Below, piece after piece: positions 1 through 64,000 of a DNA stretch of 64,000 nt. The DNA comes from a virus. The notes below the pieces were generated by a model. That model ran no database searches. It saw only the letters and a program-made list of their open reading frames with translations, and was not told where the DNA came from. Numbering within the stretch: position 1 is the stretch's first letter; each line of letters starts with the position of its first letter. The position numbers and the translations under genes were made by a program. The stretch lies in the IMG/VR virus record IMGVR_UViG_3300003322_000571, positions 62,001-126,000 of that record. One strand, written 5' to 3'.

Positions 1-183
1 TGTAGAGCAGATGCGAAGAACTTCACGCTTGAACAGCGATCGTCCGTATTTCCTGACGCTAGCTCTGATACGATTACCCGAACCTAAATAGTCATCTGTG
101 CTCGCATTCTCCCCTGAATGTACGCCAATGTAAAATTGGTTTGTGTCAATGTTGACGGTCTTGTAAACAATGTGCTCTCTCAT
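1..183 (-). CDS. GIY-YIG homing endonuclease, partial (C-terminus outside window)
   Basis: Reading the minus strand from the ATG at 183 gives 61 codons open to the window edge. The peptide begins MREHIVYKTVNIDTNQFYIG and continues to YLGSGNRIRASVRKYG. This is the N-terminal layout of GIY-YIG nucleases: a (V)YK strand, then YIG, then the SGxxIxxAxxKYG helix. A strong Shine-Dalgarno (GGAGGGG) lies a few bases upstream, and a late promoter motif is at 201-208. Such enzymes are mobile genes that cut a related genome lacking the insert. The catalytic C-terminal half cannot be seen, so intactness is unknown. Confidence 0.8.
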   Translation of the reverse strand, partial: MREHIVYKTVNIDTNQFYIGVHSGENASTDDYLGSGNRIRASVRKYGRSLFKREVLRICST

Positions 184-200
184 GATACCCCTCCAACGCT

Positions 201-208
201 TATTTATG
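201..208 (-). promoter_or_regulatory. Late promoter motif CATAAATA
   Basis: On the minus strand the sequence reads CATAAATA, close to the T4 late consensus TATAAATA. It lies about 18 bases upstream of the start codon of the partial GIY-YIG gene. The same motif precedes the minus-strand GIY-YIG gene near 27.2 kb and the tail fibre genes. Confidence 0.55.
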
Positions 209-292
209 GACTTGCATTGCGATTGGTCCAGACTTCCCTGAGAAGATCGATCCGATCACTCGTCAACTCAAGTTGTACAACTAAGTACACCT

Positions 293-390
293 GCCAGCGT
301 TTCTAATATTGGCCTTAGGGGTGCCCTTATAAAGCACTAAGACCCGTCTAGATCAGGCGGTTAATGTGGGTTCGATTCCCATCGCTGGTA
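293..390 (+). tRNA. tRNA-like RNA with long variable arm, anticodon position UAU
   Basis: A full cloverleaf can be drawn. The acceptor stem is 293-299 with 383-389 (7 bp, one G.U), with A390 as discriminator. The D-stem is 302-305 with 316-319, its loop containing A and GG. The anticodon stem is 321-325 with 333-337, with one C.A mismatch; loop 326-332 gives T33 and triplet TAT. The variable arm is 344-349 with 355-360 (6 bp). The T-stem is 366-370 with 378-382, loop TTCGATT. CCA is not encoded. A long variable arm belongs to Leu, Ser or Tyr tRNAs, none of which has UAU, so the decoding identity is uncertain. It could be an odd Ile(UAU) tRNA or a tRNA-mimicking RNA such as a Y RNA for the Ro60-like protein downstream. 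Confidence 0.65.
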
Positions 391-600
391 CACACAACCC
401 TAATATTTCTGTTGGGGTAACGTACTCAACCATATATACTTTCTTCAGCTGTTGCGTAGTTCAAGGGTTACTTCTTTTGGTGAAACTATCCCCTTGACGT
501 TTTAATCTCAGCTTTAACATATGTACGCACGTGGGTGCAAGGTTAACTGTTCCCGTCTCATGACCGGACGTTAGTCTCCACGCTGCCAACTTTTGGTTGA
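391..600 (+). other. Gene-free leader with a large imperfect hairpin (447-513)
   Basis: No convincing reading frame is present. TCAAGGG at 461-467 pairs with CCCTTGA at 491-497, and AGCTG at 447-451 can pair with CAGCT at 509-513, giving a long interrupted stem. It starts just after the promoter at 412-440. It may be a leader structure for the downstream gene or a small RNA. No known family was recognised. Confidence 0.3.
412..440 (+). promoter_or_regulatory. Sigma70-like promoter TTGGGG-N17-TATACT
   Basis: TTGGGG at 412-417, a 17-base spacer, then TATACT at 435-440. Transcription would begin near 447, at the foot of the hairpin described at 447-513, and run into the gene at 653. Confidence 0.45.
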
Positions 601-638
601 AGCCCTGGTATGCAACACTGCTACCAGGGCTTTTCCTT
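601..638 (+). terminator. Intrinsic terminator followed directly by a Shine-Dalgarno
   Basis: A 10-bp stem (601-610 with 622-631) is followed by TTTCCTTTTT. The T-run passes straight into GGAGAA, the ribosome site of the gene at 653. Confidence 0.75.
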
Positions 639-652
639 TTTGGAGAAAATAA

Positions 653-1057
653 ATGTCGCTAGGTACAATTAAAGATGTCGTAATTGCTACGGTGGATGTC
701 GCTAATCTCAACAATCGCGTTTACCCAAAGAACGTGATTGAAGAAGCTGTTCGTCAGCGTGTTCATCCGATTTTCGGCCGAGTCGGTATGCCGGAAGCAG
801 GATCGTCTTGTGAGGTCGACCTTCGTGATGTATCACATCAAGTTACCGATCTCCGAATCACCGAAGATGGTAACTTGACTGGCACAGTTGTCGTCCTTGA
901 CACGCCTCCCGGTAGGTTGCTGACATCATTGTTGACAGAGAACCTCGACATCACCTTCCGCATGGCAGGATATGGTGATCTAATTGATAAGGATGGATAC
1001 ACAGAAGTGACCAACTTTCGTCTATCATCGATCAATGCTGTCGCAGACGGTGCTTGA
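653..1057 (+). CDS. Prohead-protease-like protein lacking the catalytic residues
   Basis: 134 aa. The layout matches the T4 gp21 type of prohead protease: an N-terminal strand, then NNRVYPKNVIEEAV (compare NGRIYPxxVL), then DVSHQVTDLRI, then a strand around DITFRMAGYG and VTNFRLSSINAV. Family members carry GELDHP with a catalytic His and an (S)xRG with a catalytic Ser. Here these positions read GRVGMPE and TFR, so His appears replaced by Met and Ser by Thr. It is also short (T4 gp21 is about 210 aa). Probably a pseudo-protease, perhaps a regulator of maturation or a core component; the function is inferred. The capsid gene lies 2.8 kb downstream. Confidence 0.6.
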   Translation: MSLGTIKDVVIATVDVANLNNRVYPKNVIEEAVRQRVHPIFGRVGMPEAGSSCEVDLRDVSHQVTDLRITEDGNLTGTVVVLDTPPGRLLTSLLTENLDITFRMAGYGDLIDKDGYTEVTNFRLSSINAVADGA

Positions 1058-1075
1058 TCTCATTAAGGGTCAACC

Positions 1076-1375
1076 ATGAAACTCCTCGAAGAACTTGAAG
1101 CACAGTTTACTGATGGTCGTCAACTGTCTTCTGAACTGTTTGGTTACATCTTGCGTTGGTATCAAACAGGTGAGATCGACAAAGTTGATGAGCTGCTGAA
1201 GTCGATCGAGTTCAAGCCCACGATGCTGCATGTTGCTGCTGGCGTGATCCGTATCACAGCAGGCTGGCGACACCTTCTTCCGTCTTGGGAAGAAGCAAAG
1301 GATCGGGCGGTGTTGGCGATCACGGAAAGTGGTCATGATCCTCACAAGCTGTTAATGGGAGTTCGTCCGTTATGA
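1076..1375 (+). CDS. Hypothetical protein, 99 aa
   Basis: Not recognised. The N-terminus (MKLLEELEAQF) is predicted helical, and a central part contains HVAAGVIRITAGWRHLLPSW. It follows the protease-like gene after 18 bases and shares an ATGA overlap with the next gene, so the two are probably translated together in front of the Ro60-like gene. Confidence 0.75.
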   Translation: MKLLEELEAQFTDGRQLSSELFGYILRWYQTGEIDKVDELLKSIEFKPTMLHVAAGVIRITAGWRHLLPSWEEAKDRAVLAITESGHDPHKLLMGVRPL

Positions 1376-1560
1376 AACGTGACATCAAAGATCATCCGTT
1401 ATTGAAAACGATGACGGCTGAGCAACTGTTGCAAATGCTCGTTGATGTTCGAGAAGTTGCATGGGTCGAAGGCCAAGATGGACGAACGAAAGAAGATTTT
1501 TACAACGCTTTAACGCAAATTTGTCGCATCACACGTGATGTTGACAACTACCATTTTTAA
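1372..1560 (+). CDS. Hypothetical protein, 62 aa
   Basis: Not recognised. A short, acidic and helical sequence with HPLLKTMTAEQLLQMLVDV near the start. The start overlaps the stop of the preceding gene (ATGA), and it ends 13 bases before the Ro60-like start. This spacing places it in the same transcription unit. Confidence 0.7.
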   Translation: MKRDIKDHPLLKTMTAEQLLQMLVDVREVAWVEGQDGRTKEDFYNALTQICRITRDVDNYHF

Positions 1561-1573
1561 CTGGAGAAACGAT

Positions 1574-3250
1574 ATGTCAAAACTCAATCCAACTGGTCGT
1601 AACGTTACGACAAACATTGTTGCGGTTGCTGCGAACCGTGGTGAACAGCTTGCTGTTTCTGCGAATGGCAACTTGCAATTCAAGAAGGACTCCTACCAGA
1701 CGTTGTACGAAACAACTGTTTCGACGATGCTTGGCAAGGGCAACCAACTGAATTCTGCTGATGCGCTTGTGCAAAAGCTGAAGGCGTCCGTTCGTTCTGT
1801 TGTTGCTGATGGCGCCAGCTCATTCGACTTCATTGCGAACCTCGCAATCCACGCACGTACGGAGATGAACGTCCGTACGATCCCAATCGTTCTTGTGGTT
1901 GAATTTGCGAAGGCGCTCGCCGATCAGCGTCAACCGTTGGTTGCACGTGTTGATGCGATTGAACAAGAACTGACTACAGCTCGTAAGGCTAAGCGTGCGA
2001 CTTCGTCAATCGTTGAGCGCCTGACTGCAGCTCGCGAAGACGCTGAAATCTACACGTATGGCAACATGCGTCAGCTCGTCAATGACGTGATTCAGCGTGC
2101 CGACCAGATCACTGATCTGTACGCATATGCACTGCAAGTGTTCGGTGGCAAGAACAAGATCCCGATGGCGATCAAGCGTGGTGTTGCTGATGCTTTCAAC
2201 AAGTTCAGCGAATACGCGTTCGCGAAGTACAACCGTGACGGTGCTGTCAAGTTCCGTGACGTCCTTCGTATCGTTCACCCAACTGCTTCGACGATCAAGC
2301 AAGGCGAAATCTTTGACAAGATCATGAAGGATACGCTTTCCGTCCCGTACACTTGGGAAACTGAGTTGTCGGCCAACGGTCAGAAGCCAGTTGCAGAACG
2401 TCTGACGCAGAAGCAGCTGTGGACGCAGCTCGTCACGTCTGGTAAGGTCGGTTACATGGCGTTGCTCCGCAACCTGCGTAACATCATCAGTGCTGGTCTT
2501 GATGACGATGTTGTCAAGAAGCATGTTCTCGATGTGATCTCCGATCCTGCACGCGTTGCAAAGAGCAAGCAATTGCCGTATGACTTCATTGAAGCATACA
2601 ACATCGTCAAGCCACTTGACGGTCGTTTCGCAACCGCAGTGTCGAAGGCACTTGATGCTAGTGCTGCGAACTTGCCAGAACTTGGTAAGCGCGTGTGGCT
2701 GATTGTTGACTACTCCGGCTCGATGGGTCATGGTCCGACTTCTGCATTCGGCGGTGGTGTGTTCCTCGCTTCGGCATTGCTGAAGGCTGCAGGTTCGACT
2801 GCTTCTCGTCTTGCTGTGACGTTGTTCGGTTCGACTGCATTGACGTTGAAAGACGTTGATACGAACCATTCGATGCTCGGTCTCCAGCAGATCCTCGAAA
2901 GCTACCGTAAGGATGGCATCAGCGGTTCGACGAATTTCCGTGCAGCTCTTGACCAGAAGTCTCAGCTCGGTTTCGAACCTGACACGATCATTGTGATCAC
3001 TGACGGTGAAGTCAATGGCTTCCCGTACGGCGTGATCAAGAACGTTGCAGGTCGTAGCGTGATGAAGATGGCAGTCAACATGTCTGTTGCAACATCGACT
3101 CCGATGTCGCAGCATGACGGCTGGTATTCAATGGCAGGCTGGTCTCCAGCTATGTTCAAGTGGATCCCGGCAATGCGTGACGCCGGTTCTGTAATCGAAC
3201 AGCTTGCTGTTCCTTACAAGGGTGTCCCTTCAGCTAAGGTTGAAGAATAA
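1574..3250 (+). CDS. rsr: Ro60-like RNA-binding protein (TROVE domain plus vWA domain)
   Basis: 558 aa from the ATG at 1574, chosen over an upstream ATG at 1535 because GGAGAA sits 6 bases before it. Residues about 20-360 show the TROVE repeat pattern (DALVQKLKASVRSV, FDFIANLAIHARTEMNVRT, then LVVEFAKAL). From about residue 375 a von Willebrand A domain follows with an intact metal site: DYSGS (Asp at about 379), STNF and ITDGE. Ro60 (Rsr in bacteria) is a ring-shaped protein that binds misfolded RNAs and tRNA-mimicking Y RNAs and can guide exonucleases to RNA. A tRNA-like RNA is 1.2 kb upstream; a CYTH enzyme and an RNA ligase follow the capsid gene. Phage Ro homologues are known in some mycobacteriophages. 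The family call is strong; the role in infection is open. Confidence 0.88.
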   Translation: MSKLNPTGRNVTTNIVAVAANRGEQLAVSANGNLQFKKDSYQTLYETTVSTMLGKGNQLNSADALVQKLKASVRSVVADGASSFDFIANLAIHARTEMNVRTIPIVLVVEFAKALADQRQPLVARVDAIEQELTTARKAKRATSSIVERLTAAREDAEIYTYGNMRQLVNDVIQRADQITDLYAYALQVFGGKNKIPMAIKRGVADAFNKFSEYAFAKYNRDGAVKFRDVLRIVHPTASTIKQGEIFDKIMKDTLSVPYTWETELSANGQKPVAERLTQKQLWTQLVTSGKVGYMALLRNLRNIISAGLDDDVVKKHVLDVISDPARVAKSKQLPYDFIEAYNIVKPLDGRFATAVSKALDASAANLPELGKRVWLIVDYSGSMGHGPTSAFGGGVFLASALLKAAGSTASRLAVTLFGSTALTLKDVDTNHSMLGLQQILESYRKDGISGSTNFRAALDQKSQLGFEPDTIIVITDGEVNGFPYGVIKNVAGRSVMKMAVNMSVATSTPMSQHDGWYSMAGWSPAMFKWIPAMRDAGSVIEQLAVPYKGVPSAKVEE

Positions 3251-3282
3251 CACTCGTTGAAGGTCAACGACCAACGCAAGAT

Positions 3283-3310
3283 AATAGCCCCGAAAGGGGC
3301 TATTCCTTTT
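3283..3310 (+). terminator. Intrinsic terminator after the Ro60-like gene
   Basis: AATAGCCCC, loop GAAA, GGGGCTATT (9-bp stem, 3283-3304), then CCTTTT leading into GGAGAA, the ribosome site for the gene at 3323. Confidence 0.8.
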
Positions 3311-3322
3311 GGAGAATACAAA

Positions 3323-3748
3323 ATGGACAACAGAATTTTCAATGTCAACGGACGTGGCCTATCGATGTTGACGTCAACGCTTAAGCTAGCGTTTTGGCAA
3401 AATGCAGGATGCTATGACAAGAGTCAAGACACTGAAACAGTCAAGGGATACACCGTCGAAAAAGACAAAGGCTTGATTTTGCTCTGGGCTGTTGACGAAA
3501 AAGATCCATCACATCAAAAATTCATCGCACCGTTGACAGCTGAAGCCGTCGCACCGCTCGTTGATTTGTGGCTGAAGTCAGACGAAGCGAAACAAATCCC
3601 GTTTGAGCGATGGGAGGATGATTGCGATCATGACGGACACAACACTCTCGGTTGGCGTGTATATTGTGAAGATTGGGGCCATGTAGGAAGGGCAGGATGG
3701 CATGCAACAATTGCAATCAAGCCTGTTTATCTGTGGCACGGCAAATAA
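3323..3748 (+). CDS. Hypothetical protein, 141 aa
   Basis: Start taken at 3323 because GGAGAA lies just upstream; a TTG in frame at 3257 would put the terminator hairpin inside the gene. The sequence is rich in Trp, Asp and His (DDCDHDGHNTLGW near the middle), which could bind metal. No family recognised. It sits between the Ro60-like gene and the capsid gene. Confidence 0.8.
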   Translation: MDNRIFNVNGRGLSMLTSTLKLAFWQNAGCYDKSQDTETVKGYTVEKDKGLILLWAVDEKDPSHQKFIAPLTAEAVAPLVDLWLKSDEAKQIPFERWEDDCDHDGHNTLGWRVYCEDWGHVGRAGWHATIAIKPVYLWHGK

Positions 3749-3813
3749 GGGGATAGGTAACTCCTCAACTATTACCTGTAAGTAACGATAACCATAACTA
3801 AAAAGGGTCACTT

Positions 3814-5136
3814 ATGTCAAGTCATGTATTGACGCTCTTCAACCCGATTGTTAGAGCGATTAAAAAGGGATACGTTCAGTATCAGAATCGAAAAGAAGAT
3901 AAAGCGTGGAACACTCTCCGTGCGGAAGAACTTGCAAAACTCGATAGTAAATCTCATAATTGGTACACCGTATTGGTCGATAATCAACTGAAGACAGTTC
4001 GTGGCCAAAAGGAATTGAACGCGAACCGCCAACAAAAGGTTGATGCATCGTACTTCGAATTCTTGTTCAAACTGGGATGCAAGGTTGCACGAGAGTATGC
4101 TGTACTACCAAACATCATCGGCATGCAGCCGTTGCATAGTCCTGTTGGTTTGGTGTATCACATGGAGTACACACAAAAACCAGTCACTTCAGAGCAAAAT
4201 GATGTTGGAAGTGCCGATATCGGTAAGTATCGCCTTGAAGTGATCAGTCATGCTGTCGTTGCATTGACTGAAAGGTTGAGCACCCACGTTGATCCTAACG
4301 TAGCTACTGTCCTGGGACAGAAGGATAAGACACTAGTTGACAAGTTAGTTGACGTTCTCGGGGGAGAAATCGCTCGTGAAATGCTGATTGACATTCTTAA
4401 CGATTTGAGACATCTCGGTCGTCAGAACAGAAATCACTTTGAAGTCATCACCGCATCTGACAGTCATAAAGCAGTATATCTCAACAAAATCTGCAATGAG
4501 ATTGCTGCAGAAACACGACGAGGCCCTGCGAATTGGATTATCGCATCGATTTCAACGGTTTCGAAATTGCAAAGTGCGCCGTTCTCATACTTTAGCTCTG
4601 GTAAGTCCAACCGTGATAGCAGTTTGCTGTTAATGCACGTTGGTCGGCTTAATGGAGTAATTGAAGTTTACGCTTCAACAGAGGTCAAAGACGATGAGAT
4701 TTTGATTGGCTACATGGGCGGTAACGGCGCCACAGATACAGGTTACGTATTTGCTCCATATATTCCTGTTGTTCCAGGTAATGTTGTACTTGATCCTGTA
4801 ACACTTGAGCCGATGGTTGAATTCATGACTCGCTACGGTAAAACCGCATTTAAGAATCTGTCGGACGATTTTGGCAACCTTGTAATCCCACGTCATTCTA
4901 CAGGTGAAAAATACTACCGCATTGTTGAATTCGCAGAACCTAAAGAAGGCGTATACGATCCAACCGCGCTCGTTGAAGATTTTGTGTTCCCTGCGACTAA
5001 AGAACCTCAGTTTCTTGCACCTCTAACAGAGCAATTGCTTGGTAAATCGAACCTTAATATCGAAGAAGACTCGTCTGTTGAGTTGAAAACAAACCTTCCA
5101 GATAGTACTGAGGTGAACGATAAACCGTTCGTATAA
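3814..5136 (+). CDS. Major capsid protein, T4 gp23/gp24-like
   Basis: 440 aa. Several T4-type capsid signatures occur in order: VLPNIIGMQPLHSPVGLVYH (compare GVQPMxGPTGLxxA in gp23), LHVGRLNGVIEVYAST, ILIGYMGG with DTGYVFAPYIPVVPG, and near the C-terminus EPMVEFMTRYGKTAF (compare PVxGFKTRYG). T4 gp23 is 521 aa and gp24 427 aa, so length alone does not separate main shell from vertex protein. No other capsid gene is in the window, so main capsid protein is the better guess. The position near a protease-like gene fits a head module broken up by inserted genes. Confidence 0.85.
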   Translation: MSSHVLTLFNPIVRAIKKGYVQYQNRKEDKAWNTLRAEELAKLDSKSHNWYTVLVDNQLKTVRGQKELNANRQQKVDASYFEFLFKLGCKVAREYAVLPNIIGMQPLHSPVGLVYHMEYTQKPVTSEQNDVGSADIGKYRLEVISHAVVALTERLSTHVDPNVATVLGQKDKTLVDKLVDVLGGEIAREMLIDILNDLRHLGRQNRNHFEVITASDSHKAVYLNKICNEIAAETRRGPANWIIASISTVSKLQSAPFSYFSSGKSNRDSSLLLMHVGRLNGVIEVYASTEVKDDEILIGYMGGNGATDTGYVFAPYIPVVPGNVVLDPVTLEPMVEFMTRYGKTAFKNLSDDFGNLVIPRHSTGEKYYRIVEFAEPKEGVYDPTALVEDFVFPATKEPQFLAPLTEQLLGKSNLNIEEDSSVELKTNLPDSTEVNDKPFV

Positions 5137-5154
5137 CAATAAGGAATAAAAACC

Positions 5155-5325
5155 ATGTCCAATCAAGTTACTTTCCCAAAGGGCAAGCAAGTCAATCGCA
5201 GTGGTGAACGCACTCGTTTGACGCGTCAAACGACCGTCACTGTTATCCGTAGCGAACCAGCTCGTGACGGCAAGACTCGCGTGTTCTGGAAGTCGCATCG
5301 CGGCGAAGCTAACGCACTCGTCTAA
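5155..5325 (+). CDS. Small basic protein, 56 aa
   Basis: ATG at 5155 with AAGGAAT upstream; ends TAA at 5325. The product is strongly basic (MSNQVTFPKGKQVNRSGERT, then RLTRQTTVTVIRSEPARDGK). It directly follows the capsid gene and is closed by a terminator, so it is probably co-transcribed with capsid. A head or DNA-binding role is possible but not shown. Confidence 0.75.
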   Translation: MSNQVTFPKGKQVNRSGERTRLTRQTTVTVIRSEPARDGKTRVFWKSHRGEANALV

Positions 5326-5347
5326 TCACAATAGACATTGATCATCA

Positions 5348-5375
5348 ACACCGCCCTCGTGGCGGTGTTTTTGTT
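5348..5375 (+). terminator. Intrinsic terminator closing the capsid unit
   Basis: ACACCGCC, loop CTCGT, GGCGGTGT (8 bp, 5348-5368), then TTTTTG. Confidence 0.85.
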
Positions 5376-5696
5376 CCTGTTTGTTTTCCCCTGCAACTAT
5401 AAGATAGTCCGTGAAATACCGGGCGCAATTATGGCTTTGGGAGGTTAGCGTTCGTGCTAATATACCATTCGTTAGGCGGCTTGCAGCGCATAGAACGATA
5501 AACGGCGGAGGGATCCAGGCGTCAATGCCTCCCTTGACTGAAGCAAAACTGATTGACTAACCTTTGATAAAGGCGGCGGGGTACGGCTCTGCTAGTGACC
5601 GGCTGGCCTAACTTCGTGTTGCATAACTACGCTGGGAATCCCGGCTATACCTCCATCGTTTGCATGAGATAACCGGTGGACATTTAAGGAGAGATT
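5376..5696 (+). other. 320-base region without a convincing gene
   Basis: Holds the possible promoter at 5381, a small hairpin (TTAGC, loop GTTCGT, GCTAA, about 5444-5460), and a nested pairing GGAGG with CCTCC around GGC...GCC at about 5507-5532. A GTG frame of 49 codons (5411-5560) has no ribosome site. The ribosome site AAGGAGAG of the next gene is at its right end. It could be a long leader or a non-coding RNA upstream of RNA-related genes; no known family recognised. Confidence 0.4.
5381..5408 (+). promoter_or_regulatory. Possible promoter TTGTTT-N16-GATAGT
   Basis: TTGTTT at 5381-5386, a 16-base spacer, then GATAGT at 5403-5408. It follows the capsid terminator and precedes a 290-base untranslated stretch before the CYTH gene. 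Confidence 0.35.
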
Positions 5697-6257
5697 ATGA
5701 AAGAGATTGAGCGAAAATTCTTGGTTAACTCTGCTCAGTTCAACAGAGACATCAGTGTGCTCGAGAACTACGGAGTGGACATTGTCAAGTATTCGATCAT
5801 GCAAGGTTACTTGTCGACGGGTATTGATATGCCGATTCGCATCCGGCATCGATCGCATTTTGATCCAGTTGCCGTTGCAACGGTCGATGCTTACACGATG
5901 ACTGTTAAGGCTAATCGTACTGGTATCACGTGCGATGAGATCGAGTTCGATATCCCTGGTGATAAGTTTAATCAGCTGTTTAGGCTTTGTGGTGATAACG
6001 TTCTGGTAAAGTCGCGTTATGTCGTACCTTATCGAGGCAGTATTTGGGAAGTTGACATGTTTCATGGGGACTTACAAGGCCTTGTTGTTGCGGAGATTGA
6101 ATTGCAACATGAGGATGATCTTTTCGTACATCCTGTGTGGGTTGATACTCAAGTAACTGCCGACTCGCGGTATGCTAATGCGAACCTCGTGAAGCAGACG
6201 TTTGACATCCTAAGTAACGAATTGGTATGGAAGAATGTTGAACGATTTAGGGTTTAA
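5697..6257 (+). CDS. CYTH-domain triphosphate tunnel metalloenzyme
   Basis: 186 aa, the usual size of a single CYTH domain. The signature ExExK is at residues 3-7 (EIERK). It is followed by the family strands IRIRHRS, MTVKANRTG with CDEIEFDIP, KSRYVVPYRGSIWEVDMFHG, GLVVAEIELQ and VTADSRYANANL. Members hydrolyse triphosphates such as inorganic tripolyphosphate, thiamine triphosphate or RNA 5'-triphosphate, or make cAMP; substrate cannot be read from sequence. An RNA ligase follows two small genes later, so a role on RNA ends is a reasonable guess. A ribosome site AAGGAGAG sits at the right distance. Confidence 0.88.
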   Translation: MKEIERKFLVNSAQFNRDISVLENYGVDIVKYSIMQGYLSTGIDMPIRIRHRSHFDPVAVATVDAYTMTVKANRTGITCDEIEFDIPGDKFNQLFRLCGDNVLVKSRYVVPYRGSIWEVDMFHGDLQGLVVAEIELQHEDDLFVHPVWVDTQVTADSRYANANLVKQTFDILSNELVWKNVERFRV

Positions 6258-6274
6258 AGGTTAAAGTCACCAAC

Positions 6275-6472
6275 ATGAGCAAACCACACTATCACAAAGA
6301 CGAACGCGGCATTCTGCAAAAGTGCTATCACGGTGCACAGAATTTGCTGACCGATTACAAGTTTTGGATCGGCGTCACATTGAGTTTCCCTCTCGAACAT
6401 TTCATCTGGGAGAAGCTGTGGCCTTTCTATCTGATCTCCGAATGGCTCGGTCTAATTGACCATCTCCACTGA
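6275..6472 (+). CDS. Hypothetical protein, 65 aa
   Basis: Not recognised. The N-terminal third is polar (MSKPHYHKDERG) and the rest is rich in Trp, Phe and Leu (DYKFWIGVTLSFPLEHF, then LWPFYLISEWLGLI), suggesting a membrane-associated peptide. Its stop overlaps the next start by one base. Confidence 0.65.
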   Translation: MSKPHYHKDERGILQKCYHGAQNLLTDYKFWIGVTLSFPLEHFIWEKLWPFYLISEWLGLIDHLH

Positions 6473-6645
6473 TGGACGAGTTTAATCCGTACGATCCTGA
6501 GCTTGCGCAACAGATCACAGAACATGCACAGAGATTACTAGATGGTCTTTTGAAGAGTTCCCATCTGCAAAGTAACTCTCCTGTCCAACAGTGGTTCGAA
6601 GCCAATCCACAACTACCTTTCAATGATTTCTGGAATCCAAAATGA
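6472..6645 (+). CDS. Hypothetical protein, 57 aa
   Basis: ATG at 6472 overlaps the preceding TGA; the stop at 6643-6645 overlaps the start of the RNA ligase gene (ATGA). The sequence begins MDEFNPYDPELAQQITEHAQ and has no recognised domain. Its place in an overlapping chain from CYTH to RNA ligase argues that it is real. Confidence 0.65.
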   Translation: MDEFNPYDPELAQQITEHAQRLLDGLLKSSHLQSNSPVQQWFEANPQLPFNDFWNPK

Positions 6646-7790
6646 GCAAATTTGCTGTTGAAGTCGTCCGTATCCGCGCAATCGAACCGATCACCGGAGC
6701 TGACGCAATTGAACTCGCTGTTGTTGGTGGCTACCGTTCTGTCGTTAAGAAGGGTGACTACAAAGTCGGCGATCTCGCCGTGTACATTCCTGAACAAGCA
6801 ATCGTCCCTGATTGGTTGCTCGAAAGGATGAATCTCACTGGTCGTCTTGCTGGGACGAATAAGAACCGCGTAAAAGCAATCAAGCTTCGCGGTTGTCTGT
6901 CACAAGGTTTGCTGATTCCCGTCAAGCATGTTGCAGCTTCCGGTGCGAACTACATTCAGAATGATGTAAGTCTGATTCCTGTTAAGGAAGGCGATGACGT
7001 TGCTGATTTCCTTGGTATCGTTAAGCATGAAGTGCCGATCCCCGCACACCTTGCTGGTGAAGTGTACAACGCAGGTAGCCACTTGACTGTTCCGTACGAT
7101 ATCGAGAACTACAAGAAGTTCGTCGATGTGTTTGAAGATGGTGAAGAAGTCGTGTTCACCGAAAAACTGCATGGCACATTCACCGGTATCGGTATTCTGC
7201 CGCGTGGTGATTGGGAGGAAAAGCACTTCCTCAGCCGTTTCGTTATCTTCAGCAAGGGACTTGGTGCACGAGGTCTGTGCTTCAAGGATTGCGATAACAA
7301 CGCAGACAATCTGTACGTTCGCACGCTGATGGAGTCCGACATCTTCTCTCGTCTGTCTGACCTGATGGAGGAGATGGAAGAAGAGCACGGCTTTGATCGT
7401 CCTTTGTTCCTGCTCGGAGAAACGTTCGGTGCAGGTGTACAAGACTTGCAGTACGGTAACCTGCCGGCTTCGTTCCGCCTGTTTGACGTATGCGTTGGCT
7501 ACCGCGGTGATCAGTTCTTCTTCGACTACGAAGGTCGTGTCCGCCTCGCGAACCATCTTGAAATTCCGATGGTTCCGATTCTGTACAAGGGTCCGTTCAG
7601 CCAAGCGGTGCTCGATCAGTACACGAATGGCAAGGAAACGGTTTCTGGTAAGGAATCACACATCCGCGAAGGTGTTGTGATCACTCCTGTCGTTGAACGT
7701 GAACATCCTGAACTCGGCCGTGTGATCTTGAAGTCTGTCTCTGCAGACTACCTGCTTCGCAAGAATGAAAACGCAACGGAGTACAACTGA
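6642..7790 (+). CDS. RNA ligase, DRB0094/Rnl5-like
   Basis: 382 aa. An N-terminal OB-like region (VVRIRAIEPITGADAIELAVV, then YKVGDLAVYIPEQAIVPDWL) precedes the nucleotidyltransferase core. The adenylated lysine is K175 in EKLHGT. Later motifs are LLGETFGAGVQDLQYG, REGVVI and ILKSVSADYLL. This order is that of Deinococcus DraRnl and relatives, which seal 3'-OH/5'-phosphate RNA nicks. The combination with Ro60 and CYTH suggests repair or remodelling of phage or host RNA. It overlaps the genes on both sides, so its expression is coupled. Confidence 0.88.
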   Translation: MSKFAVEVVRIRAIEPITGADAIELAVVGGYRSVVKKGDYKVGDLAVYIPEQAIVPDWLLERMNLTGRLAGTNKNRVKAIKLRGCLSQGLLIPVKHVAASGANYIQNDVSLIPVKEGDDVADFLGIVKHEVPIPAHLAGEVYNAGSHLTVPYDIENYKKFVDVFEDGEEVVFTEKLHGTFTGIGILPRGDWEEKHFLSRFVIFSKGLGARGLCFKDCDNNADNLYVRTLMESDIFSRLSDLMEEMEEEHGFDRPLFLLGETFGAGVQDLQYGNLPASFRLFDVCVGYRGDQFFFDYEGRVRLANHLEIPMVPILYKGPFSQAVLDQYTNGKETVSGKESHIREGVVITPVVEREHPELGRVILKSVSADYLLRKNENATEYN

Positions 7791-7969
7791 TGAATAACGT
7801 CTTAGTAGGGTACGAGGGAAGTGCTGAAGTTGACATCAGCTACTTCTATTGCCCGTACATCCCAGGACAACCTATTCCTGTTGATGTGTGGGATCACCGT
7901 GCTGTTAAGAGGCCAACTGATATCCAGCGCCGGATCATGGAAGCGGTTCAACGTCCTCAACTGTATTGA
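7790..7969 (+). CDS. Short protein resembling the capsid C-terminal motif, 59 aa
   Basis: ATG at 7790 overlaps the ligase stop. The first half, VLVGYEGSAEVDISYFYCPY followed by IP, aligns with the capsid segment ILIGYMGGNGATDTGYVFAP followed by YIP, and even better with the general gp23 pattern (GYKG, D, FYCPYIP). The second half (WDHRAVKRPTDIQRRIMEAV) does not match capsid. It may be a remnant of a duplicated capsid gene or a small protein built on that strand pair. Confidence 0.65.
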   Translation: MNNVLVGYEGSAEVDISYFYCPYIPGQPIPVDVWDHRAVKRPTDIQRRIMEAVQRPQLY

Positions 7970-7978
7970 ACCCTAAAG

Positions 7979-8007
7979 TTGAATAAAACTTTCAGGTCAA
8001 ATACAGT
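7979..8007 (+). promoter_or_regulatory. Promoter TTGAAT-N17-TACAGT upstream of the Ter cluster
   Basis: TTGAAT at 7979-7984, 17 bases, TACAGT at 8002-8007. It lies 29 bases before the TelA-like gene and would start the Ter cluster. Confidence 0.5.
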
Positions 8008-8035
8008 TCACCAACTTTCAACATAGAGGTCATTT

Positions 8036-9133
8036 ATGAACCGTCTTCCTTTTGGTCAGCAACAGACCACAACGGCACAACCAGTTGACATGAGTGCGTT
8101 CATTCAAGTGAACCCGACTCCTGCTCAGCCGGTCGTCGTTCATCAACCGCAGACGCGTGCACTGACTGTGATCAGTGATAAAGACATCCAGAACTTCGGG
8201 ACGGCGTCGACGAATCGGATCTCTGCAACGTCGCAGAAGATTCTCGCTGGTACGAAGGCCTCTGCAGTCGATGACTTTGGCGACAAGCTGAATGAGCTCG
8301 TTGCTACGACAAAGAAGCTCGATCCTGCGGATATCGGCAAGCCTAGTCTGATCAAGAAGCTGTTCGGGATCGGCTCCAGCGTCAAGGATCAATTCCAAGC
8401 GCAGTATCAAACCGTTGAACAGCGGATGAATACGCTGATCGCGGAGATTGATTCGATGGCGAAGCTGATGGAGCAACGAATCGATGATCTCGAGACGATG
8501 TACAAGGAAAATGAGGATGCGTACAAGCAACTCAGCCAAGACATCGCTCAGATCAACAGTATCGTCGCGACGATGAAGGCTGATCTTGCAGCACAACCAA
8601 CGCCGACTGATCCGATCGAAGCGCAGCGTCTCAATGACTATCAGGAACTGATCGACCGGCTCGAAAAGCGTGCTGATGATCTCGAACGTGGAAAGCAGCT
8701 CGTCATCCTGTCGCTGCCGGAAATTCGGATTGAGCAGACGAACAAGCGCAATCTCGTTGCAAGTATCGCAACGCTGAAGAGCACGACGATTCCGGCTTAC
8801 CAAGGTCTGTTCTCGCGTTACATCCTGGCGATGGAAACGAAGAAGGGCAACCAGGTCGTCGCTGCTTTGCAGGATGCAACTGATGAAGCGTTCCGCAAGC
8901 AAGCTGACCTCGTTCGTCAGAATGCGGTTGACTCTGCGAAGGCTCAACAACGGTCTGTCGTGACGACGGAGACGCTGATTCACTGCCGTGATCAGATGCT
9001 TGCAACTCTCGACGACGTCAAGAAGATCAATGACGCTGGCCGTAAGGCACGTCAAGACGCTCGTCCGCAACTCGAACAACTGGAACAGTCGCTGATCGCA
9101 CGCGCTGCTCCGCAACAACTTTCTCACAACTGA
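8036..9133 (+). CDS. TelA/KlaA-like toxic-anion resistance protein
   Basis: 365 aa, mostly helical with long coiled-coil stretches. The pattern fits the TelA family: a disordered N-terminus, then a helical core with SLIKKLFGIGSSVKDQFQAQ (compare the LxKLFGxG linker of the family), EQRMNTLIAEIDSMAKLMEQ, IDRLEKRADDLERGKQLVIL, and a C-terminal RSVVTTETLIHC region. TelA proteins are found in tellurite-resistance and Ter clusters, but their biochemical role is not known. It is the first gene of the phage Ter cluster. A second, shorter relative is at 17486. Confidence 0.8.
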   Translation: MNRLPFGQQQTTTAQPVDMSAFIQVNPTPAQPVVVHQPQTRALTVISDKDIQNFGTASTNRISATSQKILAGTKASAVDDFGDKLNELVATTKKLDPADIGKPSLIKKLFGIGSSVKDQFQAQYQTVEQRMNTLIAEIDSMAKLMEQRIDDLETMYKENEDAYKQLSQDIAQINSIVATMKADLAAQPTPTDPIEAQRLNDYQELIDRLEKRADDLERGKQLVILSLPEIRIEQTNKRNLVASIATLKSTTIPAYQGLFSRYILAMETKKGNQVVAALQDATDEAFRKQADLVRQNAVDSAKAQQRSVVTTETLIHCRDQMLATLDDVKKINDAGRKARQDARPQLEQLEQSLIARAAPQQLSHN

Positions 9134-9149
9134 ACGTAGGAGTTCAAAA

Positions 9150-9887
9150 ATGGCTGGTATCAATCTGCAAAAACGCGCCGAAGCTGTCGGCATCGTCCTG
9201 GCAAAGCGTGGCATCACGAAGGTGCCCCCGGTTCGTGTCGGCATGGCACTGGACGTTTCTGGCTCTGCACAAACGTTCTATACGAGCGGCGTGATGCAAG
9301 AAACGATCGACCGTCTGCTCGGCGTTGCGCTGAAGTTCGACGACAACGGTGAACTCGACTCGTGGCTGTTCCACAACGACGTTCTCCCTCAACTGCCGAC
9401 GCTGACGGAAAGCGATGAAGGTACGTACGTCAAGAACGTCGTCCTCAAGCAACGCGGTCTGTGGGGTGGTACGTCGTACGCTCCTCCGCTGAAGGCTGCG
9501 ATGAGCTACTACTTCCAAGGTCCTGCTCCCGCCCCTGCTGCGAAGTCGGGTGGTCTGTTCGGCCTGTTCAAGAAGGAAGCTGCGCCCGCACCGGCTCCCG
9601 CTACCAAGCAAGACCCGGCAATGCTGCTGTTCGTCACCGACGGTGCGAACGGTGACCGCGCTGAAGCTGCTCAAGTGCTCCGCGAAGCTGCGAAGAGCTC
9701 GCCGGTGTACTTCCAAATGGTCGGTATCGGCCGTGCATCCGAGTTCGACTTCATCCGTCAAATGGCTGACGAGCTGCCGAACGTCGGGTTCGTCAACCTC
9801 AGCACGCTCAGCATGACCGATGAACAGCTGTACGAACAGCTGATCAATCCGGAATTCTGTGAGTGGATCAAGACGCTCAAGGCGTAA
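9150..9887 (+). CDS. TerF/TerY-like von Willebrand A domain protein
   Basis: 245 aa. The vWA metal site is visible: DVSGS near residue 35, the threonine region GGTSYAPPL, and FVTDGAN. A Pro/Ala linker with GGLFGLFKKEAAPAPAPA sits inside the domain. The protein opens MAGINLQK, matching the TerD opening MAGINLSK at 16820, a link seen in TerF proteins that join TerD-like and vWA parts. vWA proteins are partners of TerD and TerC in Ter stress systems. It follows TelA after 16 bases and is closed by a terminator. Confidence 0.82.
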   Translation: MAGINLQKRAEAVGIVLAKRGITKVPPVRVGMALDVSGSAQTFYTSGVMQETIDRLLGVALKFDDNGELDSWLFHNDVLPQLPTLTESDEGTYVKNVVLKQRGLWGGTSYAPPLKAAMSYYFQGPAPAPAAKSGGLFGLFKKEAAPAPAPATKQDPAMLLFVTDGANGDRAEAAQVLREAAKSSPVYFQMVGIGRASEFDFIRQMADELPNVGFVNLSTLSMTDEQLYEQLINPEFCEWIKTLKA

Positions 9888-9901
9888 TTCAACGACCGAC
9901 A

Positions 9902-9930
9902 AAAAGGGAGGCTCGACCTCCCTTTTCTTT
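9902..9930 (+). terminator. Intrinsic terminator
   Basis: AAAAGGGAGG, loop CTCGA, CCTCCCTTTT (9902-9926), then CTTTTC. Nearly symmetric, so it may act in both directions. Confidence 0.8.
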
Positions 9931-9944
9931 TCTTAAGGACACAG

Positions 9945-11222
9945 ATGGACACTCAACTATTCATTCCAGAAAAGCTGAAAGTTGGCTACCAAAAGCGTGA
10001 AGGTACGTATACGAGTAAACTAGCGTACGTGATCTACTACGACGCTAAGGGAAAGCTACGTAAGGAAACGTCGTGGCAGGGTTGGAGAAGCAAGGACATC
10101 GAACCTGATGACTTCGAAAACATCCCAACGACAGGGTTCATGATCAACAAGGGAATCACTCGCGGTGGTTATGATTGGTACTCTGATACCGTGACGAAAG
10201 TCCGTATCTGGGATCCGCGCGACTTTGAGATTGAGATCACGCTCGCCAACCTGATCGCGATCCTGATGCATAGTGATGTCTCTAAGCGAGATATCAACGT
10301 TCCTTGTGTGTATGCGTGGCACGGTTCTGACCTCGTTCTTCTTCCGACGAATACAGAAGAATACGAACTGTCGGCGAAGCATACTGCAAAGCAATCGCTC
10401 AAGTTTAGTTCGAAGGAACTAAAGATTGGCGCTACGTACAACATCAAGAAGGACAGCTCACAAGTTGTTTACCTCGGCTACTACGACCATTATGTTCCCG
10501 TTGATAAGTCAGGGGTTAAGGTCAAGCGCTGGTACAGCGTAGATGGATTGATCAAGCAAGGGATCAGCGGCAAGAAGCATGTATTCTACAATCTCACTGA
10601 CGATACGTTCAATTATTCAGCGCCATCTGCATTGATTGCAACGGTTGCGGATCTTGAGATTCATCCTCAGTATGCTGAACTACTAGACAAGTACTATGCA
10701 CAGTTTGAATCGCAGTTGATTGGCGGCTTGTATCTAAAGCCAAAGAATCCTCCTCCTTCTAGTCTACCGAATTACTATTACTACAGGTTCCCCACTTGGG
10801 TAAAGGTGTCTGATACGGTGTATGTCGACATTCAACTGAATGTTAACGTCGAACGTCCATATCATTATCACTGGAATGATCCAGTCAAACGGAACAAGGA
10901 TATGAGGATCGTCATTGATACAAAAATCAAGAACATTTGTGTCTATGACGAGGATACCAACTCTGTTAAGCTCAAGCCGGAATACTGGTCAGCATTCCCA
11001 ATCAGTTTCAACGATCCACAAATCACCGCTGTTGTGCAGCCGATCTTTGACATGTGGAGGCAGTTAGTCCAAGCGGAGTTCGAACAAACCCACGACATCT
11101 CTTATAACCACGAGGAACATTACAAGAAGATTGAGGCACAATTCCAACACGTGTTGGGGGAACGTCCCGCTTTTGTGATGATCGACGGTAAGAAATGTGC
11201 TAATGGTCCCACCATCTACTAA
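9945..11222 (+). CDS. Large unknown Ter-cluster protein, copy 1
   Basis: 425 aa, no known domain recognised. The first 170 residues are clearly paralogous to the next gene: both have LFIPE/LYIPE, GTYT-KLAYVIY, RKETSWQ-WR, the shared RIWDPRDFE and HSDVSKRDI, and a VYAW or VFAW motif. The C-terminal halves diverge. No signal peptide or membrane segment. Lies between the vWA gene and TerC, so a role in the Ter response is suggested by place only. Confidence 0.8.
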   Translation: MDTQLFIPEKLKVGYQKREGTYTSKLAYVIYYDAKGKLRKETSWQGWRSKDIEPDDFENIPTTGFMINKGITRGGYDWYSDTVTKVRIWDPRDFEIEITLANLIAILMHSDVSKRDINVPCVYAWHGSDLVLLPTNTEEYELSAKHTAKQSLKFSSKELKIGATYNIKKDSSQVVYLGYYDHYVPVDKSGVKVKRWYSVDGLIKQGISGKKHVFYNLTDDTFNYSAPSALIATVADLEIHPQYAELLDKYYAQFESQLIGGLYLKPKNPPPSSLPNYYYYRFPTWVKVSDTVYVDIQLNVNVERPYHYHWNDPVKRNKDMRIVIDTKIKNICVYDEDTNSVKLKPEYWSAFPISFNDPQITAVVQPIFDMWRQLVQAEFEQTHDISYNHEEHYKKIEAQFQHVLGERPAFVMIDGKKCANGPTIY

Positions 11223-11224
11223 TC

Positions 11225-12517
11225 ATGAGCTCTAAACTATACATCCCGGAAACGATCCTTGTTGGTTTTCAGAACCGCGCTGGAACGTACACAGGCAAAC
11301 TCGCCTACGTGATCTACAAGGATCATACTGGCAAGATCCGCAAGGAAACGTCCTGGCAGAACTGGCGTGACCATGACATCGACACCCTCGAGCTCAAGAA
11401 TACTCCACAGAGCGGCTTTACGTTCAACAAGGGTGTTCAGCGAGATAACCGGTGGGCTGGTTCCGGTCGTTCGATGTTCCGTATCTGGGATCCGCGCGAC
11501 TTCGAGTTCGAGATTACCGTTGACAACACGATTGCTATTCTAACGCATAGTGACGTGTCTAAGCGTGACATCACAGAACCATGTGTGTTCGCTTGGGACG
11601 GTACTGAACTGATCCTGCTGCCGATCAATTCTGAAGAATACCAGTCGTCACTTGTCCATACAGCACGTCAAGCAAAGAACGTTGAGACTAAAGACCTTGT
11701 TGTCGGTCATTCGTACATGGCGAAGAAAGAAGGCGTAGCCGTCGTCTACATGGGCCGTCATGACGTGTACGAATGGAAGCAATCGTACAGCGGACATAAT
11801 GCTGGATACAATTACGGCCATACGTCAACTGGCATGGTTAAGAAGAAGGCGAAAGCTCATACGTTCTACGTTCCTCCGTACGAAGAAACGACAAAATCGG
11901 GTTATGTGATCAAGCACGCTGCAGAGTTTGTAACGAAAGCAGACCCGAAGGCATATCTGTCTGAGTGCGTTCAAGCAGAAGTGCATGAAGACTATCCGAC
12001 GCTGATTGAACAGTTTTACGGACAAGGAACTCATCAAAAGATGAGCGGGTTGACGATTGAACCGTACGAAGACCGGATCTTTAAGAACAGCACAATCGGC
12101 GGTTGGCTGATGCTGTCTGATACAGAAGCAATTCGTATTCAGACGGATGCCAATGGCAATGTCAGGTGGCAAAAGTCAGCTGCATTCGACGGTAATGTCG
12201 TTCAACTGTCGCATGGTGAGGAAGTTGACAGGTATGCAAGTACGTACTACCATTACGGGAACAACCAGCGCGTTTACCCTCGTCGTGACCTTCCGGGATT
12301 GAGTGCTCAAGATGAACGTGTTGCAAGTATCATTGAGCAAATGATGCGCGACTTGCTTGACGGTGGGTTTGCTTTGTCAACCGACAATGTTGAAGAAAAT
12401 GTCAAGATTCGTCTTGCGAATGGTGAATTGCTCCGTCAAATGTGTCATAAATACAAGGTCGGGTACTTGAGGTCAGTAATGGCCGATGGTACTGTGGCAA
12501 CTAGCAAATCTTTCTAA
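11225..12517 (+). CDS. Large unknown Ter-cluster protein, copy 2
   Basis: 430 aa, paralogue of the preceding gene and separated from it by two bases. Shared segments include KLAYVIYKDHTGKIRKETSW, RIWDPRDFEFEIT and HSDVSKRDI in the N-terminal 125 residues. After about residue 170 similarity fades; the C-terminal half has QPTAD-free, polar sequence with no repeat or motif that I recognise. Tandem duplication followed by divergence is the likely origin. Confidence 0.8.
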   Translation: MSSKLYIPETILVGFQNRAGTYTGKLAYVIYKDHTGKIRKETSWQNWRDHDIDTLELKNTPQSGFTFNKGVQRDNRWAGSGRSMFRIWDPRDFEFEITVDNTIAILTHSDVSKRDITEPCVFAWDGTELILLPINSEEYQSSLVHTARQAKNVETKDLVVGHSYMAKKEGVAVVYMGRHDVYEWKQSYSGHNAGYNYGHTSTGMVKKKAKAHTFYVPPYEETTKSGYVIKHAAEFVTKADPKAYLSECVQAEVHEDYPTLIEQFYGQGTHQKMSGLTIEPYEDRIFKNSTIGGWLMLSDTEAIRIQTDANGNVRWQKSAAFDGNVVQLSHGEEVDRYASTYYHYGNNQRVYPRRDLPGLSAQDERVASIIEQMMRDLLDGGFALSTDNVEENVKIRLANGELLRQMCHKYKVGYLRSVMADGTVATSKSF

Positions 12518-12547
12518 CATTTCTTAGACTTACACAAGGACTTTATT

Positions 12548-12979
12548 ATGACAACTCTAGACGAACAAATCCGCGGCATGTTTGCCAAGCTGAATGACCG
12601 CAAGGCAAAGCTCGAAACACTGAAGCAGCAGTCTGCTCCGAAATGGAAGACGACTGGTACGTTCCGCCAGATTGGTGCAACGTCGGTGACGAGCATGCAG
12701 ACTGCATCGAAGGAAACGATCATCGAGATCGCTACTCAGGTCGAACTGCTCGCAGGAGCACAAGAATCGGTTGCAAAGAAGCTCGGTACAGATGCTACCG
12801 CACTGATCCAAGGCTACAAGCTGGAAGATTGGTATCATGACTTCCAGAAGCGCCTGGCGACAATCAATCAACGCGATGAAGAGGCAGCGATTGCTGATCT
12901 CGAAAAGCGTCTGAACAGCGTTCTCTCGCCTGAAGAACGTCGCCGTATCGAAGTTGAACTCCTGCTCAAGGAAGTTTGA
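12548..12979 (+). CDS. Coiled-coil protein in the Ter cluster, 143 aa
   Basis: Predicted largely helical: an N-terminal coiled coil (LNDRKAKLETLKQQ), a central KWKTTGTFRQIGATSVTSMQ segment, then helices ending in LSPEERRRIEVELLLKEV. Not recognised as a named family. Co-directional with, and 30 bases after, the paralogue pair; closed by a UUCG terminator. Confidence 0.75.
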   Translation: MTTLDEQIRGMFAKLNDRKAKLETLKQQSAPKWKTTGTFRQIGATSVTSMQTASKETIIEIATQVELLAGAQESVAKKLGTDATALIQGYKLEDWYHDFQKRLATINQRDEEAAIADLEKRLNSVLSPEERRRIEVELLLKEV

Positions 12980-13001
12980 TAGACAATTAGTAGTACAAAC
13001 C

Positions 13002-13030
13002 AAAACGACCTTCGGGTCGTTTTCCTTTTT
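13002..13030 (+). terminator. Intrinsic terminator with UUCG tetraloop
   Basis: AAAACGACC, loop TTCG, GGTCGTTTT (13002-13023), then CCTTTTT running into GGAGA, the ribosome site of the gene at 13042. Confidence 0.88.
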
Positions 13031-13041
13031 GGAGATTTGTT

Positions 13042-13374
13042 ATGGGGTATACGTTATATCTGTTCTTGCAAGACTTGTTCCTGCACTTGTTCGCAATTGC
13101 CGTGGTTGTCGTCGGCACTGCATTTATGAGTTTACTCACCGGAGGGATCGCAGTGTGTTCCCTAGTTGTTGTTAAATTGCTTATCAACGGCTTTTGTGTG
13201 TTTATTCATCATCCATTTCGTTTCCCTCTAACGGATAATTGGACGGTCGGCGAGAAACGCGTGGCTACGATTGTTGGTGCTGTCTGCTTTGTGTATAGCT
13301 GCTTGTTTGTCGTTTACTCACCTGGGATGGAGCGGACTCGCTATATTTTGACAGGTCAACACTACCATGGATGA
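13042..13374 (+). CDS. Membrane protein, 110 aa
   Basis: Start fixed by GGAGA just upstream. Two or three hydrophobic segments are visible: residues about 8-30 (LFLHLFAIAVVVVGTAFMSL), about 36-55, and about 84-103 (IVGAVCFVYSCLFVVYS). Family not recognised. It sits between the coiled-coil gene and TerC, which is also a membrane protein. Confidence 0.75.
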   Translation: MGYTLYLFLQDLFLHLFAIAVVVVGTAFMSLLTGGIAVCSLVVVKLLINGFCVFIHHPFRFPLTDNWTVGEKRVATIVGAVCFVYSCLFVVYSPGMERTRYILTGQHYHG

Positions 13375-13597
13375 CTACTTGATCATGCTCGCTGAGCAGT
13401 ACCATCTTGATTGTGATAGGTACGATGCAACAGTGTGTTCAGGAATGTCAGAAGACGGTACACCAATGCCAATTGGTCCTTATGAACTTGGTCTCGTAAA
13501 TCAAAATGCAAGGCGTGTTATTCGACGTCTACAACATTTGACATTTGACCATGAAGGACTAATGAAAGCAATTAGTATCGTCGGTGCGAGACAGTAA
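13367..13597 (+). CDS. Hypothetical protein, 76 aa
   Basis: Overlaps the end of the membrane protein gene by 8 bases. Soluble and acidic; begins MDDYLIMLAEQYHLDCDRYD. No domain recognised. The overlap suggests coupled translation. Confidence 0.65.
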   Translation: MDDYLIMLAEQYHLDCDRYDATVCSGMSEDGTPMPIGPYELGLVNQNARRVIRRLQHLTFDHEGLMKAISIVGARQ

Positions 13598-13637
13598 ACC
13601 ACCTGTTTTTTGAGATGAAGATTTCATGAAGAACCTG

Positions 13638-13666
13638 TTGATTTATATTGATGGGTTAATTAAGGT
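13638..13666 (+). promoter_or_regulatory. Weak promoter candidate TTGATT-N17-TAAGGT before TerC
   Basis: TTGATT at 13638-13643, 17-base spacer, TAAGGT at 13661-13666. The -35 and spacing match the phage's other promoters, while the -10 is poor. Confidence 0.3.
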
Positions 13667-13704
13667 GACGTGTCTTTCAACAACCAACTCTACGGAGTAA
13701 TTCA

Positions 13705-14727
13705 ATGTTCAAATATTACGGTAGTTCGTACATCTTCACCGCGATCGCGCTGGTGCTGTCCTACTTCCTGCTGGGAGGATGGGGTGCCGTCGTGATCGTC
13801 GGTGTTCTCGCAGTGATGGAGACGTCCTTGTCGTTTGACAATGCAGTCGTCAACGCGAGTGTGCTGAAGAACTGGGACGAGAAGTGGCGTCAGCGGTTCC
13901 TCGTGTGGGGTCTGCCGATCGCTGTGTTCGGCATGCGTCTCGTGTTCCCGCTGCTGATCGTCGCGATCACCGCAAGCCTCGGTCCGGTCGAAGCACTGAT
14001 GCTCGCGATCAATGAGCCGAAGCGTTACGAAGAAATCATGATGGCTGTCCATCACGAAGTCGCAGCGTTTGGTGGCATGTTCCTGCTGATGGTGTTCATC
14101 GACTTCTTCCTGCAAGAAGAGAAGGAACATCACTGGATTCCGTTCATCGAAGGCCCGCTGACCAAGCTCGGCCGTCTCGGCGTGGAAGTTGCACTCGCCC
14201 TTGGTGTTCTGCTGCTGACGACTCACTTCATCGGTGCGGAAGAACAGCTGGCTTTCCTGACTGCTGGTATCTACGGTCTGATCACGTACCTCATCGCACA
14301 AGCCGTTGGTACTCTGGCGGGCGGTGAAGAAGGTGCTGACGAAATGGCAGGCAACATCATCAAGCAAGGTGTTGGTGGCTTCATCTACCTGGAACTGCTT
14401 GACGCTTCGTTCAGCTTCGATGGTGTGATCGCTGCGTTCGCTCTGACCAACAACATCTTCGTGATGATGCTCGGCCTGGCCGTCGGTGCGATGTTCGTTC
14501 GTTCGATGACTTTGCACCTTGTTGATAAAAACGTGCCGTCCAAGTACCGCTTCCTCGAGCATGGTGCATTCTGGGCCATCGGTCTGCTCGCTGCTTTCAT
14601 GTTCGTTGGTGCAACCGGTCACGAACTGCCGGAATGGATCGTTGGTCTGACTGGTGCTGCTGTGATCGTGATCGCCCTGATCAGCTCGATCCGTGCGAAC
14701 AAGAAGGACGCTGAAGTGACCAAGTAA
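13705..14727 (+). CDS. terC: TerC-family integral membrane protein (DUF475 type)
   Basis: 340 aa with about eight or nine hydrophobic segments. The TerC hallmarks are present: METSLSFDNAVVNASVLKNW near residue 35, and a second acidic membrane motif, LDASFSFDGVIAAFALTNN, near residue 230. The conserved Asp/Glu residues within membrane helices fit metal-ion binding or transport. TerC proteins work with TerD and vWA proteins in tellurite and stress resistance and have been linked to manganese export. This stretch looks more GC-rich than the head genes, which fits acquisition from a bacterium. Confidence 0.88.
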   Translation: MFKYYGSSYIFTAIALVLSYFLLGGWGAVVIVGVLAVMETSLSFDNAVVNASVLKNWDEKWRQRFLVWGLPIAVFGMRLVFPLLIVAITASLGPVEALMLAINEPKRYEEIMMAVHHEVAAFGGMFLLMVFIDFFLQEEKEHHWIPFIEGPLTKLGRLGVEVALALGVLLLTTHFIGAEEQLAFLTAGIYGLITYLIAQAVGTLAGGEEGADEMAGNIIKQGVGGFIYLELLDASFSFDGVIAAFALTNNIFVMMLGLAVGAMFVRSMTLHLVDKNVPSKYRFLEHGAFWAIGLLAAFMFVGATGHELPEWIVGLTGAAVIVIALISSIRANKKDAEVTK

Positions 14728-14744
14728 GTTACCTGAAAAGGTAG

Positions 14745-14773
14745 TTGACTTACCACATAGGGTAGAAGATGAT
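14745..14773 (+). promoter_or_regulatory. Promoter inside terminator: TTGACT-N17-GATGAT
   Basis: TTGACT at 14745-14750, 17 bases, GATGAT at 14768-14773. The -10 box covers the apex of the hairpin at 14758-14785, so RNA started here lacks the 5' arm. One of five such composites in the window. Confidence 0.5.
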
Positions 14774-14791
14774 TCTTCTACCCTATTTTTC
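14758..14791 (+). terminator. Intrinsic terminator after TerC
   Basis: A 12-bp perfect stem (14758-14769 with 14774-14785), loop TGAT, then TTTTTC. Confidence 0.85.
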
Positions 14792-14808
14792 ATTTGCAGA
14801 GAACAAAC

Positions 14809-15240
14809 ATGAGCGAAGCCAGTGTTACTCCGTGGGTGCCGAACATGGATGATTACGTCGACCGTTGGCTGGTGCAAAACGCCAGCAACGTGATCTACCT
14901 CATTGAGGCAACCTCGTTCGAAATCAGCACTCTGTACACCCGCTACAAGGACACGTGGAAGGATGTGACACACGGTGGCCCGATGGTGACGGTAGGTCAC
15001 ATCAATGGCCGTCCGATCGTCGTCATGATGACGATCCACAACATCGAAGGCAGCGACTTCCTGTTCTACGAAGCAACCAGTCAACTTGTCGACTTCGTGA
15101 TGGTTGAAGATTGGTTCAAGACCAAATTCCCTCACCTGTTTGCACCGGACGACGTGCACCAACGGTGTGACGCCAACAACTTCCACAACGCAGCTCACAA
15201 GGCAATTCGCATTCGCGAGAAGGCAGGAGAGACGAAATGA
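14809..15240 (+). CDS. Hypothetical protein, 143 aa
   Basis: Start at 14809 in preference to an in-frame upstream ATG at 14794. Contains alternating strands (MVTVGHINGRPIVVMMTIHN) and WFKTKFPHLFAPDDVHQRCD. No family recognised. The stop overlaps the HAD gene start (ATGA), and the product presumably works with the HAD and phosphoribosyltransferase genes that follow. Confidence 0.75.
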   Translation: MSEASVTPWVPNMDDYVDRWLVQNASNVIYLIEATSFEISTLYTRYKDTWKDVTHGGPMVTVGHINGRPIVVMMTIHNIEGSDFLFYEATSQLVDFVMVEDWFKTKFPHLFAPDDVHQRCDANNFHNAAHKAIRIREKAGETK

Positions 15241-15950
15241 TCAAGCATGTGTCATTCGATGTGTGGAACACGCTGATTGTTCCGAATCCGTACTACGCTC
15301 AAGCTCGCACACAACTGCTCGCTGAGCAGTTCAACTTGGAGCCGGAACGTGTCAAGCGCGTGTACACGTTCGTCAAACAGACGATTGATCGCAACGCTGA
15401 AGTTGCTGGTGCTGGTCCGACGACATACGAAGTGTTCGAAGCACTGATTCGTCGTCTTAACACCGAACGCAACGTTCAATGGGAACTGTATCACATTCAG
15501 GATTACAGCGTCCCCCTCCGCAATACGATGGAACGTCTGTTCATGATGTACCCTCCGCATGTGACCGAATCCGCTCGGATGGTGTTCGAGTTACTCCGTG
15601 ACATGGACATCTCGATCAGCATCGGCAGCAACTCGAACTTCATTTCCGGCCACGTCATGCATCCGTATCTCCAGAACGTTCTGGGACGGATTCGCGAGAT
15701 CAGCTACGGCGTGTACTCCGATCTCGAAGGAGCATCGAAACCGTCGTACGGTTTCTTCGAAACGATCCACCTGAAAGGCAACGGCCACGGTAAGGTCCAT
15801 GCAATCGGCAAGGATCAATATCTGCACGTTGGGGACAGTCAAGTATGTGATGTCGTCGGTGCGAAGATGTACGGATTCAACGCTGTACGTGTTACTGACC
15901 CCCACCTCCTGTATTCGACTGTCGCTCAGACCATCCACTCGCTCAAGTAA
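15237..15950 (+). CDS. HAD-superfamily hydrolase of the Ter biosynthetic module
   Basis: 237 aa. HAD motifs appear in order: motif I FDVWNTLIV (nucleophile Asp at about 8), motif II SIGSNSNF, Lys in KPSYGFF, and motif IV GDSQVCDVVGAKMYGF. In motif I the usual DxD second Asp is Trp (DVW), as in dehalogenase-like members that use Tyr or Trp there, so ordinary phosphatase activity is not certain. HAD and phosphoribosyltransferase genes are paired in bacterial Ter clusters thought to make a nucleoside-like product (a comparative-genomics proposal). The next gene is such a transferase. Confidence 0.8.
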   Translation: MIKHVSFDVWNTLIVPNPYYAQARTQLLAEQFNLEPERVKRVYTFVKQTIDRNAEVAGAGPTTYEVFEALIRRLNTERNVQWELYHIQDYSVPLRNTMERLFMMYPPHVTESARMVFELLRDMDISISIGSNSNFISGHVMHPYLQNVLGRIREISYGVYSDLEGASKPSYGFFETIHLKGNGHGKVHAIGKDQYLHVGDSQVCDVVGAKMYGFNAVRVTDPHLLYSTVAQTIHSLK

Positions 15951-15956
15951 ACAATC

Positions 15957-16781
15957 ATGCAAAAGCACCAACGCTATTCCGTCCACCAGTTCCACGATCT
16001 CGAGACTGCAGGTTTCTGCCCGCAAGAATACTCGAAGCTGAAATTCGGAAGTGATTCCGCGGCTCGCAAGCTCGGTCATGAGCTCGCCGCTGGTTTCTTC
16101 GCTGCACACAGCGCTGATATCCTGGCAAACCGGATCGTCGTCATTCCGTCGCCGTACAACCACGTGCCGAATGCCGCAACGGTGATGACCGGCCATTTCG
16201 TCAACAAGCTGAACGAACTGAGTGTTCTCGCCCGTGGTGAACATGTCGAGTACTCGATCATCCACCGCAAGGTCAGTTACACGAACGACTACGGCTTCCT
16301 GTCAAAGGAAAACCGGCGTGCACTGATCGACAACGACTCGTTCTACATGAACAGCAAGTTCTTGAAAGGGAAGACACTTGTGTTTGTCGACGACGTTCGG
16401 ATCACCGGCACGCACGAAGACAAGCTGGTCGAGATCCTCAAGCGTGACCGTGTCAAGAACGATGCGTTCTTCCTGTACTATGGCGAGTACTACGGCAACC
16501 AACCAGACATCGAAGGTCAACTGAACTTCAGCTTCGTTAAGTCTCTCGATGACTACCTCGGTCTGTCGCATGAACACGGCCATCACGTGATCGTTCGTCC
16601 GCTCAAGTACCTGCTCAAGCAGGATCAACAGACGCTGCGTCGCGTGTGCCAAGACTTCCCGTTCCACACACTCGAGAAGGTCTATCACGGCTGTCTCGCG
16701 GAAGGCTACTACCGGATTCCCGACTTTCAGAAGAATTTTGGGGTAATCGTTGAAGTGTACAACGATCGGACCGGAAAGTAA
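15957..16781 (+). CDS. Phosphoribosyltransferase of the Ter cluster
   Basis: 274 aa. The PRPP-binding motif is clear: LVFVDDVRITGTHE near residue 140, preceded by a strand-helix core with RIVVIPSPYNHVPNAATVM. Acceptor base or substrate cannot be told. It starts 6 bases after the HAD gene and precedes TerD, so it belongs to the same unit. In bacterial Ter systems such enzymes are thought to build a nucleoside-like metabolite; that role here is inferred. Confidence 0.85.
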   Translation: MQKHQRYSVHQFHDLETAGFCPQEYSKLKFGSDSAARKLGHELAAGFFAAHSADILANRIVVIPSPYNHVPNAATVMTGHFVNKLNELSVLARGEHVEYSIIHRKVSYTNDYGFLSKENRRALIDNDSFYMNSKFLKGKTLVFVDDVRITGTHEDKLVEILKRDRVKNDAFFLYYGEYYGNQPDIEGQLNFSFVKSLDDYLGLSHEHGHHVIVRPLKYLLKQDQQTLRRVCQDFPFHTLEKVYHGCLAEGYYRIPDFQKNFGVIVEVYNDRTGK

Positions 16782-16819
16782 CAACTCTTCATTCACTTTT
16801 TCTCTGTAGGAGCATATAA

Positions 16820-17470
16820 ATGGCTGGTATCAATCTGTCCAAAGGTGGCAAGATCAATCTGTCGAAAGAAGCACCAGGCCTGACCAATGTGCTGGTCGGT
16901 CTGAGCTGGGGCGAGAACAAGTTCGCCACTGGTACGGACTACGACCTCGACTGTTCGGTGTTCTGCCTGAAGGCTGATCCGACTGCCCCCGCTGGTGCAC
17001 GACTGCTCGCCAACGAGTACTTCGTGTTCTACGGCTCGGCTGGCCTGTCGGAACCGGAAGGTGCCGTCAAGCACAGCGGTGACAATCGCACTGGCAATGC
17101 ACCGGGCATTGACGAATCGATCACTGTTCACCTCGACAAGCTGAACCCGCAAGTCGATGAACTGTCGTTCATCGTGACGATTCACGAAGCTGATCTGCGC
17201 AAGCAGAACTTCGGCCAGATTCCTGGCAGCTCGATCGCCCTGTACAACGCTGACAAGCTGTCGAACGGTGCGAAGTCGACTCCGGAAGAACTCGCTGCTG
17301 CACAAATCGCAATCTACTCGCTGGAAGACGACGCATCTGGTTCGACCGCAATGCAGTTCGGTTCGCTGAAGAAGCGTGCTGACGGCGCATGGCAGTTCGG
17401 TGCGGCTGGTAACGGCTACACGCAAGGTCTTGGCGACTTCGTTCTGCTGTACGGCGGCACGCTCGCCTGA
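16820..17470 (+). CDS. terD: TerD-family calcium-binding stress protein
   Basis: 216 aa, close to the usual 190-200. Begins MAGINLSKGGKINLSKEAPG, followed by VLVGLSWGENKF, YDLDCSVFCL, SGDNRTGNAPGIDESITVHL and IVTIHEADLRKQNFGQIPGS. These are the TerD beta-sandwich signatures, with acidic residues (DYDLD, GDNRTG) that bind calcium in known members. Ter systems protect against tellurite, phage, colicins and membrane stress. Gene is clearly GC-rich. A GGAGCAT ribosome site is at 16808. Confidence 0.92.
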   Translation: MAGINLSKGGKINLSKEAPGLTNVLVGLSWGENKFATGTDYDLDCSVFCLKADPTAPAGARLLANEYFVFYGSAGLSEPEGAVKHSGDNRTGNAPGIDESITVHLDKLNPQVDELSFIVTIHEADLRKQNFGQIPGSSIALYNADKLSNGAKSTPEELAAAQIAIYSLEDDASGSTAMQFGSLKKRADGAWQFGAAGNGYTQGLGDFVLLYGGTLA

Positions 17471-17485
17471 AGAAAGGAACCGGCA

Positions 17486-18424
17486 ATGGCAAAGTTGCCG
17501 TTCCACACGCTCAACAAGCCCCAGCCTGAACAAAAACAGCCTGGGGCTGTTAAGCCTCTGGACTTTGGATCTGTTAAGAAGGTGGCTCCGCCTCCTGAGA
17601 AACAGATTGTTCAAACAGGTTTCGATCCGTTCAACTTTGCACCAAAGCCTGCTCCGCCACCTGAGCCTCCAAAGCCACCAGCTCCTCCGCAGAAGCTCGA
17701 CTTCAGTAATGTGAAGCCGCCAGCTACTCCGACGCCTGTTGTGCCTGCCGGTCCCGTCACTGTTCGCGCAGCGTTTCATGATCCTACTGACACGCAAGTG
17801 CCAGATGTGATTAAGATTGCTGAACAGTCGTTCCCGACTGTTGCTAAAACGTTTGCTGACAAACTGTTGATCCAAGTCAAGCAATTGATGCCATTTAAGA
17901 TGGAACATGCGATGACATGGGGAGATAAGAACCTGCAGAAGATGGCACAGGAGGCAACAACGTGTGCCAATTTGATTCGTGAGGTTGGTTCAGCTAAGGG
18001 TAGTGAACTGCTGGAAGCCGCACTTGAGTCGGTATCAAAGGCTCCCGGATTGCTTGCACGTTTGACTGGCAAAGGTGATTTGCTGGGTTACAAGCCTCGA
18101 ATTATTGTCCTTCAGCAACGAATCACTCAATGGTTGATTGACGTCGGACCGTTGGTTGAGGAAGTGAAGACGACCAACCAGAAGCTGGAAGTGCGGATGT
18201 GTTCGTACAGCAGCGTTATCAAGTACCTTGGTGACATGCCGGACGATGCGCTCGAACTTGCTGCGTCACAACGTCGAAACATGCTCGCGCAGGCTGTAAC
18301 GCAGTCACAGTTGCAGGTTGCTCAGATGGAACAGCTGCAAAAGCAGTTGATCCAAATGAAGCAGTCCGCGGATCAATTGCTCAATGTGACGATCCCAGCG
18401 TTCGAAACGGCAAATGCTCGTTGA
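17486..18424 (+). CDS. TelA-like protein with proline-rich N-terminus
   Basis: 312 aa. Residues 1-90 are Pro/Lys-rich with repeated APPPE, PPKPPAPP and KLDFSNVKPP-type segments, probably disordered. The rest is helical and resembles the middle of TelA-type proteins (LIREVGSAKGSELLEAALES, ARLTGKGDLLGY, then QQRITQWLIDVGPLVEEVKT and a glutamine-rich coiled coil). Short linker repeats PLDFGSVKK and KLDFSNVKP may bind partners. It follows TerD after 15 bases and ends the Ter cluster. Confidence 0.65.
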   Translation: MAKLPFHTLNKPQPEQKQPGAVKPLDFGSVKKVAPPPEKQIVQTGFDPFNFAPKPAPPPEPPKPPAPPQKLDFSNVKPPATPTPVVPAGPVTVRAAFHDPTDTQVPDVIKIAEQSFPTVAKTFADKLLIQVKQLMPFKMEHAMTWGDKNLQKMAQEATTCANLIREVGSAKGSELLEAALESVSKAPGLLARLTGKGDLLGYKPRIIVLQQRITQWLIDVGPLVEEVKTTNQKLEVRMCSYSSVIKYLGDMPDDALELAASQRRNMLAQAVTQSQLQVAQMEQLQKQLIQMKQSADQLLNVTIPAFETANAR

Positions 18425-18449
18425 CTTATATGAAAGGATCGGTTACGAT
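18421..18449 (+). promoter_or_regulatory. Promoter inside terminator: TTGACT-N17-TACGAT
   Basis: TTGACT at 18421-18426 (overlapping the stop of the TelA-like gene), 17 bases, TACGAT at 18444-18449, which covers the loop and 3' arm of the terminator at 18431. Confidence 0.5.
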
Positions 18450-18464
18450 CCTTTCATTGTTTAA
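18431..18464 (+). terminator. Intrinsic terminator closing the Ter cluster
   Basis: TGAAAGGATC, loop GGTTAC, GATCCTTTCA (10 bp, 18431-18456), then TTGTTT. Confidence 0.8.
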
Positions 18465-18479
18465 TTCCGGGAGGAAGGA

Positions 18480-18713
18480 ATGAACCTCGCCAAATCAGTG
18501 GCACTACAACGAGCAACCGCACAGATCCAGGTTGTCGACTTCGACATCAACAACCAAGAACATCTCGATGCGTTCGCTCAGCTTGCACGGAACAACCGTC
18601 AACATCCGACGATTCGGTTCCGTCTCAAGTCGCCTTACCATGATGTCCGCTCGATGATCGCTCAAGAGCTGATGCATGCGTACCTGGACAAGGTCGTTCC
18701 GAAGAATCAATGA
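18480..18713 (+). CDS. Hypothetical protein, 77 aa
   Basis: Ribosome site GGGAGGAAGGA directly upstream. Not recognised. The sequence is alpha/beta (QIQVVDFDINNQEHLDAFAQ), and the gene overlaps the following HNH gene start by four bases (ATGA). Confidence 0.75.
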   Translation: MNLAKSVALQRATAQIQVVDFDINNQEHLDAFAQLARNNRQHPTIRFRLKSPYHDVRSMIAQELMHAYLDKVVPKNQ

Positions 18714-19006
18714 CTGACGACACTTGCGGACTATGCAAACGGCCCTTAGGGGCCGTTCGTATTGAGCTCCATCACTTGATCCCGAAGACTTTCAAAGGGA
18801 AGGTCGTTGTACCTATCCACAAGATTTGTCATCAGAAGATCCACGCTACGTTCTCTGAACGAGAATTGCTCAATTATTACCATACATTCGAACGTCTGCT
18901 TGAACATGAGCAGATTGACAAGTTCGTTAAATGGGTGGCGAAGAAAGAGCCAGCGTTCTATGACAAGAACGATGATACGAAGGATCGGAACCGTAAGCGC
19001 CGTTAA
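18710..19006 (+). CDS. Small HNH endonuclease-like protein
   Basis: 98 aa. CGLCKR near the N-terminus gives one Cys pair; IELHHLIPKTFKGK supplies the HH of the first HNH strand, and ICHQKIHATFSERELLN the second Cys and His. This matches the compact 100-aa HNH family common in phages and bacteria. It could nick DNA in packaging or attack other DNA. Within its first 50 bases lies a perfect 8-bp hairpin (18738-18757, loop TTAG) without a T-run, which may affect translation. Confidence 0.8.
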   Translation: MTDDTCGLCKRPLGAVRIELHHLIPKTFKGKVVVPIHKICHQKIHATFSERELLNYYHTFERLLEHEQIDKFVKWVAKKEPAFYDKNDDTKDRNRKRR

Positions 19007-19007
19007 A

Positions 19008-19035
19008 TGCGTCCATAAATACAAACATGGATGCA
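19008..19035 (+). promoter_or_regulatory. Late promoter in a start-codon-sequestering hairpin
   Basis: ATAAATA at 19015-19021 lies in a hairpin whose arms are 19008-19016 and 19027-19035 (9 bp with one G.U). The 3' arm contains the ATG of the next gene. Read-through RNA would hide the start; RNA initiated from the late motif would not form the stem but would begin at or just inside the start codon, so it may mainly serve the spanin genes. Confidence 0.5.
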
Positions 19036-19212
19036 CAACAAAAACAAATCAAGCAGCTTGAAGCGCAAGTAGCGAAGCTAGAGAAGGCAGTCAACCTGCT
19101 ACTCAATCGCACACATCAACTCGATGTAGAAGTCCGTCGTTTGAAAGGTAACCACCTTCAAACTAAGCACCAGATTGCTGCTGTTGAACGGAATTTGCAC
19201 CGAGGAGAATAA
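19027..19212 (+). CDS. Coiled-coil protein, 61 aa
   Basis: An almost continuous heptad pattern (QKQIKQLEAQVAKLEKAVNL, then LNRTHQLDVEVRRLKGN). No recognisable Shine-Dalgarno; start codon lies in the hairpin at 19008-19035. It ends two bases before the inner spanin gene and may be a lysis or structural accessory. Confidence 0.6.
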   Translation: MDAQQKQIKQLEAQVAKLEKAVNLLLNRTHQLDVEVRRLKGNHLQTKHQIAAVERNLHRGE

Positions 19213-19213
19213 A

Positions 19214-19600
19214 ATGTGGCTCAAGTATAAACTGCAGATCATTTTGGCACTGGTCGTACTAGCGATCGGTGCTGGCGCTGCTTGGTATGTGGGAAATCTT
19301 CGCACGACGATTGCAGATCAAAAGAGCTCGATTGTCAAGTTGGAACTGGAAAACCAGATCATCAAAGACAATAACGCGAAGTTAGAAGCATCAATCCATG
19401 CGAACAACGAAGCTATCACTAAACTGGCTGCAGGATCAGACGCTACTGTTAAGGCGTTCAACAGTCTCAACGTTAACGTCAAAGGACAATTGACAGGTCT
19501 TGATTCTCGTCTACAGGGAATCTTGAAAGAGAAGAAGCCGCAGTCTTGCCAAGAGACAATTCAATACTTGCTTGATGCTGTACCGGAGTATAACAAATGA
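19214..19600 (+). CDS. Inner-membrane spanin (Rz-like)
   Basis: 128 aa. Start at 19214 supported by GAGGAGAAT. A single N-terminal membrane anchor (IILALVVLAIGAGAAWYVG) is followed by a long periplasmic coiled coil, the layout of Rz-type inner spanins. The outer lipoprotein follows with a four-base ATGA overlap. Together they would join inner and outer membranes at the end of lysis. Confidence 0.8.
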   Translation: MWLKYKLQIILALVVLAIGAGAAWYVGNLRTTIADQKSSIVKLELENQIIKDNNAKLEASIHANNEAITKLAAGSDATVKAFNSLNVNVKGQLTGLDSRLQGILKEKKPQSCQETIQYLLDAVPEYNK

Positions 19601-19968
19601 AATTCGTAGTAGCAATTGTCGCTGCGCTAATTCTAGCTGGATGCTCCACACAAACGATCATTCAAAAAGAGATTGTCACTGTCGACAAACCGATTCCGTT
19701 TATTCCAAAGCCTCCTGAAGTACCCAAGTTTGTCTCCCAAGTAGACAAACTTACTGCTGCAGATGCATCAGATCCTGGGAAAGTGGGGCAAGCGTACAAG
19801 TACGATACGCTGATGCTCCGCAAGTTGATCGCTATATATGAGCAGATTCTTGCGCAGTATAGCGCGAGTTCGACAGATTTCGACAAGATCAAAGGCGAGA
19901 TTGACAAAATCTATGCTGATATTAATGCAGCAGAGACAAAAGCCGTTGATAATGCAGCGAAAAAGTGA
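19597..19968 (+). CDS. Outer-membrane spanin lipoprotein (Rz1-like)
   Basis: 123 aa. A signal sequence with lipobox LAGC (Cys at about 16) precedes a Pro-rich stretch (KPIPFIPKPPEVPKF) and a helical C-terminus. Lipobox plus proline-rich region plus overlap with an Rz-like gene is the standard signature of o-spanins; longer than the classical lambda Rz1. Confidence 0.8.
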   Translation: MKFVVAIVAALILAGCSTQTIIQKEIVTVDKPIPFIPKPPEVPKFVSQVDKLTAADASDPGKVGQAYKYDTLMLRKLIAIYEQILAQYSASSTDFDKIKGEIDKIYADINAAETKAVDNAAKK

Positions 19969-19972
19969 TCCG

Positions 19973-20001
19973 TTGATTCTTATCTAAAAATGGGGTAAAG
20001 T
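19973..20001 (+). promoter_or_regulatory. Promoter TTGATT-N17-TAAAGT
   Basis: TTGATT at 19973-19978, 17 bases, TAAAGT at 19996-20001, 31 bases before the gene at 20033. Confidence 0.5.
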
Positions 20002-20032
20002 AGGGCATCCGTTGTACCTGTAAGGAGGCCCT

Positions 20033-20494
20033 ATGTTTGGATGGTTGCGTCGTAGTACGGCGCCGAATCTACTCAATTTCGACCGTGCTGACGTCGAATT
20101 GTACGGGCAAGCTCCGAAACCGACCGGTGACATCAGTCCGTTCATCCGCGACACCGATGCTCTATGCGCAAAGTATGCGCAAGAGGCAAAACAGCACTTT
20201 GAAAACTTGCGTAATCAGGCTGAGGAGACTGTACTCCCAGGTCAGACTGTCGATCAACGGTTCAAAAACCTGATTGAGGATGATCAGATCGTCCGTGATC
20301 TCGTCGCAAGCATGGGCGAGATTGAACGTCGGCATGCGCTCGAGCACGAAGAGGTGATCGAAGCACTGAAGCAGATCTCCACTGAAGTTCGTCGTGGCGC
20401 AACTGCTGCCAATCTGATCGACTTCGCTCGTCAGCATCCGTTCCTCAGCGGAATGATCGGGACCCACATCCTGCACAAGATCGCTTCGAAGTAA
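20033..20494 (+). CDS. Hypothetical protein, 153 aa
   Basis: Strong ribosome site (AAGGAGG). Mostly helical, with coiled-coil-like IRDTDALCAKYAQEAKQHFE and EIERRHALEHEEVIEALKQI, ending in a mildly hydrophobic segment (HPFLSGMIGTHIL). Not recognised. Confidence 0.8.
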   Translation: MFGWLRRSTAPNLLNFDRADVELYGQAPKPTGDISPFIRDTDALCAKYAQEAKQHFENLRNQAEETVLPGQTVDQRFKNLIEDDQIVRDLVASMGEIERRHALEHEEVIEALKQISTEVRRGATAANLIDFARQHPFLSGMIGTHILHKIASK

Positions 20495-20504
20495 TCTAGC
20501 GCTC

Positions 20505-20538
20505 ATAAATACGCCATCTAAAAGGATGGCGGTTTATG
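20505..20538 (+). promoter_or_regulatory. Late promoter in a ribosome-site-sequestering hairpin
   Basis: ATAAATA at 20505-20511. CGCCATC (20512-20518) pairs with GATGGCG (20525-20531), extended by ATAAA with TTTAT across the start codon at 20536. RNA from the late motif would start inside the 5' arm and leave the site open. Confidence 0.55.
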
Positions 20539-20808
20539 AGACTGGAACAATTGTTTGAGAGCGACATCACTGTTCTCAAGAAATACAAACAGCAACTATC
20601 TGATCAAGAGCGTCAGCAATGTCTCGACGCTGACGCTGTTTGGCACCATGGCCCAGGCGGGAAGCCTTCGCCAGCTGTGTGGAAGTCTGTAAATCCAAAA
20701 ACGAAGAAGGTAACGTACGTGACTAACACTCACCGTGCGTACAACACTGCTTCTACGTTGGCTGGTGCGATTGACCGCTATCACAAATTCATTAAGGATA
20801 CGGCATGA
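20536..20808 (+). CDS. Late protein with capsid-targeting-like N-terminus, 90 aa
   Basis: Begins [10 protein letters not shown], resembling the T4 capsid-targeting peptide (MKTYQEFIAE) and two other proteins in this window. The remainder is basic and soluble ([20 protein letters not shown]). Expressed from its own late promoter-hairpin. Its stop overlaps the next gene. A head-internal protein is the best guess. Confidence 0.7.
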
Positions 20809-21578
20809 GCGGACCAGGACCAATCAATCAATTCGCTAAGTCTGCTGGGGAGATGAACATTCCTAGCCAGTACGATAACAAAGACTTCGGTAAGAAGGTT
20901 AAAGCCGTTGCCAAGAAAGTGACGATTAAGTCATCCGGTGACGGTAAAGTATATGGCGCACGCGCTATCATGACAAAAGAGACACAATCGTTCCTTCAGT
21001 TCCTCGAACAGAAGATCCTCGCTGAGAAGGAGGAGACAAGTGATCAAATCGTTACCGAAGGTGATGATATCACATTGTTGCCTGATTCTGTTTTGGGTGA
21101 GATCAAATCGAATATCCGTGCTGGCGCAAGGGATCTAGAACAGAAGTGGAAGAACGCATTGGAACTCGTTCACAAGGCTTACCAAGTTGCCAACATTCGT
21201 CGTCCAACTCCGGATCAAAAAGGTGCTTGGAAACAGTACGAAGATATGATCAAGTTTGGCGTCGCACAGTTGCGTGCTACACGTGGCATTGACGGTGATT
21301 GGCGTATGACGCAAATTTCGATTCGTGAAGCGTACGAACAAGAGCCAGACAAGACGCAAAAGCTCGGTAAGCGTAGGTTCTTTGTTGAAGTGCCCGGCGA
21401 AGCTGCTGTTGAAGCTGACGGCAAGGACGTTGGTGAAATTATCGAGCAACTGACAAACAAATTCCGCCGACACGGTACAACAGTTCGCGTTGACCGTAGG
21501 GATGACCTCGGTGCTGTTCTATCAATTTGGAAGCACGGCATTCAGATTGACAAAATGGTTATCAAAGAGTTGTCGTAA
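20805..21578 (+). CDS. Hypothetical late protein, 257 aa
   Basis: No domain recognised. Polar N-terminus ([20 protein letters not shown]), lysine-rich segment, then helical middle ([20 protein letters not shown]) and a beta-rich end with [20 protein letters not shown]. Overlaps the preceding CTS-like gene by four bases and ends at a terminator, so it shares the late promoter. Contains LXE-type sites (FLEQ, ILAE, IVTE) that a prohead protease could cut. Confidence 0.75.
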
Positions 21579-21595
21579 CCGTTTTACACCTCACC

Positions 21596-21634
21596 AAAAA
21601 GCCTGCAACAGTTGAATGTTGCAGGCTTTTTGTT
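21596..21634 (+). terminator. Intrinsic terminator
   Basis: GCCTGCAAC, loop of 8, GTTGCAGGC (21601-21626), flanked by A5 and TTTTTG; likely active on both strands. Confidence 0.88.
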
Positions 21635-21658
21635 TAATATGTACATAACACTATAACT
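21630..21658 (+). promoter_or_regulatory. Possible promoter with TATAAC -10 before the DpdA-like gene
   Basis: TTGTTT at 21630-21635, formed by the terminator T-run, with TATAACT at 21652-21658. A similar TATAACT appears upstream of the genes at 24402 and 41650. Confidence 0.35.
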
Positions 21659-21673
21659 AGAAGGGTATACCCA

Positions 21674-22531
21674 ATGTCAAATTCCAAGTACGTGAAGCAT
21701 CCGTCGTTTTGCTACATTGCACCGACTTCACACTTGCAAGATGTCCTCGCATCCAAGACTCATCTCGTCCTTGCTCACCTCGTAGACGAGGATGAAACGT
21801 ACGCTGATTTCTACCATGATCTAGGCACAGCAAGCGGTGACTTCATCATGATGGACAACTCAGCTTACGAATTGAAGGTTCCGTACGCACCAACGAAGCT
21901 GATCGAACTTGCGTCGAAGTGTGCTGCAGATGTTGTCGTTCTCCCTGACTATCCATTCCAACCAGCCTCTGTTACAATCGAAGCTGCAAAAGAGTTCATT
22001 CCTCAGTTTAAGGAAGTCGGTCTCGGAACATTCTTCGTCCCTCAATCGAAGAAAGGTGATCTAGAAGACTGGATTCAAGCGTATATCTGGGCTGCAGAGA
22101 ATCCTGATATCGATGTGATCGGTATGTCAATTCTTGGTATTCCAAATGCCCTGTCAAACATCGATCCAGCTTATGCACGTGTCGTGATGACACAGTTGCT
22201 GATTGATCGTGGCGTGTTTAATTTTGATAAGCACCACCACTATCTTGGCTTGAACGCTGGCCCTGCTCTTGAGATTCCTTCGCTGCTGCGAATGAATGCT
22301 CTTGACACAATTGATAGCTCTGGTCCAATCTGGTCTGCTATTCTCGGTCATGAGTACACTATCAACGCCGACAGCTATCTTGCAACGAGTAAGCCAAAGA
22401 TGCCTGTCAATTTCCATATCAAGGAATCACGTGATGCTGCGACGATTACTCGTATTAACCACAACATCACTTTGACGCAAAGTTTGTTTGCAGGCGCTAA
22501 CGACGTCAAAACATGGTACGCACAGGAGTAA
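21674..22531 (+). CDS. DpdA-like tRNA-guanine-transglycosylase-fold protein
   Basis: 285 aa. The pattern resembles the TGT-like TIM barrel used by phage and island DpdA enzymes: FIMMDNSAYEL (compare MLDNGAFE), LIELASKCAADVVVLPDYPF, GLGTFFVPQSK with DLEDW, IGMSILGIPNALSNI and YLGLNAGPALEIPSL. DpdA inserts 7-deazaguanine bases into DNA. QueE (30601) and QueD (34276), which make the precursor, are both present, strengthening the call. FolE and QueC are not in this window. The remaining doubt is that the match was made by eye. Confidence 0.6.
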   Translation: MSNSKYVKHPSFCYIAPTSHLQDVLASKTHLVLAHLVDEDETYADFYHDLGTASGDFIMMDNSAYELKVPYAPTKLIELASKCAADVVVLPDYPFQPASVTIEAAKEFIPQFKEVGLGTFFVPQSKKGDLEDWIQAYIWAAENPDIDVIGMSILGIPNALSNIDPAYARVVMTQLLIDRGVFNFDKHHHYLGLNAGPALEIPSLLRMNALDTIDSSGPIWSAILGHEYTINADSYLATSKPKMPVNFHIKESRDAATITRINHNITLTQSLFAGANDVKTWYAQE

Positions 22532-22535
22532 TACG

Positions 22536-23192
22536 ATGGGCACAATGACACAAGAAAACCGTGAAGTTGTTGCCCGTGCTCTTCGTGTCAATTACGGACT
22601 CGTCGTTCATTGTTACAAGTTTAACAAGGAAACGATGGACACGATCCGTGAGATGGTTTCTGTTGGACAAAAGCCATACGATCCGAAGAACGCTGACTTT
22701 GTTGGTGACACACTAGATCGACATCCTTGGAGCTGTTATGGCAATAACCAAGAGATCGTTGCTGCGATGACTTTAGTTCATCATGAGAGTGTGTGGCCAG
22801 AACATGTCAATTTCGCTCGTTCGAAGTTCGATCAGAATACGAAGAAAGTTGACCTCAATATCAACGGACGATCGTTTCAAGTAAAGACCGCCAAACGTGG
22901 TGCTCAGCATTGGTTCGTTCCAGAGAACGATCTGATCGGTGAAGCAGATATGATGCTTGTCGTAGATGCTGCACGTGGACTGATGTATGAATTTGATCGT
23001 GCTCCTTTCAGACGCAACATGAAAGAGCAAATGGATATTGGTGGTCCGTATGATCAATGGCGAGGTGAGCAAGGTTGGTTCGTCGATACCAGCGAAATTG
23101 ATTTTGTCACCACCTATACGATTCCTGCAGGTGTTGCGATGACTTACCTTGAAGGTGACATAATGGTTTATAATGACGGGCTGAAACTATGA
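22536..23192 (+). CDS. Hypothetical protein, possibly PD-(D/E)xK nuclease-like, 218 aa
   Basis: Start at 22536 with CAGGAGT upstream. A hairpin-strand segment KVDLNINGRSFQVKTAKRG looks like the D...(E/Q)xK core of the restriction-endonuclease fold; followed by MMLVVDAARGLMYEFDRAPF. This is suggestive only. It lies between the DpdA-like gene (4-base gap) and a MazG-like gene (4-base overlap). Confidence 0.7.
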   Translation: MGTMTQENREVVARALRVNYGLVVHCYKFNKETMDTIREMVSVGQKPYDPKNADFVGDTLDRHPWSCYGNNQEIVAAMTLVHHESVWPEHVNFARSKFDQNTKKVDLNINGRSFQVKTAKRGAQHWFVPENDLIGEADMMLVVDAARGLMYEFDRAPFRRNMKEQMDIGGPYDQWRGEQGWFVDTSEIDFVTTYTIPAGVAMTYLEGDIMVYNDGLKL

Positions 23193-23677
23193 AGAACAAA
23201 TCAACACGAATCATGAGGCAAATGGTAGTCGATCAGATTACTAAGGGCCGTGCAGAGTATCAAGCAGGTGGAGATCCACATATCGAAGTGTTTGGACCGG
23301 ACGGCAAGTCTGGTTATATCAACTTGCTTAACGAACAACAATCGCTCCCTCAACTTGACAACCAGTTCAATACTCTACCAACGAGCTGCTACGGTAGTGT
23401 GTTGTCGTTTGAAGAAGTTGTTGACATTGTCAAAGCGGAACGTCAATACCAAGCATCGAAGTATAATGAACAACCGCAATCACTTCCCGGCTTTTTGCTG
23501 ATTCTCCAAAAGGAGATTGAAGAAGCAATTGACGGATGGATGAAGGGAGTTAATACTGGCAGGGATTCACCGTTGAATGAAGTGGTTCAGATTGCTGCAA
23601 CCGCTGTTGCATGTATTGAACGTTACGGTGCAACAGGTATCACAACGAACACGAACGACGAGCCGCAGTATCGATAA
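23189..23677 (+). CDS. MazG-like nucleotide pyrophosphohydrolase-related protein
   Basis: 162 aa. The C-terminal half has the all-alpha phage pattern EEVVDIVKAERQYQASKYNE, GFLLILQKEIEEAIDGWMKG and EVVQIAATAVACIERYG, with E(x)3E-type acidic helix residues as in MazG-type NTP hydrolases. N-terminal 70 residues are unrelated. Might clean or shape the nucleotide pool; enzymatic activity not certain. Its stop lies inside the late promoter motif at 23674. Confidence 0.65.
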   Translation: MKNKSTRIMRQMVVDQITKGRAEYQAGGDPHIEVFGPDGKSGYINLLNEQQSLPQLDNQFNTLPTSCYGSVLSFEEVVDIVKAERQYQASKYNEQPQSLPGFLLILQKEIEEAIDGWMKGVNTGRDSPLNEVVQIAATAVACIERYGATGITTNTNDEPQYR

Positions 23678-23700
23678 ATACCGGACTTTCCGGATTTATC
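23673..23700 (+). promoter_or_regulatory. Late promoter in a hairpin with flanking ATAAAT/ATTTAT
   Basis: GATAAATA at 23673-23680. CCGG at 23681-23684 and 23690-23693 pair around loop ACTTT, extended by ATAAAT (23674-23679) with ATTTAT (23694-23699). The GGA of the ribosome site lies in the 3' arm, hidden in read-through RNA only. Confidence 0.6.
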
Positions 23701-23703
23701 AAC

Positions 23704-24351
23704 ATGAAACTGCACGAAATCGTTACTGAACAAGAACTCATCTCTGAAGTCAACTGGCGTTCAGCACTAGCTGCTGGTACAATCGCAGCTAGTGCTATGG
23801 CACCTAGTCATTTGACTGCAAATAAAGCACCTGACCATTCGCCAGCACAAGTTGCTGCGATGCAGAAGCTATACCATAACCAGGGTATTGATCAACTGTC
23901 TCGTATTATTCAAAAGAAGTACAAGGGAGTTGATGATCAAACTGCTCGTCAGATTGCTGATCTAGCACAGAAACATGCTAAGCCAGGTTTCCCACGAGCA
24001 GTTGATATCTTGTCGGTTATTGGTATTGAGAGTTCGTTTAGGCCAACAGCGGTTTCACAATTGAAGAATGATCCTGCGCGTGGACTTATGCAAATGCGTC
24101 CAGGCGTTTGGGGTTTAAAGAAGTCTGACCTTGCTACAATCGAAAAGCAGATTGAGCGAGGTGCAGACGTTCTGCATCAGTACTACGAAAAGCTTGGTAG
24201 TGCTAAAGATGCTCTCCATGCGTACAACATCGGTATCACAAACCTTCGTAAGAACAAGGGACTGAATCCAAAGTACGTAGATAAGTTCCGTAAAGAACGA
24301 GAACAGTACGACACATTTTCCCCGTCATACGCATCAGTTGACCCCGTATAA
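23704..24351 (+). CDS. Lytic transglycosylase-like protein with capsid-targeting-like N-terminus
   Basis: 215 aa. Begins MKLHEIVTEQELISE, similar to the T4-type capsid-targeting peptide. Residues about 95-190 form an SLT/goose-lysozyme-type domain: ILSVIGIESSFRPTAV with catalytic Glu, ARGLMQMRPGVW, and DALHAYNIG. The enzyme cuts peptidoglycan. Late promoter plus targeting-like leader suggests it is packed in the head and delivered with DNA, or is a tail-associated lysin; the packing idea is inferred. Confidence 0.8.
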   Translation: MKLHEIVTEQELISEVNWRSALAAGTIAASAMAPSHLTANKAPDHSPAQVAAMQKLYHNQGIDQLSRIIQKKYKGVDDQTARQIADLAQKHAKPGFPRAVDILSVIGIESSFRPTAVSQLKNDPARGLMQMRPGVWGLKKSDLATIEKQIERGADVLHQYYEKLGSAKDALHAYNIGITNLRKNKGLNPKYVDKFRKEREQYDTFSPSYASVDPV

Positions 24352-24366
24352 CACAACGCGTATACT
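24338..24366 (+). promoter_or_regulatory. Promoter TTGACC-N17-TATACT
   Basis: TTGACC at 24338-24343 (inside the end of the preceding gene), 17 bases, TATACT at 24361-24366. One of the best sigma70-like promoters here. Confidence 0.65.
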
Positions 24367-24401
24367 GACGGCATAACTATAACAATAAGGAGAACACGTA
24401 G

Positions 24402-24974
24402 ATGTTCATCAATCCTAGAACAGCAATTGCTGAAGGCTGGGTTACTTTTCCTGCATGGATGACGGAAGAGCAGAAAGAAAAGTGCATTCAGCCGAACGCA
24501 CTTGATTTTACGTTGGACCACGTTAACGCTATTAGGACAGACGTTCCGTTTATCCTGTATGAAGACAAGTCAAAAGTCCAGCACCGTAGGTTGATCGAAG
24601 TCGCACCTTCGAACGGCGTATTCCATCTTGTCAATCAGTTTGAATCGCCTCTGTGGGGTGGCTACTTCAACACGACAAAGTACGATTTTCAGTCTGACTT
24701 CTATGTCAACTTGCCGGAGGGCGTTGCTGCACTTGTTATTGTTCGCTCAACGTTGAACCGTAACGGCCTGTTTATTACAACGGGTCTTTGGGATTCTGGT
24801 TTCAAAGGTCATATCGCCGGTGTTCTTCACAATACCGATGGTGAAGCTCATATCGAAGAGCACGTCCGTATTGGACAAATCATGTTCATCAAGTCAGAAT
24901 TCAGTGGAGCTCTGTACGCTGGTGGATACAACACTGAAGCAGGCCAACATTGGACCACAAGGAGTACACAATGA
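24402..24974 (+). CDS. dCTP deaminase/dUTPase-superfamily protein
   Basis: 190 aa. Signatures: QPNALDFTLDHV (compare QPASVDLRL), AALVIVRSTLNRNGLFITTGLWDSGFKGHI with the RSS/T...G and DxGF motifs, and a C-terminal IGQIMF strand. The family lowers dUTP or deaminates dCTP, both useful to a phage copying its own DNA. Which reaction occurs cannot be told. Ribosome site AAGGAGA. Confidence 0.78.
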   Translation: MFINPRTAIAEGWVTFPAWMTEEQKEKCIQPNALDFTLDHVNAIRTDVPFILYEDKSKVQHRRLIEVAPSNGVFHLVNQFESPLWGGYFNTTKYDFQSDFYVNLPEGVAALVIVRSTLNRNGLFITTGLWDSGFKGHIAGVLHNTDGEAHIEEHVRIGQIMFIKSEFSGALYAGGYNTEAGQHWTTRSTQ

Positions 24975-25195
24975 GTGACGAACTAAAACGAATCGAACAA
25001 CTAGAACAAGCTGTTGTTCAGCTGACGAAGCAAGTAAACTACATGGCACTTCAACTTGGATTCATTCAAGTTGCACCCGCTGCCACGGCCGCTGGTGAAG
25101 GTGTTGCTGGCCAACGTCAAATCGCTGGTAATCCGAACCGTACTGAAACAGGAATGGGCCCTCTACTCAATCCAACCGGATCGCAGTACCTGTAA
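24971..25195 (+). CDS. Hypothetical protein, 74 aa
   Basis: Start at 24971 overlaps the preceding stop (ATGA). N-terminal coiled coil (LKRIEQLEQAVVQLTKQVNY), then an Ala/Gly-rich tail with APAATAAGEGVAGQRQIAGN. Not recognised. Confidence 0.75.
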   Translation: MSDELKRIEQLEQAVVQLTKQVNYMALQLGFIQVAPAATAAGEGVAGQRQIAGNPNRTETGMGPLLNPTGSQYL

Positions 25196-25202
25196 TCTCT
25201 AG

Positions 25203-25231
25203 TTGATCAACTAAGCTAAAGGGGTGATAGT
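25203..25231 (+). promoter_or_regulatory. Promoter inside terminator: TTGATC-N17-GATAGT
   Basis: TTGATC at 25203-25208, 17 bases, GATAGT at 25226-25231. The -10 box overlaps the 5' arm end and loop of the terminator at 25220. Confidence 0.5.
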
Positions 25232-25252
25232 GAAAACGTCACCTCTTTTTCT
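25220..25252 (+). terminator. Intrinsic terminator
   Basis: AGGGGTGA (25220-25227) pairs with TCACCTCT (25239-25246, one G.U), followed by TTTTCTTTT. Confidence 0.7.
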
Positions 25253-25278
25253 TTTGTTGGTTATCTTTGGAGAACCAG

Positions 25279-25529
25279 GTATGATGATAACACTTCAATA
25301 CTTCCTTGAAAACGCCGTCGCGAAGATGTTCTACGACGACACGGTCGAAACAAGGATGTCCTATAACAAGAAAAACAAGGATACCAAATGTCAAAACCAC
25401 GGGGCTACATTGAACGCGTTCTGTTCATTGACGCTGAAACATCTGGGATTGCGCTCGGCAGTGCAGACCCCTCCTACGATGAAGCGTCCGGTAAGGAATA
25501 TCAAGCTGTCTCATGGGGGTTGGTTGTAG
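25279..25529 (+). CDS. Doubtful ORF overlapping the exonuclease gene
   Basis: GGAGA lies upstream of the ATG at 25279. The first 36 codons (MMITLQYFLENAVAKMFYDD) look coding, but the frame then runs 142 bases into the DnaQ-like gene. Either a real protein with an unusually long overlap, or a short leader whose true end was lost. No family recognised. Confidence 0.4.
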
Positions 25530-26005
25530 CCGACGCTCAGACGTTGAAGCCACTCGACAAACTGTATGTCGAGATCAAATACAACGGAACAGCAGAATGG
25601 TCAAAGGAAGCTCAAAAAGTCCACGGCCTTTCGCTAGCATACCTTGAAGAAAATGGCGTTGATGAAGAAGACGCCGTTGTTCAAATCGCCGAACTAATCC
25701 TCAAGCACTGGGGCCACGACGGTGTCGTTTGTGTTGGTGGTCATAACGTTGCGACGTTTGATCTGCCATTCTTCCGTCGACTGCTTAACAAATTTGACAT
25801 CAATGTCAAGTTCGGCAGCAAGACGATTGACACGAACGCAATTGGTTTCGCAACTTTCGGCACTCACAATAGTGACGACTTGTTCGAAATGGTAGGATTG
25901 CCACCTCGCGATCCTGCAGGACATAATGCACTAGACGATGCTGATCGTGCTCGTCAAGCAGTAATGTATGTCCGTAAGCTGTTCAAACACTGCGTGGACG
26001 GCTAA
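25388..26005 (+). CDS. DnaQ-like DEDDh 3'-5' exonuclease
   Basis: 205 aa. ExoI motif FIDAETSG (Asp at about 15, Glu at about 17), ExoII VGGHNVATFDLPFF, and ExoIII HNALDDADRARQAV with the His and Asp of the DEDDh class. Similar to proofreading or RNase T-like domains without polymerase. Acts on DNA or RNA 3' ends. Followed after one base by a phosphoribosyltransferase. Confidence 0.85.
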   Translation: MSKPRGYIERVLFIDAETSGIALGSADPSYDEASGKEYQAVSWGLVVADAQTLKPLDKLYVEIKYNGTAEWSKEAQKVHGLSLAYLEENGVDEEDAVVQIAELILKHWGHDGVVCVGGHNVATFDLPFFRRLLNKFDINVKFGSKTIDTNAIGFATFGTHNSDDLFEMVGLPPRDPAGHNALDDADRARQAVMYVRKLFKHCVDG

Positions 26006-26006
26006 T

Positions 26007-26462
26007 ATGGCACAACCGAAATTCATTACCAATCCGTCGTATGACGCACTGCATAATGCAGCTGTCACAATGGTTCGTGAAGCTCGGACACTCGCATGGA
26101 TCGACGCCATTGTCGCTCCCGTGCGAGGTGGACTGATGTTCGGTGTCATCGCGTCACACAAGTTGAACGTTCCTGTCATCCCAATTCACTACTCTTCCAA
26201 GGGCGGTAATGGCGACGACAAGAATCACACAAACACAATCGTAGCACTCGCTAACGGCGTTAAGACGATCTTGCTCGTTGACGACATCATCGACAGCGGT
26301 AACACGCTGAAAGAAATTCATGATGCGTACACAGCTGCAGGGATCAAGGTGATCTCCGCTGCATTCCACTACAAAGAGAATGCAGTGTTTCATCCTGATC
26401 TGTACTTCTGGCGCATCCCAGCTGATAGTCCGTTCATTACGTATCCGTATGAGAATGCGTAA
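26007..26462 (+). CDS. Phosphoribosyltransferase (purine salvage type)
   Basis: 151 aa from ATG at 26007. PRPP motif TILLVDDIIDSGNTLKEI, with an upstream core IVAPVRGGLMFGVIASHKL typical of hypoxanthine/xanthine-guanine transferases. Likely salvages a purine base for nucleotide synthesis. Different from the Ter-cluster enzyme at 15957 in length and motif. Its last bases overlap, tail to tail, the minus-strand GIY-YIG gene. Confidence 0.85.
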   Translation: MAQPKFITNPSYDALHNAAVTMVREARTLAWIDAIVAPVRGGLMFGVIASHKLNVPVIPIHYSSKGGNGDDKNHTNTIVALANGVKTILLVDDIIDSGNTLKEIHDAYTAAGIKVISAAFHYKENAVFHPDLYFWRIPADSPFITYPYENA

Positions 26463-27195
26463 TTTTTGACCAACGATATCCAAAAGCGATGTCGTTATTC
26501 ACTGCAGCTCGTGAGATATAGGATACACCCGTATTCATTTCACGAGCTGCAGCAGAAATGCTGTCGAACACCTTGATGATATTTCCATTGAGATCAGATT
26601 GAATAACTTGATGTTTTAGAAGTTTGGATCTGGGTACTCTATTGTCGGGAGCAGCAAACTTCCACACGTAGCCTTTAGTGGAAGCGTACAGTCCCTGGCA
26701 ACAGTACAGAATATAAGATCCATTAATCCCTGTAGCTTTCGCTGCAACTCTGGATGATGGATAACGTGCTAGTTCCTGTCCTTCCAGGTTATACTGGATC
26801 ACTTCTGTACCTCCATGGGAAGCATTACTTCGTCGTGTGCCTTGTAAGGAAGCACTGATACGAGATCGAGTATTTTGTGATAAAACTCGACCGGAACCAG
26901 CACCTTCACCACCGTTTTGTAGGTTGGTGAGTATTCCTGTTCCATTATCTCGTCGTCCATACTGTTCAATCAGTTGACGTTCAAGGATATATGCAGACTC
27001 TTCATCGGCGCATTGAACGTGTTCAATAATGATGTCTTGACCAGCGGATCTAATTTGATTGATGACAGCATCTTTATATGGATTCTGTCCATTCGTGCTT
27101 GGATTGAAATGAACCCTCGAACGTCTGCCCTTGCCTTTTCCAATGTAAAAAGGTAAATTGGTGGACGGATCGATTAATTTATACACATAGAACAT
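26437..27195 (-). CDS. GIY-YIG homing endonuclease with NUMOD/IENR repeats
   Basis: 252 aa. N-terminus MFYVYKLIDPSTNLPFYIGK carries the YxY..YIGKG signature; further motifs are RRSRVHFNP and ILERQLIEQYGR with the catalytic Glu. C-terminal half has two DNA-binding repeats: ELARYPSSRVAAKATGINGS with YVWKF, and IIKVFDSISAAAREMNTGVS with GYRWSK. Intact mobile element gene. Opposite to its neighbours and expressed from a consensus late promoter at 27213-27220. Confidence 0.9.
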   Translation of the reverse strand: MFYVYKLIDPSTNLPFYIGKGKGRRSRVHFNPSTNGQNPYKDAVINQIRSAGQDIIIEHVQCADEESAYILERQLIEQYGRRDNGTGILTNLQNGGEGAGSGRVLSQNTRSRISASLQGTRRSNASHGGTEVIQYNLEGQELARYPSSRVAAKATGINGSYILYCCQGLYASTKGYVWKFAAPDNRVPRSKLLKHQVIQSDLNGNIIKVFDSISAAAREMNTGVSYISRAAVNNDIAFGYRWSKITHSHTDT

Positions 27196-27212
27196 GGTTA
27201 GTACCTCTCTAT

Positions 27213-27220
27213 TATTTATA
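27213..27220 (-). promoter_or_regulatory. Late promoter, consensus TATAAATA
   Basis: Minus strand reads exactly TATAAATA, 18 bases upstream of the GIY-YIG start; ribosome site GAGAGGT follows. Confidence 0.75.
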
Positions 27221-27246
27221 GAAAGCTACTATCCGTACGAAAACAC

Positions 27247-27477
27247 ATGACGTACACACTTTGGCACCTAGCTAAAGACGTTGTCACCGGCAAAGTCAAA
27301 CTAGCATCACGCGAAGTGACGAAAAGCCGGTTGGCAACATGCAGCGGATGCGAAGCAAAGAACAACAAACTGAACACCTGTACGGCGTGCGGGTGTTATC
27401 TTCCTGCTAAAGCTCGTTTAGCTGATGCAGATTGCCCTATGGAGCTTTGGAATGACAGAAAACAAGTTGCAGAGTGA
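27247..27477 (+). CDS. Small zinc-ribbon protein, 76 aa
   Basis: Four Cys in two pairs (CSGCEAKNNKLNTCTACGC) form a zinc ribbon, with a further Cys in DADCP. The N-terminus is helical (YTLWHLAKDVVTGKVKLASR). Resembles small phage and bacterial zinc-ribbon proteins of unknown role. Confidence 0.75.
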   Translation: MTYTLWHLAKDVVTGKVKLASREVTKSRLATCSGCEAKNNKLNTCTACGCYLPAKARLADADCPMELWNDRKQVAE

Positions 27478-27703
27478 ATTATCGCCTGCGATGAACCCAC
27501 CAAACAAAGATTACATGGTTGAATTACAATTGCGTATTGCACAGCAAAACATGAACGATGCGTTTGCTAAACGTGTCTTGGAAATGGCATGTGAGTATGG
27601 TTGGTCAGGCGATCTTGTTGAGATCGAATGGTTCGTCAAGTGGATCCACGATAAGTTGGATGTCCCATACGATCCTACGCCCATTCAAAACGTTGAGTGT
27701 TAA
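27452..27703 (+). CDS. Hypothetical protein, 83 aa
   Basis: Start at 27452, with GGAG 7 bases upstream, overlapping the zinc-ribbon gene by 26 bases. Helical sequence LQLRIAQQNMNDAFAKRVLE. Not recognised. Confidence 0.65.
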   Translation: MTENKLQSELSPAMNPPNKDYMVELQLRIAQQNMNDAFAKRVLEMACEYGWSGDLVEIEWFVKWIHDKLDVPYDPTPIQNVEC

Positions 27704-27714
27704 TCTCTAATCAG

Positions 27715-27743
27715 TTGATTTAATCTATCGGGTCAAATATAGT
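27715..27743 (+). promoter_or_regulatory. Promoter TTGATT-N17-TATAGT
   Basis: TTGATT at 27715-27720, 17 bases, TATAGT at 27738-27743. Close to consensus; starts a run of small unknown genes. Confidence 0.6.
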
Positions 27744-27772
27744 GAAGGTGAAATAACTTTTCAGTGTGTTTA

Positions 27773-27988
27773 ATGGTAGAAGATAACCACCTGATCGACA
27801 TGGACGACTTTGAAGTACAGCAAGTTGCTTACTTCAATGGTCTCCTTGCTGCTGAGCAGTACATGAACGAGGTCAACAATGGCTATATCCAAACTTTGGA
27901 TTTGACAGAAGCTATTGCTGATCTCGTTCATCGGGAAGACATTTTCTTTGCTCCTCTGGTCAGTCTTTCGAACCGTACTGACCACTGA
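27773..27988 (+). CDS. Hypothetical protein, 71 aa
   Basis: Acidic, helical (IDMDDFEVQQVAYFNGLLAA). No clear Shine-Dalgarno. A GTG at 27764 is an alternative start. Not recognised. Confidence 0.55.
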   Translation: MVEDNHLIDMDDFEVQQVAYFNGLLAAEQYMNEVNNGYIQTLDLTEAIADLVHREDIFFAPLVSLSNRTDH

Positions 27989-28061
27989 AAATGGATTGAC
28001 CCGTAAAAAGGGTTAATTGAAGATATATTGAACCGTTGGGTTAAAGTTTGAGGAGTACTTT

Positions 28062-28592
28062 ATGAGTAAGGTTGTGATGTCGTGGGGTGATCGGTTTGCT
28101 GTTATCGATCACTATCGCCCGACCGATGAAAAGATTTGCCAGGTGTTCGGCCTTGACGCCGGAGAGCTGGAGATGGCACGGATGATGTTGAAGACCGGCA
28201 CGTTCAAGGTCAACAAGTCACTCGATGTGTCGAAATACAGTTCACTGTTCAGCGACAACAGCGAAGTGCAAGTGATCACCGCTGTCACGCCAGGTGCAAT
28301 TTCGAAAAAGGGCAGTGCAACGACGCACACAATGCCTGAATCCGCATCGAAGCGCGTTCGTCCTCCGCAGAAGCGCGGCCGTAAGGGTGACAAGATCAGT
28401 CGTGCACTGCAATCAGTGACGACGACGAAGGTTCCAGTCGAGGAGTTCTGCAAGCAACACGATGTTTCGCTCGCCGTTCTGCGTCAGTCGAAGCGGTTCA
28501 TCGAGAAGCTGCCTCCTGATGTGCAAGCAACGATCGGTAAGATCAATGTTCGCCAAGACGGTTCGAAGGTTCTGATGATCTGGAAGGACTGA
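28062..28592 (+). CDS. Putative DNA-binding protein, 176 aa
   Basis: Ribosome site GAGGAGT. N-terminal helices (DEKICQVFGLDAGELEMARM) could form a helix-turn-helix; a basic linker KRVRPPQKRGRKGDKI resembles an AT-hook; a second helical pair follows (VEEFCKQHDVSLAVLRQSKR). Likely nucleic-acid binding and perhaps regulatory. Family not recognised. Confidence 0.75.
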   Translation: MSKVVMSWGDRFAVIDHYRPTDEKICQVFGLDAGELEMARMMLKTGTFKVNKSLDVSKYSSLFSDNSEVQVITAVTPGAISKKGSATTHTMPESASKRVRPPQKRGRKGDKISRALQSVTTTKVPVEEFCKQHDVSLAVLRQSKRFIEKLPPDVQATIGKINVRQDGSKVLMIWKD

Positions 28593-28593
28593 C

Positions 28594-28872
28594 ATGGGAA
28601 TGTCAACTCGTGTTCACGGACTCGTGCCACCTGATGCAAAGTACTTAGCAAAGCTTGATGCTTACCTTGCGTGCGAGCGAGCAGGTGTTAGCATTCCTGT
28701 TGAACTGATGGATTTCTTCGAGGGACGTCCTAACGCTGACGGGATGGCAATCAGCATCAAAGATGCTGTGTCTGAGTTTTCTGACAGTAATACAGCTACG
28801 GATGGGTGGATCGTTGATCTGTCGAAGCTTGATCCAAAGGTCAAAAAGATTCGTTTCGTCAACAGCTACTGA
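28594..28872 (+). CDS. Hypothetical protein, 92 aa
   Basis: One-base gap to the preceding gene. Begins MGMSTRVHGLVPPDAKYLAK, close to a small phage family starting with a similar HG(F/L)xPPD motif of unknown function. Ends in an alpha/beta region (WIVDLSKLDPKVKKIRFVNS). Confidence 0.75.
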   Translation: MGMSTRVHGLVPPDAKYLAKLDAYLACERAGVSIPVELMDFFEGRPNADGMAISIKDAVSEFSDSNTATDGWIVDLSKLDPKVKKIRFVNSY

Positions 28873-28874
28873 TT

Positions 28875-29174
28875 ATGAGCGGATTCAAGATTGTTGACAT
28901 TCACATCGTTGGTGAAGGTGCTGATGTGATCTTCCAAGATGACAATGCTACGGAACTCTTCACAGGGAAGTCGTTCCGGCGTATGCCAAACGGAAAGTTA
29001 GCGTTAGCACATCAACCATACGGTCTCGGTTCAGCGGCCGAGCGAGCTTTCGGTGCAGATTACAAGAATGCACGACACGTGGTCGATGATCCACGTGATT
29101 TCCGGAAGGAGGCGTTCATGCCATCCAAGGCAAGAATCGTTTGGACCAAGAAAGTAAAAGCTCTCGCCCCTTGA
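28875..29174 (+). CDS. Hypothetical protein, 99 aa
   Basis: Begins with strands (FKIVDIHIVGEGADVIFQDD), then a basic region. Gene is two bases after the previous stop and ends before a terminator. Not recognised. Confidence 0.7.
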   Translation: MSGFKIVDIHIVGEGADVIFQDDNATELFTGKSFRRMPNGKLALAHQPYGLGSAAERAFGADYKNARHVVDDPRDFRKEAFMPSKARIVWTKKVKALAP

Positions 29175-29191
29175 AGGGTTGGTGCATAAGT

Positions 29192-29228
29192 AAAAAGGCG
29201 TTCCCAAAAGGAGCGCCTTTTCTTTTTG
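29192..29228 (+). terminator. Intrinsic terminator
   Basis: Stem of AAAGGCG and GCGCCTTT with inner TCC/GGA pairing around CAAAA, 29192-29221, then CTTTTT. Confidence 0.75.
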
Positions 29229-29240
29229 CACAATTGAAAG

Positions 29241-29246
29241 TATACT
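29241..29246 (+). promoter_or_regulatory. Possible -10 box TATACT
   Basis: TATACT 44 bases before the gene at 29290; the -35 would fall in the terminator T-run and is poor. A small inverted repeat (AGACC/GGTCT) follows at 29253-29270. Confidence 0.3.
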
Positions 29247-29289
29247 CTGTTAAGACCGTTAGTTTGGTCTTTCAGTGTAAACGGCTTTT

Positions 29290-29898
29290 ATGGCGACCGA
29301 ACAACAACTAAAAACGCTAGACAAGTACGTTGACGCTATCCACGAACTGCTGATTGACCAGATCGAAGGGATCAAAACTAATCCCAAGCGTCAACTGCTA
29401 CAGAACAGGTTAATCTTCACACGGATGCTCGGGCAGATGTTATACGATGCGCCGAAGCTACACACCGGCATGGTTAGCGTCCGCATGGTTGAACAGAAGT
29501 TGAAGAACTTCAGTGCGAAGGCGTGTCAAGAACATCACCACACAAGACAAAAGGGCGGATCAGCGTTAATAGCGCTGGTCGACCGCGCTATTGCCAGTGG
29601 TGTTTATCCGTCTAAAGACCAGGTGCGACAACTTGCCTTGAAGTATTGCCAAGTTCACTACACAACTGTTGCTGAGAACAACAAGCTTCGAAAGCATCAA
29701 AAGCATTGTTCCAGTGAAGCAGCGTATAGACGAGCTAATATCCAATTGGTACACGCCCCAGATCTGTTTACCAAACGAGGTAAGCATGCAGAGGTTTGGA
29801 AACAAGAAATGCGTGACAAATATCAGCCAGTGGTTGACTCGTACCACAAGCCACAACCAATACAACAGAACTTTGAATGGCCAGATATCATTCACTAA
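29290..29898 (+). CDS. Hypothetical protein, 202 aa
   Basis: Helical protein (LDKYVDAIHELLIDQIEGIK) with a basic His-rich middle (QEHHHTRQKGGSALIAL) and a tail rich in Lys and His. Not recognised. Its stop shares a base with the next start (TAATG). Confidence 0.75.
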   Translation: MATEQQLKTLDKYVDAIHELLIDQIEGIKTNPKRQLLQNRLIFTRMLGQMLYDAPKLHTGMVSVRMVEQKLKNFSAKACQEHHHTRQKGGSALIALVDRAIASGVYPSKDQVRQLALKYCQVHYTTVAENNKLRKHQKHCSSEAAYRRANIQLVHAPDLFTKRGKHAEVWKQEMRDKYQPVVDSYHKPQPIQQNFEWPDIIH

Positions 29899-30614
29899 TG
29901 ACTTATATTGTATACCAGTTAACCTCTCCCTCAGGTAAAAAGTATTTCGGACTATCTAGTAAGACATTATCTGTCCGCGTTTCAACTCACATGAAAGATC
30001 GTCAGCGATTAATCAATAGAGGAAAGCATCTACCCAGGCTATATGCTGCCTTCGGTAAGTATCCTATTGATCTCTGGAAGCAAACTGTTCTGTTTGAGGG
30101 GTTGACGAGATCCGAGGCTGAAGTTAAGGAACGGGAATTAATAGCAATCCACAATACACAAAACCCTTCGTGTGGATACAATATGGCTGAAGGTGGGATA
30201 GGAGGGGATACTGGCCGCAATGGAGAACTTGACAAAAGGCAAAAGCATTCTGAGCGAATGAAAGCTCTCAACGCAGATCCTCTATTCGTCAAGAATCGCA
30301 TTGAAAAGGGACAAACCTCTATACGCAACAATCCCGAACAGTTCCGGGTCAATGCAATTAAGAGGAAAATGAGGCTTCGAAGATCCTCAAATCATCAAAA
30401 TCACACAGGCATGTGGGTGGTTCGAGGAGTACCGTACGGTAGTCTACGTGAAGCAGTGGCATCTACGGGCGTAAGTGAAAGCACGATTGTAAAGTTTTGC
30501 AATAAACCCGATGTTGTAGCAGGATGTACAAACAAGTATATCAAGATCGGAACAACGCCTAGAGAAAATGGCTACTACAAAACAATAAAGGAAAAAGATA
30601 ATGGCAAAGTATGA
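29898..30614 (+). CDS. GIY-YIG homing endonuclease
   Basis: 238 aa. MTYIVYQLTSPSGKKYFGLS has the VYQ...YFG variant of the YxY/YIG pair; KYPIDLWKQTVLFEGLTRSE with E in KERELIAIHNT supplies the catalytic Glu; NPSCGYNMAEGG is the NUMOD3-like turn. C-terminal DNA-binding part YGSLREAVASTGVSESTIVK. Unlike the other two, it runs with its neighbours and is translationally coupled. It lies between a 202-aa gene and QueE, overlapping QueE by 14 bases. Confidence 0.85.
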   Translation: MTYIVYQLTSPSGKKYFGLSSKTLSVRVSTHMKDRQRLINRGKHLPRLYAAFGKYPIDLWKQTVLFEGLTRSEAEVKERELIAIHNTQNPSCGYNMAEGGIGGDTGRNGELDKRQKHSERMKALNADPLFVKNRIEKGQTSIRNNPEQFRVNAIKRKMRLRRSSNHQNHTGMWVVRGVPYGSLREAVASTGVSESTIVKFCNKPDVVAGCTNKYIKIGTTPRENGYYKTIKEKDNGKV

Positions 30615-31497
30615 ATGGTCTGAAGTATTCTACTCAATTGAAGGTGAAGCGAAGTATTCCGGACATCCGACTGTATATGCACGTTTCGCATTGTGCAATT
30701 TTCAGTGCAAGGGGTTTGGTAATCCTGAAAAATTAGACACCACAAAAATTGATGTTCTTGGTTTCAATCCAGCAGATTACAAAGACATCTATTCAATTCC
30801 ATTGATTACCCGCGGTTGTGATTCAATCTATTCGTGGGACAAAAAGTTCGCTCACATGTGGAAGAAGACAGATGAGCACGAATTGGCAAATGAACTACTA
30901 AAGCTTTTGCCGAACCAGTCGTTTACAACTCCGTCCGGACGTTCGGTTATTTTGTCGTTGACCGGTGGAGAACCAACACTTCGTGCAAAATTCATCCCCA
31001 CGTTGATGAATACGCCGGAGTTGAAAGACGTCAAGCACATCTTGATCGAAACAAATTGTGCAGTTCCCCTGAAGCATGATTTCATTATGGAAATCAATGC
31101 GTGGCTCGCAGCTGACCCATCTCGTAAATGGACGTGGAGCAACTCGCCCAAGTTGTCGGCGTCGGGAGAAAAGTGGGAAGAGGCAATTCGTCCTGAGATC
31201 GCTGTAATGCAAACTCTCGTCAAGAGTCGTGAATTCATTACGAATCAAGTCGATCAATACTTCAAATTTGTGTGCGATGAAACTGATGAAATGTTCGACG
31301 AAGTAGCGAAGGCTATGGAAGAATACTACACAGCAGGTATCCCGCGTGATGTTGAAGTATATGTAATGCCTGTTGCTTGCCAAGAATCGGATCAAACGCG
31401 AATCTCTTCAAAGGTGGCAAAGCAGTGCATGGATCGCGGATATATCTACTGCCATCGTGTACACTTGGATGTGTTTGGTAACACTCCCGGAACTTAA
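30601..31497 (+). CDS. queE: QueE-like 7-carboxy-7-deazaguanine synthase (radical SAM)
   Basis: 298 aa. N-terminal EVFYSIEGEAKYSGHPTVYA and LCNFQCKGFG, then TRGCDSIYSW; later SLTGGEPTL and ILIETN. Iron-sulfur cysteines appear to be C32, C36 and C73: the third Cys of the CX3CX2C motif is replaced (CKGF) and a later GCDS seems to supply it. This matches the long-insert phage type of QueE as I recall it. The enzyme turns 6-carboxytetrahydropterin, made by QueD, into the 7-deazaguanine core. QueD (34276) and a DpdA-like enzyme (21674) are nearby. AAAGG ribosome site lies inside the preceding gene. Confidence 0.85.
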   Translation: MAKYEWSEVFYSIEGEAKYSGHPTVYARFALCNFQCKGFGNPEKLDTTKIDVLGFNPADYKDIYSIPLITRGCDSIYSWDKKFAHMWKKTDEHELANELLKLLPNQSFTTPSGRSVILSLTGGEPTLRAKFIPTLMNTPELKDVKHILIETNCAVPLKHDFIMEINAWLAADPSRKWTWSNSPKLSASGEKWEEAIRPEIAVMQTLVKSREFITNQVDQYFKFVCDETDEMFDEVAKAMEEYYTAGIPRDVEVYVMPVACQESDQTRISSKVAKQCMDRGYIYCHRVHLDVFGNTPGT

Positions 31498-31538
31498 TAC
31501 ATTGGCGGCTTGTCCGCCTATTTTCATAGGGAAAAGAA

Positions 31539-31847
31539 ATGACACTTTATCGTTTAACGCCAGAAAATGGTTTACCGGTTTCTATCGTGCTCGAACATGT
31601 TGTTGCTGTGACTGATATCAAAACTTCACGTTACAACGCCAGTTTCACAGTTCATATGTCAAACGGAATTCAATACGTCATCAATGAGCCAGTTGGTAGT
31701 ATTACATATCTGCCGGGATTCACGGTTGACTACTTTGAGACTCAGGAATATAAAGATGCTGAAAACCAAGTAACTGAAACTGCAAAGAATCGTCTCATGC
31801 CGCGTCGCAGTGATTTGATTAATGCCCTCTCACCTCGGAGTTATTAA
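31539..31847 (+). CDS. Hypothetical protein, 102 aa
   Basis: Follows a weak hairpin terminator (GGCGG/CCGCC, 31504-31518). Beta-rich N-terminus (LTPENGLPVSIVLEHVVAVT). Similar in flavour to the two small genes that follow; no family recognised. Confidence 0.7.
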   Translation: MTLYRLTPENGLPVSIVLEHVVAVTDIKTSRYNASFTVHMSNGIQYVINEPVGSITYLPGFTVDYFETQEYKDAENQVTETAKNRLMPRRSDLINALSPRSY

Positions 31848-31852
31848 GTCCT

Positions 31853-32038
31853 ATGAATACTTACAGTGTTGCCCTTATTAGCGATCAAGTCTCTTTCAAG
31901 ACGGAAATCCAAGCCGAAACATACGGCGATGTCTCGTTGTCTAATGGTGGAAAAAGGTACCTGTTCATCAGTAACGGTACTACCGTCGCAGTTATCGAAA
32001 AGCCGCCGGGACATTCAATTATCATTAACAAGCTGTGA
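31853..32038 (+). CDS. Hypothetical protein, 61 aa
   Basis: Beta-rich (YSVALISDQVSFKTEIQAET). Five-base gap to the preceding gene. Weak ribosome site. Not recognised. Confidence 0.6.
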   Translation: MNTYSVALISDQVSFKTEIQAETYGDVSLSNGGKRYLFISNGTTVAVIEKPPGHSIIINKL

Positions 32039-32045
32039 GAAGTAA

Positions 32046-32393
32046 ATGCGGCCATATCATATTAACGCGGAAGGCGTAGCGAACGGAAAGGCGTGGATCG
32101 ACCTCGACCACATCCAGATGATCTCAGATGTGGTCGTTGACAACAGAACAGAATTCGGAACAGCAACAGCTTCGTTTTATGTCGTACTGGCGTTCCGTGA
32201 GAACGGGATCAGTTTTTCTGTATATGGTGAGCGACGGTACAACAGCGACAAGTCGAACGCATTCGCAAATGTGTTCGATAACCATCCTCTTACAGAAACC
32301 GACATTGCTAAAATCAATCAAGTCCACGATCAACTTGTCGCTGCGTGGCAGAACAAGCCGAAGGCAGGAACAAACAGCACCGGACCTTGTTGA
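32046..32393 (+). CDS. Hypothetical protein, 115 aa
   Basis: Begins MRPYHINAEGVANGKAWIDL and has a beta-rich first half and helical end (LTETDIAKINQVHDQLVAAW). Not recognised. Third of three small genes after QueE. Confidence 0.7.
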   Translation: MRPYHINAEGVANGKAWIDLDHIQMISDVVVDNRTEFGTATASFYVVLAFRENGISFSVYGERRYNSDKSNAFANVFDNHPLTETDIAKINQVHDQLVAAWQNKPKAGTNSTGPC

Positions 32394-32410
32394 AGCGAAG
32401 TCCCACGTCG

Positions 32411-32439
32411 TTGAGGTCTTCTGAAACCACATATATACT
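32411..32439 (+). promoter_or_regulatory. Promoter TTGAGG-N17-TATACT
   Basis: TTGAGG at 32411-32416, 17 bases, TATACT at 32434-32439, 22 bases before the Nudix start. Confidence 0.6.
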
Positions 32440-32460
32440 CTTACAAGATTGGGAGTTTAT

Positions 32461-32895
32461 ATGCTGCACGACAAGAAATTGATCTACAGGGCGGGCGTCG
32501 TCCCGTACATTGTCGAGGACGGCCAAATTCGTATGAAGTTCATGCGCCCATCAGACCCAGAGTTTGGTGGTGACACATTCCAGCTTGCTAAAGGCAAGAT
32601 TGAAGAAGGTGAGTCGGCTGAACAAGCAGGCTTGCGTGAAGCAAAGGAAGAACTTGGTTTGTTCATTGGAAACGTCGCACTGGTAGAAGAACTGGGGACG
32701 TTCATGGGTCGTACAACGGTGTTCGTTGCAAAGGTAAAGGAACGTGATATGTTCGGAGAGCCTGGATTCGAGACATCAGAAGTTGCTTGGATGACGGTGG
32801 AAGAGTTTAATGCTCAAGGGCGTGATCTCCATAAGCCTGTCGTTAAGGCTGCTCACCGCAAAATCTGCAAGCTAGAAGGGTTGTCGGTTAACTGA
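32461..32895 (+). CDS. Nudix hydrolase
   Basis: 144 aa from ATG at 32461 (GGGAG upstream). Full Nudix box: GKIEEGESAEQAGLREAKEE followed by LGL, fitting GX5EX7REUXEEXGU. FMRPSDPEFGGDTFQLAKGK before it resembles dinucleoside polyphosphate or NADH-type hydrolases. Might remove alarmones, NAD caps or damaged nucleotides; substrate unknown. Confidence 0.9.
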   Translation: MLHDKKLIYRAGVVPYIVEDGQIRMKFMRPSDPEFGGDTFQLAKGKIEEGESAEQAGLREAKEELGLFIGNVALVEELGTFMGRTTVFVAKVKERDMFGEPGFETSEVAWMTVEEFNAQGRDLHKPVVKAAHRKICKLEGLSVN

Positions 32896-32900
32896 TAACC

Positions 32901-32908
32901 GATAAATA
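32901..32908 (+). promoter_or_regulatory. Late promoter motif GATAAATA
   Basis: GATAAATACC, 27 bases before the gene at 32935. A partly overlapping inverted repeat (TTGTC/GACAA and GGTTA/TAACC) covers 32881-32916. Confidence 0.6.
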
Positions 32909-32934
32909 CCTGACAACTCTTTACGAGGCACAAC

Positions 32935-33309
32935 ATGAAAGTTAGAGATCTATTTGAACGCCGTGGCCCAAGCCACGGTAACGTTCCAGTTAAATTCATC
33001 TGGACGTTGGAATGGCAAGACGATGCAGGTGAATGGCAATCGGATGACGTTACTGTAACAGGGACTGTATCTTACGACGATGATCCGTACGGAGTAGGCG
33101 AGCGCCTGGGCTCTCGTGATTTTGAATTTTTCCCTAAAGCTGTTATCTCAGGTAACACAAAACAACCGATCGATATTAACTCGATTTCTGAAGAAGAATG
33201 GGCTAAGATCGAAGAATATGCGCTTGAAAAAGCGCATGACGAACTGGAATCACAGCAAGCAGAGTATGATGACTGGGCACGAGAAGAGCAGCGACTCGAG
33301 CGGTTCTAA
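32935..33309 (+). CDS. Late protein with capsid-targeting-like N-terminus, 124 aa
   Basis: Begins MKVRDLFERRGPSHG, closely matching [10 protein letters not shown] (20536) and related to MKLHEIVTEQ (23704). Remaining sequence is acidic: strands FIWTLEWQDDAGEWQSDDVT then helices with EYALEKAHDELESQQAEYDD. Own late promoter. Candidate head-internal protein; no known family. Confidence 0.7.
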   Translation: MKVRDLFERRGPSHGNVPVKFIWTLEWQDDAGEWQSDDVTVTGTVSYDDDPYGVGERLGSRDFEFFPKAVISGNTKQPIDINSISEEEWAKIEEYALEKAHDELESQQAEYDDWAREEQRLERF

Positions 33310-33315
33310 TAAATA
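33309..33315 (+). promoter_or_regulatory. Late promoter motif ATAAATA
   Basis: AATAAATAAG overlapping the preceding stop region, 29 bases before the gene at 33345; AGGGAGAA is the ribosome site. Confidence 0.55.
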
Positions 33316-33344
33316 AGATCATTACTCTTACAGGGAGAAACAGA

Positions 33345-34145
33345 ATGAGTGATTGGAATCTAGACCGCCTGCGTAAGATCGCTGGTCTGAACGAGTCTGT
33401 AGTTTCGAAGAAAAAGCAACTCAACGAAGGTTGGGCTGACGATGATGATGGCTATGATGACGAAGATCCAGACGTGAAGATCGCTAGCGAAGACAAGGGT
33501 CAGCGTAAGTTCGAAAGGAAGAACAAGAAAGAGTTGTCGACTGCGGACAAGGAAGCAGCTGCTAAGGCCGCTGAAGCTAAGAAGAAGCAAGCTGAAAAGA
33601 AGGCTGCAGCTCCGAAGGCAGAAGAGAAGAAGCCAGAACCTAAGAAGGAAGAACCTGCTAAGGCTGAAGAGAAGAAAGAAGCTCCAGTCGAGAAGAAAGA
33701 AGAGCCAGCAAAGGACGAAGTGAAGGCTGAAGCTGAAAAGAAGCGCCGCGGTAAGGCTCCTAACCCAGAGAGCAAGGCACAACGTGCTCTCGCTGTGTTG
33801 AAGAACATGACACGTGGTGAATTCATCAAGTGGGCTGAAGCTAACACGGGTATGGGTAAGAATTACGCTAGCGCGTACTACGCAAAGCACAATCCAAAGA
33901 GCTCTCGTCAAGTTAAGGAAGCAGCAACACTGTTCGGTATTGCTCACCCGTTCTTGAAGGGATTTGTACTTGCAGAGAACCGTGAACTGAACCAGATGCA
34001 ATGGATCGATGCAGACAGCAAGTTGGAACCGATGTTGTTCACAGAACAAGCAGAAGCTGACAAGATTGCTAAGTACATGGCAGAATGGAAGTCTCAGACA
34101 GCTGTAGTTGAAACATTCGACATGGCAGAATTTGACAAAGAGTAA
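33345..34145 (+). CDS. Lys/Glu/Ala-rich late protein, 266 aa
   Basis: Residues about 55-135 are a low-complexity run of Lys, Glu, Ala and Pro (KPEPKKEEPAKAEEKKEAPV), highly charged and probably disordered. A C-terminal globular part begins KAQRALAVLKNMTRGEFIKW. The N-terminus has LXE sites (GLNES, QLNEG) of the kind cut by T4-type prohead proteases. Late promoter and composition fit a scaffold or packaged internal protein; inferred only. Confidence 0.75.
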   Translation: MSDWNLDRLRKIAGLNESVVSKKKQLNEGWADDDDGYDDEDPDVKIASEDKGQRKFERKNKKELSTADKEAAAKAAEAKKKQAEKKAAAPKAEEKKPEPKKEEPAKAEEKKEAPVEKKEEPAKDEVKAEAEKKRRGKAPNPESKAQRALAVLKNMTRGEFIKWAEANTGMGKNYASAYYAKHNPKSSRQVKEAATLFGIAHPFLKGFVLAENRELNQMQWIDADSKLEPMLFTEQAEADKIAKYMAEWKSQTAVVETFDMAEFDKE

Positions 34146-34164
34146 TAGTCGTTATTACACAAAC

Positions 34165-34192
34165 AAAAGGGAGACTTTGTCTCCCTTTTTCT
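34165..34192 (+). terminator. Intrinsic terminator
   Basis: AAAAGGGAGAC, loop TTT, GTCTCCCTTTT (11 bp, 34165-34189), then TC and more T. Confidence 0.85.
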
Positions 34193-34205
34193 TTTGCTAT
34201 ATACT
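34177..34205 (+). promoter_or_regulatory. Promoter TTGTCT-N17-TATACT with -35 inside the terminator
   Basis: TTGTCT at 34177-34182 lies in the loop and 3' arm of the preceding terminator; 17 bases later TATACT at 34200-34205. Drives QueD. Confidence 0.55.
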
Positions 34206-34275
34206 GTATGCATGTGGTCTCTGCAGCTCACCCCACACGAATCCTCTGCGCTGCTAATAACAACAAGGAGGCCAC

Positions 34276-34854
34276 ATGGCTGTAATCAAATCACAAAAAT
34301 CATTCCACAAACTTCCGTGCGCTCATGCTCAATTCCAGGACTTCGATGGTCCTTGCAAGACATTCCACGGATATGACCGTAGTGTCTCATTCGAATTCTC
34401 GGGAGAGATTGACGAATATGGTTGGCTAGTTGGGTTCGGACATCTGAAACCAGTTCGCGCATTCCTCGAATACTACTTCGACCACACTGCTGTCGCACCC
34501 GCAAACGATCCTCGCCTTGCGGAGATCATCAAGGCAGAAGAAGCTGGACTATTCACTCTTCGTGTATTGCCTTACGGTGTTTCTATGGAGATGTCGGCAT
34601 TGTTCATCTGGGAACAAGTCAACCCGTTCATCCACAAGATTACAGACGGTCGGGCTTGGATTTCTCGTATCGAATGTCGAGAGCAAGATTCCAACGCAGC
34701 TTCTATTGAAGTGCCAACACGTTCATACCGTATGAAGCATGAAATGGAAGTGAAAGCTAAGCAGGGAGAATATCTGACGCTCAACCCACGTTGGGATTAC
34801 AAGAAGCCGCAAGACGTGTTGTATAGAATTGGTGTGCTGAACAGCGCTAACTAA
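34276..34854 (+). CDS. queD: QueD-like 6-carboxytetrahydropterin synthase
   Basis: 192 aa, strong AAGGAGG. The fold pattern of the PTPS/QueD family is present: LPCAHAQ, then CKTFHGYDRSVSFEFSG (compare CxxxHGHNYxxxV), WLVGFGHLKPVRAFLEYY (compare VxDFxxLK) and FDHTAVAPANDP (compare LDHxxLN). The third zinc ligand normally in HGH is Tyr here (HGY), so zinc binding may differ. It would supply QueE. Together with QueE and the DpdA-like enzyme it suggests a 7-deazaguanine pathway. Confidence 0.65.
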   Translation: MAVIKSQKSFHKLPCAHAQFQDFDGPCKTFHGYDRSVSFEFSGEIDEYGWLVGFGHLKPVRAFLEYYFDHTAVAPANDPRLAEIIKAEEAGLFTLRVLPYGVSMEMSALFIWEQVNPFIHKITDGRAWISRIECREQDSNAASIEVPTRSYRMKHEMEVKAKQGEYLTLNPRWDYKKPQDVLYRIGVLNSAN

Positions 34855-34865
34855 TTAATCGAGAC

Positions 34866-34902
34866 ATAAATACCGCACAATTCCAGATTGGAGCGAATTT
34901 AT
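34866..34902 (+). promoter_or_regulatory. Late promoter in a start-sequestering hairpin
   Basis: ATAAATA at 34866-34872. ATAAAT pairs with ATTTAT (34897-34902, covering the start codon), CGC (34874-34876) with GCG (34893-34895), and CAAT with ATTG inside. GGAG at 34890-34893 is also held in the stem. Confidence 0.6.
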
Positions 34903-36160
34903 GTCATTCAACATGATTAAGGAAGCCCAAGCGCGCCTTGCGCTTGGGAATAAACTGTCAGTCGCAGAACACGTTCAGAAGGTTCTCGGCGACGTGACAT
35001 TGTCAGAAGTAAAGAGCATCGTTGAATCGTTTAACAAGGCCGACTTCCAAATTACACCAGAAGACTATAGTCGTTGGTTGGAAGTCGTTGTTGAGCTGAT
35101 GCAACAACACGGCGGGAGCCGTAAGCGTGACTTCATGGACATTGCACTAGACGTTGTTCTCGACAACGATCCAAAGTTTGATCTACTTGGTGGCGATCAA
35201 GAAGCATTGAAAGCACAAGTTGCAAACACTTTGTGGCAGACATACAAGGCTTCGAAGGCACACTCCGAAGTCGCCGGTAATGTCAATTCAACAATTCAAC
35301 AAGCGCGCGAAGAAGAGGAAGCAATTGCTGACTTGATGTCAGTATGCGACGACAACGAGCGTGAAGAGGAAGAGTCTGGCGGTGGGTTTGAGCAAGCCCT
35401 TAAGACTACGATGAATATCGATTCTGCTCAAGAAGAAGAGCACGATGGCAATCCTTATCCTGTAGGAACAATGCGTCATGCACTGTGGAAGGATGTCAAC
35501 AAGAGCAAGATGTTTAAGTCCGGCCACAACATTGTCAAGAAAGCAAAGGAAGAAGAGGAATTCGACGATATCGAACTCGATGACGATATCGATATCGATA
35601 CTACTCAGATGTCTGCCGAAGACTTGGCCTCTCGTATTGTTGGTAAGGCAGGTATCGACGATTACGAGACATCTGATACTGGTGATCAGACAGATGTCGA
35701 AGCTCGTATCGAAGACCTTGAAGCACGTATTAAGGAACTCGAATGTGACGCTGATGCGGACACAGAAGAAATCGACAGCGATACGCTAGACATCGATTAC
35801 GATAGTCTCGGCAATGATCGTCCAGGTGCTGCACAAGTGATCGGTGTTTCTATTCCAGCTTCTGGTAAGGAAGACGAACGTTTCCGCGATAAGCCAGACT
35901 TCGACGACGAAGAGTCAACAAAGAAGTTCTTCCGTACTGCTTTGACATCTCCTAAGGAAATGATGTCTCAAGCAATCAAGGACATTGAAGCAGAAGGGGC
36001 AGAAGCTTGGAAGAAGTTGCAGTTCCCAAAGAATCCACATCCTAAGAAGTCACAGGCTTTCAGGGCGTGGGAAAAGGGAATGAAGAACGCCGCAAAGGAT
36101 CACCTTGGATTCAAGGACAAGCCGGTGCAAATTACTAGTAAACCTGCCCGTAAAAAGTAA
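34901..36160 (+). CDS. Large acidic late protein, 419 aa
   Basis: First about 130 residues helical (LSVAEHVQKVLGDVTLSEVK), then strongly acidic and probably disordered (EEEEFDDIELDDDIDIDTTQ), with a short coiled coil (VEARIEDLEARIKELE). The C-terminus is basic (KNPHPKKSQAFRAWEKGMKN). Acidic middle and basic tail, together with late expression, fit a scaffold or core protein. No family recognised. Confidence 0.75.
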   Translation: MSFNMIKEAQARLALGNKLSVAEHVQKVLGDVTLSEVKSIVESFNKADFQITPEDYSRWLEVVVELMQQHGGSRKRDFMDIALDVVLDNDPKFDLLGGDQEALKAQVANTLWQTYKASKAHSEVAGNVNSTIQQAREEEEAIADLMSVCDDNEREEEESGGGFEQALKTTMNIDSAQEEEHDGNPYPVGTMRHALWKDVNKSKMFKSGHNIVKKAKEEEEFDDIELDDDIDIDTTQMSAEDLASRIVGKAGIDDYETSDTGDQTDVEARIEDLEARIKELECDADADTEEIDSDTLDIDYDSLGNDRPGAAQVIGVSIPASGKEDERFRDKPDFDDEESTKKFFRTALTSPKEMMSQAIKDIEAEGAEAWKKLQFPKNPHPKKSQAFRAWEKGMKNAAKDHLGFKDKPVQITSKPARKK

Positions 36161-36185
36161 TACGAGAAAGTAGTGGTGAGAAGTT

Positions 36186-36407
36186 ATGAACCCCGCTTGG
36201 AACTGCGTCGTTGACGATATCCAGGATGTTATGGCGAGGGGCGTGGCGCTCCTCCCTACGGTTTACTTTGAATTTCTTGAACAGCTATCGGAGAGGGAGC
36301 GGACGCAAAATCTGTGTTTGTTGCCCTCTCCCCGTTTTGAGCTGTATCATTACAGACTAGAAAGCAAGGTACGACAACGTATCAAAGCCTTGCAAACAGC
36401 CGCATGA
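36186..36407 (+). CDS. Hypothetical protein, 73 aa
   Basis: Not recognised; alpha-helical (VYFEFLEQLSERERTQNLCL). Overlaps the next gene start by four bases (ATGA). Confidence 0.65.
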   Translation: MNPAWNCVVDDIQDVMARGVALLPTVYFEFLEQLSERERTQNLCLLPSPRFELYHYRLESKVRQRIKALQTAA

Positions 36408-36781
36408 TCAATCAACCCTACACACAGCTGACAGAAATGACAGATGTCGTTGAGCGAGCATCCACACTCGCTTCCGACGCAAATACGTTGTACGACAATC
36501 TGGTCGCAGGTACTCTTGAAGAATATTACGATCAGGTAATCGTTGCAATTGCAACCGACTTGATGGCCGTTCCTGTAGACAGGACATTCAACGGATTGCC
36601 TGAGATCGAGGATCCTGCTGAAGTGGTAGCAGCGATCGATTCGATCAGCTCTATTCTTTCGCGCACTTTTGCGAAAAGTCAACAATCAATCACAAAGGAC
36701 CTAAGTGTCCTTGTTGAACAACTGCCTATTGACGACTTGCGGGAAGCAAGGTTTCGACGGAACGCAGGTCTTTTGAATTAA
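36404..36781 (+). CDS. Hypothetical protein, 125 aa
   Basis: Helical throughout (LTEMTDVVERASTLASDANT; DPAEVVAAIDSISSILSRTF). Translationally coupled to the preceding gene. Not recognised. A 70-base gap follows, holding an inverted repeat ATCTCA/TGAGAT (36818-36840). Confidence 0.7.
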   Translation: MINQPYTQLTEMTDVVERASTLASDANTLYDNLVAGTLEEYYDQVIVAIATDLMAVPVDRTFNGLPEIEDPAEVVAAIDSISSILSRTFAKSQQSITKDLSVLVEQLPIDDLREARFRRNAGLLN

Positions 36782-36854
36782 ATAGTTGACTTGTTACCCT
36801 TGGTCATATTAAGATGCATCTCATTGTTCAAAATTGAGATAGCAGGTCAATCTG

Positions 36855-37838
36855 ATGTCTCTCAAGAAAATGAAGCCCGTTGAGCGTACCGAAGAGCAGT
36901 TGGAACTGTTTGTTGCTGCTGATTTCATTCAATACGACCCTGCTCTCACTCTCACTGAAACGCAACAACAGTTGCTGATTCAGCATGTTCAGTCAAACAC
37001 CAAGCGGTATGAACGGTACGAAGTTCGTGCCCTGTCGACAGTGTTCAACGACTTCGAACAGAACAAGTTGACGATGAAGAACAATCAGCGTCGCCAACGG
37101 ATGCTGACGTTCCAAGCAAATTGCAAATGCATCAAGTGCGGTATCGAAGCTGACATTTGTATCGTCGAGCGTGTCAGAACCGAACTTGAAGGCGCTCGTC
37201 ATCACAACCTGTATGCAATCACTGCAAACGGTCTTGTCCTGATGACGGTTGATCACTACGTTCCAGATAGCTGTGGTGGCCGTTACCACTTCGACAACTT
37301 CCAGACGATGTGCACCGATTGCAACAACGGCAAGAGCAACTACATGTCTCTGGAAGAGATTGCAGAAGCTCGTGCGAACAAAGCAAAATACAAGAAGGAA
37401 TGGTGGAACGACGAGTTGTTTGATCTCGTCTTGTACATCCAAGAACAAGCTGCGACAGCTCAACGAGCTGATCAACGTAAGCAATGGTACAAACTGCTGG
37501 CTACGTTCAAGCAGTACACCGGCAAATTCCAGATGGAAAAGCCGCAAAACGTTCCCGAACTGATTGACACGATCAAGACGAAAATCTACGTGCTCCATCG
37601 TTCGCATGGAGTGAAAAAATGTCATATCAGTGTCGTTCCTGCAAAGGAACAGGTTTATACGTGGGCTTTCTGGAGCGCCAAGGCGAAGCAGTTGTATGCA
37701 CAGATTGTGAAGGAACTGGGCATTCTGAAGACGGTGAAGTTCCGTTCACCCATCGTGTTCGCGTCGAAGGGATCACCAAAATCCGCACGATGTGCATCAA
37801 CGAAACCTTCTCGCCAGAAGATCGCTACCGTTGGATGA
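36855..37838 (+). CDS. HNH endonuclease with unusually long 3' overlap
   Basis: 327 aa as read. An HNH zinc domain lies at about residues 90-175: CKCIKCG, LMTVDHYVPDSCGGRYHFDN, MCTDCNNGKSN. The part up to about residue 255 looks like real protein. The last 73 codons overlap the zinc-finger gene at 37619 and read like an off-frame shadow (Ser/Arg/Lys-rich end). The two frames differ by -1 at the run GAAAAAATG. Either a long overlap or a frameshift fusing HNH to the zinc finger. Confidence 0.75.
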   Translation: MSLKKMKPVERTEEQLELFVAADFIQYDPALTLTETQQQLLIQHVQSNTKRYERYEVRALSTVFNDFEQNKLTMKNNQRRQRMLTFQANCKCIKCGIEADICIVERVRTELEGARHHNLYAITANGLVLMTVDHYVPDSCGGRYHFDNFQTMCTDCNNGKSNYMSLEEIAEARANKAKYKKEWWNDELFDLVLYIQEQAATAQRADQRKQWYKLLATFKQYTGKFQMEKPQNVPELIDTIKTKIYVLHRSHGVKKCHISVVPAKEQVYTWAFWSAKAKQLYAQIVKELGILKTVKFRSPIVFASKGSPKSARCASTKPSRQKIATVG

Positions 37839-37876
37839 CGGTAGAGCAGTTCGAAGCGAAAGTACCCTGCTGTTGA
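37619..37876 (+). CDS. DnaJ-type zinc-finger protein, 85 aa
   Basis: Two CxxCxGxG-type repeats: CRSCKGTGLY and CTDCEGTGHS, as in the DnaJ zinc domain. The C-terminal 45 residues are unrelated. ATG lies in GTGAAAAAATG inside the HNH gene. No clear Shine-Dalgarno, which favours coupling to, or fusion with, the HNH frame. Confidence 0.75.
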   Translation: MSYQCRSCKGTGLYVGFLERQGEAVVCTDCEGTGHSEDGEVPFTHRVRVEGITKIRTMCINETFSPEDRYRWMTVEQFEAKVPCC

Positions 37877-37902
37877 TTTGGTTTAATGGGAACTCCTATA
37901 GT
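37873..37902 (+). promoter_or_regulatory. Promoter inside terminator: TTGATT-N18-TATAGT
   Basis: TTGATT at 37873-37878, 18 bases, TATAGT at 37897-37902 in the 5' arm of the perfect palindrome at 37891-37922. Confidence 0.5.
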
Positions 37903-37927
37903 GAACGTTCACTATAGGAGTTTTTTC
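37891..37927 (+). terminator. Perfect 32-base palindrome with T-run; holds the next ribosome site
   Basis: A 16+16 perfect inverted repeat centred at 37906/37907, followed by more T. The 3' arm contains AGGAG, the ribosome site for the gene at 37928. Read-through RNA would terminate or hide this site; RNA from the internal promoter would keep it free. Confidence 0.8.
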
Positions 37928-38194
37928 ATGTCTGAACCAAATCTCAACCGCGAACACGGCGCAAGCCGCGTGTTGATCATTGGCGATATGCATGACACGT
38001 CATGGGCGAAGAAGTTCCTCGATGACATCGAGTCGCTTGAAATCGTCTATGTCGCTGAGGAAACGTTCGAAGACGGTTATCGTACAACGAACGTGTGCTA
38101 CCGGGTTGCTCCTCCGGTAGACAAAATGGCTGTACAAACAAAAAAGCCGGTCAAACAACCGCAGCCGACCACACTGATCCGGCGGATTACATAA
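37928..38194 (+). CDS. Hypothetical protein, 88 aa
   Basis: Start at 37928. Alpha/beta start (RVLIIGDMHDTSWAKKFLDD) and a basic, Pro/Thr-rich tail (KKPVKQPQPTTLIRRI). Not recognised. Control by the palindrome is described above. Ends 7 bases before rIIA. Confidence 0.7.
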   Translation: MSEPNLNREHGASRVLIIGDMHDTSWAKKFLDDIESLEIVYVAEETFEDGYRTTNVCYRVAPPVDKMAVQTKKPVKQPQPTTLIRRIT

Positions 38195-38201
38195 CAATAA
38201 C

Positions 38202-40580
38202 ATGAAGATCCAGCACGTCCCCGCCACTATTGAACGTGGCGAGGGAATCGTTGAGTCCAATTTCTCAATGGACCCAACCGCAGAAGCATTTGAAATTCTG
38301 TCCAGTGGTTTGTATTCCAATAAGCCACTAGCGATCGTTCGAGAGTTGTCGTGCAATGCGTATGACTCACACGTCGCAGCTGGTAAAGCTGACGTGCCGA
38401 TCGAAATCTACCTCCCTACGTCGATGGACCTTAACTTCTACGTTAAGGACTACGGCACTGGCTTGAACGACTACGAAGTTCGAGGTGGATGGCTGCATCA
38501 AGTGACAGGCGAGAAAGTATCGGTTCTTGATCAGACAATCTCTGATGAAGACATGCTCAACGCTGGTTACATCCGTAGCACGGGTATCTACAACACGTAC
38601 TTCCGTTCCACCAAGACGTCTAGTGATGAATTCATTGGACAGCTAGGACTTGGTAGTAAGTCGCCATTCAGCTACGCTGGTACGTTCAACGTCACGACTG
38701 TTAAGGACGGCGTGAAGTACTCATACGTGTGCTTCAAGAACGAAGAACGAAAGCCAGTGATCTCACTGATCAACCATTCTCCTACGGAAGAACCGAACGG
38801 CGTGATGGTATCGATTGCTATTCGCCGCGATGACGTCGATAAGTTCGTCCAGGCTGCCAAGAGCGCCTTGATGTACTTCGATCCAATGCCGGTAATTAAA
38901 GGTCGAAGTGATTTCGCTCCGTACGAAATGGTTCACACCGTAAAAGGTGACACGTGGCGTATCCGCGAAGCAGACTACTACGCACACATGAACGGTCCGT
39001 ACGTTGTTCAAGGGTTTGTTGCATATCCGATCGACCTTGAACTGCTGAAAGAAAACGGCTTGTCCGGTGCTGCAGAACTAATTGCTTCGACGAACATTGA
39101 TATGTATGTGCCTATTGGTGCTGTGTCAATCGCTGCTTCTCGTGAAGCACTGCAGTACGATCGCCGGACGATTCAGAATCTGATCAGTGCTTTTAGGCAT
39201 GTTGCTGGGTCAACACGTGTTAAGTTTGAAGAAGGCTTCCTTGAGTGCAATACAGAACTCGAAGCTGGGATGCTGCACGACAAGTACATGAACACGCGTG
39301 ATGCATCGTTCGGTAGGTTCTATGCTGCTCTGCACAAGGACAAACCGTTCACGTGGAACGATCAACCAATTAAGACGACGATTGACATTAGCCTTGCAGG
39401 ACTGACGAACGTCCGTTTTAGCCGGGCACGTGCTGCAACATCACAACGAGCACTTGCTACGTTTGGATATTGGAATCCAACGACGCCACTCCGTGCAAAT
39501 GAAGAAGCCAAGACAGTGTACCAGCTAGAGATTCTAGCGAATACACACTTCGTCTACTGCAACACAGACGTTGGTACGATGGCTCGTCTTCGGTACTGGC
39601 TGGATACGATCAGTCGCGAAGGAAATCGTGATCCACACTTGTTCATCGTATACGCATTGGAAAAGAACGATCCAAAGGCAAAACAGCAGTGCGCTTTGAT
39701 CGAAAAGCAACTTGGCGTTACGTTTACGTTGTTCACAGACCTCGCTGTACCACCTGCACGTCCACGTTCTACATCTAGCTCCAGTCCGAGGATCAAGTTG
39801 ACAAAGGAACGTCGTCTCGTGTGGAAAGGCTTCCCTCGTCGTAAGGGTCGTTGGAGCTATCGCAGGAAGATCACCGAATACTCCAAGCGGTGCTGGGATA
39901 TTCAAGATATTGATCTGTCAACTGGTGGATTGTACATTCCAATCAATGGTCATAGTCCTGTTCCGTATACGAACGACCTGGAAGAGTACCTAGACCTTGC
40001 TATGGCTCTTGGATTGATTACGACGACGTCGCTTCCTGGTATGACGACGGAGGAACACAAACATGCGACGGAAGACGGAACTGTGTGGACTGATGTGTTC
40101 GAACACATTAAGACAACATTCCAAGCGAAATTTGGTCAGAAGCACTATGATGTCCACATTCGTAACTTCCTTGCTTCAAGGTTGTACCATCTCCCTATTG
40201 ACTGGGCGAAGGAAGGTGTTGTGTTCAATATCAAACAAGGTCCACTGCACGAACTGCATACGTTGCTAAGGGAGTTGCATCAGGTCAGCGTCAACGTTGA
40301 TATGGTCAAGATCCAAGCACTAGAGAGGTTTATGGGCATTTCGTTTGACGCTGCAACAGCAGACACGACTGTTAAAGCACAACGGTTGTGGAAGGAAGCA
40401 ACAACCAAGTATCCCATGCTGATGTTGCTTGAGTCCGGCAGTGCTCGTTTGCAAGGAATTGGAGCTAAGGTCACGTCAATGCTTGTTTCGGAGTACGTTA
40501 ACTCTATTGAGCGGTTGGCAACGACTGTTGAGGTCAAGGCCCAAAACGAAGAAGCTGTAGTGGAAGCTCTGGCTGAATAA
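38202..40580 (+). CDS. rIIA: rIIA-like protein (GHKL ATPase fold)
   Basis: 792 aa (T4 rIIA 725). N-terminal GHKL motifs: VRELSCNAYDSHVAAGK (N-box Glu and Asn), VKDYGTGLNDYEV (G1) and QLGLGSKSPFSYA. Followed by an rIIB-like gene after 11 bases as in T4. In T4 the pair protects against exclusion by the lambda Rex system and affects lysis inhibition. Middle region contains an Arg-rich stretch (RPRSTSSSSPRIKLTKERRL). Confidence 0.88.
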   Translation: MKIQHVPATIERGEGIVESNFSMDPTAEAFEILSSGLYSNKPLAIVRELSCNAYDSHVAAGKADVPIEIYLPTSMDLNFYVKDYGTGLNDYEVRGGWLHQVTGEKVSVLDQTISDEDMLNAGYIRSTGIYNTYFRSTKTSSDEFIGQLGLGSKSPFSYAGTFNVTTVKDGVKYSYVCFKNEERKPVISLINHSPTEEPNGVMVSIAIRRDDVDKFVQAAKSALMYFDPMPVIKGRSDFAPYEMVHTVKGDTWRIREADYYAHMNGPYVVQGFVAYPIDLELLKENGLSGAAELIASTNIDMYVPIGAVSIAASREALQYDRRTIQNLISAFRHVAGSTRVKFEEGFLECNTELEAGMLHDKYMNTRDASFGRFYAALHKDKPFTWNDQPIKTTIDISLAGLTNVRFSRARAATSQRALATFGYWNPTTPLRANEEAKTVYQLEILANTHFVYCNTDVGTMARLRYWLDTISREGNRDPHLFIVYALEKNDPKAKQQCALIEKQLGVTFTLFTDLAVPPARPRSTSSSSPRIKLTKERRLVWKGFPRRKGRWSYRRKITEYSKRCWDIQDIDLSTGGLYIPINGHSPVPYTNDLEEYLDLAMALGLITTTSLPGMTTEEHKHATEDGTVWTDVFEHIKTTFQAKFGQKHYDVHIRNFLASRLYHLPIDWAKEGVVFNIKQGPLHELHTLLRELHQVSVNVDMVKIQALERFMGISFDAATADTTVKAQRLWKEATTKYPMLMLLESGSARLQGIGAKVTSMLVSEYVNSIERLATTVEVKAQNEEAVVEALAE

Positions 40581-40591
40581 GGAGAACAATA

Positions 40592-41551
40592 ATGAATACT
40601 TACGTTGTAAACGGAGGAGGGATGTCCCTCTTCGTTGACGGACAGCTGTACACTGTCGAATCATCGCACATTCGATTTGACCAAATCCGTGATGCTGCAC
40701 GTGCAGGCGAGTGGCAAGAGGCAATCGATCAGATTCCTCTGATCGGTGCAATCACAAAGTACGTAACGACAGAAATCGGCGTCGGCAAGATCACTGTTGA
40801 TGCAGAATCTCACAAGGTGTTGTTCGACGGTCATCCGCTGCACAACTACCTTGTCGATAAGCTGTTCAAGATGATGGAACAGAACCATGACGTTCTTCCG
40901 CTCGTCAAGTTCCTCAACAACTTGATGCGCAATCCGTCGAACAAAGCTGTACAAGAACTATATCGCTGGATTGAGTCGAACGGGATGACTATCAGTGAAG
41001 ACGGTTATCTGTACGCTTATAAGCGTGTCCAGGATGATTACACGTCATTCTACGACGGCAAGACGAAGAACCCTGTTGGTGGATACGTTGAAATGCCTCG
41101 CTGGCAAGTTGATGATCGTTCGCACAACACGTGTTCTGCTGGTCTACATTTCTGTAGTCAAGCATATCTGCCACACTATGCAGGCGGTCAAGGTCGTGTT
41201 CTGTTGCTGAAGATCGATCCGGCTGATGTTGTGTCAATTCCGACCGATTACAAAAACGCTAAGGGTCGCGCATGCCGCTACTTCATTGAAAGTGAATTGA
41301 AGGGCGAATCTCGCGACCGCGTTGAGACGGAAGATGTGATCACAGCTCGTGTAGTGACGGTCGACGTTGAAGACATCAACACATCTACAAACTTCCAGCG
41401 TGGTTATAAAGTTGGATACAAGGCAGGACGTGGTAAGCAGAAGAACGAGTACCGCGATCACACGCCAGTTGACAAAGATGACAAGCTGTTCACGGACGGC
41501 TACCTTGCTGGTTACAAAGACGGACGAGACCGTAGCCCTGCAAAGCACTAA
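40592..41551 (+). CDS. rIIB: rIIB-like protein
   Basis: 319 aa. The central part matches rIIB: DGYLYAYKRVQDDYTSFYDG, KTKNPVGGYVEMPRWQVDD, CSAGLHFCSQAYLPHYAGGQ, then LKIDPADVVSIPTDYKNAKG. Partner of rIIA. Near the end is a repeated YKVGYKAGRGK / YLAGYKDGRDR motif. Ribosome site AAGGAGAA; closed by a strong terminator. Confidence 0.9.
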   Translation: MNTYVVNGGGMSLFVDGQLYTVESSHIRFDQIRDAARAGEWQEAIDQIPLIGAITKYVTTEIGVGKITVDAESHKVLFDGHPLHNYLVDKLFKMMEQNHDVLPLVKFLNNLMRNPSNKAVQELYRWIESNGMTISEDGYLYAYKRVQDDYTSFYDGKTKNPVGGYVEMPRWQVDDRSHNTCSAGLHFCSQAYLPHYAGGQGRVLLLKIDPADVVSIPTDYKNAKGRACRYFIESELKGESRDRVETEDVITARVVTVDVEDINTSTNFQRGYKVGYKAGRGKQKNEYRDHTPVDKDDKLFTDGYLAGYKDGRDRSPAKH

Positions 41552-41580
41552 AAAAGAGGACCAAAAGGTCCTCTTTTTAT
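41551..41580 (+). terminator. Bidirectional intrinsic terminator after rIIB
   Basis: AAAAAGAGGACC, loop AAAA, GGTCCTCTTTTT (41551-41578). Confidence 0.9.
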
Positions 41581-41610
41581 TTGAGGGTAACCGTTGCTAA
41601 TTAACCCTTC

Positions 41611-41638
41611 TTCACAGAAGATTACGTTACCTTATAAC
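41611..41638 (+). promoter_or_regulatory. Promoter TTCACA-N16-TATAAC
   Basis: TTCACA at 41611-41616, 16 bases, TATAAC at 41633-41638, 11 bases before the start at 41650. Confidence 0.4.
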
Positions 41639-41649
41639 TGGAGCAGGTC

Positions 41650-41826
41650 ATGGAAGACGACAACGTGCTGTCGGTCCGAATCAATGAAGATGGTCTTCGT
41701 CAAGCGATGCGCGAAGCAACCGACGTGTGCATCAACTGCGAACTGCCGTACTACAACAACGGTGGTGGAATGATCTGCCCGGAGTGCGGCGATATGCCGG
41801 ACGAAGACCAACTGCTCAATCCGTAA
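41650..41826 (+). CDS. Small zinc-ribbon protein, 58 aa
   Basis: ATG at 41650 after GGAGCAGG; stop TAA at 41826. Two Cys pairs (CINC and CPEC) separated by 16 residues form a zinc ribbon like that in DksA/TraR-type phage proteins, with an acidic start MEDDNVLSVRINEDGL. A regulator of host RNA polymerase is possible but not shown. Confidence 0.75.
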   Translation: MEDDNVLSVRINEDGLRQAMREATDVCINCELPYYNNGGGMICPECGDMPDEDQLLNP

Positions 41827-41841
41827 CTACCTGAAAACCAA

Positions 41842-42444
41842 ATGAAACGTTATATCGCTCTCGTTCTCGTCGCAGCTGCCTTGGCACTGATTGCTGTGTT
41901 CCCAACACCAGCGCATGCAATCGACGCGAACACCGTCAATAGCGCTGGCTTCGACAAACTGACAGAGGCCCAGAAGGCAGAAATGCTGAAACAGATCGCC
42001 GACAAAGTCGAAGCGAACAAATCTGCACCACCTGATACGAAGGTTGTCGAGAAGACGGCACAATGGGTCGATCTCGGTGAGCGAATCGGCAAGATGCTCG
42101 GAGGTGCTGCACGCGAAGTTGGCATTGCTGTCAACGAGTTTGTCAAGACGCCTGTCGGTATGCTGACCGCAGCACTGATCGTGTGGCATTTCATGGGTGG
42201 TGTGATCGTTCACGTTGTCGGTGGTATTGCGATCATGGTCGTCGGCATGTCGATCCTGTGGTATATCCTCCGTCGTTCGCGTCACATTGAGACCAAGTAC
42301 GATCCGGAAAAGAAGGACATCTTTGGTCGTTCGGTCAAACTGACTGAGATTCGTCACAGTCTGTCCGACGATGACAAGGCCATGGCACTGTTGTGGACCG
42401 CAGCTGTGGCGATCGTAAGCTTGGTCACGACGTTCACGTACTGA
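41842..42444 (+). CDS. Exported membrane protein, 200 aa
   Basis: Signal peptide LVLVAAALALIAVFPTPAHA, then a helical domain (LTEAQKAEMLKQIADKVEAN), two adjacent membrane segments at about residues 108-150 (MLTAALIVWHFMGG; GGIAIMVVGMSILWYIL), a cytoplasmic loop with KDIFGRSVKL, and a last membrane segment. Family not recognised. Confidence 0.8.
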   Translation: MKRYIALVLVAAALALIAVFPTPAHAIDANTVNSAGFDKLTEAQKAEMLKQIADKVEANKSAPPDTKVVEKTAQWVDLGERIGKMLGGAAREVGIAVNEFVKTPVGMLTAALIVWHFMGGVIVHVVGGIAIMVVGMSILWYILRRSRHIETKYDPEKKDIFGRSVKLTEIRHSLSDDDKAMALLWTAAVAIVSLVTTFTY

Positions 42445-42462
42445 TCGCGGATCGCTCTGGCA

Positions 42463-42492
42463 AAAACCACGCAATACTGCGTGGTTTTCTTC
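42463..42492 (+). terminator. Intrinsic terminator
   Basis: AAAACCACGCA, loop ATAC, TGCGTGGTTTT (42463-42488). Confidence 0.85.
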
Positions 42493-42595
42493 GTTTGCTC
42501 TATTGTCTTTTTCGCGTAATACGGTGAATATCTTGACCGTTAAAGTGTTTGATGTCGTTCGACAAGCAAACGATCGAAGAAGATCAAATGCTCCG

Positions 42596-42624
42596 TTGAT
42601 TTTTCACCCTATAACTACGATACT
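42596..42624 (+). promoter_or_regulatory. Promoter TTGATT-N17-GATACT
   Basis: TTGATT at 42596-42601, 17 bases, GATACT at 42619-42624. Spacer (TTTCACCCTATA...) resembles that of the promoter at 47157 (TTTTACCCGATA...). Drives the helicase gene. Confidence 0.55.
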
Positions 42625-42662
42625 GTAATCATCGTAAGACAAAACGAGCAGGCAGGTACAAC

Positions 42663-43865
42663 ATGAGTGACGAACTGTTTAACACAACCGAATTGCAAGA
42701 TGCGATTGACGATCTTTCTCAAGATCAGGACGAGCATCAGTTCGGTCAAAGCGAAGACGATGAAGTCCTTGAGCTGTACGGCGACAAAGAAGTTCGCTGG
42801 TATCAGATCGCTGCACGAAACGGCGTCGAGCAAGCGTGGACCGAAAATCCGCGTGCTCGTGTTCTGATTGTCCTGCCGACGGGAGCTGGTAAGACAATCA
42901 CGTCTGGTCTCGTGTTCAGTTCTGATGTGATCCGTCAACTCGTCGGTGTCAAGCCGGGCGAGAAGCTGCGGATTCTGTTCATCGCGCACAAGCATCGTCT
43001 GTTGACGCAAGCAGAACAAGCGTATGCGGACGCACACAACGTCGAGTTCATCCCTCAGTCTGCGTTCTCGGCGATCCCCGACGAAGTGCTCGAAAGGGGA
43101 TGGCACATCGCGTGTATCGACGAAGCGCATCACGAAGCGATGGCAACGATCCAGTACCATCTGGAAAAGCTCGGTGACAAGCCGATTCTCGGTCTGACTG
43201 CAACTCCGGACCGTGCCGACGGTTGCCTGATCAAGTTTGACGTGATCATCAATCCGATCACTCGTGAGCAGGCTGTTGCTGAAGGATTCCTGGCGCCGAC
43301 ACACATTCATTCGTTTGTCGACGTGCCGTCCGCTGACAAAATCAAGATCCTGACTGCGATTTTCGAGGACTATGCTCACCAGATGGGCCAGACGATGGTG
43401 TTCGTTCGCACGAAAAAAGAAGTTCGTGCGCTGACGACGATCCTGATCAATATGGGCTATGATGCTGTCGGTGTGCTGACGCAAACGGAAAAGGAGCTCG
43501 ACCGTTTGCTGAACGACTTCTCGAACAAGAAGATCCAGTTCATCATCAACTGCAACAAGATCAACGAGGGCGTCGACGTTAAGGGATGCACTGACGTGAT
43601 CCTTGGCCGTCAGTTCGGTTCGTACATGCAACTGAACCAAGTGATCGGTCGCGCTGCTCGTCCTGACTCGGACTGCAACGTGTGGGAACTGATCAATCCG
43701 CTGTCGTCCCGCAACCTCGATACGACTGTCGTTGTCGGTACTCCGGAATCGCATCGTCTCGTTGCGATGGAGGGTGGTGTGTGGGTCGAGCGTAACTTTG
43801 ACTACGTCACTCATCGCACGAATAAGCAGCTGGGCATCACCAGTGGTATCCGTATCCGTCATTGA
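42663..43865 (+). CDS. SF2 DEAH-box helicase, UvsW-like
   Basis: 400 aa. Q-like VRWYQIAARNGV; Walker A LPTGAGKT; DEAH in IACIDEAHHEAM; motif III LGLTATPDRADG; motif IV FVRTKKEV; motif VI QVIGRAARPDSD. Shares the architecture of T4 UvsW and type-III-restriction-like helicases. Acidic 40-residue N-terminal tail. Probably resolves recombination or R-loop intermediates during replication. Confidence 0.88.
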   Translation: MSDELFNTTELQDAIDDLSQDQDEHQFGQSEDDEVLELYGDKEVRWYQIAARNGVEQAWTENPRARVLIVLPTGAGKTITSGLVFSSDVIRQLVGVKPGEKLRILFIAHKHRLLTQAEQAYADAHNVEFIPQSAFSAIPDEVLERGWHIACIDEAHHEAMATIQYHLEKLGDKPILGLTATPDRADGCLIKFDVIINPITREQAVAEGFLAPTHIHSFVDVPSADKIKILTAIFEDYAHQMGQTMVFVRTKKEVRALTTILINMGYDAVGVLTQTEKELDRLLNDFSNKKIQFIINCNKINEGVDVKGCTDVILGRQFGSYMQLNQVIGRAARPDSDCNVWELINPLSSRNLDTTVVVGTPESHRLVAMEGGVWVERNFDYVTHRTNKQLGITSGIRIRH

Positions 43866-43872
43866 GGACAAC

Positions 43873-44124
43873 ATGGCAACGAACGACGCTCTCGGAAATC
43901 CAGTTGTTGAAGGCAACTGGTACGGGTACTCCAAGGAAAGCAACGGAATTACTCGTGTGATTCGTGCCCGTGTCAAGTACCTGAAGAACGACAAAGCACG
44001 ATTGACGGATTGTCGTGAGTACCTTTCACTTGGTATCACCAACAGTGCAGAGATCGTCCCAACCCAAGTCGAGGACCGGACGATGACGTGCCATACGTTG
44101 TTTCCGATTCCCCCTCAGGAGTAA
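43873..44124 (+). CDS. Hypothetical protein, 83 aa
   Basis: Start at 43873 after GAGGACA. Beta-rich (GNWYGYSKESNGITRVIRAR). Not recognised. Likely coupled to the helicase gene. Confidence 0.7.
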   Translation: MATNDALGNPVVEGNWYGYSKESNGITRVIRARVKYLKNDKARLTDCREYLSLGITNSAEIVPTQVEDRTMTCHTLFPIPPQE

Positions 44125-44126
44125 CT

Positions 44127-44354
44127 ATGACCAAAGCGGTATTCTTCTCTTTGACAGTCGTCACATTGACAATCGTGATCGGACTGTTGATGCTTGATTT
44201 TCGAATCGGGCAAGCTCTAGGTGGCGCACTGACGTTCATCAGCGCATGCGGTGCCCTGTCTGAACTGGTTCGCGGCTGCGAAGACAAGCAAGGTCAAGCT
44301 GGAATGTTCACATTCTTCTTGATTGTCGGACTCGTTATCTTCTTCACAACATAA
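44127..44354 (+). CDS. Small membrane protein, 75 aa
   Basis: Start at 44127 after AGGAGTAA. Two or three hydrophobic segments (VFFSLTVVTLTIVIGLLML; GALTFISACGALS; MFTFFLIVGLVIFF). Not recognised. Confidence 0.75.
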   Translation: MTKAVFFSLTVVTLTIVIGLLMLDFRIGQALGGALTFISACGALSELVRGCEDKQGQAGMFTFFLIVGLVIFFTT

Positions 44355-44392
44355 GGAAAATCATGCCTCAAGAATGGTTGACATTGTGCTCG

Positions 44393-44421
44393 TTGTCAAC
44401 CACAAGTAATAGGTATACGAT
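44393..44421 (+). promoter_or_regulatory. Promoter TTGTCA-N17-TACGAT
   Basis: TTGTCA at 44393-44398, 17 bases, TACGAT at 44416-44421, 31 bases before the gene at 44452. Confidence 0.45.
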
Positions 44422-44451
44422 CCTCTTTACGTTCAACTCTTCGAGATTACC

Positions 44452-44697
44452 ATGGCAGACTTTGAAGTTTACGGATGGATCATCGTCGTCGGTGCTCTGA
44501 TCGCATTGCTCACGTCGTCCGTGCGTGCCATTCTGCGTGCAGAACGCGTTTGGTCGTTGGGAACGTTCGTGTACACGGCAAGTCGTGTGTCGATGATCCT
44601 GTACATTATCATCGCATCCGTGATCGGCACGGCGGCGTGGTGGGGTGTCGGATACATCATCGAACACAAGATCAAGATCGAAGTCACTCTCCGCTGA
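44452..44697 (+). CDS. Small membrane protein, 81 aa
   Basis: Two membrane segments (GWIIVVGALIALLTSS and SMILYIIIASVIGTAAWWGV) and a basic C-terminal end. No family recognised. First of a run of tightly packed small genes. Confidence 0.75.
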   Translation: MADFEVYGWIIVVGALIALLTSSVRAILRAERVWSLGTFVYTASRVSMILYIIIASVIGTAAWWGVGYIIEHKIKIEVTLR

Positions 44698-44706
44698 AGG
44701 ACTATC

Positions 44707-44910
44707 ATGTTTCGCAACGCAATCGCGTACCATGTGACGCGTGGCAATGGTGAAAAGGAAACGATCTGGGCAATGCCCGGATCGCAACTGCACAAGTTGC
44801 TGTCGGAAGGTAAGAAGGATGCTGCACACGAGTGCCATCGCGAAAGCGTTGCGCGTGAAAAAGAGCTAATGGCTCGAATTGATGCTCAAATGGCGAAGGT
44901 GCAACGATGA
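44707..44910 (+). CDS. Hypothetical protein, 67 aa
   Basis: Charged and helical in the second half (HRESVAREKELMARIDAQMA). Overlaps the next gene (ATGA). Not recognised. Confidence 0.7.
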   Translation: MFRNAIAYHVTRGNGEKETIWAMPGSQLHKLLSEGKKDAAHECHRESVAREKELMARIDAQMAKVQR

Positions 44911-45263
44911 GTGACATCTACTACAAGATTCGTAGCAAGACAACCGGTCTGTTCTCGACTGGTGGAAGTGACGTCACGTGGAACAAAGTCGGTAAGGTGT
45001 GGAGGCGGAAGGGAGACCTTTCATCGCACTTTACTGGCTTGACATCACATGGCCGCAAGCAGTATCGCGACAACGACGCTGAGGTTGTTGAGCTCGAAAC
45101 GGTTGTTCACAATCTAATCCCCGTCGAACAATACCTCGAGCAAGCGGACGAACGTCGCGTTGAGAAAACGAACGAAGCACACCGACGTCGAGCTGACAAG
45201 ACACGCAAGGACGAACTTGCGGTTTTGAAGCATCTGCAAAAGAAGTACCCAGGAGGTGTGTGA
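44907..45263 (+). CDS. Hypothetical protein, 118 aa
   Basis: Starts YYKIRSKTTGLFSTGGSDVT and GKVWRRKGDLSSHFTG, a beta pattern seen in small phage proteins of unknown role; basic helical C-terminus. Its stop overlaps the next start. Confidence 0.75.
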   Translation: MSDIYYKIRSKTTGLFSTGGSDVTWNKVGKVWRRKGDLSSHFTGLTSHGRKQYRDNDAEVVELETVVHNLIPVEQYLEQADERRVEKTNEAHRRRADKTRKDELAVLKHLQKKYPGGV

Positions 45264-45664
45264 TGAAAGAGCCGAAGCTGGACTTTGTCCGTCTGATTGA
45301 CATCAACACGGTGACACGTGATGAAATCGTGTCGATCATTCGCAAGTGGGGTCGCGACAACGGTGGACGGTACATCGCCAGTCTGCTGTTGCAGATTGCT
45401 GAGTTGAAGGGATTCCCACCGATCACTCCGGTTGACTTGGAGCCGAACCGGTCGTTCGGCTTCGAGATCAAGTTGTTCGAGGTCAATACCGATGCATTGG
45501 AAGACGTCACCGAGTCCGCTGTAGGCCTTCGTCAAACGAAGTACCTTGGCTTCACCACGACACACAAGGGAAACAGGTTTGCGGTCCTCCACTATTACGG
45601 CAAGGAGCCGGCGTGGGACGACGTCAAAAAGAAACTCAAACAGTACGGAGGCTTGTTCGCGTAA
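45263..45664 (+). CDS. Hypothetical protein, 133 aa
   Basis: CAGGAGGTGTG precedes the ATG at 45263. Helical and beta segments (TRDEIVSIIRKWGRDNGGRY). Not recognised. Overlaps both neighbours by one base. Confidence 0.75.
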   Translation: MKEPKLDFVRLIDINTVTRDEIVSIIRKWGRDNGGRYIASLLLQIAELKGFPPITPVDLEPNRSFGFEIKLFEVNTDALEDVTESAVGLRQTKYLGFTTTHKGNRFAVLHYYGKEPAWDDVKKKLKQYGGLFA

Positions 45665-45963
45665 TGGGCAAGAAGTACATCACCGATGTCAATGACATCC
45701 CAAAACATCCTCACTACGCAGTCGTCCAGAGCAAAAGCGTATACATCCCTGCGGATGCAACGGCTTATCATCCGGAACCAGCCTACTACGACCATTCTTT
45801 GTCGTACATCGTGTTCGACACCCCGGAAGAGTGGGAACAGTACGTTCGCGAAGCGACACTCAAAGCCGGTTCGAACAAGGTTGACTTCATTGCAATTGAA
45901 GCAACACCAGCCCAAGTGACAATGACAGTCAATGTCAAGCTCACATTGCCGAAGGGTAAGTGA
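45664..45963 (+). CDS. Hypothetical protein, 99 aa
   Basis: Start overlaps the preceding TAA (TAATG). Contains KYITDVNDIPKHPHYAVVQS and a beta-rich end (AQVTMTVNVKLTLPKG). Not recognised. Confidence 0.7.
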   Translation: MGKKYITDVNDIPKHPHYAVVQSKSVYIPADATAYHPEPAYYDHSLSYIVFDTPEEWEQYVREATLKAGSNKVDFIAIEATPAQVTMTVNVKLTLPKGK

Positions 45964-46232
45964 TGAAACGACTGCTCAACTTCCTCCGTCCATTCCGTAC
46001 GCACAAACTCGGTCGTCGTCGTATAACCACGATCAAGATCATCTACAAGAGCGGTGCGACACATGAATTTGATGTGTACACGTTCGAAATCACAAGGTCG
46101 TACGGCGGTGATACGTCGATGAAGTGGGAAGCTGTTAGTGACGATAACAAACCGTTGCTGATTGGCGTGGACGAAATCGCTGCGGTGTACCAAGGCAAAG
46201 AGCGCTACAAATACGGATTGATTGAAAAATGA
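45963..46232 (+). CDS. Hypothetical protein, 89 aa
   Basis: Basic start (MKRLLNFLRPFRTHKLGRRR), then strands. TGATG overlap with the preceding gene. Not recognised. Confidence 0.7.
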   Translation: MKRLLNFLRPFRTHKLGRRRITTIKIIYKSGATHEFDVYTFEITRSYGGDTSMKWEAVSDDNKPLLIGVDEIAAVYQGKERYKYGLIEK

Positions 46233-46609
46233 GTTCGAAGATCCCAAAGCAGTGGAAGCACTGGTTGTATCGTCTCCGCCTTCGCCAAGAATGGCACGGA
46301 GATGCCTATTCTTACAAAGGCCGTGGTCATCATTGGCGAATCGGCTACCGATATTACGGGAAGAACAGCGGTCAGTTGTTCTTCCAGCGGGGCGACAAGT
46401 ACGAAGACATGGACCGGTGGGCGCTTACCGACACTGTGTCGCATGAAGGAATCCCTCAGACGTTTGCAGAGCTGAAGGAATTCGTCGAAAACGCTCTCAA
46501 TCCTGAATTCTGTGCGAGATACAAAGCAGATCTCGACCGTAAAATTGCTGAATGGCTGAAGGAATACAAGGAACAATCAGGGAAGGTGACGGTGAGCGAA
46601 GATGCGTGA
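46229..46609 (+). CDS. Hypothetical protein, 126 aa
   Basis: Basic, Trp- and Tyr-rich first half (WKHWLYRLRLRQEWHGDAYS), helical second half. ATGA overlap with the preceding gene. Not recognised. Confidence 0.7.
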   Translation: MSSKIPKQWKHWLYRLRLRQEWHGDAYSYKGRGHHWRIGYRYYGKNSGQLFFQRGDKYEDMDRWALTDTVSHEGIPQTFAELKEFVENALNPEFCARYKADLDRKIAEWLKEYKEQSGKVTVSEDA

Positions 46610-47072
46610 AATTCAACGTCGCCGCGGTCCAACTTACGAAGTGGACGGGAACGAGTACCTCGACCGTCTCGAACGGAAGGATGCCTTGTGGCACGACATC
46701 ATCGGCGAAGAATTCGGTGTGCATGATGATTACTGCGACGGAGATTTCAAGCTTGTTGTTTGGCAATGGTGCAATGATGGATATAAGGCTGACCGATATA
46801 AGTTCTTTACGGAACTGACGGACAGCCAACTTGAAATCCTCGCAACTGATGGTGACATCGACTGTCCGGATGACGACCCTCAGTTGGTCGAATATGACAA
46901 ACTGACCGAGGCCGTCAAGCAACTCGGAGATCAATTCAACGACCATATGTTTTGGTTATCGGCCGACTCGTACGCAATGATGGAACAGATTCGTCGTGCA
47001 ATCATTAAGGACTACCCTGAAGCAGAAAACATGATGAAGAAAGGCCAGCTGGCACTCGCATTTTATCAGTGA
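46602..47072 (+). CDS. Hypothetical protein, 156 aa
   Basis: Acidic (DDDPQLVEYDKLTEAVKQLG). Overlaps the previous gene by 8 bases. Last of the packed row that starts at 44452; followed by a strong promoter. Not recognised. Confidence 0.7.
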   Translation: MREIQRRRGPTYEVDGNEYLDRLERKDALWHDIIGEEFGVHDDYCDGDFKLVVWQWCNDGYKADRYKFFTELTDSQLEILATDGDIDCPDDDPQLVEYDKLTEAVKQLGDQFNDHMFWLSADSYAMMEQIRRAIIKDYPEAENMMKKGQLALAFYQ

Positions 47073-47076
47073 CCAG

Positions 47077-47104
47077 TTGACCTAAACTGTTGGTTGTATA
47101 TAAT
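47077..47104 (+). promoter_or_regulatory. Strong promoter TTGACC-N16-TATAAT
   Basis: TTGACC at 47077-47082, 16 bases, consensus TATAAT at 47099-47104. The best match to host sigma70 in the window, starting a structured leader. Confidence 0.7.
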
Positions 47105-47220
47105 AGCGAGCGTGGTTTCGACCACAGCTCGCTATCAGCGCTGCAAAACTGACCCATTGATCTTTTACCCGATATCGCTGATAGTAGTCGTAACAGTTAA
47201 CAAAACGCACGGACACGCAA
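47105..47220 (+). ncRNA. Structured leader or small RNA before the 407-aa gene
   Basis: Starts at the promoter above. AGCGAGC and GTGGT (47105-47116) pair with ACCAC and GCTCGCT (47121-47133) around a TTCG tetraloop with one bulge; ATCAGCG (about 47134-47140) pairs with CGCTGAT (about 47176-47182). No T-run follows the first stem. No family recognised. Confidence 0.4.
47157..47185 (+). promoter_or_regulatory. Second promoter TTGATC-N17-GATAGT
   Basis: TTGATC at 47157-47162, 17 bases, GATAGT at 47180-47185, inside the leader; spacer similar to that at 42596. Its use would omit the leader hairpins. Confidence 0.5.
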
Positions 47221-48444
47221 ATGATTCGCTTCGACCCTTCCAAACTCGTCGTTGAGATCGTCTGGTTGAAGACGGTGACGACTGCTGTCGGTGGCAGCAT
47301 CTCCGTACTCGATGAGACCAAGTCGACCGACAAGAAGGAAGTGCTCCGTCGGATTGTCGTGCCGATGGCTGTCGCTCGACAGTTCTTGCTGAAGACTAAG
47401 AAAATCACGAAGTACCTCAAGCCTGTCCTTACTGCGATCACTCGATATGACGGTCTTGTCGTGTCGATGGAACGTCATCCGCTTGCTGGCCTTGGCAAAC
47501 TGGAAGAGGAAGGTGCTTTCGGCGATACGCGTCGTTGGGAACCGTACAGCCAGCAGAACTTCAACGCGTATGTGCACGGGATGATCAAGTCGTCGAGCCG
47601 TCAGTGGTATTTCGACGGTCGCTACGTGTATGCGTTTGACAATGACGACACGAACGTCAACATTCGTGATGGACAGTACCTCTCCCGTGATGGTCGTTTC
47701 CGTAAGCTCAATGTGACGACCGTCGACCTCCAGTCGCTGCCGTATGCAGACAGCCTGCAACCGGAAGGTCGCACGTGCTTGGCTTTCGTTGCAGCAAATG
47801 GCAAATTCGCCATCACTCCTCCGATCTGGAAAGATGTTGCAAATGTCGGTTCGACGCGAATCACGATCGACGATGACGATGATGATTCCGGTGAAGAGAC
47901 CGTTGCGAACGGTGAGAACAACAACTCGTACAACTTCGATGCGATCGACGAACAACTGTCGGTCAACGTCAACTTCGCACTGAAGGCTGGCCAAGAGATT
48001 GGCAAGACGTTCGGCTACGAGTACATCGAGCCTCTCCAACTGCCCCGTCTGATGATCGAGCTGCACACCGTCAACCTGCCTGGCATTCCGAAGGAAGTCA
48101 AGCAAACGTACAACTGTGGCCTGAAGTTCACGCACGCTCTTGCATGGCTTCTTGGCATGTCTCGCCAAGCGAACACGATGCCCACGATGCTGATGATGCG
48201 CTCGCTGATGAAGTATCTGACGAAGCGTGGGATGTTCTCGAGCAAAACGTTCGATGCGTCGAATGTGTTCCAAGACGGCAAGACGGTCGCTGACGTCAAG
48301 GTTCGTAGCCTCAAGGAAATCCGTGAGACACAGGATGTAGCCAAACTGATGATCTCGTCGATGCTCGCAGAAACGACTCGTGCGCAAAAAGCGCGCAAAA
48401 AGGCCGATGCTTCGCAAGTTGGCGGTCTGCTCAACGAAGATTGA
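47221..48444 (+). CDS. Hypothetical protein, 407 aa
   Basis: No family recognised. Beta-rich N-terminal third, an acidic disordered insert (TIDDDDDDSGEETVANGENN), then helices (MPTMLMMRSLMKYLTKRGMF) and a basic C-terminal helix (TTRAQKARKKADASQ). No signal peptide. Two promoters and a leader precede it, so its expression seems to be under special control. Confidence 0.8.
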   Translation: MIRFDPSKLVVEIVWLKTVTTAVGGSISVLDETKSTDKKEVLRRIVVPMAVARQFLLKTKKITKYLKPVLTAITRYDGLVVSMERHPLAGLGKLEEEGAFGDTRRWEPYSQQNFNAYVHGMIKSSSRQWYFDGRYVYAFDNDDTNVNIRDGQYLSRDGRFRKLNVTTVDLQSLPYADSLQPEGRTCLAFVAANGKFAITPPIWKDVANVGSTRITIDDDDDDSGEETVANGENNNSYNFDAIDEQLSVNVNFALKAGQEIGKTFGYEYIEPLQLPRLMIELHTVNLPGIPKEVKQTYNCGLKFTHALAWLLGMSRQANTMPTMLMMRSLMKYLTKRGMFSSKTFDASNVFQDGKTVADVKVRSLKEIRETQDVAKLMISSMLAETTRAQKARKKADASQVGGLLNED

Positions 48445-48448
48445 CCCG

Positions 48449-48477
48449 TTGAACAACGGTAAATATAGGGGTAAGAT
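48449..48477 (+). promoter_or_regulatory. Promoter TTGAAC-N17-TAAGAT (or TTGACC-N17-TATAGG)
   Basis: TTGAAC at 48449-48454, 17 bases, TAAGAT at 48472-48477. An overlapping pair, TTGACC at 48441-48446 with TATAGG at 48464-48469, also has a 17-base spacer. Confidence 0.5.
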
Positions 48478-48512
48478 TCGTCTTATCACTTTCCTTCCCT
48501 CAGGAGTACTCA

Positions 48513-49016
48513 ATGAAACGCATCATGCTCGCGAGTGCAATCCTCGCATTGTCCGCGTGTTCGTCGCCTCCGGCGCAACTGAGCACGCCCGCACAAGCCG
48601 TCACGACGGAACAGGTTGAATCGCTTGTCGCGGCTCAATATGGTTCTGTCCAAGTCGTGTCGGACAAGAAAGGCCAGTGGGTCGAGATTTCGTCGACGGG
48701 GTCTGCTGCCGTCACGCAGAACACTGCTGCAGCACAAGATGCTGCTCTCAAGCTGGCACTGACGGTTGCTCGTCGCAACATCTCCGAATTCATGGGGACG
48801 AACGTTGCGACGAACACGATCACAACAACGACGAACGACGGTGACAAGTCGTCTGTCAGCTCGAAGGAAACCGTTTCCGAACGGAGTGCCGCGCTGCTGA
48901 AAGGTATGACGATCGACCAGCAACTGATCAACGGTGATCGCGCTGTCGTCAAGGTCGTCATCCGTCGCCAGAACGTCAACGCAGCTCGCAACGCCCGCAT
49001 CGACATGCTGAAGTAA
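48513..49016 (+). CDS. Lipoprotein, 167 aa
   Basis: Signal peptide ending in lipobox LSAC (MKRIMLASAILALSACSSPP). Mature part has DAALKLALTVARRNISEFMG, resembling the helix of LPP20/FlgT-N-like periplasmic domains. Placed in the envelope; could act in exclusion of other phages or in lysis timing. The next gene seems distantly similar. Confidence 0.75.
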   Translation: MKRIMLASAILALSACSSPPAQLSTPAQAVTTEQVESLVAAQYGSVQVVSDKKGQWVEISSTGSAAVTQNTAAAQDAALKLALTVARRNISEFMGTNVATNTITTTTNDGDKSSVSSKETVSERSAALLKGMTIDQQLINGDRAVVKVVIRRQNVNAARNARIDMLK

Positions 49017-49025
49017 GGTGCCGCG

Positions 49026-50027
49026 ATGGGTGCTGTTTCGTCTGTCGTTACTGTGTTATCGATGCTGTCTTCTCCGGCAGCACCGGTGACAAATGCGATC
49101 ATTGGAAAGGTTGTTTCTACTTTCCAACAGCCGAAATCTGACGTCAAGTTGACAACAGTCGAAGCAACCGGTCGTGGTTCAACGTACGAACTTGCTTTGG
49201 CAAACGCAAAAACGAACGCCCTCGGTACTGTTACCGGGGTTTTCGTCGTTTCTTCAACGAAGACGGTCGACGACAACCAAACAACGAACACTGCCGAGTA
49301 CGCAGGCGGTGTGATCAAATCGCATGATGTCGTGTCATTTGATCACACGGATGATATCTACACTGTGATCATCACTGCCGTCGTTCAGACTGGCAAGAAT
49401 AACGTCGTCACGGGACGCACTGTTGATCCTGTATGGCGTGCAAATGTCAAAGCGTTGCTGGACGACCAGAAGCAACAGCAAGCATTCACTCCGTCGTTTG
49501 CTGATCAGCCAAAGTACAATACAGAGATCAAGAACGTACAAGCAGTTGCTCGCGCCAACTTCGCTGAAGTGAAGATCACATACAGCGTGACGTGGTCTCC
49601 AAAGTTCCTCGATGATGTCCGTCGTTTTGTTGAGACTGGTGGTCGCAAGATCAATGCTGGTGATCCTCGTACGATGTACGCTGTGTGTTTTGGTACAACT
49701 ACCGTCTGGGCTCCGGACGAAACGTGTACGGATGTTTCCACCAACATCGCAACCATCGAAAAAGACGTTTACTTGAACGTGAAGGTCACTTATGATAACG
49801 GTAAATCAAAAGTGCACCCCGTTCAACTGATACGTGAACAAAACGCGATGCGCGTTGTGACGTATGCTGGATCTAAGATGTATCACAGCTCCAGTGGTCG
49901 ACAAGTCTCCTACGGTAAGGGCGTGGTGCTTTTTGAAAAGGGAAGCATTAACAGCGTTATCGCGCTGCGTATGCCTTTGCAAGAAGCCGCTCGTATCTCT
50001 TCAATCGAAGCGGAAACCGTAGAATGA
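49026..50027 (+). CDS. Hypothetical protein, 333 aa, related in part to the lipoprotein
   Basis: Contains VEATGRGSTYELALANAKTN with ALGTVTGVFV near the start, the same strand-helix plan as in the preceding lipoprotein and in FlgT-N-like domains. The rest is beta-rich with two Cys (CFGTT, DETCTD). A mildly hydrophobic N-terminus (VVTVLSMLSSPAAPV) may be a weak signal. Not recognised as a named family. Confidence 0.7.
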   Translation: MGAVSSVVTVLSMLSSPAAPVTNAIIGKVVSTFQQPKSDVKLTTVEATGRGSTYELALANAKTNALGTVTGVFVVSSTKTVDDNQTTNTAEYAGGVIKSHDVVSFDHTDDIYTVIITAVVQTGKNNVVTGRTVDPVWRANVKALLDDQKQQQAFTPSFADQPKYNTEIKNVQAVARANFAEVKITYSVTWSPKFLDDVRRFVETGGRKINAGDPRTMYAVCFGTTTVWAPDETCTDVSTNIATIEKDVYLNVKVTYDNGKSKVHPVQLIREQNAMRVVTYAGSKMYHSSSGRQVSYGKGVVLFEKGSINSVIALRMPLQEAARISSIEAETVE

Positions 50028-50033
50028 GGACAT

Positions 50034-50225
50034 ATGGACGACATTTCTTGGGCTATGATGGTTGGAGTTGTCTGCCTGATCATTATGAGTGGTGTTCTTC
50101 ATCGGGCAATTCGCAACAAGGAAGTTAAAGTGCACGACATGGCTGCTGCGCAGTTTGTGATCGGCACCAGTAGCATCAGCGCAATTGCTTTGACGTTCAT
50201 TCTCGTTTTCCGGATCGTGGGGTGA
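50034..50225 (+). CDS. Small membrane protein, 63 aa
   Basis: Two membrane segments (MMVGVVCLIIMSGVLHRAI and FVIGTSSISAIALTFILVF). Not recognised; near an envelope lipoprotein gene. Confidence 0.7.
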   Translation: MDDISWAMMVGVVCLIIMSGVLHRAIRNKEVKVHDMAAAQFVIGTSSISAIALTFILVFRIVG

Positions 50226-50228
50226 ATT

Positions 50229-50480
50229 ATGGGTGGTATTTCCAGAACTGTCGTGCAGCAACAACTCCCGGATGTACTCAAGCAACTCAACGTTGTCGTT
50301 CAGGCTGATGCGAAAGTGATCGCCACGCTGGTCGAACTTGCAAAAGGACTGACCGATCCACATGCATCGCTCAGTATGCGCCATGAGATCGCTGTGTCGA
50401 TCCAAGAAAGTCTCGGACGGATGCACAAGAACGCTGTCGGTACCAGCAATCACATCAAAGAGATCCTCAAGTACGTCTGA
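50229..50480 (+). CDS. Hypothetical protein, 83 aa
   Basis: Helical (LKQLNVVVQADAKVIATLVE), soluble. Three-base gap after the membrane protein gene. Not recognised. Confidence 0.7.
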   Translation: MGGISRTVVQQQLPDVLKQLNVVVQADAKVIATLVELAKGLTDPHASLSMRHEIAVSIQESLGRMHKNAVGTSNHIKEILKYV

Positions 50481-50503
50481 TCCTCGTACTCGCTAAATAA
50501 CTG

Positions 50504-50533
50504 TTGACATTATCTCATGGGATATGAGATAGT
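50504..50533 (+). promoter_or_regulatory. Promoter TTGACA-N18-GATAGT with operator-like inverted repeat
   Basis: TTGACA at 50504-50509, 18 bases, GATAGT at 50528-50533. Within it TATCTCAT (50511-50518) and ATGAGATA (50523-50530) form a perfect 8-bp inverted repeat overlapping the -10, which may be an operator. CTAAATAA at 50493-50500 could also be a late motif. Confidence 0.5.
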
Positions 50534-50621
50534 GATCGCACTGAATAACGCAGGTTCGCGAAATTCAGTGGTAGTTTTCAATGTTTAAACCTTAAATGTC
50601 TGCGGACAGATAGGAGTCTCT
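50534..50621 (+). other. Leader of about 90 bases before the DUF932-like gene
   Basis: No gene. A second TTTAAACCTTAAATG-type AT-rich stretch and the ribosome site TAGGAG are visible; no strong hairpin. Confidence 0.4.
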
Positions 50622-51698
50622 ATGCATACCGACAACTTTGAGCTGATTCGCAATGCGAAGGTCGATGTCGAACACATCGTCGACAGCAAGAAGAACAACG
50701 TTGCCGTGATCACGGTCAACGACAAGTACCAACACCGCTTCTCCCCGAAGTCGCGTATTTCCAAGCACCTCGAAATGATGGACAAGGCGGATCTGCAAGA
50801 ACGCCTGAACGGTGGTGCGTATATGTTCATCGACGATCGCCTGGTCGACTTCCGTGATGGAATGTACCACGGCTTCATCCACGACGACAACGCTCTCGCC
50901 AAGTTCATGGAGCTGATCGGCTACCAAGTCCGTGAAAAGATGCCTCTGCACCGCCGTCGTCGCAACGACGATGACGAACGTGGTGATAGCGCGATCGTTC
51001 TTCGCAAGGTGTGGGATTCGAGTGAAATCATCGTCCCTGGTTACAGGGAAGGTGGTGAGTTCAACAGCGAACTGTCGTTCGTCTGGAATCCGTTCAGCAA
51101 GACGATCAACCAAGCGTTCGACCTCGTCCGCCTCATCTGCACGAACGGGATGGTCGGCCTCACTTCGTTCCTCAACACGAAGGTGCCGGTGATGAACCGT
51201 TGGGAAGAGCACATGGACATCGCGTCTCGCCAGACGCAGAACAAGGTGACGGCGACGGTGATCGCACGGATCCAAGCGATGCAACATGAACGTGCTTCGG
51301 TCGCCGACTGCATGCTGATGTCGAACCACGCGAACGATCGTCTGCATTCGCCTGGCGAGAAGCTGGAAGGCGAACGTCAGCGTCTGCTCGAGATGTACGC
51401 TGCTGTCAACCCGATGGAACATCTGAAGGATCTGTACCAGCCTTCTGTGTTTTACAACTCTGCTCTGGGAAGCCAGTTGCCGAGCCATCTGACGACGCTC
51501 GACCTGTTCAACTTCGCGACCGAACTGCGCACGCACACTTCGGAATGCAAGAAGTCGTCGCAGACTGCACTGGACAAGTTCGCTAACGGTGTTCTGTTCG
51601 AAGACCAGAACAATGTGATCGCGTCCGCTTCGGCGATGGTGCCTGCAAAGGCTGCGTTCTCGTCACCGGAACGTGCTTTCTTCGGCCAGATGCACTAA
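50622..51698 (+). CDS. DUF932-like protein, 358 aa
   Basis: Central segment FDLVRLICTNGMVGLTSFLN matches the R..CtNGM signature of DUF932 proteins found in phages and plasmids; the flanking ELSFVWNPFSKTINQA and the helical C-terminus agree. The function of the family is not known. Highly GC-rich at codon ends. Ribosome site TAGGAGT; closed by a terminator. Confidence 0.65.
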   Translation: MHTDNFELIRNAKVDVEHIVDSKKNNVAVITVNDKYQHRFSPKSRISKHLEMMDKADLQERLNGGAYMFIDDRLVDFRDGMYHGFIHDDNALAKFMELIGYQVREKMPLHRRRRNDDDERGDSAIVLRKVWDSSEIIVPGYREGGEFNSELSFVWNPFSKTINQAFDLVRLICTNGMVGLTSFLNTKVPVMNRWEEHMDIASRQTQNKVTATVIARIQAMQHERASVADCMLMSNHANDRLHSPGEKLEGERQRLLEMYAAVNPMEHLKDLYQPSVFYNSALGSQLPSHLTTLDLFNFATELRTHTSECKKSSQTALDKFANGVLFEDQNNVIASASAMVPAKAAFSSPERAFFGQMH

Positions 51699-51700
51699 TC

Positions 51701-51724
51701 AAGGGGCTTCGGCCCCTTTTCTTT
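51701..51724 (+). terminator. Intrinsic terminator with UUCG tetraloop
   Basis: AAGGGGC, loop TTCG, GCCCCTT (51701-51718), then TTCTTTTGGAGAA, the last part being the ribosome site of the next gene. Confidence 0.85.
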
Positions 51725-51735
51725 TGGAGAACCAT

Positions 51736-52257
51736 ATGACCAAGCTGTTTTCGCCCGTCGTTTCGAAGTCGCCTCGTCGCTTCCAGATGGAAGATCGTTC
51801 TGGCGGCAAAGTCAACCGGACCGACTCGAACATGACGCTGCAGGATGCACTGCGGATGACGGACTTCACGGATGATGAAGTCAACGCAATCGTCGAGCTG
51901 AAGCCTGGTGAAGAAATGCTGTTCGGGTCCGACCAAGACCTCAGCATCAAGCGGACCGACGGAATCCGTCCGAAGCCGACGTTCTTGTACGGTTCGGAAC
52001 TCAAGTACCTGATCGAATGCGTCAGCCGCGATCATCGCGACCTGGAATCGGTCGTTGCCGTCAAGCAGAAGCTCAAGCAAATGCTGATCGAAGAAGAGCC
52101 GTTTTCGCGGACGCCTCTGTATCCCCACGTGTGGGTGGACAATGCAACTGGCATGTTCGTGTGGGAAGACGAAACGAACGTCTTCAGCGACGGACGGTAT
52201 CCGACAGCACACCTGGCAGAACACGCACGCCTGGAGTACTGCAACGCTTGCCTGTGA
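51736..52257 (+). CDS. Hypothetical protein, 173 aa
   Basis: Start at 51736 after GGAGAA. Alpha/beta, acidic (TLQDALRMTDFTDDEVNAIV). Later HRDLESVVAVKQKLKQMLIE. Not recognised. Confidence 0.75.
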   Translation: MTKLFSPVVSKSPRRFQMEDRSGGKVNRTDSNMTLQDALRMTDFTDDEVNAIVELKPGEEMLFGSDQDLSIKRTDGIRPKPTFLYGSELKYLIECVSRDHRDLESVVAVKQKLKQMLIEEEPFSRTPLYPHVWVDNATGMFVWEDETNVFSDGRYPTAHLAEHARLEYCNACL

Positions 52258-52274
52258 AGCGTAACAGCTTCCCT

Positions 52275-52305
52275 AAAAAAGCCCACTTCGGTGGGCTTTT
52301 TTATT
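52275..52305 (+). terminator. Bidirectional terminator with UUCG tetraloop
   Basis: AAAAAAGCCCAC, loop TTCG, GTGGGCTTTTTT (52275-52302). Confidence 0.92.
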
Positions 52306-52364
52306 GCTTGTTTTATGGTAAACGGGTACAAATTACAATGTAGCCACATTTGAAAGGATACAAC

Positions 52365-52745
52365 ATGGCTACAACCAAAATCGTGACGCGTACTCGCAAA
52401 GAAGCACTTGAACTGTGGGCTGACACGCTCGAAAGCGGTAAGTACCGTCAAGCACAAGGCCAGCTGCGCGAGACTACTGTCGACAAAAGCGGCCATACTC
52501 GCCGTTCGTTCTGCTGCCTTGGCGTTTTGTGCGACCTTGCTCGTAAGGACGGAGGTCCGCAGTGGGATCAATACGACCAGTACGGTATGGAAAGTGGATT
52601 CCTTCCTAAGGATATCGCCAAGTACACTGGTGTGAATCGTACGATTCAGAACAAGCTGATCAAGTTGAACGACGACACTGGTGCTTCTTTCAAGAAGATC
52701 GCCAAGTACATCCGCGCGGAAGTGATTCCTAAGGTCACCGAGTAA
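52365..52745 (+). CDS. FCCLGVLCDLA-family protein, tandem copy 1
   Basis: 126 aa. Start at 52365 after AAAGGAT. First of three neighbouring paralogues sharing IVTRTR(K/E)(E/Q)A, LESGKYRQ, the core SFCCLGVLCDLARKDGG, and a C-terminal LIKLNDDTGASFKKIAKYIR. The CC..C core may bind metal. Small phage proteins with this core are common; their function is not known. Confidence 0.85.
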   Translation: MATTKIVTRTRKEALELWADTLESGKYRQAQGQLRETTVDKSGHTRRSFCCLGVLCDLARKDGGPQWDQYDQYGMESGFLPKDIAKYTGVNRTIQNKLIKLNDDTGASFKKIAKYIRAEVIPKVTE

Positions 52746-52754
52746 GGGATGACA

Positions 52755-53162
52755 ATGACTAAGATTGTAACCCGTACACGCAAGCAGGCATTCCTCAACT
52801 GGATTGATGCATTGGAAAGCGGTAAGTATCGTCAAACGCAAGGTCAATTGCGTGATTCGCATTATGACCGTGGTGGTCACGTCCGCCATTCATTCTGTTG
52901 CCTCGGTGTTCTGTGTGACCTTGCTCGTAAAGATGGTGGACCGAAGTGGGACTCACACACGACTGAATGGTATGATGAACTGGAAAATCAAGTGTTCTCA
53001 CCTGTTGATGGCGAATTGCCGTTGGACATGCGACAGTTCATGGGAATGTCAGCTGCACACGAAACCAGACTGATCAGCATGAACGACGACGGCAAAGCTT
53101 CGTTCAAGGAAATTGCCAAGTACATCCGTACAGTCGTAATGCCTGAAGCACTGAAAAACTGA
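52755..53162 (+). CDS. FCCLGVLCDLA-family protein, tandem copy 2
   Basis: 135 aa. Start at 52755 is preferred over 52749 because AAGGG is correctly spaced from it. Shares HSFCCLGVLCDLARKDGGPK and LISMNDDGKASFKEIAKYIR with its neighbours. The middle loop between the two shared blocks is longer than in copy 1. One base separates it from copy 3. Confidence 0.85.
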   Translation: MTKIVTRTRKQAFLNWIDALESGKYRQTQGQLRDSHYDRGGHVRHSFCCLGVLCDLARKDGGPKWDSHTTEWYDELENQVFSPVDGELPLDMRQFMGMSAAHETRLISMNDDGKASFKEIAKYIRTVVMPEALKN

Positions 53163-53163
53163 C

Positions 53164-53583
53164 ATGACCAAGATCGTAACTCGCACACGCGAGCAGGCAT
53201 TCCTCCACTGGATTGCCGCTTTGGAAAGCGGCAATTATCGCCGAACGACTGGTCGGCTTCGCAGGGTCAAGAGGGATGGTGATCGTATTGACGGTCGCCT
53301 TCGGCATTCATTCTGCTGCCTTGGCGTCCTGTGTGATCTTGCACGCAAAGACGGTGGTTCTAAGTGGCGGGATGATCGTGGCATGAATGACGCTGAGGCG
53401 GACGCACAGCTATTTGCATCCCATTATGCCTTACTTCCGGATCCCATCCGTGATTTCATGGGAATCACTCGTGAGCAACAACAATCGTTGATTGACATGA
53501 ATGACAAAAAACGAGCTTCGTTCAAAGAAATCGCCGAGTACATCCGTAATACGATCATGCCGAAAGCTTTGGAGCGACCATGA
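53164..53583 (+). CDS. FCCLGVLCDLA-family protein, tandem copy 3
   Basis: 139 aa. Same order of blocks: IVTRTREQAFLHWIAALESG, HSFCCLGVLCDLARKDGGSK, LIDMNDKKRASFKEIAEYIR. Most diverged in the variable loop (residues about 70-110). Its stop overlaps the next start (ATGA). Confidence 0.85.
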   Translation: MTKIVTRTREQAFLHWIAALESGNYRRTTGRLRRVKRDGDRIDGRLRHSFCCLGVLCDLARKDGGSKWRDDRGMNDAEADAQLFASHYALLPDPIRDFMGITREQQQSLIDMNDKKRASFKEIAEYIRNTIMPKALERP

Positions 53584-53948
53584 TTGAAGAACCTCAATTG
53601 ACCACTGAACAATGGCTGCATGAAATCTGCTGCTACGCTGGTTGGGGCAATCGCGGCGAATGCGTTCGAACGGACGATGGATGGGTCGGTACGGCCGAAC
53701 TGATGACGATTCGTGACGCAATCATTTCGATCCTGATCGGTCGTCGTTGTGGTGACACTATTCATCTTCCAGACGAACACGTTCCAGCGTACCTACGGAT
53801 TCCGTATTCCGACGTTGAGATTCAAGAGTTGCGAGCTAAAGCTCAACGCCTAATTGATCCTACGAACATGTCCCCTGAATACATGGCTGGATTCGAGGAC
53901 AGTGCAACTCTGAACGCCCGTAAACAACTAGCAAAACTGAGAATATAA
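53580..53948 (+). CDS. Hypothetical protein, 122 aa
   Basis: Helical with EEPQLTTEQWLHEICCYAGW at the start. Coupled to the tandem family by a four-base overlap. Not recognised. Confidence 0.7.
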   Translation: MIEEPQLTTEQWLHEICCYAGWGNRGECVRTDDGWVGTAELMTIRDAIISILIGRRCGDTIHLPDEHVPAYLRIPYSDVEIQELRAKAQRLIDPTNMSPEYMAGFEDSATLNARKQLAKLRI

Positions 53949-53949
53949 C

Positions 53950-54171
53950 ATGCCACAATTCACAATCCAACTATCTGATGAACAAATCGCACAACTGAAG
54001 AAGGAAGCTCGTCGTGATGTCAGCGATGAAATTGACGAAGATAGCGGTGAATTCTTCAATCCGTACGATATGTACGGTGGTAACTTCGACGACGCATACC
54101 AAGGTGGTCGTGATGACTCCGACACAGATAATGCGCGTTTCCTCCTCACGTTGATCGGTGAAACGTGGTAA
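53950..54171 (+). CDS. Hypothetical protein, 73 aa
   Basis: Very acidic (RRDVSDEIDEDSGEFFNPYD). Begins with a short strand-helix pair (FTIQLSDEQIAQLKKEA). Not recognised. Confidence 0.7.
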   Translation: MPQFTIQLSDEQIAQLKKEARRDVSDEIDEDSGEFFNPYDMYGGNFDDAYQGGRDDSDTDNARFLLTLIGETW

Positions 54172-54368
54172 AGCGTAAACAACCGTTGCTCCACTGGAAA
54201 GTGATTGCGTTCATCGTTGTCCTGTTCCTTGCTTGCTTCGGTAGTCTGATTGTGTCAAGTAAGGCGTACTTGTACTGCCGAGAAACTGAAAAACCTCTGG
54301 TCTGTTCGACGGAGACGAAGAAGTGGATCGGCAAGTATGCCCTCCACGTTGTAAAGAAACTATTTTAA
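54165..54368 (+). CDS. Small membrane protein, 67 aa
   Basis: One membrane segment (VIAFIVVLFLACFGSLIVSS) after a basic start, then a short periplasmic part with two Cys. Overlaps the preceding gene by 7 bases and ends 6 bases before the metal transporter gene. Confidence 0.7.
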   Translation: MVKRKQPLLHWKVIAFIVVLFLACFGSLIVSSKAYLYCRETEKPLVCSTETKKWIGKYALHVVKKLF

Positions 54369-54374
54369 GGGTAT

Positions 54375-55274
54375 ATGTCATCTTCAGTCAAGGCTGCGTT
54401 AGCGGCCAATGGTGCTGTTGCCATCGCCAAAAGCGTTGGTGCGTTCTTCACTGGCTCTGCAGCGTTGTTTGCTGAAGCGGTTCATAGCTTCGCAGACTGC
54501 GGTAACCAACTGCTTCTCCTGTTCGGAATGCGTTCCTCTCAGAGGGATCCGAACACGGAACATCCGCTCGGATATGGCAAGGAGGTTTACTTCTGGTCGT
54601 TCGTCGTTGCACTTGTGCTGTTCACGCTTGGTGGTGTGTACTCAGTGTACGAAGGATACCACAAGTTGGTTGATCCAGTGCCTCTTAACCATGTTGGCTG
54701 GGCTGTTGGCATTCTCGTGTTCGCTGTGTGGGCTGAATCGAAGTCGCTCTGCGTGTGCCTTCGAGAGATCCGAGCGAAGTACCCTGGCAAATCACTGAAG
54801 TGGTTCTTCAAAGAGACACGCGATCCTGAATTGCTTGTCATCTTTGGTGAAGACGCCGCAGCACTTGCAGGTCTTGTGATTGCTTTGTTCACTGTTCTCC
54901 TCAGCTGGATTACCGGCAATCCCGTATGGGATGCGATTGGTTCGATCATTATCGGTATTCTGTTGATGGTAGTTGCTGTTGGACTATTCCTTGAAACCAA
55001 GGCGTTGTTGATTGGTCAAAGCGCTGACCCAACAACACGTAAGGCTCTTCGTCAACACTTGATGGATCTCGATGAGATTGAACACGTGTATGACTGTGTA
55101 ACGCTGCAGCTGGGTAAGGAAGTTCTCCTGTTGCTTCGTGTGCGCATTATCAACATGGAAAGCCACGAACAGCTGATCGACTACTTGCGTACCGTTAAAG
55201 CTGGTATCTACGAAAAGTTCCCCCAATTTACCGTGGTCTACATTGAACCGGATGATCAGTTCAAGGATCATTGA
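54375..55274 (+). CDS. Cation diffusion facilitator (CDF) metal transporter
   Basis: 299 aa with about six membrane segments and a C-terminal cytoplasmic domain. Metal-site residues: FAEAVHSFADCGNQ in segment II (H and D), the loop HPLGYGKEVYFWSF, and EDAAALAGLVIALF in segment V (D). C-terminal QLGKEVLLLLRVRII is the ferredoxin-like CDF tail. Such proteins export Zn, Mn, Fe or Co; the form with HPLGYG is like the ZnT9 branch. A phage-borne metal exporter is unusual and may act with the TerC protein at 13705. Confidence 0.88.
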   Translation: MSSSVKAALAANGAVAIAKSVGAFFTGSAALFAEAVHSFADCGNQLLLLFGMRSSQRDPNTEHPLGYGKEVYFWSFVVALVLFTLGGVYSVYEGYHKLVDPVPLNHVGWAVGILVFAVWAESKSLCVCLREIRAKYPGKSLKWFFKETRDPELLVIFGEDAAALAGLVIALFTVLLSWITGNPVWDAIGSIIIGILLMVVAVGLFLETKALLIGQSADPTTRKALRQHLMDLDEIEHVYDCVTLQLGKEVLLLLRVRIINMESHEQLIDYLRTVKAGIYEKFPQFTVVYIEPDDQFKDH

Positions 55275-55300
55275 TCTATTCTAATTTACAGGACCAAATC

Positions 55301-55819
55301 ATGAGCTTTGAGACCAACCGTTGGTGGATTCTTCACACTGCAATCGCAATGACTGCCGACGAGCGAATCAACCTTGCTTCGTTCCGTAGTCCTTCTCTGT
55401 TCCATATTAACAACGGCATCAGTAATTTGGACGTCGATGTACACTTTGTTGAAGGTACCGACACCGCATGTATGGGAGGAATCGCAGCGACGATTCCTAT
55501 GTTCAACGCAGAAGGTCTGACTTACAATACCGCCACCAAATGCGTTGTATTTGAAGACGAAGAACATTATCTGATGAACTTCGACGCTTTGGCAAAGTTC
55601 TTCAACATCGATGTTGAAGCGGCGAAAGACCTGTTTTGTCCTGGTCCAGCATCGCGCGTCGACGAAACGGTCGAGTACGCCATGCAAGGTGAGAAGGACA
55701 AGTGGTCTGACAAGCGGATCGCTCTGCGTCGCATTCGCCGTCTGATGCTGAAGACCGGAGTGATCTCTGAGTTGGAGAGCAAGCGGATGAAGAAGTTTGA
55801 AATCAATGTGAGCAAGTAA
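55301..55819 (+). CDS. Hypothetical protein, 172 aa
   Basis: Start at 55301 after CAGGACC. Contains WILHTAIAMTADERINLASF and, near the end, basic helices (ALRRIRRLMLKTGVISELES). Not recognised. Confidence 0.7.
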   Translation: MSFETNRWWILHTAIAMTADERINLASFRSPSLFHINNGISNLDVDVHFVEGTDTACMGGIAATIPMFNAEGLTYNTATKCVVFEDEEHYLMNFDALAKFFNIDVEAAKDLFCPGPASRVDETVEYAMQGEKDKWSDKRIALRRIRRLMLKTGVISELESKRMKKFEINVSK

Positions 55820-55820
55820 C

Positions 55821-56174
55821 ATGACGAAGTTCACCAAGATCGACGGCAGTGAACCAACCAACTACGATGTGCTTGAGGACAAAGCTCAAAAGATCCTCGC
55901 TCGTCTTCAGGTTGGTAGCACGATCACGCGAAACTTCGCTGAGTACGCTCTGCATATCGCTCAGCGCCGTCGTACCAACGCAGGTTTCAGTGGAGCATAC
56001 GATGACGGTGGTGCAAGCGCAATTGAAGCTGCTGTTGATGCGTGGATTAGCGGTCTGAACCAAACGATTCCGTCTGCTAACAGCGTGCTCGGTCCGGTGT
56101 ATCGTTCATTCAATCGCGACACTGATCCGAGGTACGAACAGTACCTCAGACTGAAGGCTGAATTCGAACAATAA
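55821..56174 (+). CDS. Hypothetical protein, 117 aa
   Basis: Helical (YDVLEDKAQKILARLQVGST). One-base gap to the preceding gene and 9 to the RlmN-like gene. Not recognised. Confidence 0.7.
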   Translation: MTKFTKIDGSEPTNYDVLEDKAQKILARLQVGSTITRNFAEYALHIAQRRRTNAGFSGAYDDGGASAIEAAVDAWISGLNQTIPSANSVLGPVYRSFNRDTDPRYEQYLRLKAEFEQ

Positions 56175-56183
56175 GGAACCACG

Positions 56184-57131
56184 ATGACTGAATTCACTGT
56201 TAAGCGCGTCGACTCGTCTGACGAGAACGTCAGCAAGTATGTGTACGATTTCGGTAACGCTGTCGCTGAAGCTGTTCTGTACAAATACCCGACGTACGAG
56301 GAACGAACTGTGATTTGTTGCAGCACACAATCTGGTTGCCCTGTTGGCTGCCGGTTCTGCGGTGCTGGTGACAATTTCGTTCGTAGTCTGACTGGTCAAG
56401 AGATCCTCGATCAAGTCCAGTACTTGTTCAGCGATCGCAATATCGATCCAGCTCAGGTGAAGAAGGGACAGATCATGTTCATGAGCATGGGCGAACCTTT
56501 GCTGAACAAGCAAGGTCTGACCGATGCGATTCGTAAGCTGCACGTCCTGTATCCGAATTTCGCTCTGTTGATCAGCACAAGTGCACCCGACGTCGACTAT
56601 CAGTGGGTTCGCGACCTGTCGGTTGAAGTGCCAACCGTTGGCCTTCAGTTCTCTGTTCATGAGAGCACTGATGAAGCGCGGGACAAGCTGATTCCGTTCA
56701 AGAAGAAGCTGACAATCGAGCAAATCGCTCGTGAAGGCGAGCTGTGGTACCTTGCCACTGGCCGCTCTCCGTTCTTCAATTACTGCGCACACGACAAGAA
56801 CACGTCGCAAGACGATGCTGACCGTATCTACGGTCTGTTCAATCCGAATGTGTGGCAGGCAACGATCAGTGTGATCTGTGAGCGTGATGAATCGATTGCT
56901 GCTGCGAACCAACGTCAGCGTCAACTCGCCACGGATTTCATGGACAAGCTGAGCGACTTCGGATTCAGCACACGTTGTTTTGATCCTGCTGGTCAAGACG
57001 ATATCGGCGGGGGTTGTGGGCAGTTGTGGTTCGTCCAAGATTGGATGAAGCAACATCCGGATCTTGCTCGTCCTTCGATTGGCCGTCTCAGTGGTATTCC
57101 TGTTGTTCATACTCCTCGGGCGTGCGCATGA
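56184..57131 (+). CDS. RlmN/Cfr-like radical SAM methyltransferase
   Basis: 315 aa. The radical SAM core is typical of RlmN/Cfr: SGCPVGCRFCGAG holds the cluster cysteines C52, C56 and C59; C45, seven residues before, matches the conserved second catalytic Cys; FMSMGEPLLN, SVHESTDEARDKLIPF and DIGGGCGQL follow, the last carrying the methyl-bearing Cys. RlmN methylates C2 of A2503 in 23S rRNA and A37 of some tRNAs. Compared with RlmN (about 384 aa) the N-terminal accessory domain of about 70 residues is missing, so the target may differ. Confidence 0.85.
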   Translation: MTEFTVKRVDSSDENVSKYVYDFGNAVAEAVLYKYPTYEERTVICCSTQSGCPVGCRFCGAGDNFVRSLTGQEILDQVQYLFSDRNIDPAQVKKGQIMFMSMGEPLLNKQGLTDAIRKLHVLYPNFALLISTSAPDVDYQWVRDLSVEVPTVGLQFSVHESTDEARDKLIPFKKKLTIEQIAREGELWYLATGRSPFFNYCAHDKNTSQDDADRIYGLFNPNVWQATISVICERDESIAAANQRQRQLATDFMDKLSDFGFSTRCFDPAGQDDIGGGCGQLWFVQDWMKQHPDLARPSIGRLSGIPVVHTPRACA

Positions 57132-57571
57132 CTCTGCAGTATAAGAAAATGTCAGAGGATTTTGCGATCCTCAATGGCCGTTACCAAGACCTAGCGTACG
57201 AATTCAGTATCATCGACTCAAAACACAACAAGTTGTGCAGTGAACTTGGTAGAGTCATTCGCCCTTTGCTGAGCATTTTGTTCCCTGATGACGACAGTAA
57301 AATTCTGACGTACGGTAACTTCAAGTGCCTCAGGCAAGAGGCGGATGCTGACGTAGTGTACTTCTTCCTTGGCGACACTCACCGTTCGTATACAATCTCG
57401 CATGAGATCCTGTTTGCGGATGACCCTGTCGCGCAAGCAACAGCGTATATGGAACAGAGAGAAAGAGACAAGATCGATACCGAGATTGAATATCTCGAAC
57501 AGACGATCAAGTACCATCAACGTGAGCTGGAAGACCTAAAGCGAGTGAGAGAAACCAACAATGGAAGCTAA
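57128..57571 (+). CDS. Hypothetical protein, 147 aa
   Basis: Start at 57128 overlaps the RlmN-like stop (ATGA). C-terminal coiled coil (EIEYLEQTIKYHQRELEDLK). Not recognised. Confidence 0.7.
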   Translation: MTLQYKKMSEDFAILNGRYQDLAYEFSIIDSKHNKLCSELGRVIRPLLSILFPDDDSKILTYGNFKCLRQEADADVVYFFLGDTHRSYTISHEILFADDPVAQATAYMEQRERDKIDTEIEYLEQTIKYHQRELEDLKRVRETNNGS

Positions 57572-57788
57572 GGAAAGCCACATTAATCCCTCAACGGGAC
57601 TAAAGCGTCATGCTCAGATGTTAGCGGATGCTTACAAACTTGACGGAGCTATCATTATTTCGTGTTCCGATGAACAAATGAGAATTGGGACACATGGTCT
57701 CGATCCTCAGATGATTCGCGACGCCCTTTGCTACGCCATCGCTCAGACTTACGAGCATGAGAACGCAACAGGCATTGATTACTACTAG
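57561..57788 (+). CDS. Hypothetical protein, 75 aa
   Basis: Overlaps the preceding gene by 11 bases. Alpha/beta (AQMLADAYKLDGAIIISCSD). Not recognised. Confidence 0.65.
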   Translation: MEAKESHINPSTGLKRHAQMLADAYKLDGAIIISCSDEQMRIGTHGLDPQMIRDALCYAIAQTYEHENATGIDYY

Positions 57789-57831
57789 CAAGATGTTGAT
57801 TGTCTGAAAGACAATCAACAGTGAGAAGAAA

Positions 57832-58062
57832 ATGAATCCAGTTGAACTTAAGGACCTAGAGGTCGGCGACATCGTCTATGAGCGTGAGTATGGCTTTATG
57901 GATCAGTACCGAGTAGTCAGCGCTCCTCGACGTATTGTCGACAGTGAAGACTACGCTGACGGTTGGCTGGTTGAAGTTCAACCGCTTGACGACTCCAGCG
58001 GTCCGATCGAATTCTTCGTCTCTGATGAGTATGCACACCTCGGACCTGAACTGTACATTTGA
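57832..58062 (+). CDS. Hypothetical protein, 76 aa
   Basis: Beta-barrel-like opening VELKDLEVGDIVYEREYGFM resembles small SH3-type barrels. Acidic. A 43-base gap before it contains a small inverted repeat (GATTGTC/GACAATC). Not recognised. Confidence 0.7.
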   Translation: MNPVELKDLEVGDIVYEREYGFMDQYRVVSAPRRIVDSEDYADGWLVEVQPLDDSSGPIEFFVSDEYAHLGPELYI

Positions 58063-58071
58063 AAGGCAATT

Positions 58072-58458
58072 ATGTCGGAAACACTCGATCGATATCTGGA
58101 ACTGAAGCACCAGATTCAAACGGAAGAAATTCCCAAGTTGACGGACGAAACAATCCCTCTCGAGAAACGGTGGGAACTGTACGAGAAGCTGGCAACTGCT
58201 GGCGTTCTCGGTAAGAACAGTTGCGGTGATGGCTATCTTGATGTTCTCGATCCGACCGATAGCTTGTCGTTGTATGACGACTTCAATGTTGATCGTCACC
58301 AGACGGTTACGTATCTCAAGTTGTACAAAAAGATTCTAGCAGCGAATGCTTCTGCCGCGAAGTACGAAGAGCCGCTTCCTTACACACAGGAAGCGATCGA
58401 CGACTGGCGTGAAGAAGTACTTTTTGGCGGCGACAGCGAAATGGTGTACGACTGGTGA
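58072..58458 (+). CDS. Hypothetical protein, 128 aa
   Basis: Acidic helical protein (DRYLELKHQIQTEEIPKLTD). Ribosome site AAAGG. Not recognised. Confidence 0.7.
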   Translation: MSETLDRYLELKHQIQTEEIPKLTDETIPLEKRWELYEKLATAGVLGKNSCGDGYLDVLDPTDSLSLYDDFNVDRHQTVTYLKLYKKILAANASAAKYEEPLPYTQEAIDDWREEVLFGGDSEMVYDW

Positions 58459-58697
58459 GAATTACTTTTGTCAATCAGATGATCCAATACGCTGAAGCTC
58501 ACATTAAGTGGCTTGCAACGGTTGATCAGAAATATGTCGATCCATACGACGTGTATCCCGAGGACTTCCTCGATATCTACCGCACTGCGGAGAACCTGAT
58601 CGAGCTCGGGAACAACTATCTGCTTGCACTTGAAGCATTGCAGACAGGTGATCAAGAAAAGGCACAGCAAGCCCTCAGCAACGCTGGTCTAATTTGA
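58455..58697 (+). CDS. Hypothetical protein, 80 aa
   Basis: GTG start overlapping the previous stop; ATG at 58479 is an alternative. Helical (MIQYAEAHIKWLATVDQKYV). Not recognised. Confidence 0.6.
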   Translation: MRITFVNQMIQYAEAHIKWLATVDQKYVDPYDVYPEDFLDIYRTAENLIELGNNYLLALEALQTGDQEKAQQALSNAGLI

Positions 58698-58702
58698 ACC
58701 TG

Positions 58703-58731
58703 TTGATTTAACTCAATTAAGGGTAGATGAT
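58703..58731 (+). promoter_or_regulatory. Promoter inside terminator: TTGATT-N17-GATGAT
   Basis: TTGATT at 58703-58708, 17 bases, GATGAT at 58726-58731 at the apex of the terminator at 58719. Same arrangement as at 14745. Confidence 0.5.
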
Positions 58732-58756
58732 TGATTTCATCTACCCTTTTTATTTG
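58719..58756 (+). terminator. Intrinsic terminator
   Basis: AAGGGTAGATGA (from 58719) pairs with TCATCTACCCTT around a 6-base loop, followed by TTTATTT. Confidence 0.85.
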
Positions 58757-58764
58757 AACCAAAG

Positions 58765-59091
58765 ATGAACAAACTACTCGCAGTCGCTTTGTTGGTCGTG
58801 ATGACCAACACGTTCGGTAAAGGGATACCTGTTCAAGTCGAACAAACGCCAATTATCACACCGGCAATTGCAACGGGTGTGATGCAAATTGATACGTATC
58901 GAACGTATCCTCATAAGAATGGGCTGCTGTTTTGTGGCTGGGCATTCAACTACGACCGCGATACAGCGCGGTGCTCCGATGCCCAAGGCTACAATGCATG
59001 GCAGTATCTGCCTCAAATCATTCCGCGTGGGAGTTCCTATGTCGGATTCAGCATCATTACACCGGGGACGATCGCCGTCTACTACAAATGA
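58765..59091 (+). CDS. Exported protein, 108 aa
   Basis: Signal peptide MNKLLAVALLVVMTNTFGKG. Mature part has two Cys (LLFCGWAF and ARCSD) that could form a disulfide in the periplasm. Not recognised. Controlled by the composite promoter-terminator just upstream. Confidence 0.75.
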   Translation: MNKLLAVALLVVMTNTFGKGIPVQVEQTPIITPAIATGVMQIDTYRTYPHKNGLLFCGWAFNYDRDTARCSDAQGYNAWQYLPQIIPRGSSYVGFSIITPGTIAVYYK

Positions 59092-59333
59092 AAACCAAAC
59101 AAAATCAACGCTGGATCGCAATCAATGGCTCCGTGTTCGTTGAACAGGAAGTCGAAGTGAAGGCTGATCTCGGCAAGAAGTACAAGAAGCGTGAAGCGGT
59201 CGCGTTCAACGTTGGCCAAGACGTTGCTGAGCACATCGTCAAGCTTCACAACGCCGGACTGAGCGACAATTGGAAGTCCGAATTCAAGGATATCGACTTC
59301 AAGAAGAACGAACACGGCGTGTGGGAAGTGTAA
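59088..59333 (+). CDS. Hypothetical protein, 81 aa
   Basis: Start at 59088 overlaps the previous stop (ATGA). Basic, alpha/beta (RWIAINGSVFVEQEVEVKAD). Not recognised. Confidence 0.7.
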   Translation: MKTKQNQRWIAINGSVFVEQEVEVKADLGKKYKKREAVAFNVGQDVAEHIVKLHNAGLSDNWKSEFKDIDFKKNEHGVWEV

Positions 59334-59334
59334 C

Positions 59335-59625
59335 ATGAACGTCCTTCAATACCTGATCGGACTTCGTCCTGCTATTCCAACGTCTGCAGAACGTCCTCCT
59401 GAAGCAACCTCGAACAGTGAGCTTCGCCGGATGTTGCAGAACAAAGCGATCCAGATCAACGGTGAGACTGACTGGAAGTTCGACGAAGAGATCCCCTGCT
59501 TCGTGTGGGAAGTGATCTTCTTCCCTAAGTCAACGACATGGAAGAAGGGGAAGGAAGGTGAGCGTGATAAGCCTCCTCGCCGTACGACTCTCGTTCAATT
59601 CAATTTCAAGGAAATGAAACCATGA
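59335..59625 (+). CDS. Hypothetical protein, 96 aa
   Basis: Has LRRMLQNKAIQINGETDWKF, which looks like an S4-type RNA-binding element (compare RRLIxQGAVxVNG), followed by a beta strand. The match suggests RNA binding but is short. Overlaps the next gene by four bases. Confidence 0.7.
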   Translation: MNVLQYLIGLRPAIPTSAERPPEATSNSELRRMLQNKAIQINGETDWKFDEEIPCFVWEVIFFPKSTTWKKGKEGERDKPPRRTTLVQFNFKEMKP

Positions 59626-59957
59626 CCTTTGCTGTCTCTGCATCGCAACTGAACGACGCTTTCGCTGCTGGTCAAAAGGTTCTACTTGACGGAACCGTTG
59701 ACAACATTCGCAACATTGTCAACGCTGCCTTGAAAAAGGCTGTTGCTGATTTGCCCGACGGTAATCGCTCGAACACGATGGGATATATCAGAATTCCTGT
59801 CGTCGCTGTCAAGTTCAAGGGAACTTACGCGGGAGACATGATCGATCGAGCACTGGCGATTGTGATCAATCAACTGAACGACAGCGGTTTTCGCGCTACG
59901 TTCGAAAGCGATCCGGATGAATGGGGCCGGTGGGACATTATGATTCATATGGGGTAA
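59622..59957 (+). CDS. Hypothetical protein, 111 aa
   Basis: Alpha/beta (TVDNIRNIVNAALKKAVADL; DRALAIVINQLNDSGFRATF). Not recognised. ATGA overlap with the preceding gene. Confidence 0.7.
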   Translation: MTFAVSASQLNDAFAAGQKVLLDGTVDNIRNIVNAALKKAVADLPDGNRSNTMGYIRIPVVAVKFKGTYAGDMIDRALAIVINQLNDSGFRATFESDPDEWGRWDIMIHMG

Positions 59958-59959
59958 TC

Positions 59960-60259
59960 ATGAGCCGCATCAAACCTCTGTTCAAAGTGTATTGCGCAAC
60001 GGAAGAACTGGCAGAACAGTTCCAACGTGTTGCGTTCAACCACAATATCCGGTGGTTGTGCCAATCACATAACCAGCCTGCTGAGCCATGGTCGACGTTT
60101 CGTCTGTATCTAATCGTGACACGTGGATATGACGGACGTTTGTGGATCAGTTGGATGTCACCGGATCACTTCTTCAAGACAGAGACAGATATGTTGTATG
60201 TCACTGCTGAAGAGTTTATTCGTGACGCAGATGTGATGATGGAATTGTTCAACAAATAA
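59960..60259 (+). CDS. Hypothetical protein, 99 aa
   Basis: Start at 59960. Basic, Trp-rich (NIRWLCQSHNQPAEPWSTFR). Not recognised; last plus-strand gene before the tail fibres. Confidence 0.7.
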   Translation: MSRIKPLFKVYCATEELAEQFQRVAFNHNIRWLCQSHNQPAEPWSTFRLYLIVTRGYDGRLWISWMSPDHFFKTETDMLYVTAEEFIRDADVMMELFNK

Positions 60260-60284
60260 AGGCTCCCTAGGGAGCCTTTTCTTT
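60258..60284 (+). terminator. Intrinsic terminator
   Basis: AAAGGCTCCC, TA, GGGAGCCTTTT (60258-60280), nearly symmetric. Confidence 0.85.
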
Positions 60285-60377
60285 TGCATTTAACGCGTTT
60301 ACCTGCAAGCTAACACTGATATAGAACTTGCCTGATTGCTTCAATGATTGCTGAACGTTACTCAGCAATGGAAACAA
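60285..60377. other. Gap of about 90 bases between convergent units
   Basis: No gene. Holds a direct near-repeat TGCTTCAATGATTGCTGA and CTCAGCAATG; a short pairing TGCTGA / TCAGCA (about 60349-60367) might terminate the fibre transcripts. Confidence 0.35.
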
Positions 60378-62042
60378 TTAACTTAGGTCACGGAGCTTGG
60401 TTTCCAGCTCCTCAACTCGTTGACTGAGTTCTTGAACTGCTTTGATCAAGATAGGAACAAATACACTATATTTAACCGACTTAATTTCTTGTTCGCTGCC
60501 GGGATGAATAGCCGTTTCAATCATTCCAGGGAAGATTTGTTCGAGCTCCTGAGCAATCACGCCAAGTTGTTTCGTTTTCGTTTCGTCGTTCTTCAGTGTG
60601 TAGTTAACAACACGGACTTTGTTAACGTCTTCCAGTTTAGGCGTAGCGTCAACAATGTTCTCTTTCAGATTGACGTCAGAAATTGCACCGTACGAGTTAT
60701 TTACGTTGGTAATGTTACCGTTCGCTGCGATGAACACTGCATTCGTGGTAATCGAAGTGCCGTTCCCGTATTGGCCGATAAAGTGATACCAACCACCTGC
60801 AGTAGAAACTGATTGTGACACATATGCGGCTTGACTTGTCGCTGCTCCGCTTGGAAGAACTGCTTGAACACCAGAATCAAGGTTTGTCGTTCCAAGGGCA
60901 ACAACACCCACTGCTGCATTGCCGCTGAACGGTGGAACAGTTGCGTTGATCAGCAAATTTCCGCTCGTCAGGAGTCGTGCACGCTCTGCGTTATTAATGT
61001 ACCACGTCAGTGGAACATTTCCACGAGAACCAATTGCTGTTGAGGCAGATCCTTCACCAGGATTGACAAAAAAGTCAAACGAACCACCGACAACTGCAAA
61101 CTTACCAAACGAACTAGGTGTTGTTGTACCGATTCCTACATTTCCGCTGACATCAATACGCATCGATTCCGCGGGCGTAAATGTTGTTCCAATTGTACCG
61201 GCAACAGCATTCGACCAAAGATGAGAGCCACCTGATTGAGTGTAAATCGATGAACCGTTGTTGCCTGAACGAACCCAGTTTGTGCCGTTATAAAACGCAC
61301 CTTGTGTAATACGCGAACCACCGTTATCACCTTGGAATGATGCAGATCCACCGGACGTAGACGTACCAATTGTAATAGCTTGTCCAAGACCCCATGCTGG
61401 CGCTGAAGCACCAATTCCGATATTACCACTGGTATCAGCAAGAATACGAGCGACACCACTTGTTGCTAGAATCAACGGATGCGCCGTCTGCGTTCCCACC
61501 CACATTGAATTTGGGCGCGAAGGGTGATTAGCACCGTATGCTGTAGTGCGACCAAGTACTGTCGGAGAAACGACTTGCTGATCAGCATAATCGTTCGTTC
61601 CTGTACCACTAGTTTCGAGAATACTAACGGCAGTTGTCGTTGACAGCGTATGCAGTTTACTTGACGGAGTCGTTGTACCGATCCCTACATTCCCTGCTGA
61701 GTCGATAGTCATCTGCGCTGTCCACGCAGACACCGTCGCATTTGCTCCGCTCGTGTTGTTAGCGGCTGTCAGGAACTGATGCGCTCCACCTCCTTGGAAG
61801 TATCGAGTAGCATTACCATTACCGCGATACTTCCAAATTGATCCGTCCCAGTAAGCATTACGGATCAATTCCGTGCCAATTTGACTGGAAATACCTGAGG
61901 AAGAGATCAACGACGATAGGTTACCAACACCAACGATAGCTTGGTCGCTACCTGCAGTCAGATTCCAAACGGCAGTAATTCGGTTAAGGCCAATATCAAA
62001 CGTGTTGTTCGCTGTGCCATGCTGTTTTGGATAGAATGCCAT
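60378..62042 (-). CDS. Tail fibre with S74 intramolecular chaperone, copy 2
   Basis: 554 aa. Begins MAFYPKQHGTANNTFDIGLN, shared with the next fibre. Middle is made of repeated GNVGIGTTTPSSK-type strands, the knob-fibre repeat. The C-terminus carries the S74 auto-cleaving chaperone: AISDVNLKENIVDATPKLED, VNYTLKNDETKTKQLGVIAQ and a terminal coiled coil (QELSQRVEELETKLRDL). S74 domains help the fibre trimerise and then cut themselves off. Start overlaps the upstream fibre stop (TAATG). Confidence 0.9.
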   Translation of the reverse strand: MAFYPKQHGTANNTFDIGLNRITAVWNLTAGSDQAIVGVGNLSSLISSSGISSQIGTELIRNAYWDGSIWKYRGNGNATRYFQGGGAHQFLTAANNTSGANATVSAWTAQMTIDSAGNVGIGTTTPSSKLHTLSTTTAVSILETSGTGTNDYADQQVVSPTVLGRTTAYGANHPSRPNSMWVGTQTAHPLILATSGVARILADTSGNIGIGASAPAWGLGQAITIGTSTSGGSASFQGDNGGSRITQGAFYNGTNWVRSGNNGSSIYTQSGGSHLWSNAVAGTIGTTFTPAESMRIDVSGNVGIGTTTPSSFGKFAVVGGSFDFFVNPGEGSASTAIGSRGNVPLTWYINNAERARLLTSGNLLINATVPPFSGNAAVGVVALGTTNLDSGVQAVLPSGAATSQAAYVSQSVSTAGGWYHFIGQYGNGTSITTNAVFIAANGNITNVNNSYGAISDVNLKENIVDATPKLEDVNKVRVVNYTLKNDETKTKQLGVIAQELEQIFPGMIETAIHPGSEQEIKSVKYSVFVPILIKAVQELSQRVEELETKLRDLS

Positions 62043-63481
62043 TATACACCTTTAGATTCTAGTTGTGCAACTCGTGCACGTAGGTCTTGCACTTCCTTAA
62101 CGAGAAGTGGTACGAGTTTGCTGAAATCGACACTCCACGGGTGTGTCTTCTCGTTGTCGCCACCAACCGTGACAGCTGCAGGAACCACGTCATACAGTTC
62201 TTGTGCAATAAATCCGGTTACCACGCGACCGATGTCTTCCTTGAATTCGAAGTCGCGAACGCGCATGTTATCGAACTTGTCACCTTGACTAGGTGTATCG
62301 ACAATGTTTGTCTTCAAACGTTCATCAGACGACGTATTGAATGCTACCGTTGTAGTAGAGTTCTGGTAGATGCCTCCGTTTTGTGTGCCGGAAGTGTTAT
62401 AGCAAGCGAAGTGCCATCCTGTGCCTCCTACAGCTGAAGGATTTAGCTGGGACTGTACACCGTAGCCGAGGCCATCACCAAAGTTATCAATAAACAACGC
62501 ACAATCAGCAGCCCCTGTCGAAGCAGACACGCTGAGTTTTGCATTTCCTGTACCGATGCTGGACGAACCCAATCGATTGACGATGAGATTGCCGGTATTG
62601 GTCAATCGCATCCAGGCTGTTGCGGTCGAACCGGTATTGTTTGAACCACCTGCTCCATACCAGGCATGCGAACCATCACTAAAGACGTCATAGCTACCTG
62701 TATTGGTCAGTGTAGATGATGGCACACGAACTGAAGTAGCATCCAACGTACCAGTAAAGTAATGGCCGATAAGGTTCCTCTGTGTCCATGTAGGTGCTCC
62801 ATTGGTGGAGTCAATCGTGATCGCTAGGTTGGTCCGATCTCCTTGACGGAAAGAACGAATCGACCCGTTAACGACAAGTGCAGCACCAGAAGCAGCAGCA
62901 GAGCCGATCACGACTTCGCCAACTGGCGTAACACGCATACGTTCCGTATTAGCCGTCGCAACCACCAAAGCTTGCGTGGAACCGTTCGCGTTAATCCAGC
63001 AAGTATTACTGCGGCTAAGGTGTGTAGAACCATACGAAGAGAGACGAAGCAGATTATCATTACCTGTAATTCGTGCTTCACAAAAGTCAACGTTGCTTGT
63101 CGACGTTGATGTGAAATTGACCGTTGTCGTGACAGCCGAAGAAACATCTAGTTTTCCGCTTGGTGAAGCTGTACCAATACCAACATTACCGCCGGACAAC
63201 ACAAATTGATTAGTACCAGCGACAAGTCCGTTCGTAGGCAAAATCAATGTACCTGTCATCGTGTCGCCGGCCTTCAGCACATAGTTTGAACCGACGGGAA
63301 CATCAACCCACGTCAAGTTACCTGCACCGTCTGTAACAAGTGCTTGGCCTGATGAACCGTTACTATTGGGGAATTTAAGCGTACGTGTCGTCGTTAGATT
63401 GCTAGAATCAAGACGCAGTTTGTTGAGACCGACATCAAACGTGTTGTTTGCTGTGCCGGCTTGTTTTGGATAGAAAGCCAT
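62042..63481 (-). CDS. Tail fibre with S74 intramolecular chaperone, copy 1
   Basis: 479 aa. Begins MAFYPKQAGTANNTFDVGLN. The repeat region has GNVGIGTASPSGKLDVSS-type strands. S74 part: NTSSDERLKTNIVDTPSQGD, RDFEFKEDIGRVVTGFIAQE and a terminal coiled coil (LVKEVQDLRARVAQLESKG). The common N-terminus with copy 2 likely binds the same tail site, while different middle parts may bind different receptors. Expressed from the late promoter at 63542-63549. Confidence 0.9.
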   Translation of the reverse strand: MAFYPKQAGTANNTFDVGLNKLRLDSSNLTTTRTLKFPNSNGSSGQALVTDGAGNLTWVDVPVGSNYVLKAGDTMTGTLILPTNGLVAGTNQFVLSGGNVGIGTASPSGKLDVSSAVTTTVNFTSTSTSNVDFCEARITGNDNLLRLSSYGSTHLSRSNTCWINANGSTQALVVATANTERMRVTPVGEVVIGSAAASGAALVVNGSIRSFRQGDRTNLAITIDSTNGAPTWTQRNLIGHYFTGTLDATSVRVPSSTLTNTGSYDVFSDGSHAWYGAGGSNNTGSTATAWMRLTNTGNLIVNRLGSSSIGTGNAKLSVSASTGAADCALFIDNFGDGLGYGVQSQLNPSAVGGTGWHFACYNTSGTQNGGIYQNSTTTVAFNTSSDERLKTNIVDTPSQGDKFDNMRVRDFEFKEDIGRVVTGFIAQELYDVVPAAVTVGGDNEKTHPWSVDFSKLVPLLVKEVQDLRARVAQLESKGV

Positions 63482-63541
63482 AAGTGCATCCTTTGAAGGA
63501 AAACTCTCTTCCTTGGCTGGTGAGAGAGCAGCGTGATCATT

Positions 63542-63549
63542 TATTTATC
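63542..63549 (-). promoter_or_regulatory. Late promoter motif GATAAATA for the tail fibres
   Basis: Minus strand reads GATAAATA about 60 bases upstream of the first fibre gene; a hairpin AAGGAA/TTCCTT lies in the leader, and the ribosome site is AAAGGA. Confidence 0.65.
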
Positions 63550-63558
63550 ACCCTGGAG

Positions 63559-63587
63559 TTGCCAAAGTTGTGCACTTGTTCTACGAT
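63559..63587 (+). promoter_or_regulatory. Promoter TTGCCA-N17-TACGAT
   Basis: TTGCCA at 63559-63564, 17 bases, TACGAT at 63582-63587, 27 bases before the phosphatase start; divergent from the fibre late promoter. Confidence 0.45.
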
Positions 63588-63614
63588 CTAACAAACTCTT
63601 CTAAGAAGAACAAA

Positions 63615-64000
63615 ATGAGCAAAACGAAAAACATTCCAAACCTCGTCCACTACGACGAGAACACCAAAGGACGAGACTTTGTGGTCGGTGATCTACACGG
63701 ATGTGTTGAAGACCTACTGAAGGTTTTGTTGCTACTGAACTTCGATAGTTCGGTCGATCGCGTATTTTCTGTCGGTGACCTCGTTGACCGAGGCCCCAAC
63801 AGCATGAAGACAGCTGATCTTGTCTACGAAGATTGGTTCTTCGCCGTCAAAGGTAACCACGAAGAGCTGATGTACGAATCGATCCTTCGTGACAGTTATC
63901 AACACGTTGGCACGTGGGCGGCGAACGGTGGATTGTGGTCATACAACGAAGACAAGGCAGCACTCAAATCGATCTCGAAGAAGCTCGAGCAACTGCCGTA
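63615..64000 (+). CDS. Serine/threonine protein phosphatase (PP2A/lambda type), partial
   Basis: 128 codons to the right edge. Metal-binding motifs in order: VVGDLHGCVEDLL (GDxHG), FSVGDLVDRGPNSM (GDxVDRG), AVKGNHEEL (GNHE). Closest in plan to the lambda phosphatase and PrpA/PrpB group. It could reset host protein phosphorylation, or cut diadenosine tetraphosphate (ApaH-like). C-terminal half not seen. Confidence 0.9.
   Translation, partial: MSKTKNIPNLVHYDENTKGRDFVVGDLHGCVEDLLKVLLLLNFDSSVDRVFSVGDLVDRGPNSMKTADLVYEDWFFAVKGNHEELMYESILRDSYQHVGTWAANGGLWSYNEDKAALKSISKKLEQLP

Follow-up and report, generated by a model that had tools for sequence, protein, structure and literature searches.

A Probable Ro60 Ribonucleoprotein in a Jumbo Phage: a TROVE-vWA Protein and a Candidate Minimal Y RNA

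Introduction

The viral DNA considered here (64,000 nucleotides, positions 62,001 to 126,000 of IMG/VR record IMGVR_UViG_3300003322_000571; hereafter the window) very probably encodes a phage Ro60 ribonucleoprotein, combining a ring-shaped protein of the TROVE-vWA type with a Y RNA of its own at 447-513. This previously unannotated RNA sits 1.06 kb upstream of the TROVE gene on the same strand. Phage Ro60 proteins and phage Y RNAs are already known as kinds, and the pair in the window adds a member. What began as a loose guess about a Ro60 next to a tRNA becomes in this way a testable phage ribonucleoprotein with defined candidate RNA partners. The whole record comprises 350,089 bp and belongs to a jumbo phage with 51 Rfam tRNA matches above the cut-off. 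The features are collected in Table 1.

Table 1. Features of the window, with their positions, strand and basis.
Feature	Positions	Strand	Basis or remark
tRNA-like RNA, type II tRNA	293-390	+	RF00005; fold; rank among phage tRNA matches
Y RNA core (Ro-binding RNA), minimal, without tRNA-like module	447-513	+	Matrix, descriptor, MFE
Stem P1, 5' strand AGCTG	447-451	+	Pairs with 509-513
Ro-binding motif, 5' part, GTTGCGTAG	451-459	+	Also in the Y RNAs that precede TROVE in other phages; IMG/VR scan
Stem P2, 5' strand TCAAGGG	461-467	+	Pairs with 491-497
Conserved TTACTTC 3' of the P2 5' strand	468-474	+	
Apical domain TTTTGGTGAAACTATC, 16 nt	475-490	+	
Stem P2, 3' strand CCCTTGA	491-497	+	
3' signature AATCTC (504-509) and P1 3' strand CAGCT (509-513)	504-513	+	
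Strong hairpin, then short T runs	606-650	+	Fold of 391-650, z -4.3
Prohead (head maturation) protease	653-1057	+	PHROG 207, E 4e-17
Ro60 (Rsr), TROVE + vWA, intact MIDAS	1574-3250	+	Pfam, residues, structure model
Major capsid protein, Gp23 family	3814-5136	+	PF07068, E 9e-36
CYTH-domain triphosphatase-like protein	5697-6257	+	PF01928; Ro60 association doubtful
ATP-dependent RNA ligase, DRB0094/Rnl5 type	6642-7790	+	TIGR02306; Ro60 association loose

The Ro60 Protein and Its Surroundings

The protein encoded at 1574-3250 carries a TROVE domain (PF05731, E 7e-21) and a C-terminal VWA_2 domain in Pfam, and its MIDAS is complete (D379-x-S381-G-S383, T453, D477). Its structure model (pLDDT 73) retrieves Ro60 folds as the top PDB matches (E 2e-14 to 8e-10), the best being Thermus phage phiLo Ro60, vertebrate Ro60 and Deinococcus Rsr. 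Judged by its domains and modelled fold, the product is a phage Ro60, and the TROVE plus vWA protein that the first-pass annotation had read here is borne out. The positions it gave for this gene, for the RNA at 293-390 and for the CYTH and ligase genes are all correct.

The hairpin at 606-650 likely marks the end of the RNA cluster, and it was not flagged by a simple terminator scan. The gap at 5380-5690 gave neither a family match nor a structure signal (z +0.4). A search of viral contigs for related loci with single TROVE and capsid proteins found none.

Architecture of the Y RNA

From 5' to 3', the RNA at 447-513 is ordered as P1, GUUGCGUAG, P2, UUACUUC, the 16-nt apical loop, P2', AAUCUC and P1', and its unconstrained MFE fold yields both P1 and P2. 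GUUGCG...UUACUUC on one strand faces AUCUC on the other, and this internal loop is taken, from its sequence, to be the putative Ro60-binding site. The Rfam YrlA model (RF02553) found no match in 1-8100 at E 5, 447-513 included, and a permuted tRNA-like domain sought in 447-513 was absent, the apical domain of 16 nt standing in its place. Because the YrlA model is silent and there is no tRNA-like module, 447-513 was assigned by its Ro-binding core alone. YrlA itself is the tRNA-mimic subtype of Y RNA, and 447-513 is without such mimicry.

Motif and Descriptor Evidence

In phages of Caulobacter, Brevundimonas, Xanthomonas and Rhizobium, RNAs that immediately precede TROVE match the Rfam Y RNA family (YrlA, up to 55.9 bits), and their 5' Ro-binding motif is also found at window position 451. 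A matrix was trained on the Y RNAs of other phages only, the present phage being left out. It places position 451 at the top of the window with a score of 22.1, against 15.7 for the runner-up and a null maximum of 20.3 (30 x 64 kb), and it also recovers further Y RNA copies in the phage. In the IMG/VR scan with the 5' motif, TROVE was present in 12 of 25 records versus none of 13 for the reversed-motif control (p 0.002), and in eight of these 12 the TROVE frame lies inside the few kb of sequence inspected. Within the genome, the 9-mer GTTGCGTAG by itself is not enriched (six occurrences versus nine for the reversed control), whereas the longer motif is (seven versus one).

A descriptor combining nested P1/P2 with the 3' signature was preferred, together with null sequences, to an Infernal model because the removable inner domain of Y RNAs, which spans 16-103 nt, suits a descriptor better. 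In the present genome it matches position 451 and four other sites; it also picks out seven sites that precede TROVE in a Rhizobium phage, and Arthrobacter phage Atuin adds a single match. The motif and descriptor were refined after these very sequences had been inspected, and in this form the full descriptor gives 31 distinct matching sequences in all DNA examined, against roughly 0.05 expected per 350 kb of null sequence; random sequence (60 x 350 kb, 21 Mb) gave no matches. Across 30 aligned Y RNA cores, 156 two-sided changes occur over 12 pairs, the percentage paired being partly a product of construction because the stems were an entry requirement, and the 3' signature recurs as [A/T]TCTC or ACTC. 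Some accepted Y RNAs have imperfections in P2. The apical-loop pattern searched by itself in viral contigs matched one contig, within coding sequence, and was set aside as chance.

It is very improbable that 447-513 is a chance look-alike and that the window holds no Y RNA. The element is short, its folding energy is unremarkable given its composition (z -1.0) and Rfam is silent on it, as such a reading would have it; the independently trained matrix and the joint descriptor, with its empty null, speak against this, as does the apical loop TTTTGGTGAAACTATC, which is the same at 14 of 16 bases as the apical domain ATTTGGCGAAACTATC of the Atuin Y RNA. For wider use, the motif GUUGCGUAG-N-GUUACUUC, combined with nested stems and AUCUC, finds phage Y RNAs that Rfam misses or scores below its cut-off.

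Further Y RNAs and the tRNA-Like RNA at 293-390

Four further Y RNA copies lie at about 0.93, 1.18, 35.3 and 349.9 kb of the genome, bringing the total to about five, scattered in tRNA-rich regions. Some of them carry a tRNA-mimic domain, and the paralogue at 1.18 kb shows the permuted tRNA-like domain on testing. The permuted order in phage Y RNAs is T-arm, acceptor hairpin and D-arm, inside the Ro-binding stem. The best 5' motif is at genome site 1650, where the P1/P2 partner is missing from the expected place, and this site stands outside the five. Weak YrlA matches also fall on tRNA genes of the phage, where the model is cross-matching tRNA arms.

The pairing of Ro60 with a Y RNA recurs across TROVE phages, in which the Y RNAs usually abut TROVE; the three genes that separate 447-513 from TROVE depart from this and count against the assignment. 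Some of the Y RNAs found by the motif carry tRNA labels in public records, and several entries that GenBank lists as tRNAs immediately before phage TROVE genes prove to be Y RNAs. This precedent, the known tRNA mimicry of Y RNAs, a location upstream of Ro60 and the rejection by ARAGORN at default settings would all suit the cloverleaf at 293-390 as the Ro60 partner, a Y RNA with a whole tRNA fold for its tRNA-like domain. Such a role is nevertheless highly unlikely, since the arms follow the canonical D-anticodon-T order and a 7-bp acceptor stem is closed by the RNA's own ends, whereas phage Y RNAs are permuted; moreover, the GUUGCG..UUACUUC motif is absent from 293-390 and begins 60 nt downstream, and about 50 other tRNAs accompany this one in the genome.

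As an RNA of the tRNA family the cloverleaf is confirmed, with 32.4 bits against the RF00005 cut-off of 29 and an MFE cloverleaf with a long variable arm (z only -1.5). Its acceptor is Leu-like (G1-U72, A73), and phage tRNA-Leu genes have the same GCC..GGTA acceptor ends. The anticodon loop has either 9 nt or a C31-A39 mismatch, the anticodon being perhaps UAU, and AUA is used for one of 557 Ile codons. Relaxed ARAGORN output was noise (594 calls). The RNA is judged to be one of the roughly 50 tRNA genes of the phage, a weak one, and not the Y RNA. The earlier expectation of a Y RNA close to Ro60 stands, but with 447-513 as the likely partner in place of 293-390.

What the sequence analysis establishes is the families, the Y RNA motif and structure, and the recurrence beside TROVE, whereas binding, tethering and purpose are inferred. 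In the mechanism proposed as most likely, several Y RNAs would be made from the tRNA-rich regions of the phage, and the Ro60 ring may bind misfolded or cleaved RNA ends. Minimal Y RNAs might gate or stabilise the ring, while those with tRNA mimicry could tether Ro60 to a nuclease or a tRNA enzyme, or serve as decoys. Ro60 and its Y RNAs would in this manner police the phage tRNA pool (about 50 genes) during infection. The five Y RNAs of this phage, some of which mimic tRNA and some not, make the reason why phages carry Ro60 testable. It is conceivable, though a tentative proposal, that Ro60 phages have a separate minimal Y RNA class, usually the copy nearest Ro60, with the short apical loop UUACUUC-N-UUUGG-Y-GAAA-, overlooked by Rfam and conserved between phages whose hosts are unrelated; this class would act as the gate or assembly RNA of the Ro60 ring, its tRNA-mimic siblings recruiting partners.

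The RNA Ligase, the CYTH Protein and RNA Repair

Both enzymes named by the first-pass annotation downstream of Ro60 are upheld. The ligase scores 239 bits with NCBIfam TIGR02306 (RNA_lig_DRB0094; cut-off 151) and has its motif I lysine in KLHG at residue 175. The CYTH protein reaches 24.5 bits with PF01928 (cut-off 23.2), and its ExExK motif reads EIERK. The closest solved structure to the latter is NE1496 of Nitrosomonas, known as a tripolyphosphatase.

The same annotation had suggested that these proteins and Ro60 may form an RNA surveillance or repair set, for instance against host anticodon nucleases, had allowed for a loose neighbourhood, and had named recurrence of the set as a test. As one module, the CYTH protein, acting as an RNA 5'-triphosphatase, and the ligase would together with Ro60 clean and rejoin tRNAs cut by such nucleases. 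Recurrence mostly fails: ligase, CYTH and TROVE occur together in two of 13 TROVE phage records, both from closely related Brevundimonas phages in which some 140 kb separate CYTH and TROVE, and neither ligase nor CYTH is present in the stretches around TROVE in the closest TROVE relatives. The run of genes is also broken by the capsid and small genes, and the likeness of CYTH to NE1496 counts against the module as well. A single module is therefore unlikely, even though the ligase is truly of the DRB0094 type, RlaP, a ligase-associated repair nucleotidyltransferase, is encoded in the same genome, TROVE and ligase are 7-8 kb apart in the Brevundimonas jumbo phages, and CYTH and ligase lie close together in two huge phages. 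TROVE, RNA ligases and tRNAs have also been grouped as jumbo-phage RNA repair (Iyer 2021, PMC7824862). Protection from anticodon nucleases is a possible, hypothetical purpose. The ligase and RlaP are probably part of a broader RNA repair kit of the phage, and the CYTH protein is probably unrelated.

Comparison with Known Systems

The Ro60/Rsr-Y RNA ribonucleoprotein is described in Deinococcus radiodurans and in Salmonella (YrlA/YrlB) (PMC7790460, citing Chen 2013/2014). These systems and the phage share a TROVE-vWA protein, nearby Y RNAs, some of them with a permuted tRNA-like domain, and the Ro-binding double stem; here, in contrast, the carrier is a jumbo phage, the five Y RNAs are scattered in tRNA regions and the window copy is minimal. 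Unlike in the rsr-yrlBA-rtcBA operon, neither RtcB nor RtcA is found among the proteins of 653-7790.

The phage ligase resembles the DRB0094/Rnl5 ligases of Deinococcus (DraRnl) and Naegleria (NgrRnl) in its OB-fold N-terminal module and KxHG nucleotidyltransferase motif, but is phage-encoded and its activity is predicted. The CYTH protein agrees with the CYTH/TTM enzyme NE1496 in its ExExK motif, length and sequence match, its substrate being likewise a prediction. Ralstonia jumbo phage RsoM2USA is similar in having about 344 kb, a TROVE protein, RNA ligases and 44 tRNAs including a CUA suppressor; its gene order differs, and the portion of its description consulted mentions no Y RNA (PMC8504454).

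The Ro60 genes of other phages (Thermus phiLo, structure 9L5Y; Caulobacter CcrPW/Colossus; Rhizobium TM39; crAss001; Arthrobacter Atuin) are of the same family and fold and have the same tRNA-rich surroundings. Their Y RNA arrays adjoin TROVE, whereas in the window three genes separate the Y RNA from Ro60 and both lie amid head genes (protease, capsid).

Ro60 and Its Gene Neighbourhood

The IMG/VR virus record (350,089 bases, of which the window is bases 62,001-126,000) is attributed to a jumbo tailed phage because a Gp23-family capsid and a head protease are present. The first-pass annotation had grouped a Ro60 protein, a cloverleaf RNA at 293-390, a CYTH hydrolase and a DRB0094-type RNA ligase as a possible RNA surveillance or repair set, and all four features are present where it placed them. 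The product of 1574-3250 is Ro60: its vWA domain has the full set of MIDAS residues, and profile searches link it to a recent TROVE structure as well as to Deinococcus Rsr and vertebrate Ro60. In the PDB, its predicted structure (pLDDT 73) most closely matches Ro60 proteins, those of Thermus phage phiLo and of vertebrates, and Rsr.

Features of the Ro60 region and of related phages (bare numbers, window positions; L-numbers, stretches of phage DNA)
Feature	Position	Remark
Y RNA stem P1	447-451 with 509-513	outer stem
Y RNA 5' motif	451-459	GUUGCGUAG
Y RNA stem P2	461-467 with 491-497	inner stem
UUACUUC	468-474	Y RNA
Apical part	475-490	Y RNA
AAUCUC	504-509	Y RNA
Ro60	1574-3250	TROVE E 7e-21, plus vWA
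CYTH protein	5697-6257	nearest: NE1496 of Nitrosomonas
DRB0094 RNA ligase	6642-7790	NCBIfam model 239 bits (cut-off 151); closest solved structure: Naegleria ligase
tRNA-Thr (annotated)	L018:3795-3862	upstream of TROVE
tRNA-Gln (annotated)	L026:3978-4045	upstream of TROVE
tRNA-Ser (annotated)	L021:7496-7570	upstream of TROVE
CYTH near ligase	LR745208.1 ~178-180 kb	no TROVE
CYTH near ligase	LR756501.1 ~175-182 kb	no TROVE

A Minimal Y RNA Upstream of Ro60

In phages of Caulobacter, Brevundimonas, Xanthomonas and Rhizobium, the Rfam model of YrlA, a family of tRNA-mimic Y RNAs, gave significant but sub-threshold matches directly upstream of the TROVE gene. These RNAs share G(G/U)(G/U)GCG..UUACUUC and nested stems, and the motif also occurs at window position 451 and at other plus-strand sites of the record. 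When 13 Y RNAs from other phages were used to train a position matrix, site 451 scored 22.1 with it, against 15.7 for the second-best site of the window and a maximum of 20.3 over 30 random windows. A strict descriptor (5' motif, P2, 3' [A/T]TCTC or GACTC, P1) found, besides 451, four copies in the record (at about 0.93, 1.18, 35.3 and 349.9 kb), one in Arthrobacter phage Atuin and, in Rhizobium phage TM39, seven within 1.2 kb upstream of the TROVE gene, with no match in random sequence (60 x 350 kb). Slightly loosened, it picked out 31 different cores from the roughly 0.8 Mb examined, against 0.05 per 350 kb in null sequence. Across 30 of these cores, aligned, neither helix is fixed in sequence, and changes on one strand are compensated on the other; since pairing was required for entry, the rate in null sequence carries more weight. 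Both stems also appear in an unconstrained fold of 430-530.

The window Y RNA lacks a tRNA-like module, and its apical loop is identical to that of Atuin at 14 of 16 bases. The paralogue at 1.18 kb has the permuted arrangement known from YrlA: a T-arm, an acceptor hairpin and a D-arm. Other phages, too, have minimal forms close to TROVE. Neither Ro60 nor Y RNAs are new in phages, and the window Y RNA and the four paralogues add members to known families. The minimal class may itself be new, but Y RNAs of the YrlB kind, which lack tRNA domains, are already known in bacteria.

Recurrence in Other Phages

Searched across 2.9 million viral contigs, the 5' motif matched 25 records, 12 of which encode a TROVE protein (for 8, inside the fetched stretch), while the reversed motif, used as control, matched 13 with TROVE in none (Fisher p 0.002). 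The same Y RNAs precede TROVE in actinobacteriophages (Gordonia, Streptomyces). Three annotated tRNAs directly upstream of phage TROVE genes (see table) overlap or adjoin Y RNA matches and are probably mislabelled Y RNAs.

The proposed set as a whole does not recur in this way. TROVE was found in 13 of 16 phage records searched, accompanied by an RNA ligase domain in 7 and by CYTH in 3; all three occur together in only 2 of the 13, both related Brevundimonas phages, with CYTH about 140 kb off. Among the 12 IMG/VR TROVE records with the motif, many of them fragments, a ligase domain occurs in two and CYTH in one, none near TROVE. From these counts, Ro60 and the Y RNA are the conserved unit, and ligase and CYTH loose neighbours.

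Two huge phages that lack TROVE carry a CYTH gene at 1-6 kb from an RNA ligase gene, possibly a separate pairing. RlaP is a usual partner of RNA ligases, and an RlaP nucleotidyltransferase (35 bits) lies at record positions 212622-212978, minus strand. Downstream of the ligase is a Ter-like stress gene cluster (8036-15950: TelA, TerF-type vWA, DUF475/TerC, HAD hydrolase).

The tRNA-Like RNA at 293-390

The RNA at 293-390 is best read as a phage tRNA gene, possibly a decaying one. It scores 32.4 bits with the Rfam tRNA model (cut-off 29), folds into a predicted cloverleaf with a long variable arm, keeps the ordinary D-anticodon-T order and has termini (GCC..GGTA) similar to those of the phage's tRNA-Leu genes. 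ARAGORN rejected it as a tRNA, and it ranks near the bottom of the 51 above-cut-off matches among 69 in the whole record (E up to 10). Its anticodon is perhaps UAU, although ATA accounts for only 1 of 557 isoleucine codons in 34 window genes. Interspersed with the tRNA genes are more tRNA-like RNAs that score below threshold (record positions 331042, 346370, 349484, 343926). Some of them have long or incomplete arms, and a few could be tRNA mimics or tRNAs in decay.

None of 51 plus-strand open frames of at least 150 codons in the window ends in TAG (TAA 29, TGA 22) and the phage has two CUA-anticodon tRNAs (L006:2779-2855 and 14125-14197), so TAG may have been freed or reassigned.

Possible Function and Other Structured RNAs

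According to PMC7790460 (citing Chen 2013 and 2014), Rsr of Deinococcus is tethered to PNPase by Y RNA; the alternative proposed there is that the tRNA-like domain of YrlA competes with anticodon nucleases. TROVE and ligases have been counted among jumbo-phage RNA repair functions (Iyer 2021, PMC7824862), and in a Listeria phage an Rsr-like gene has within 2 kb three strongly transcribed non-coding regions, which were suggested to be possible Y RNAs (PMC12282133). A phage Ro60 particle is inferred here; it would survey or protect the phage tRNA pool, on which it could act by degradation, protection or decoy.

Within the phage tRNA region lies a divergent candidate bacterial class A RNase P RNA (record positions 11575-11993; 53.6 bits, E 4e-14; cut-off 100 bits), in which conserved regions can be recognised; such an RNA encoded by a phage would be unusual. 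A permuted tmRNA with the tag ANEGNFRLAA is found at 304515-304897, minus strand.
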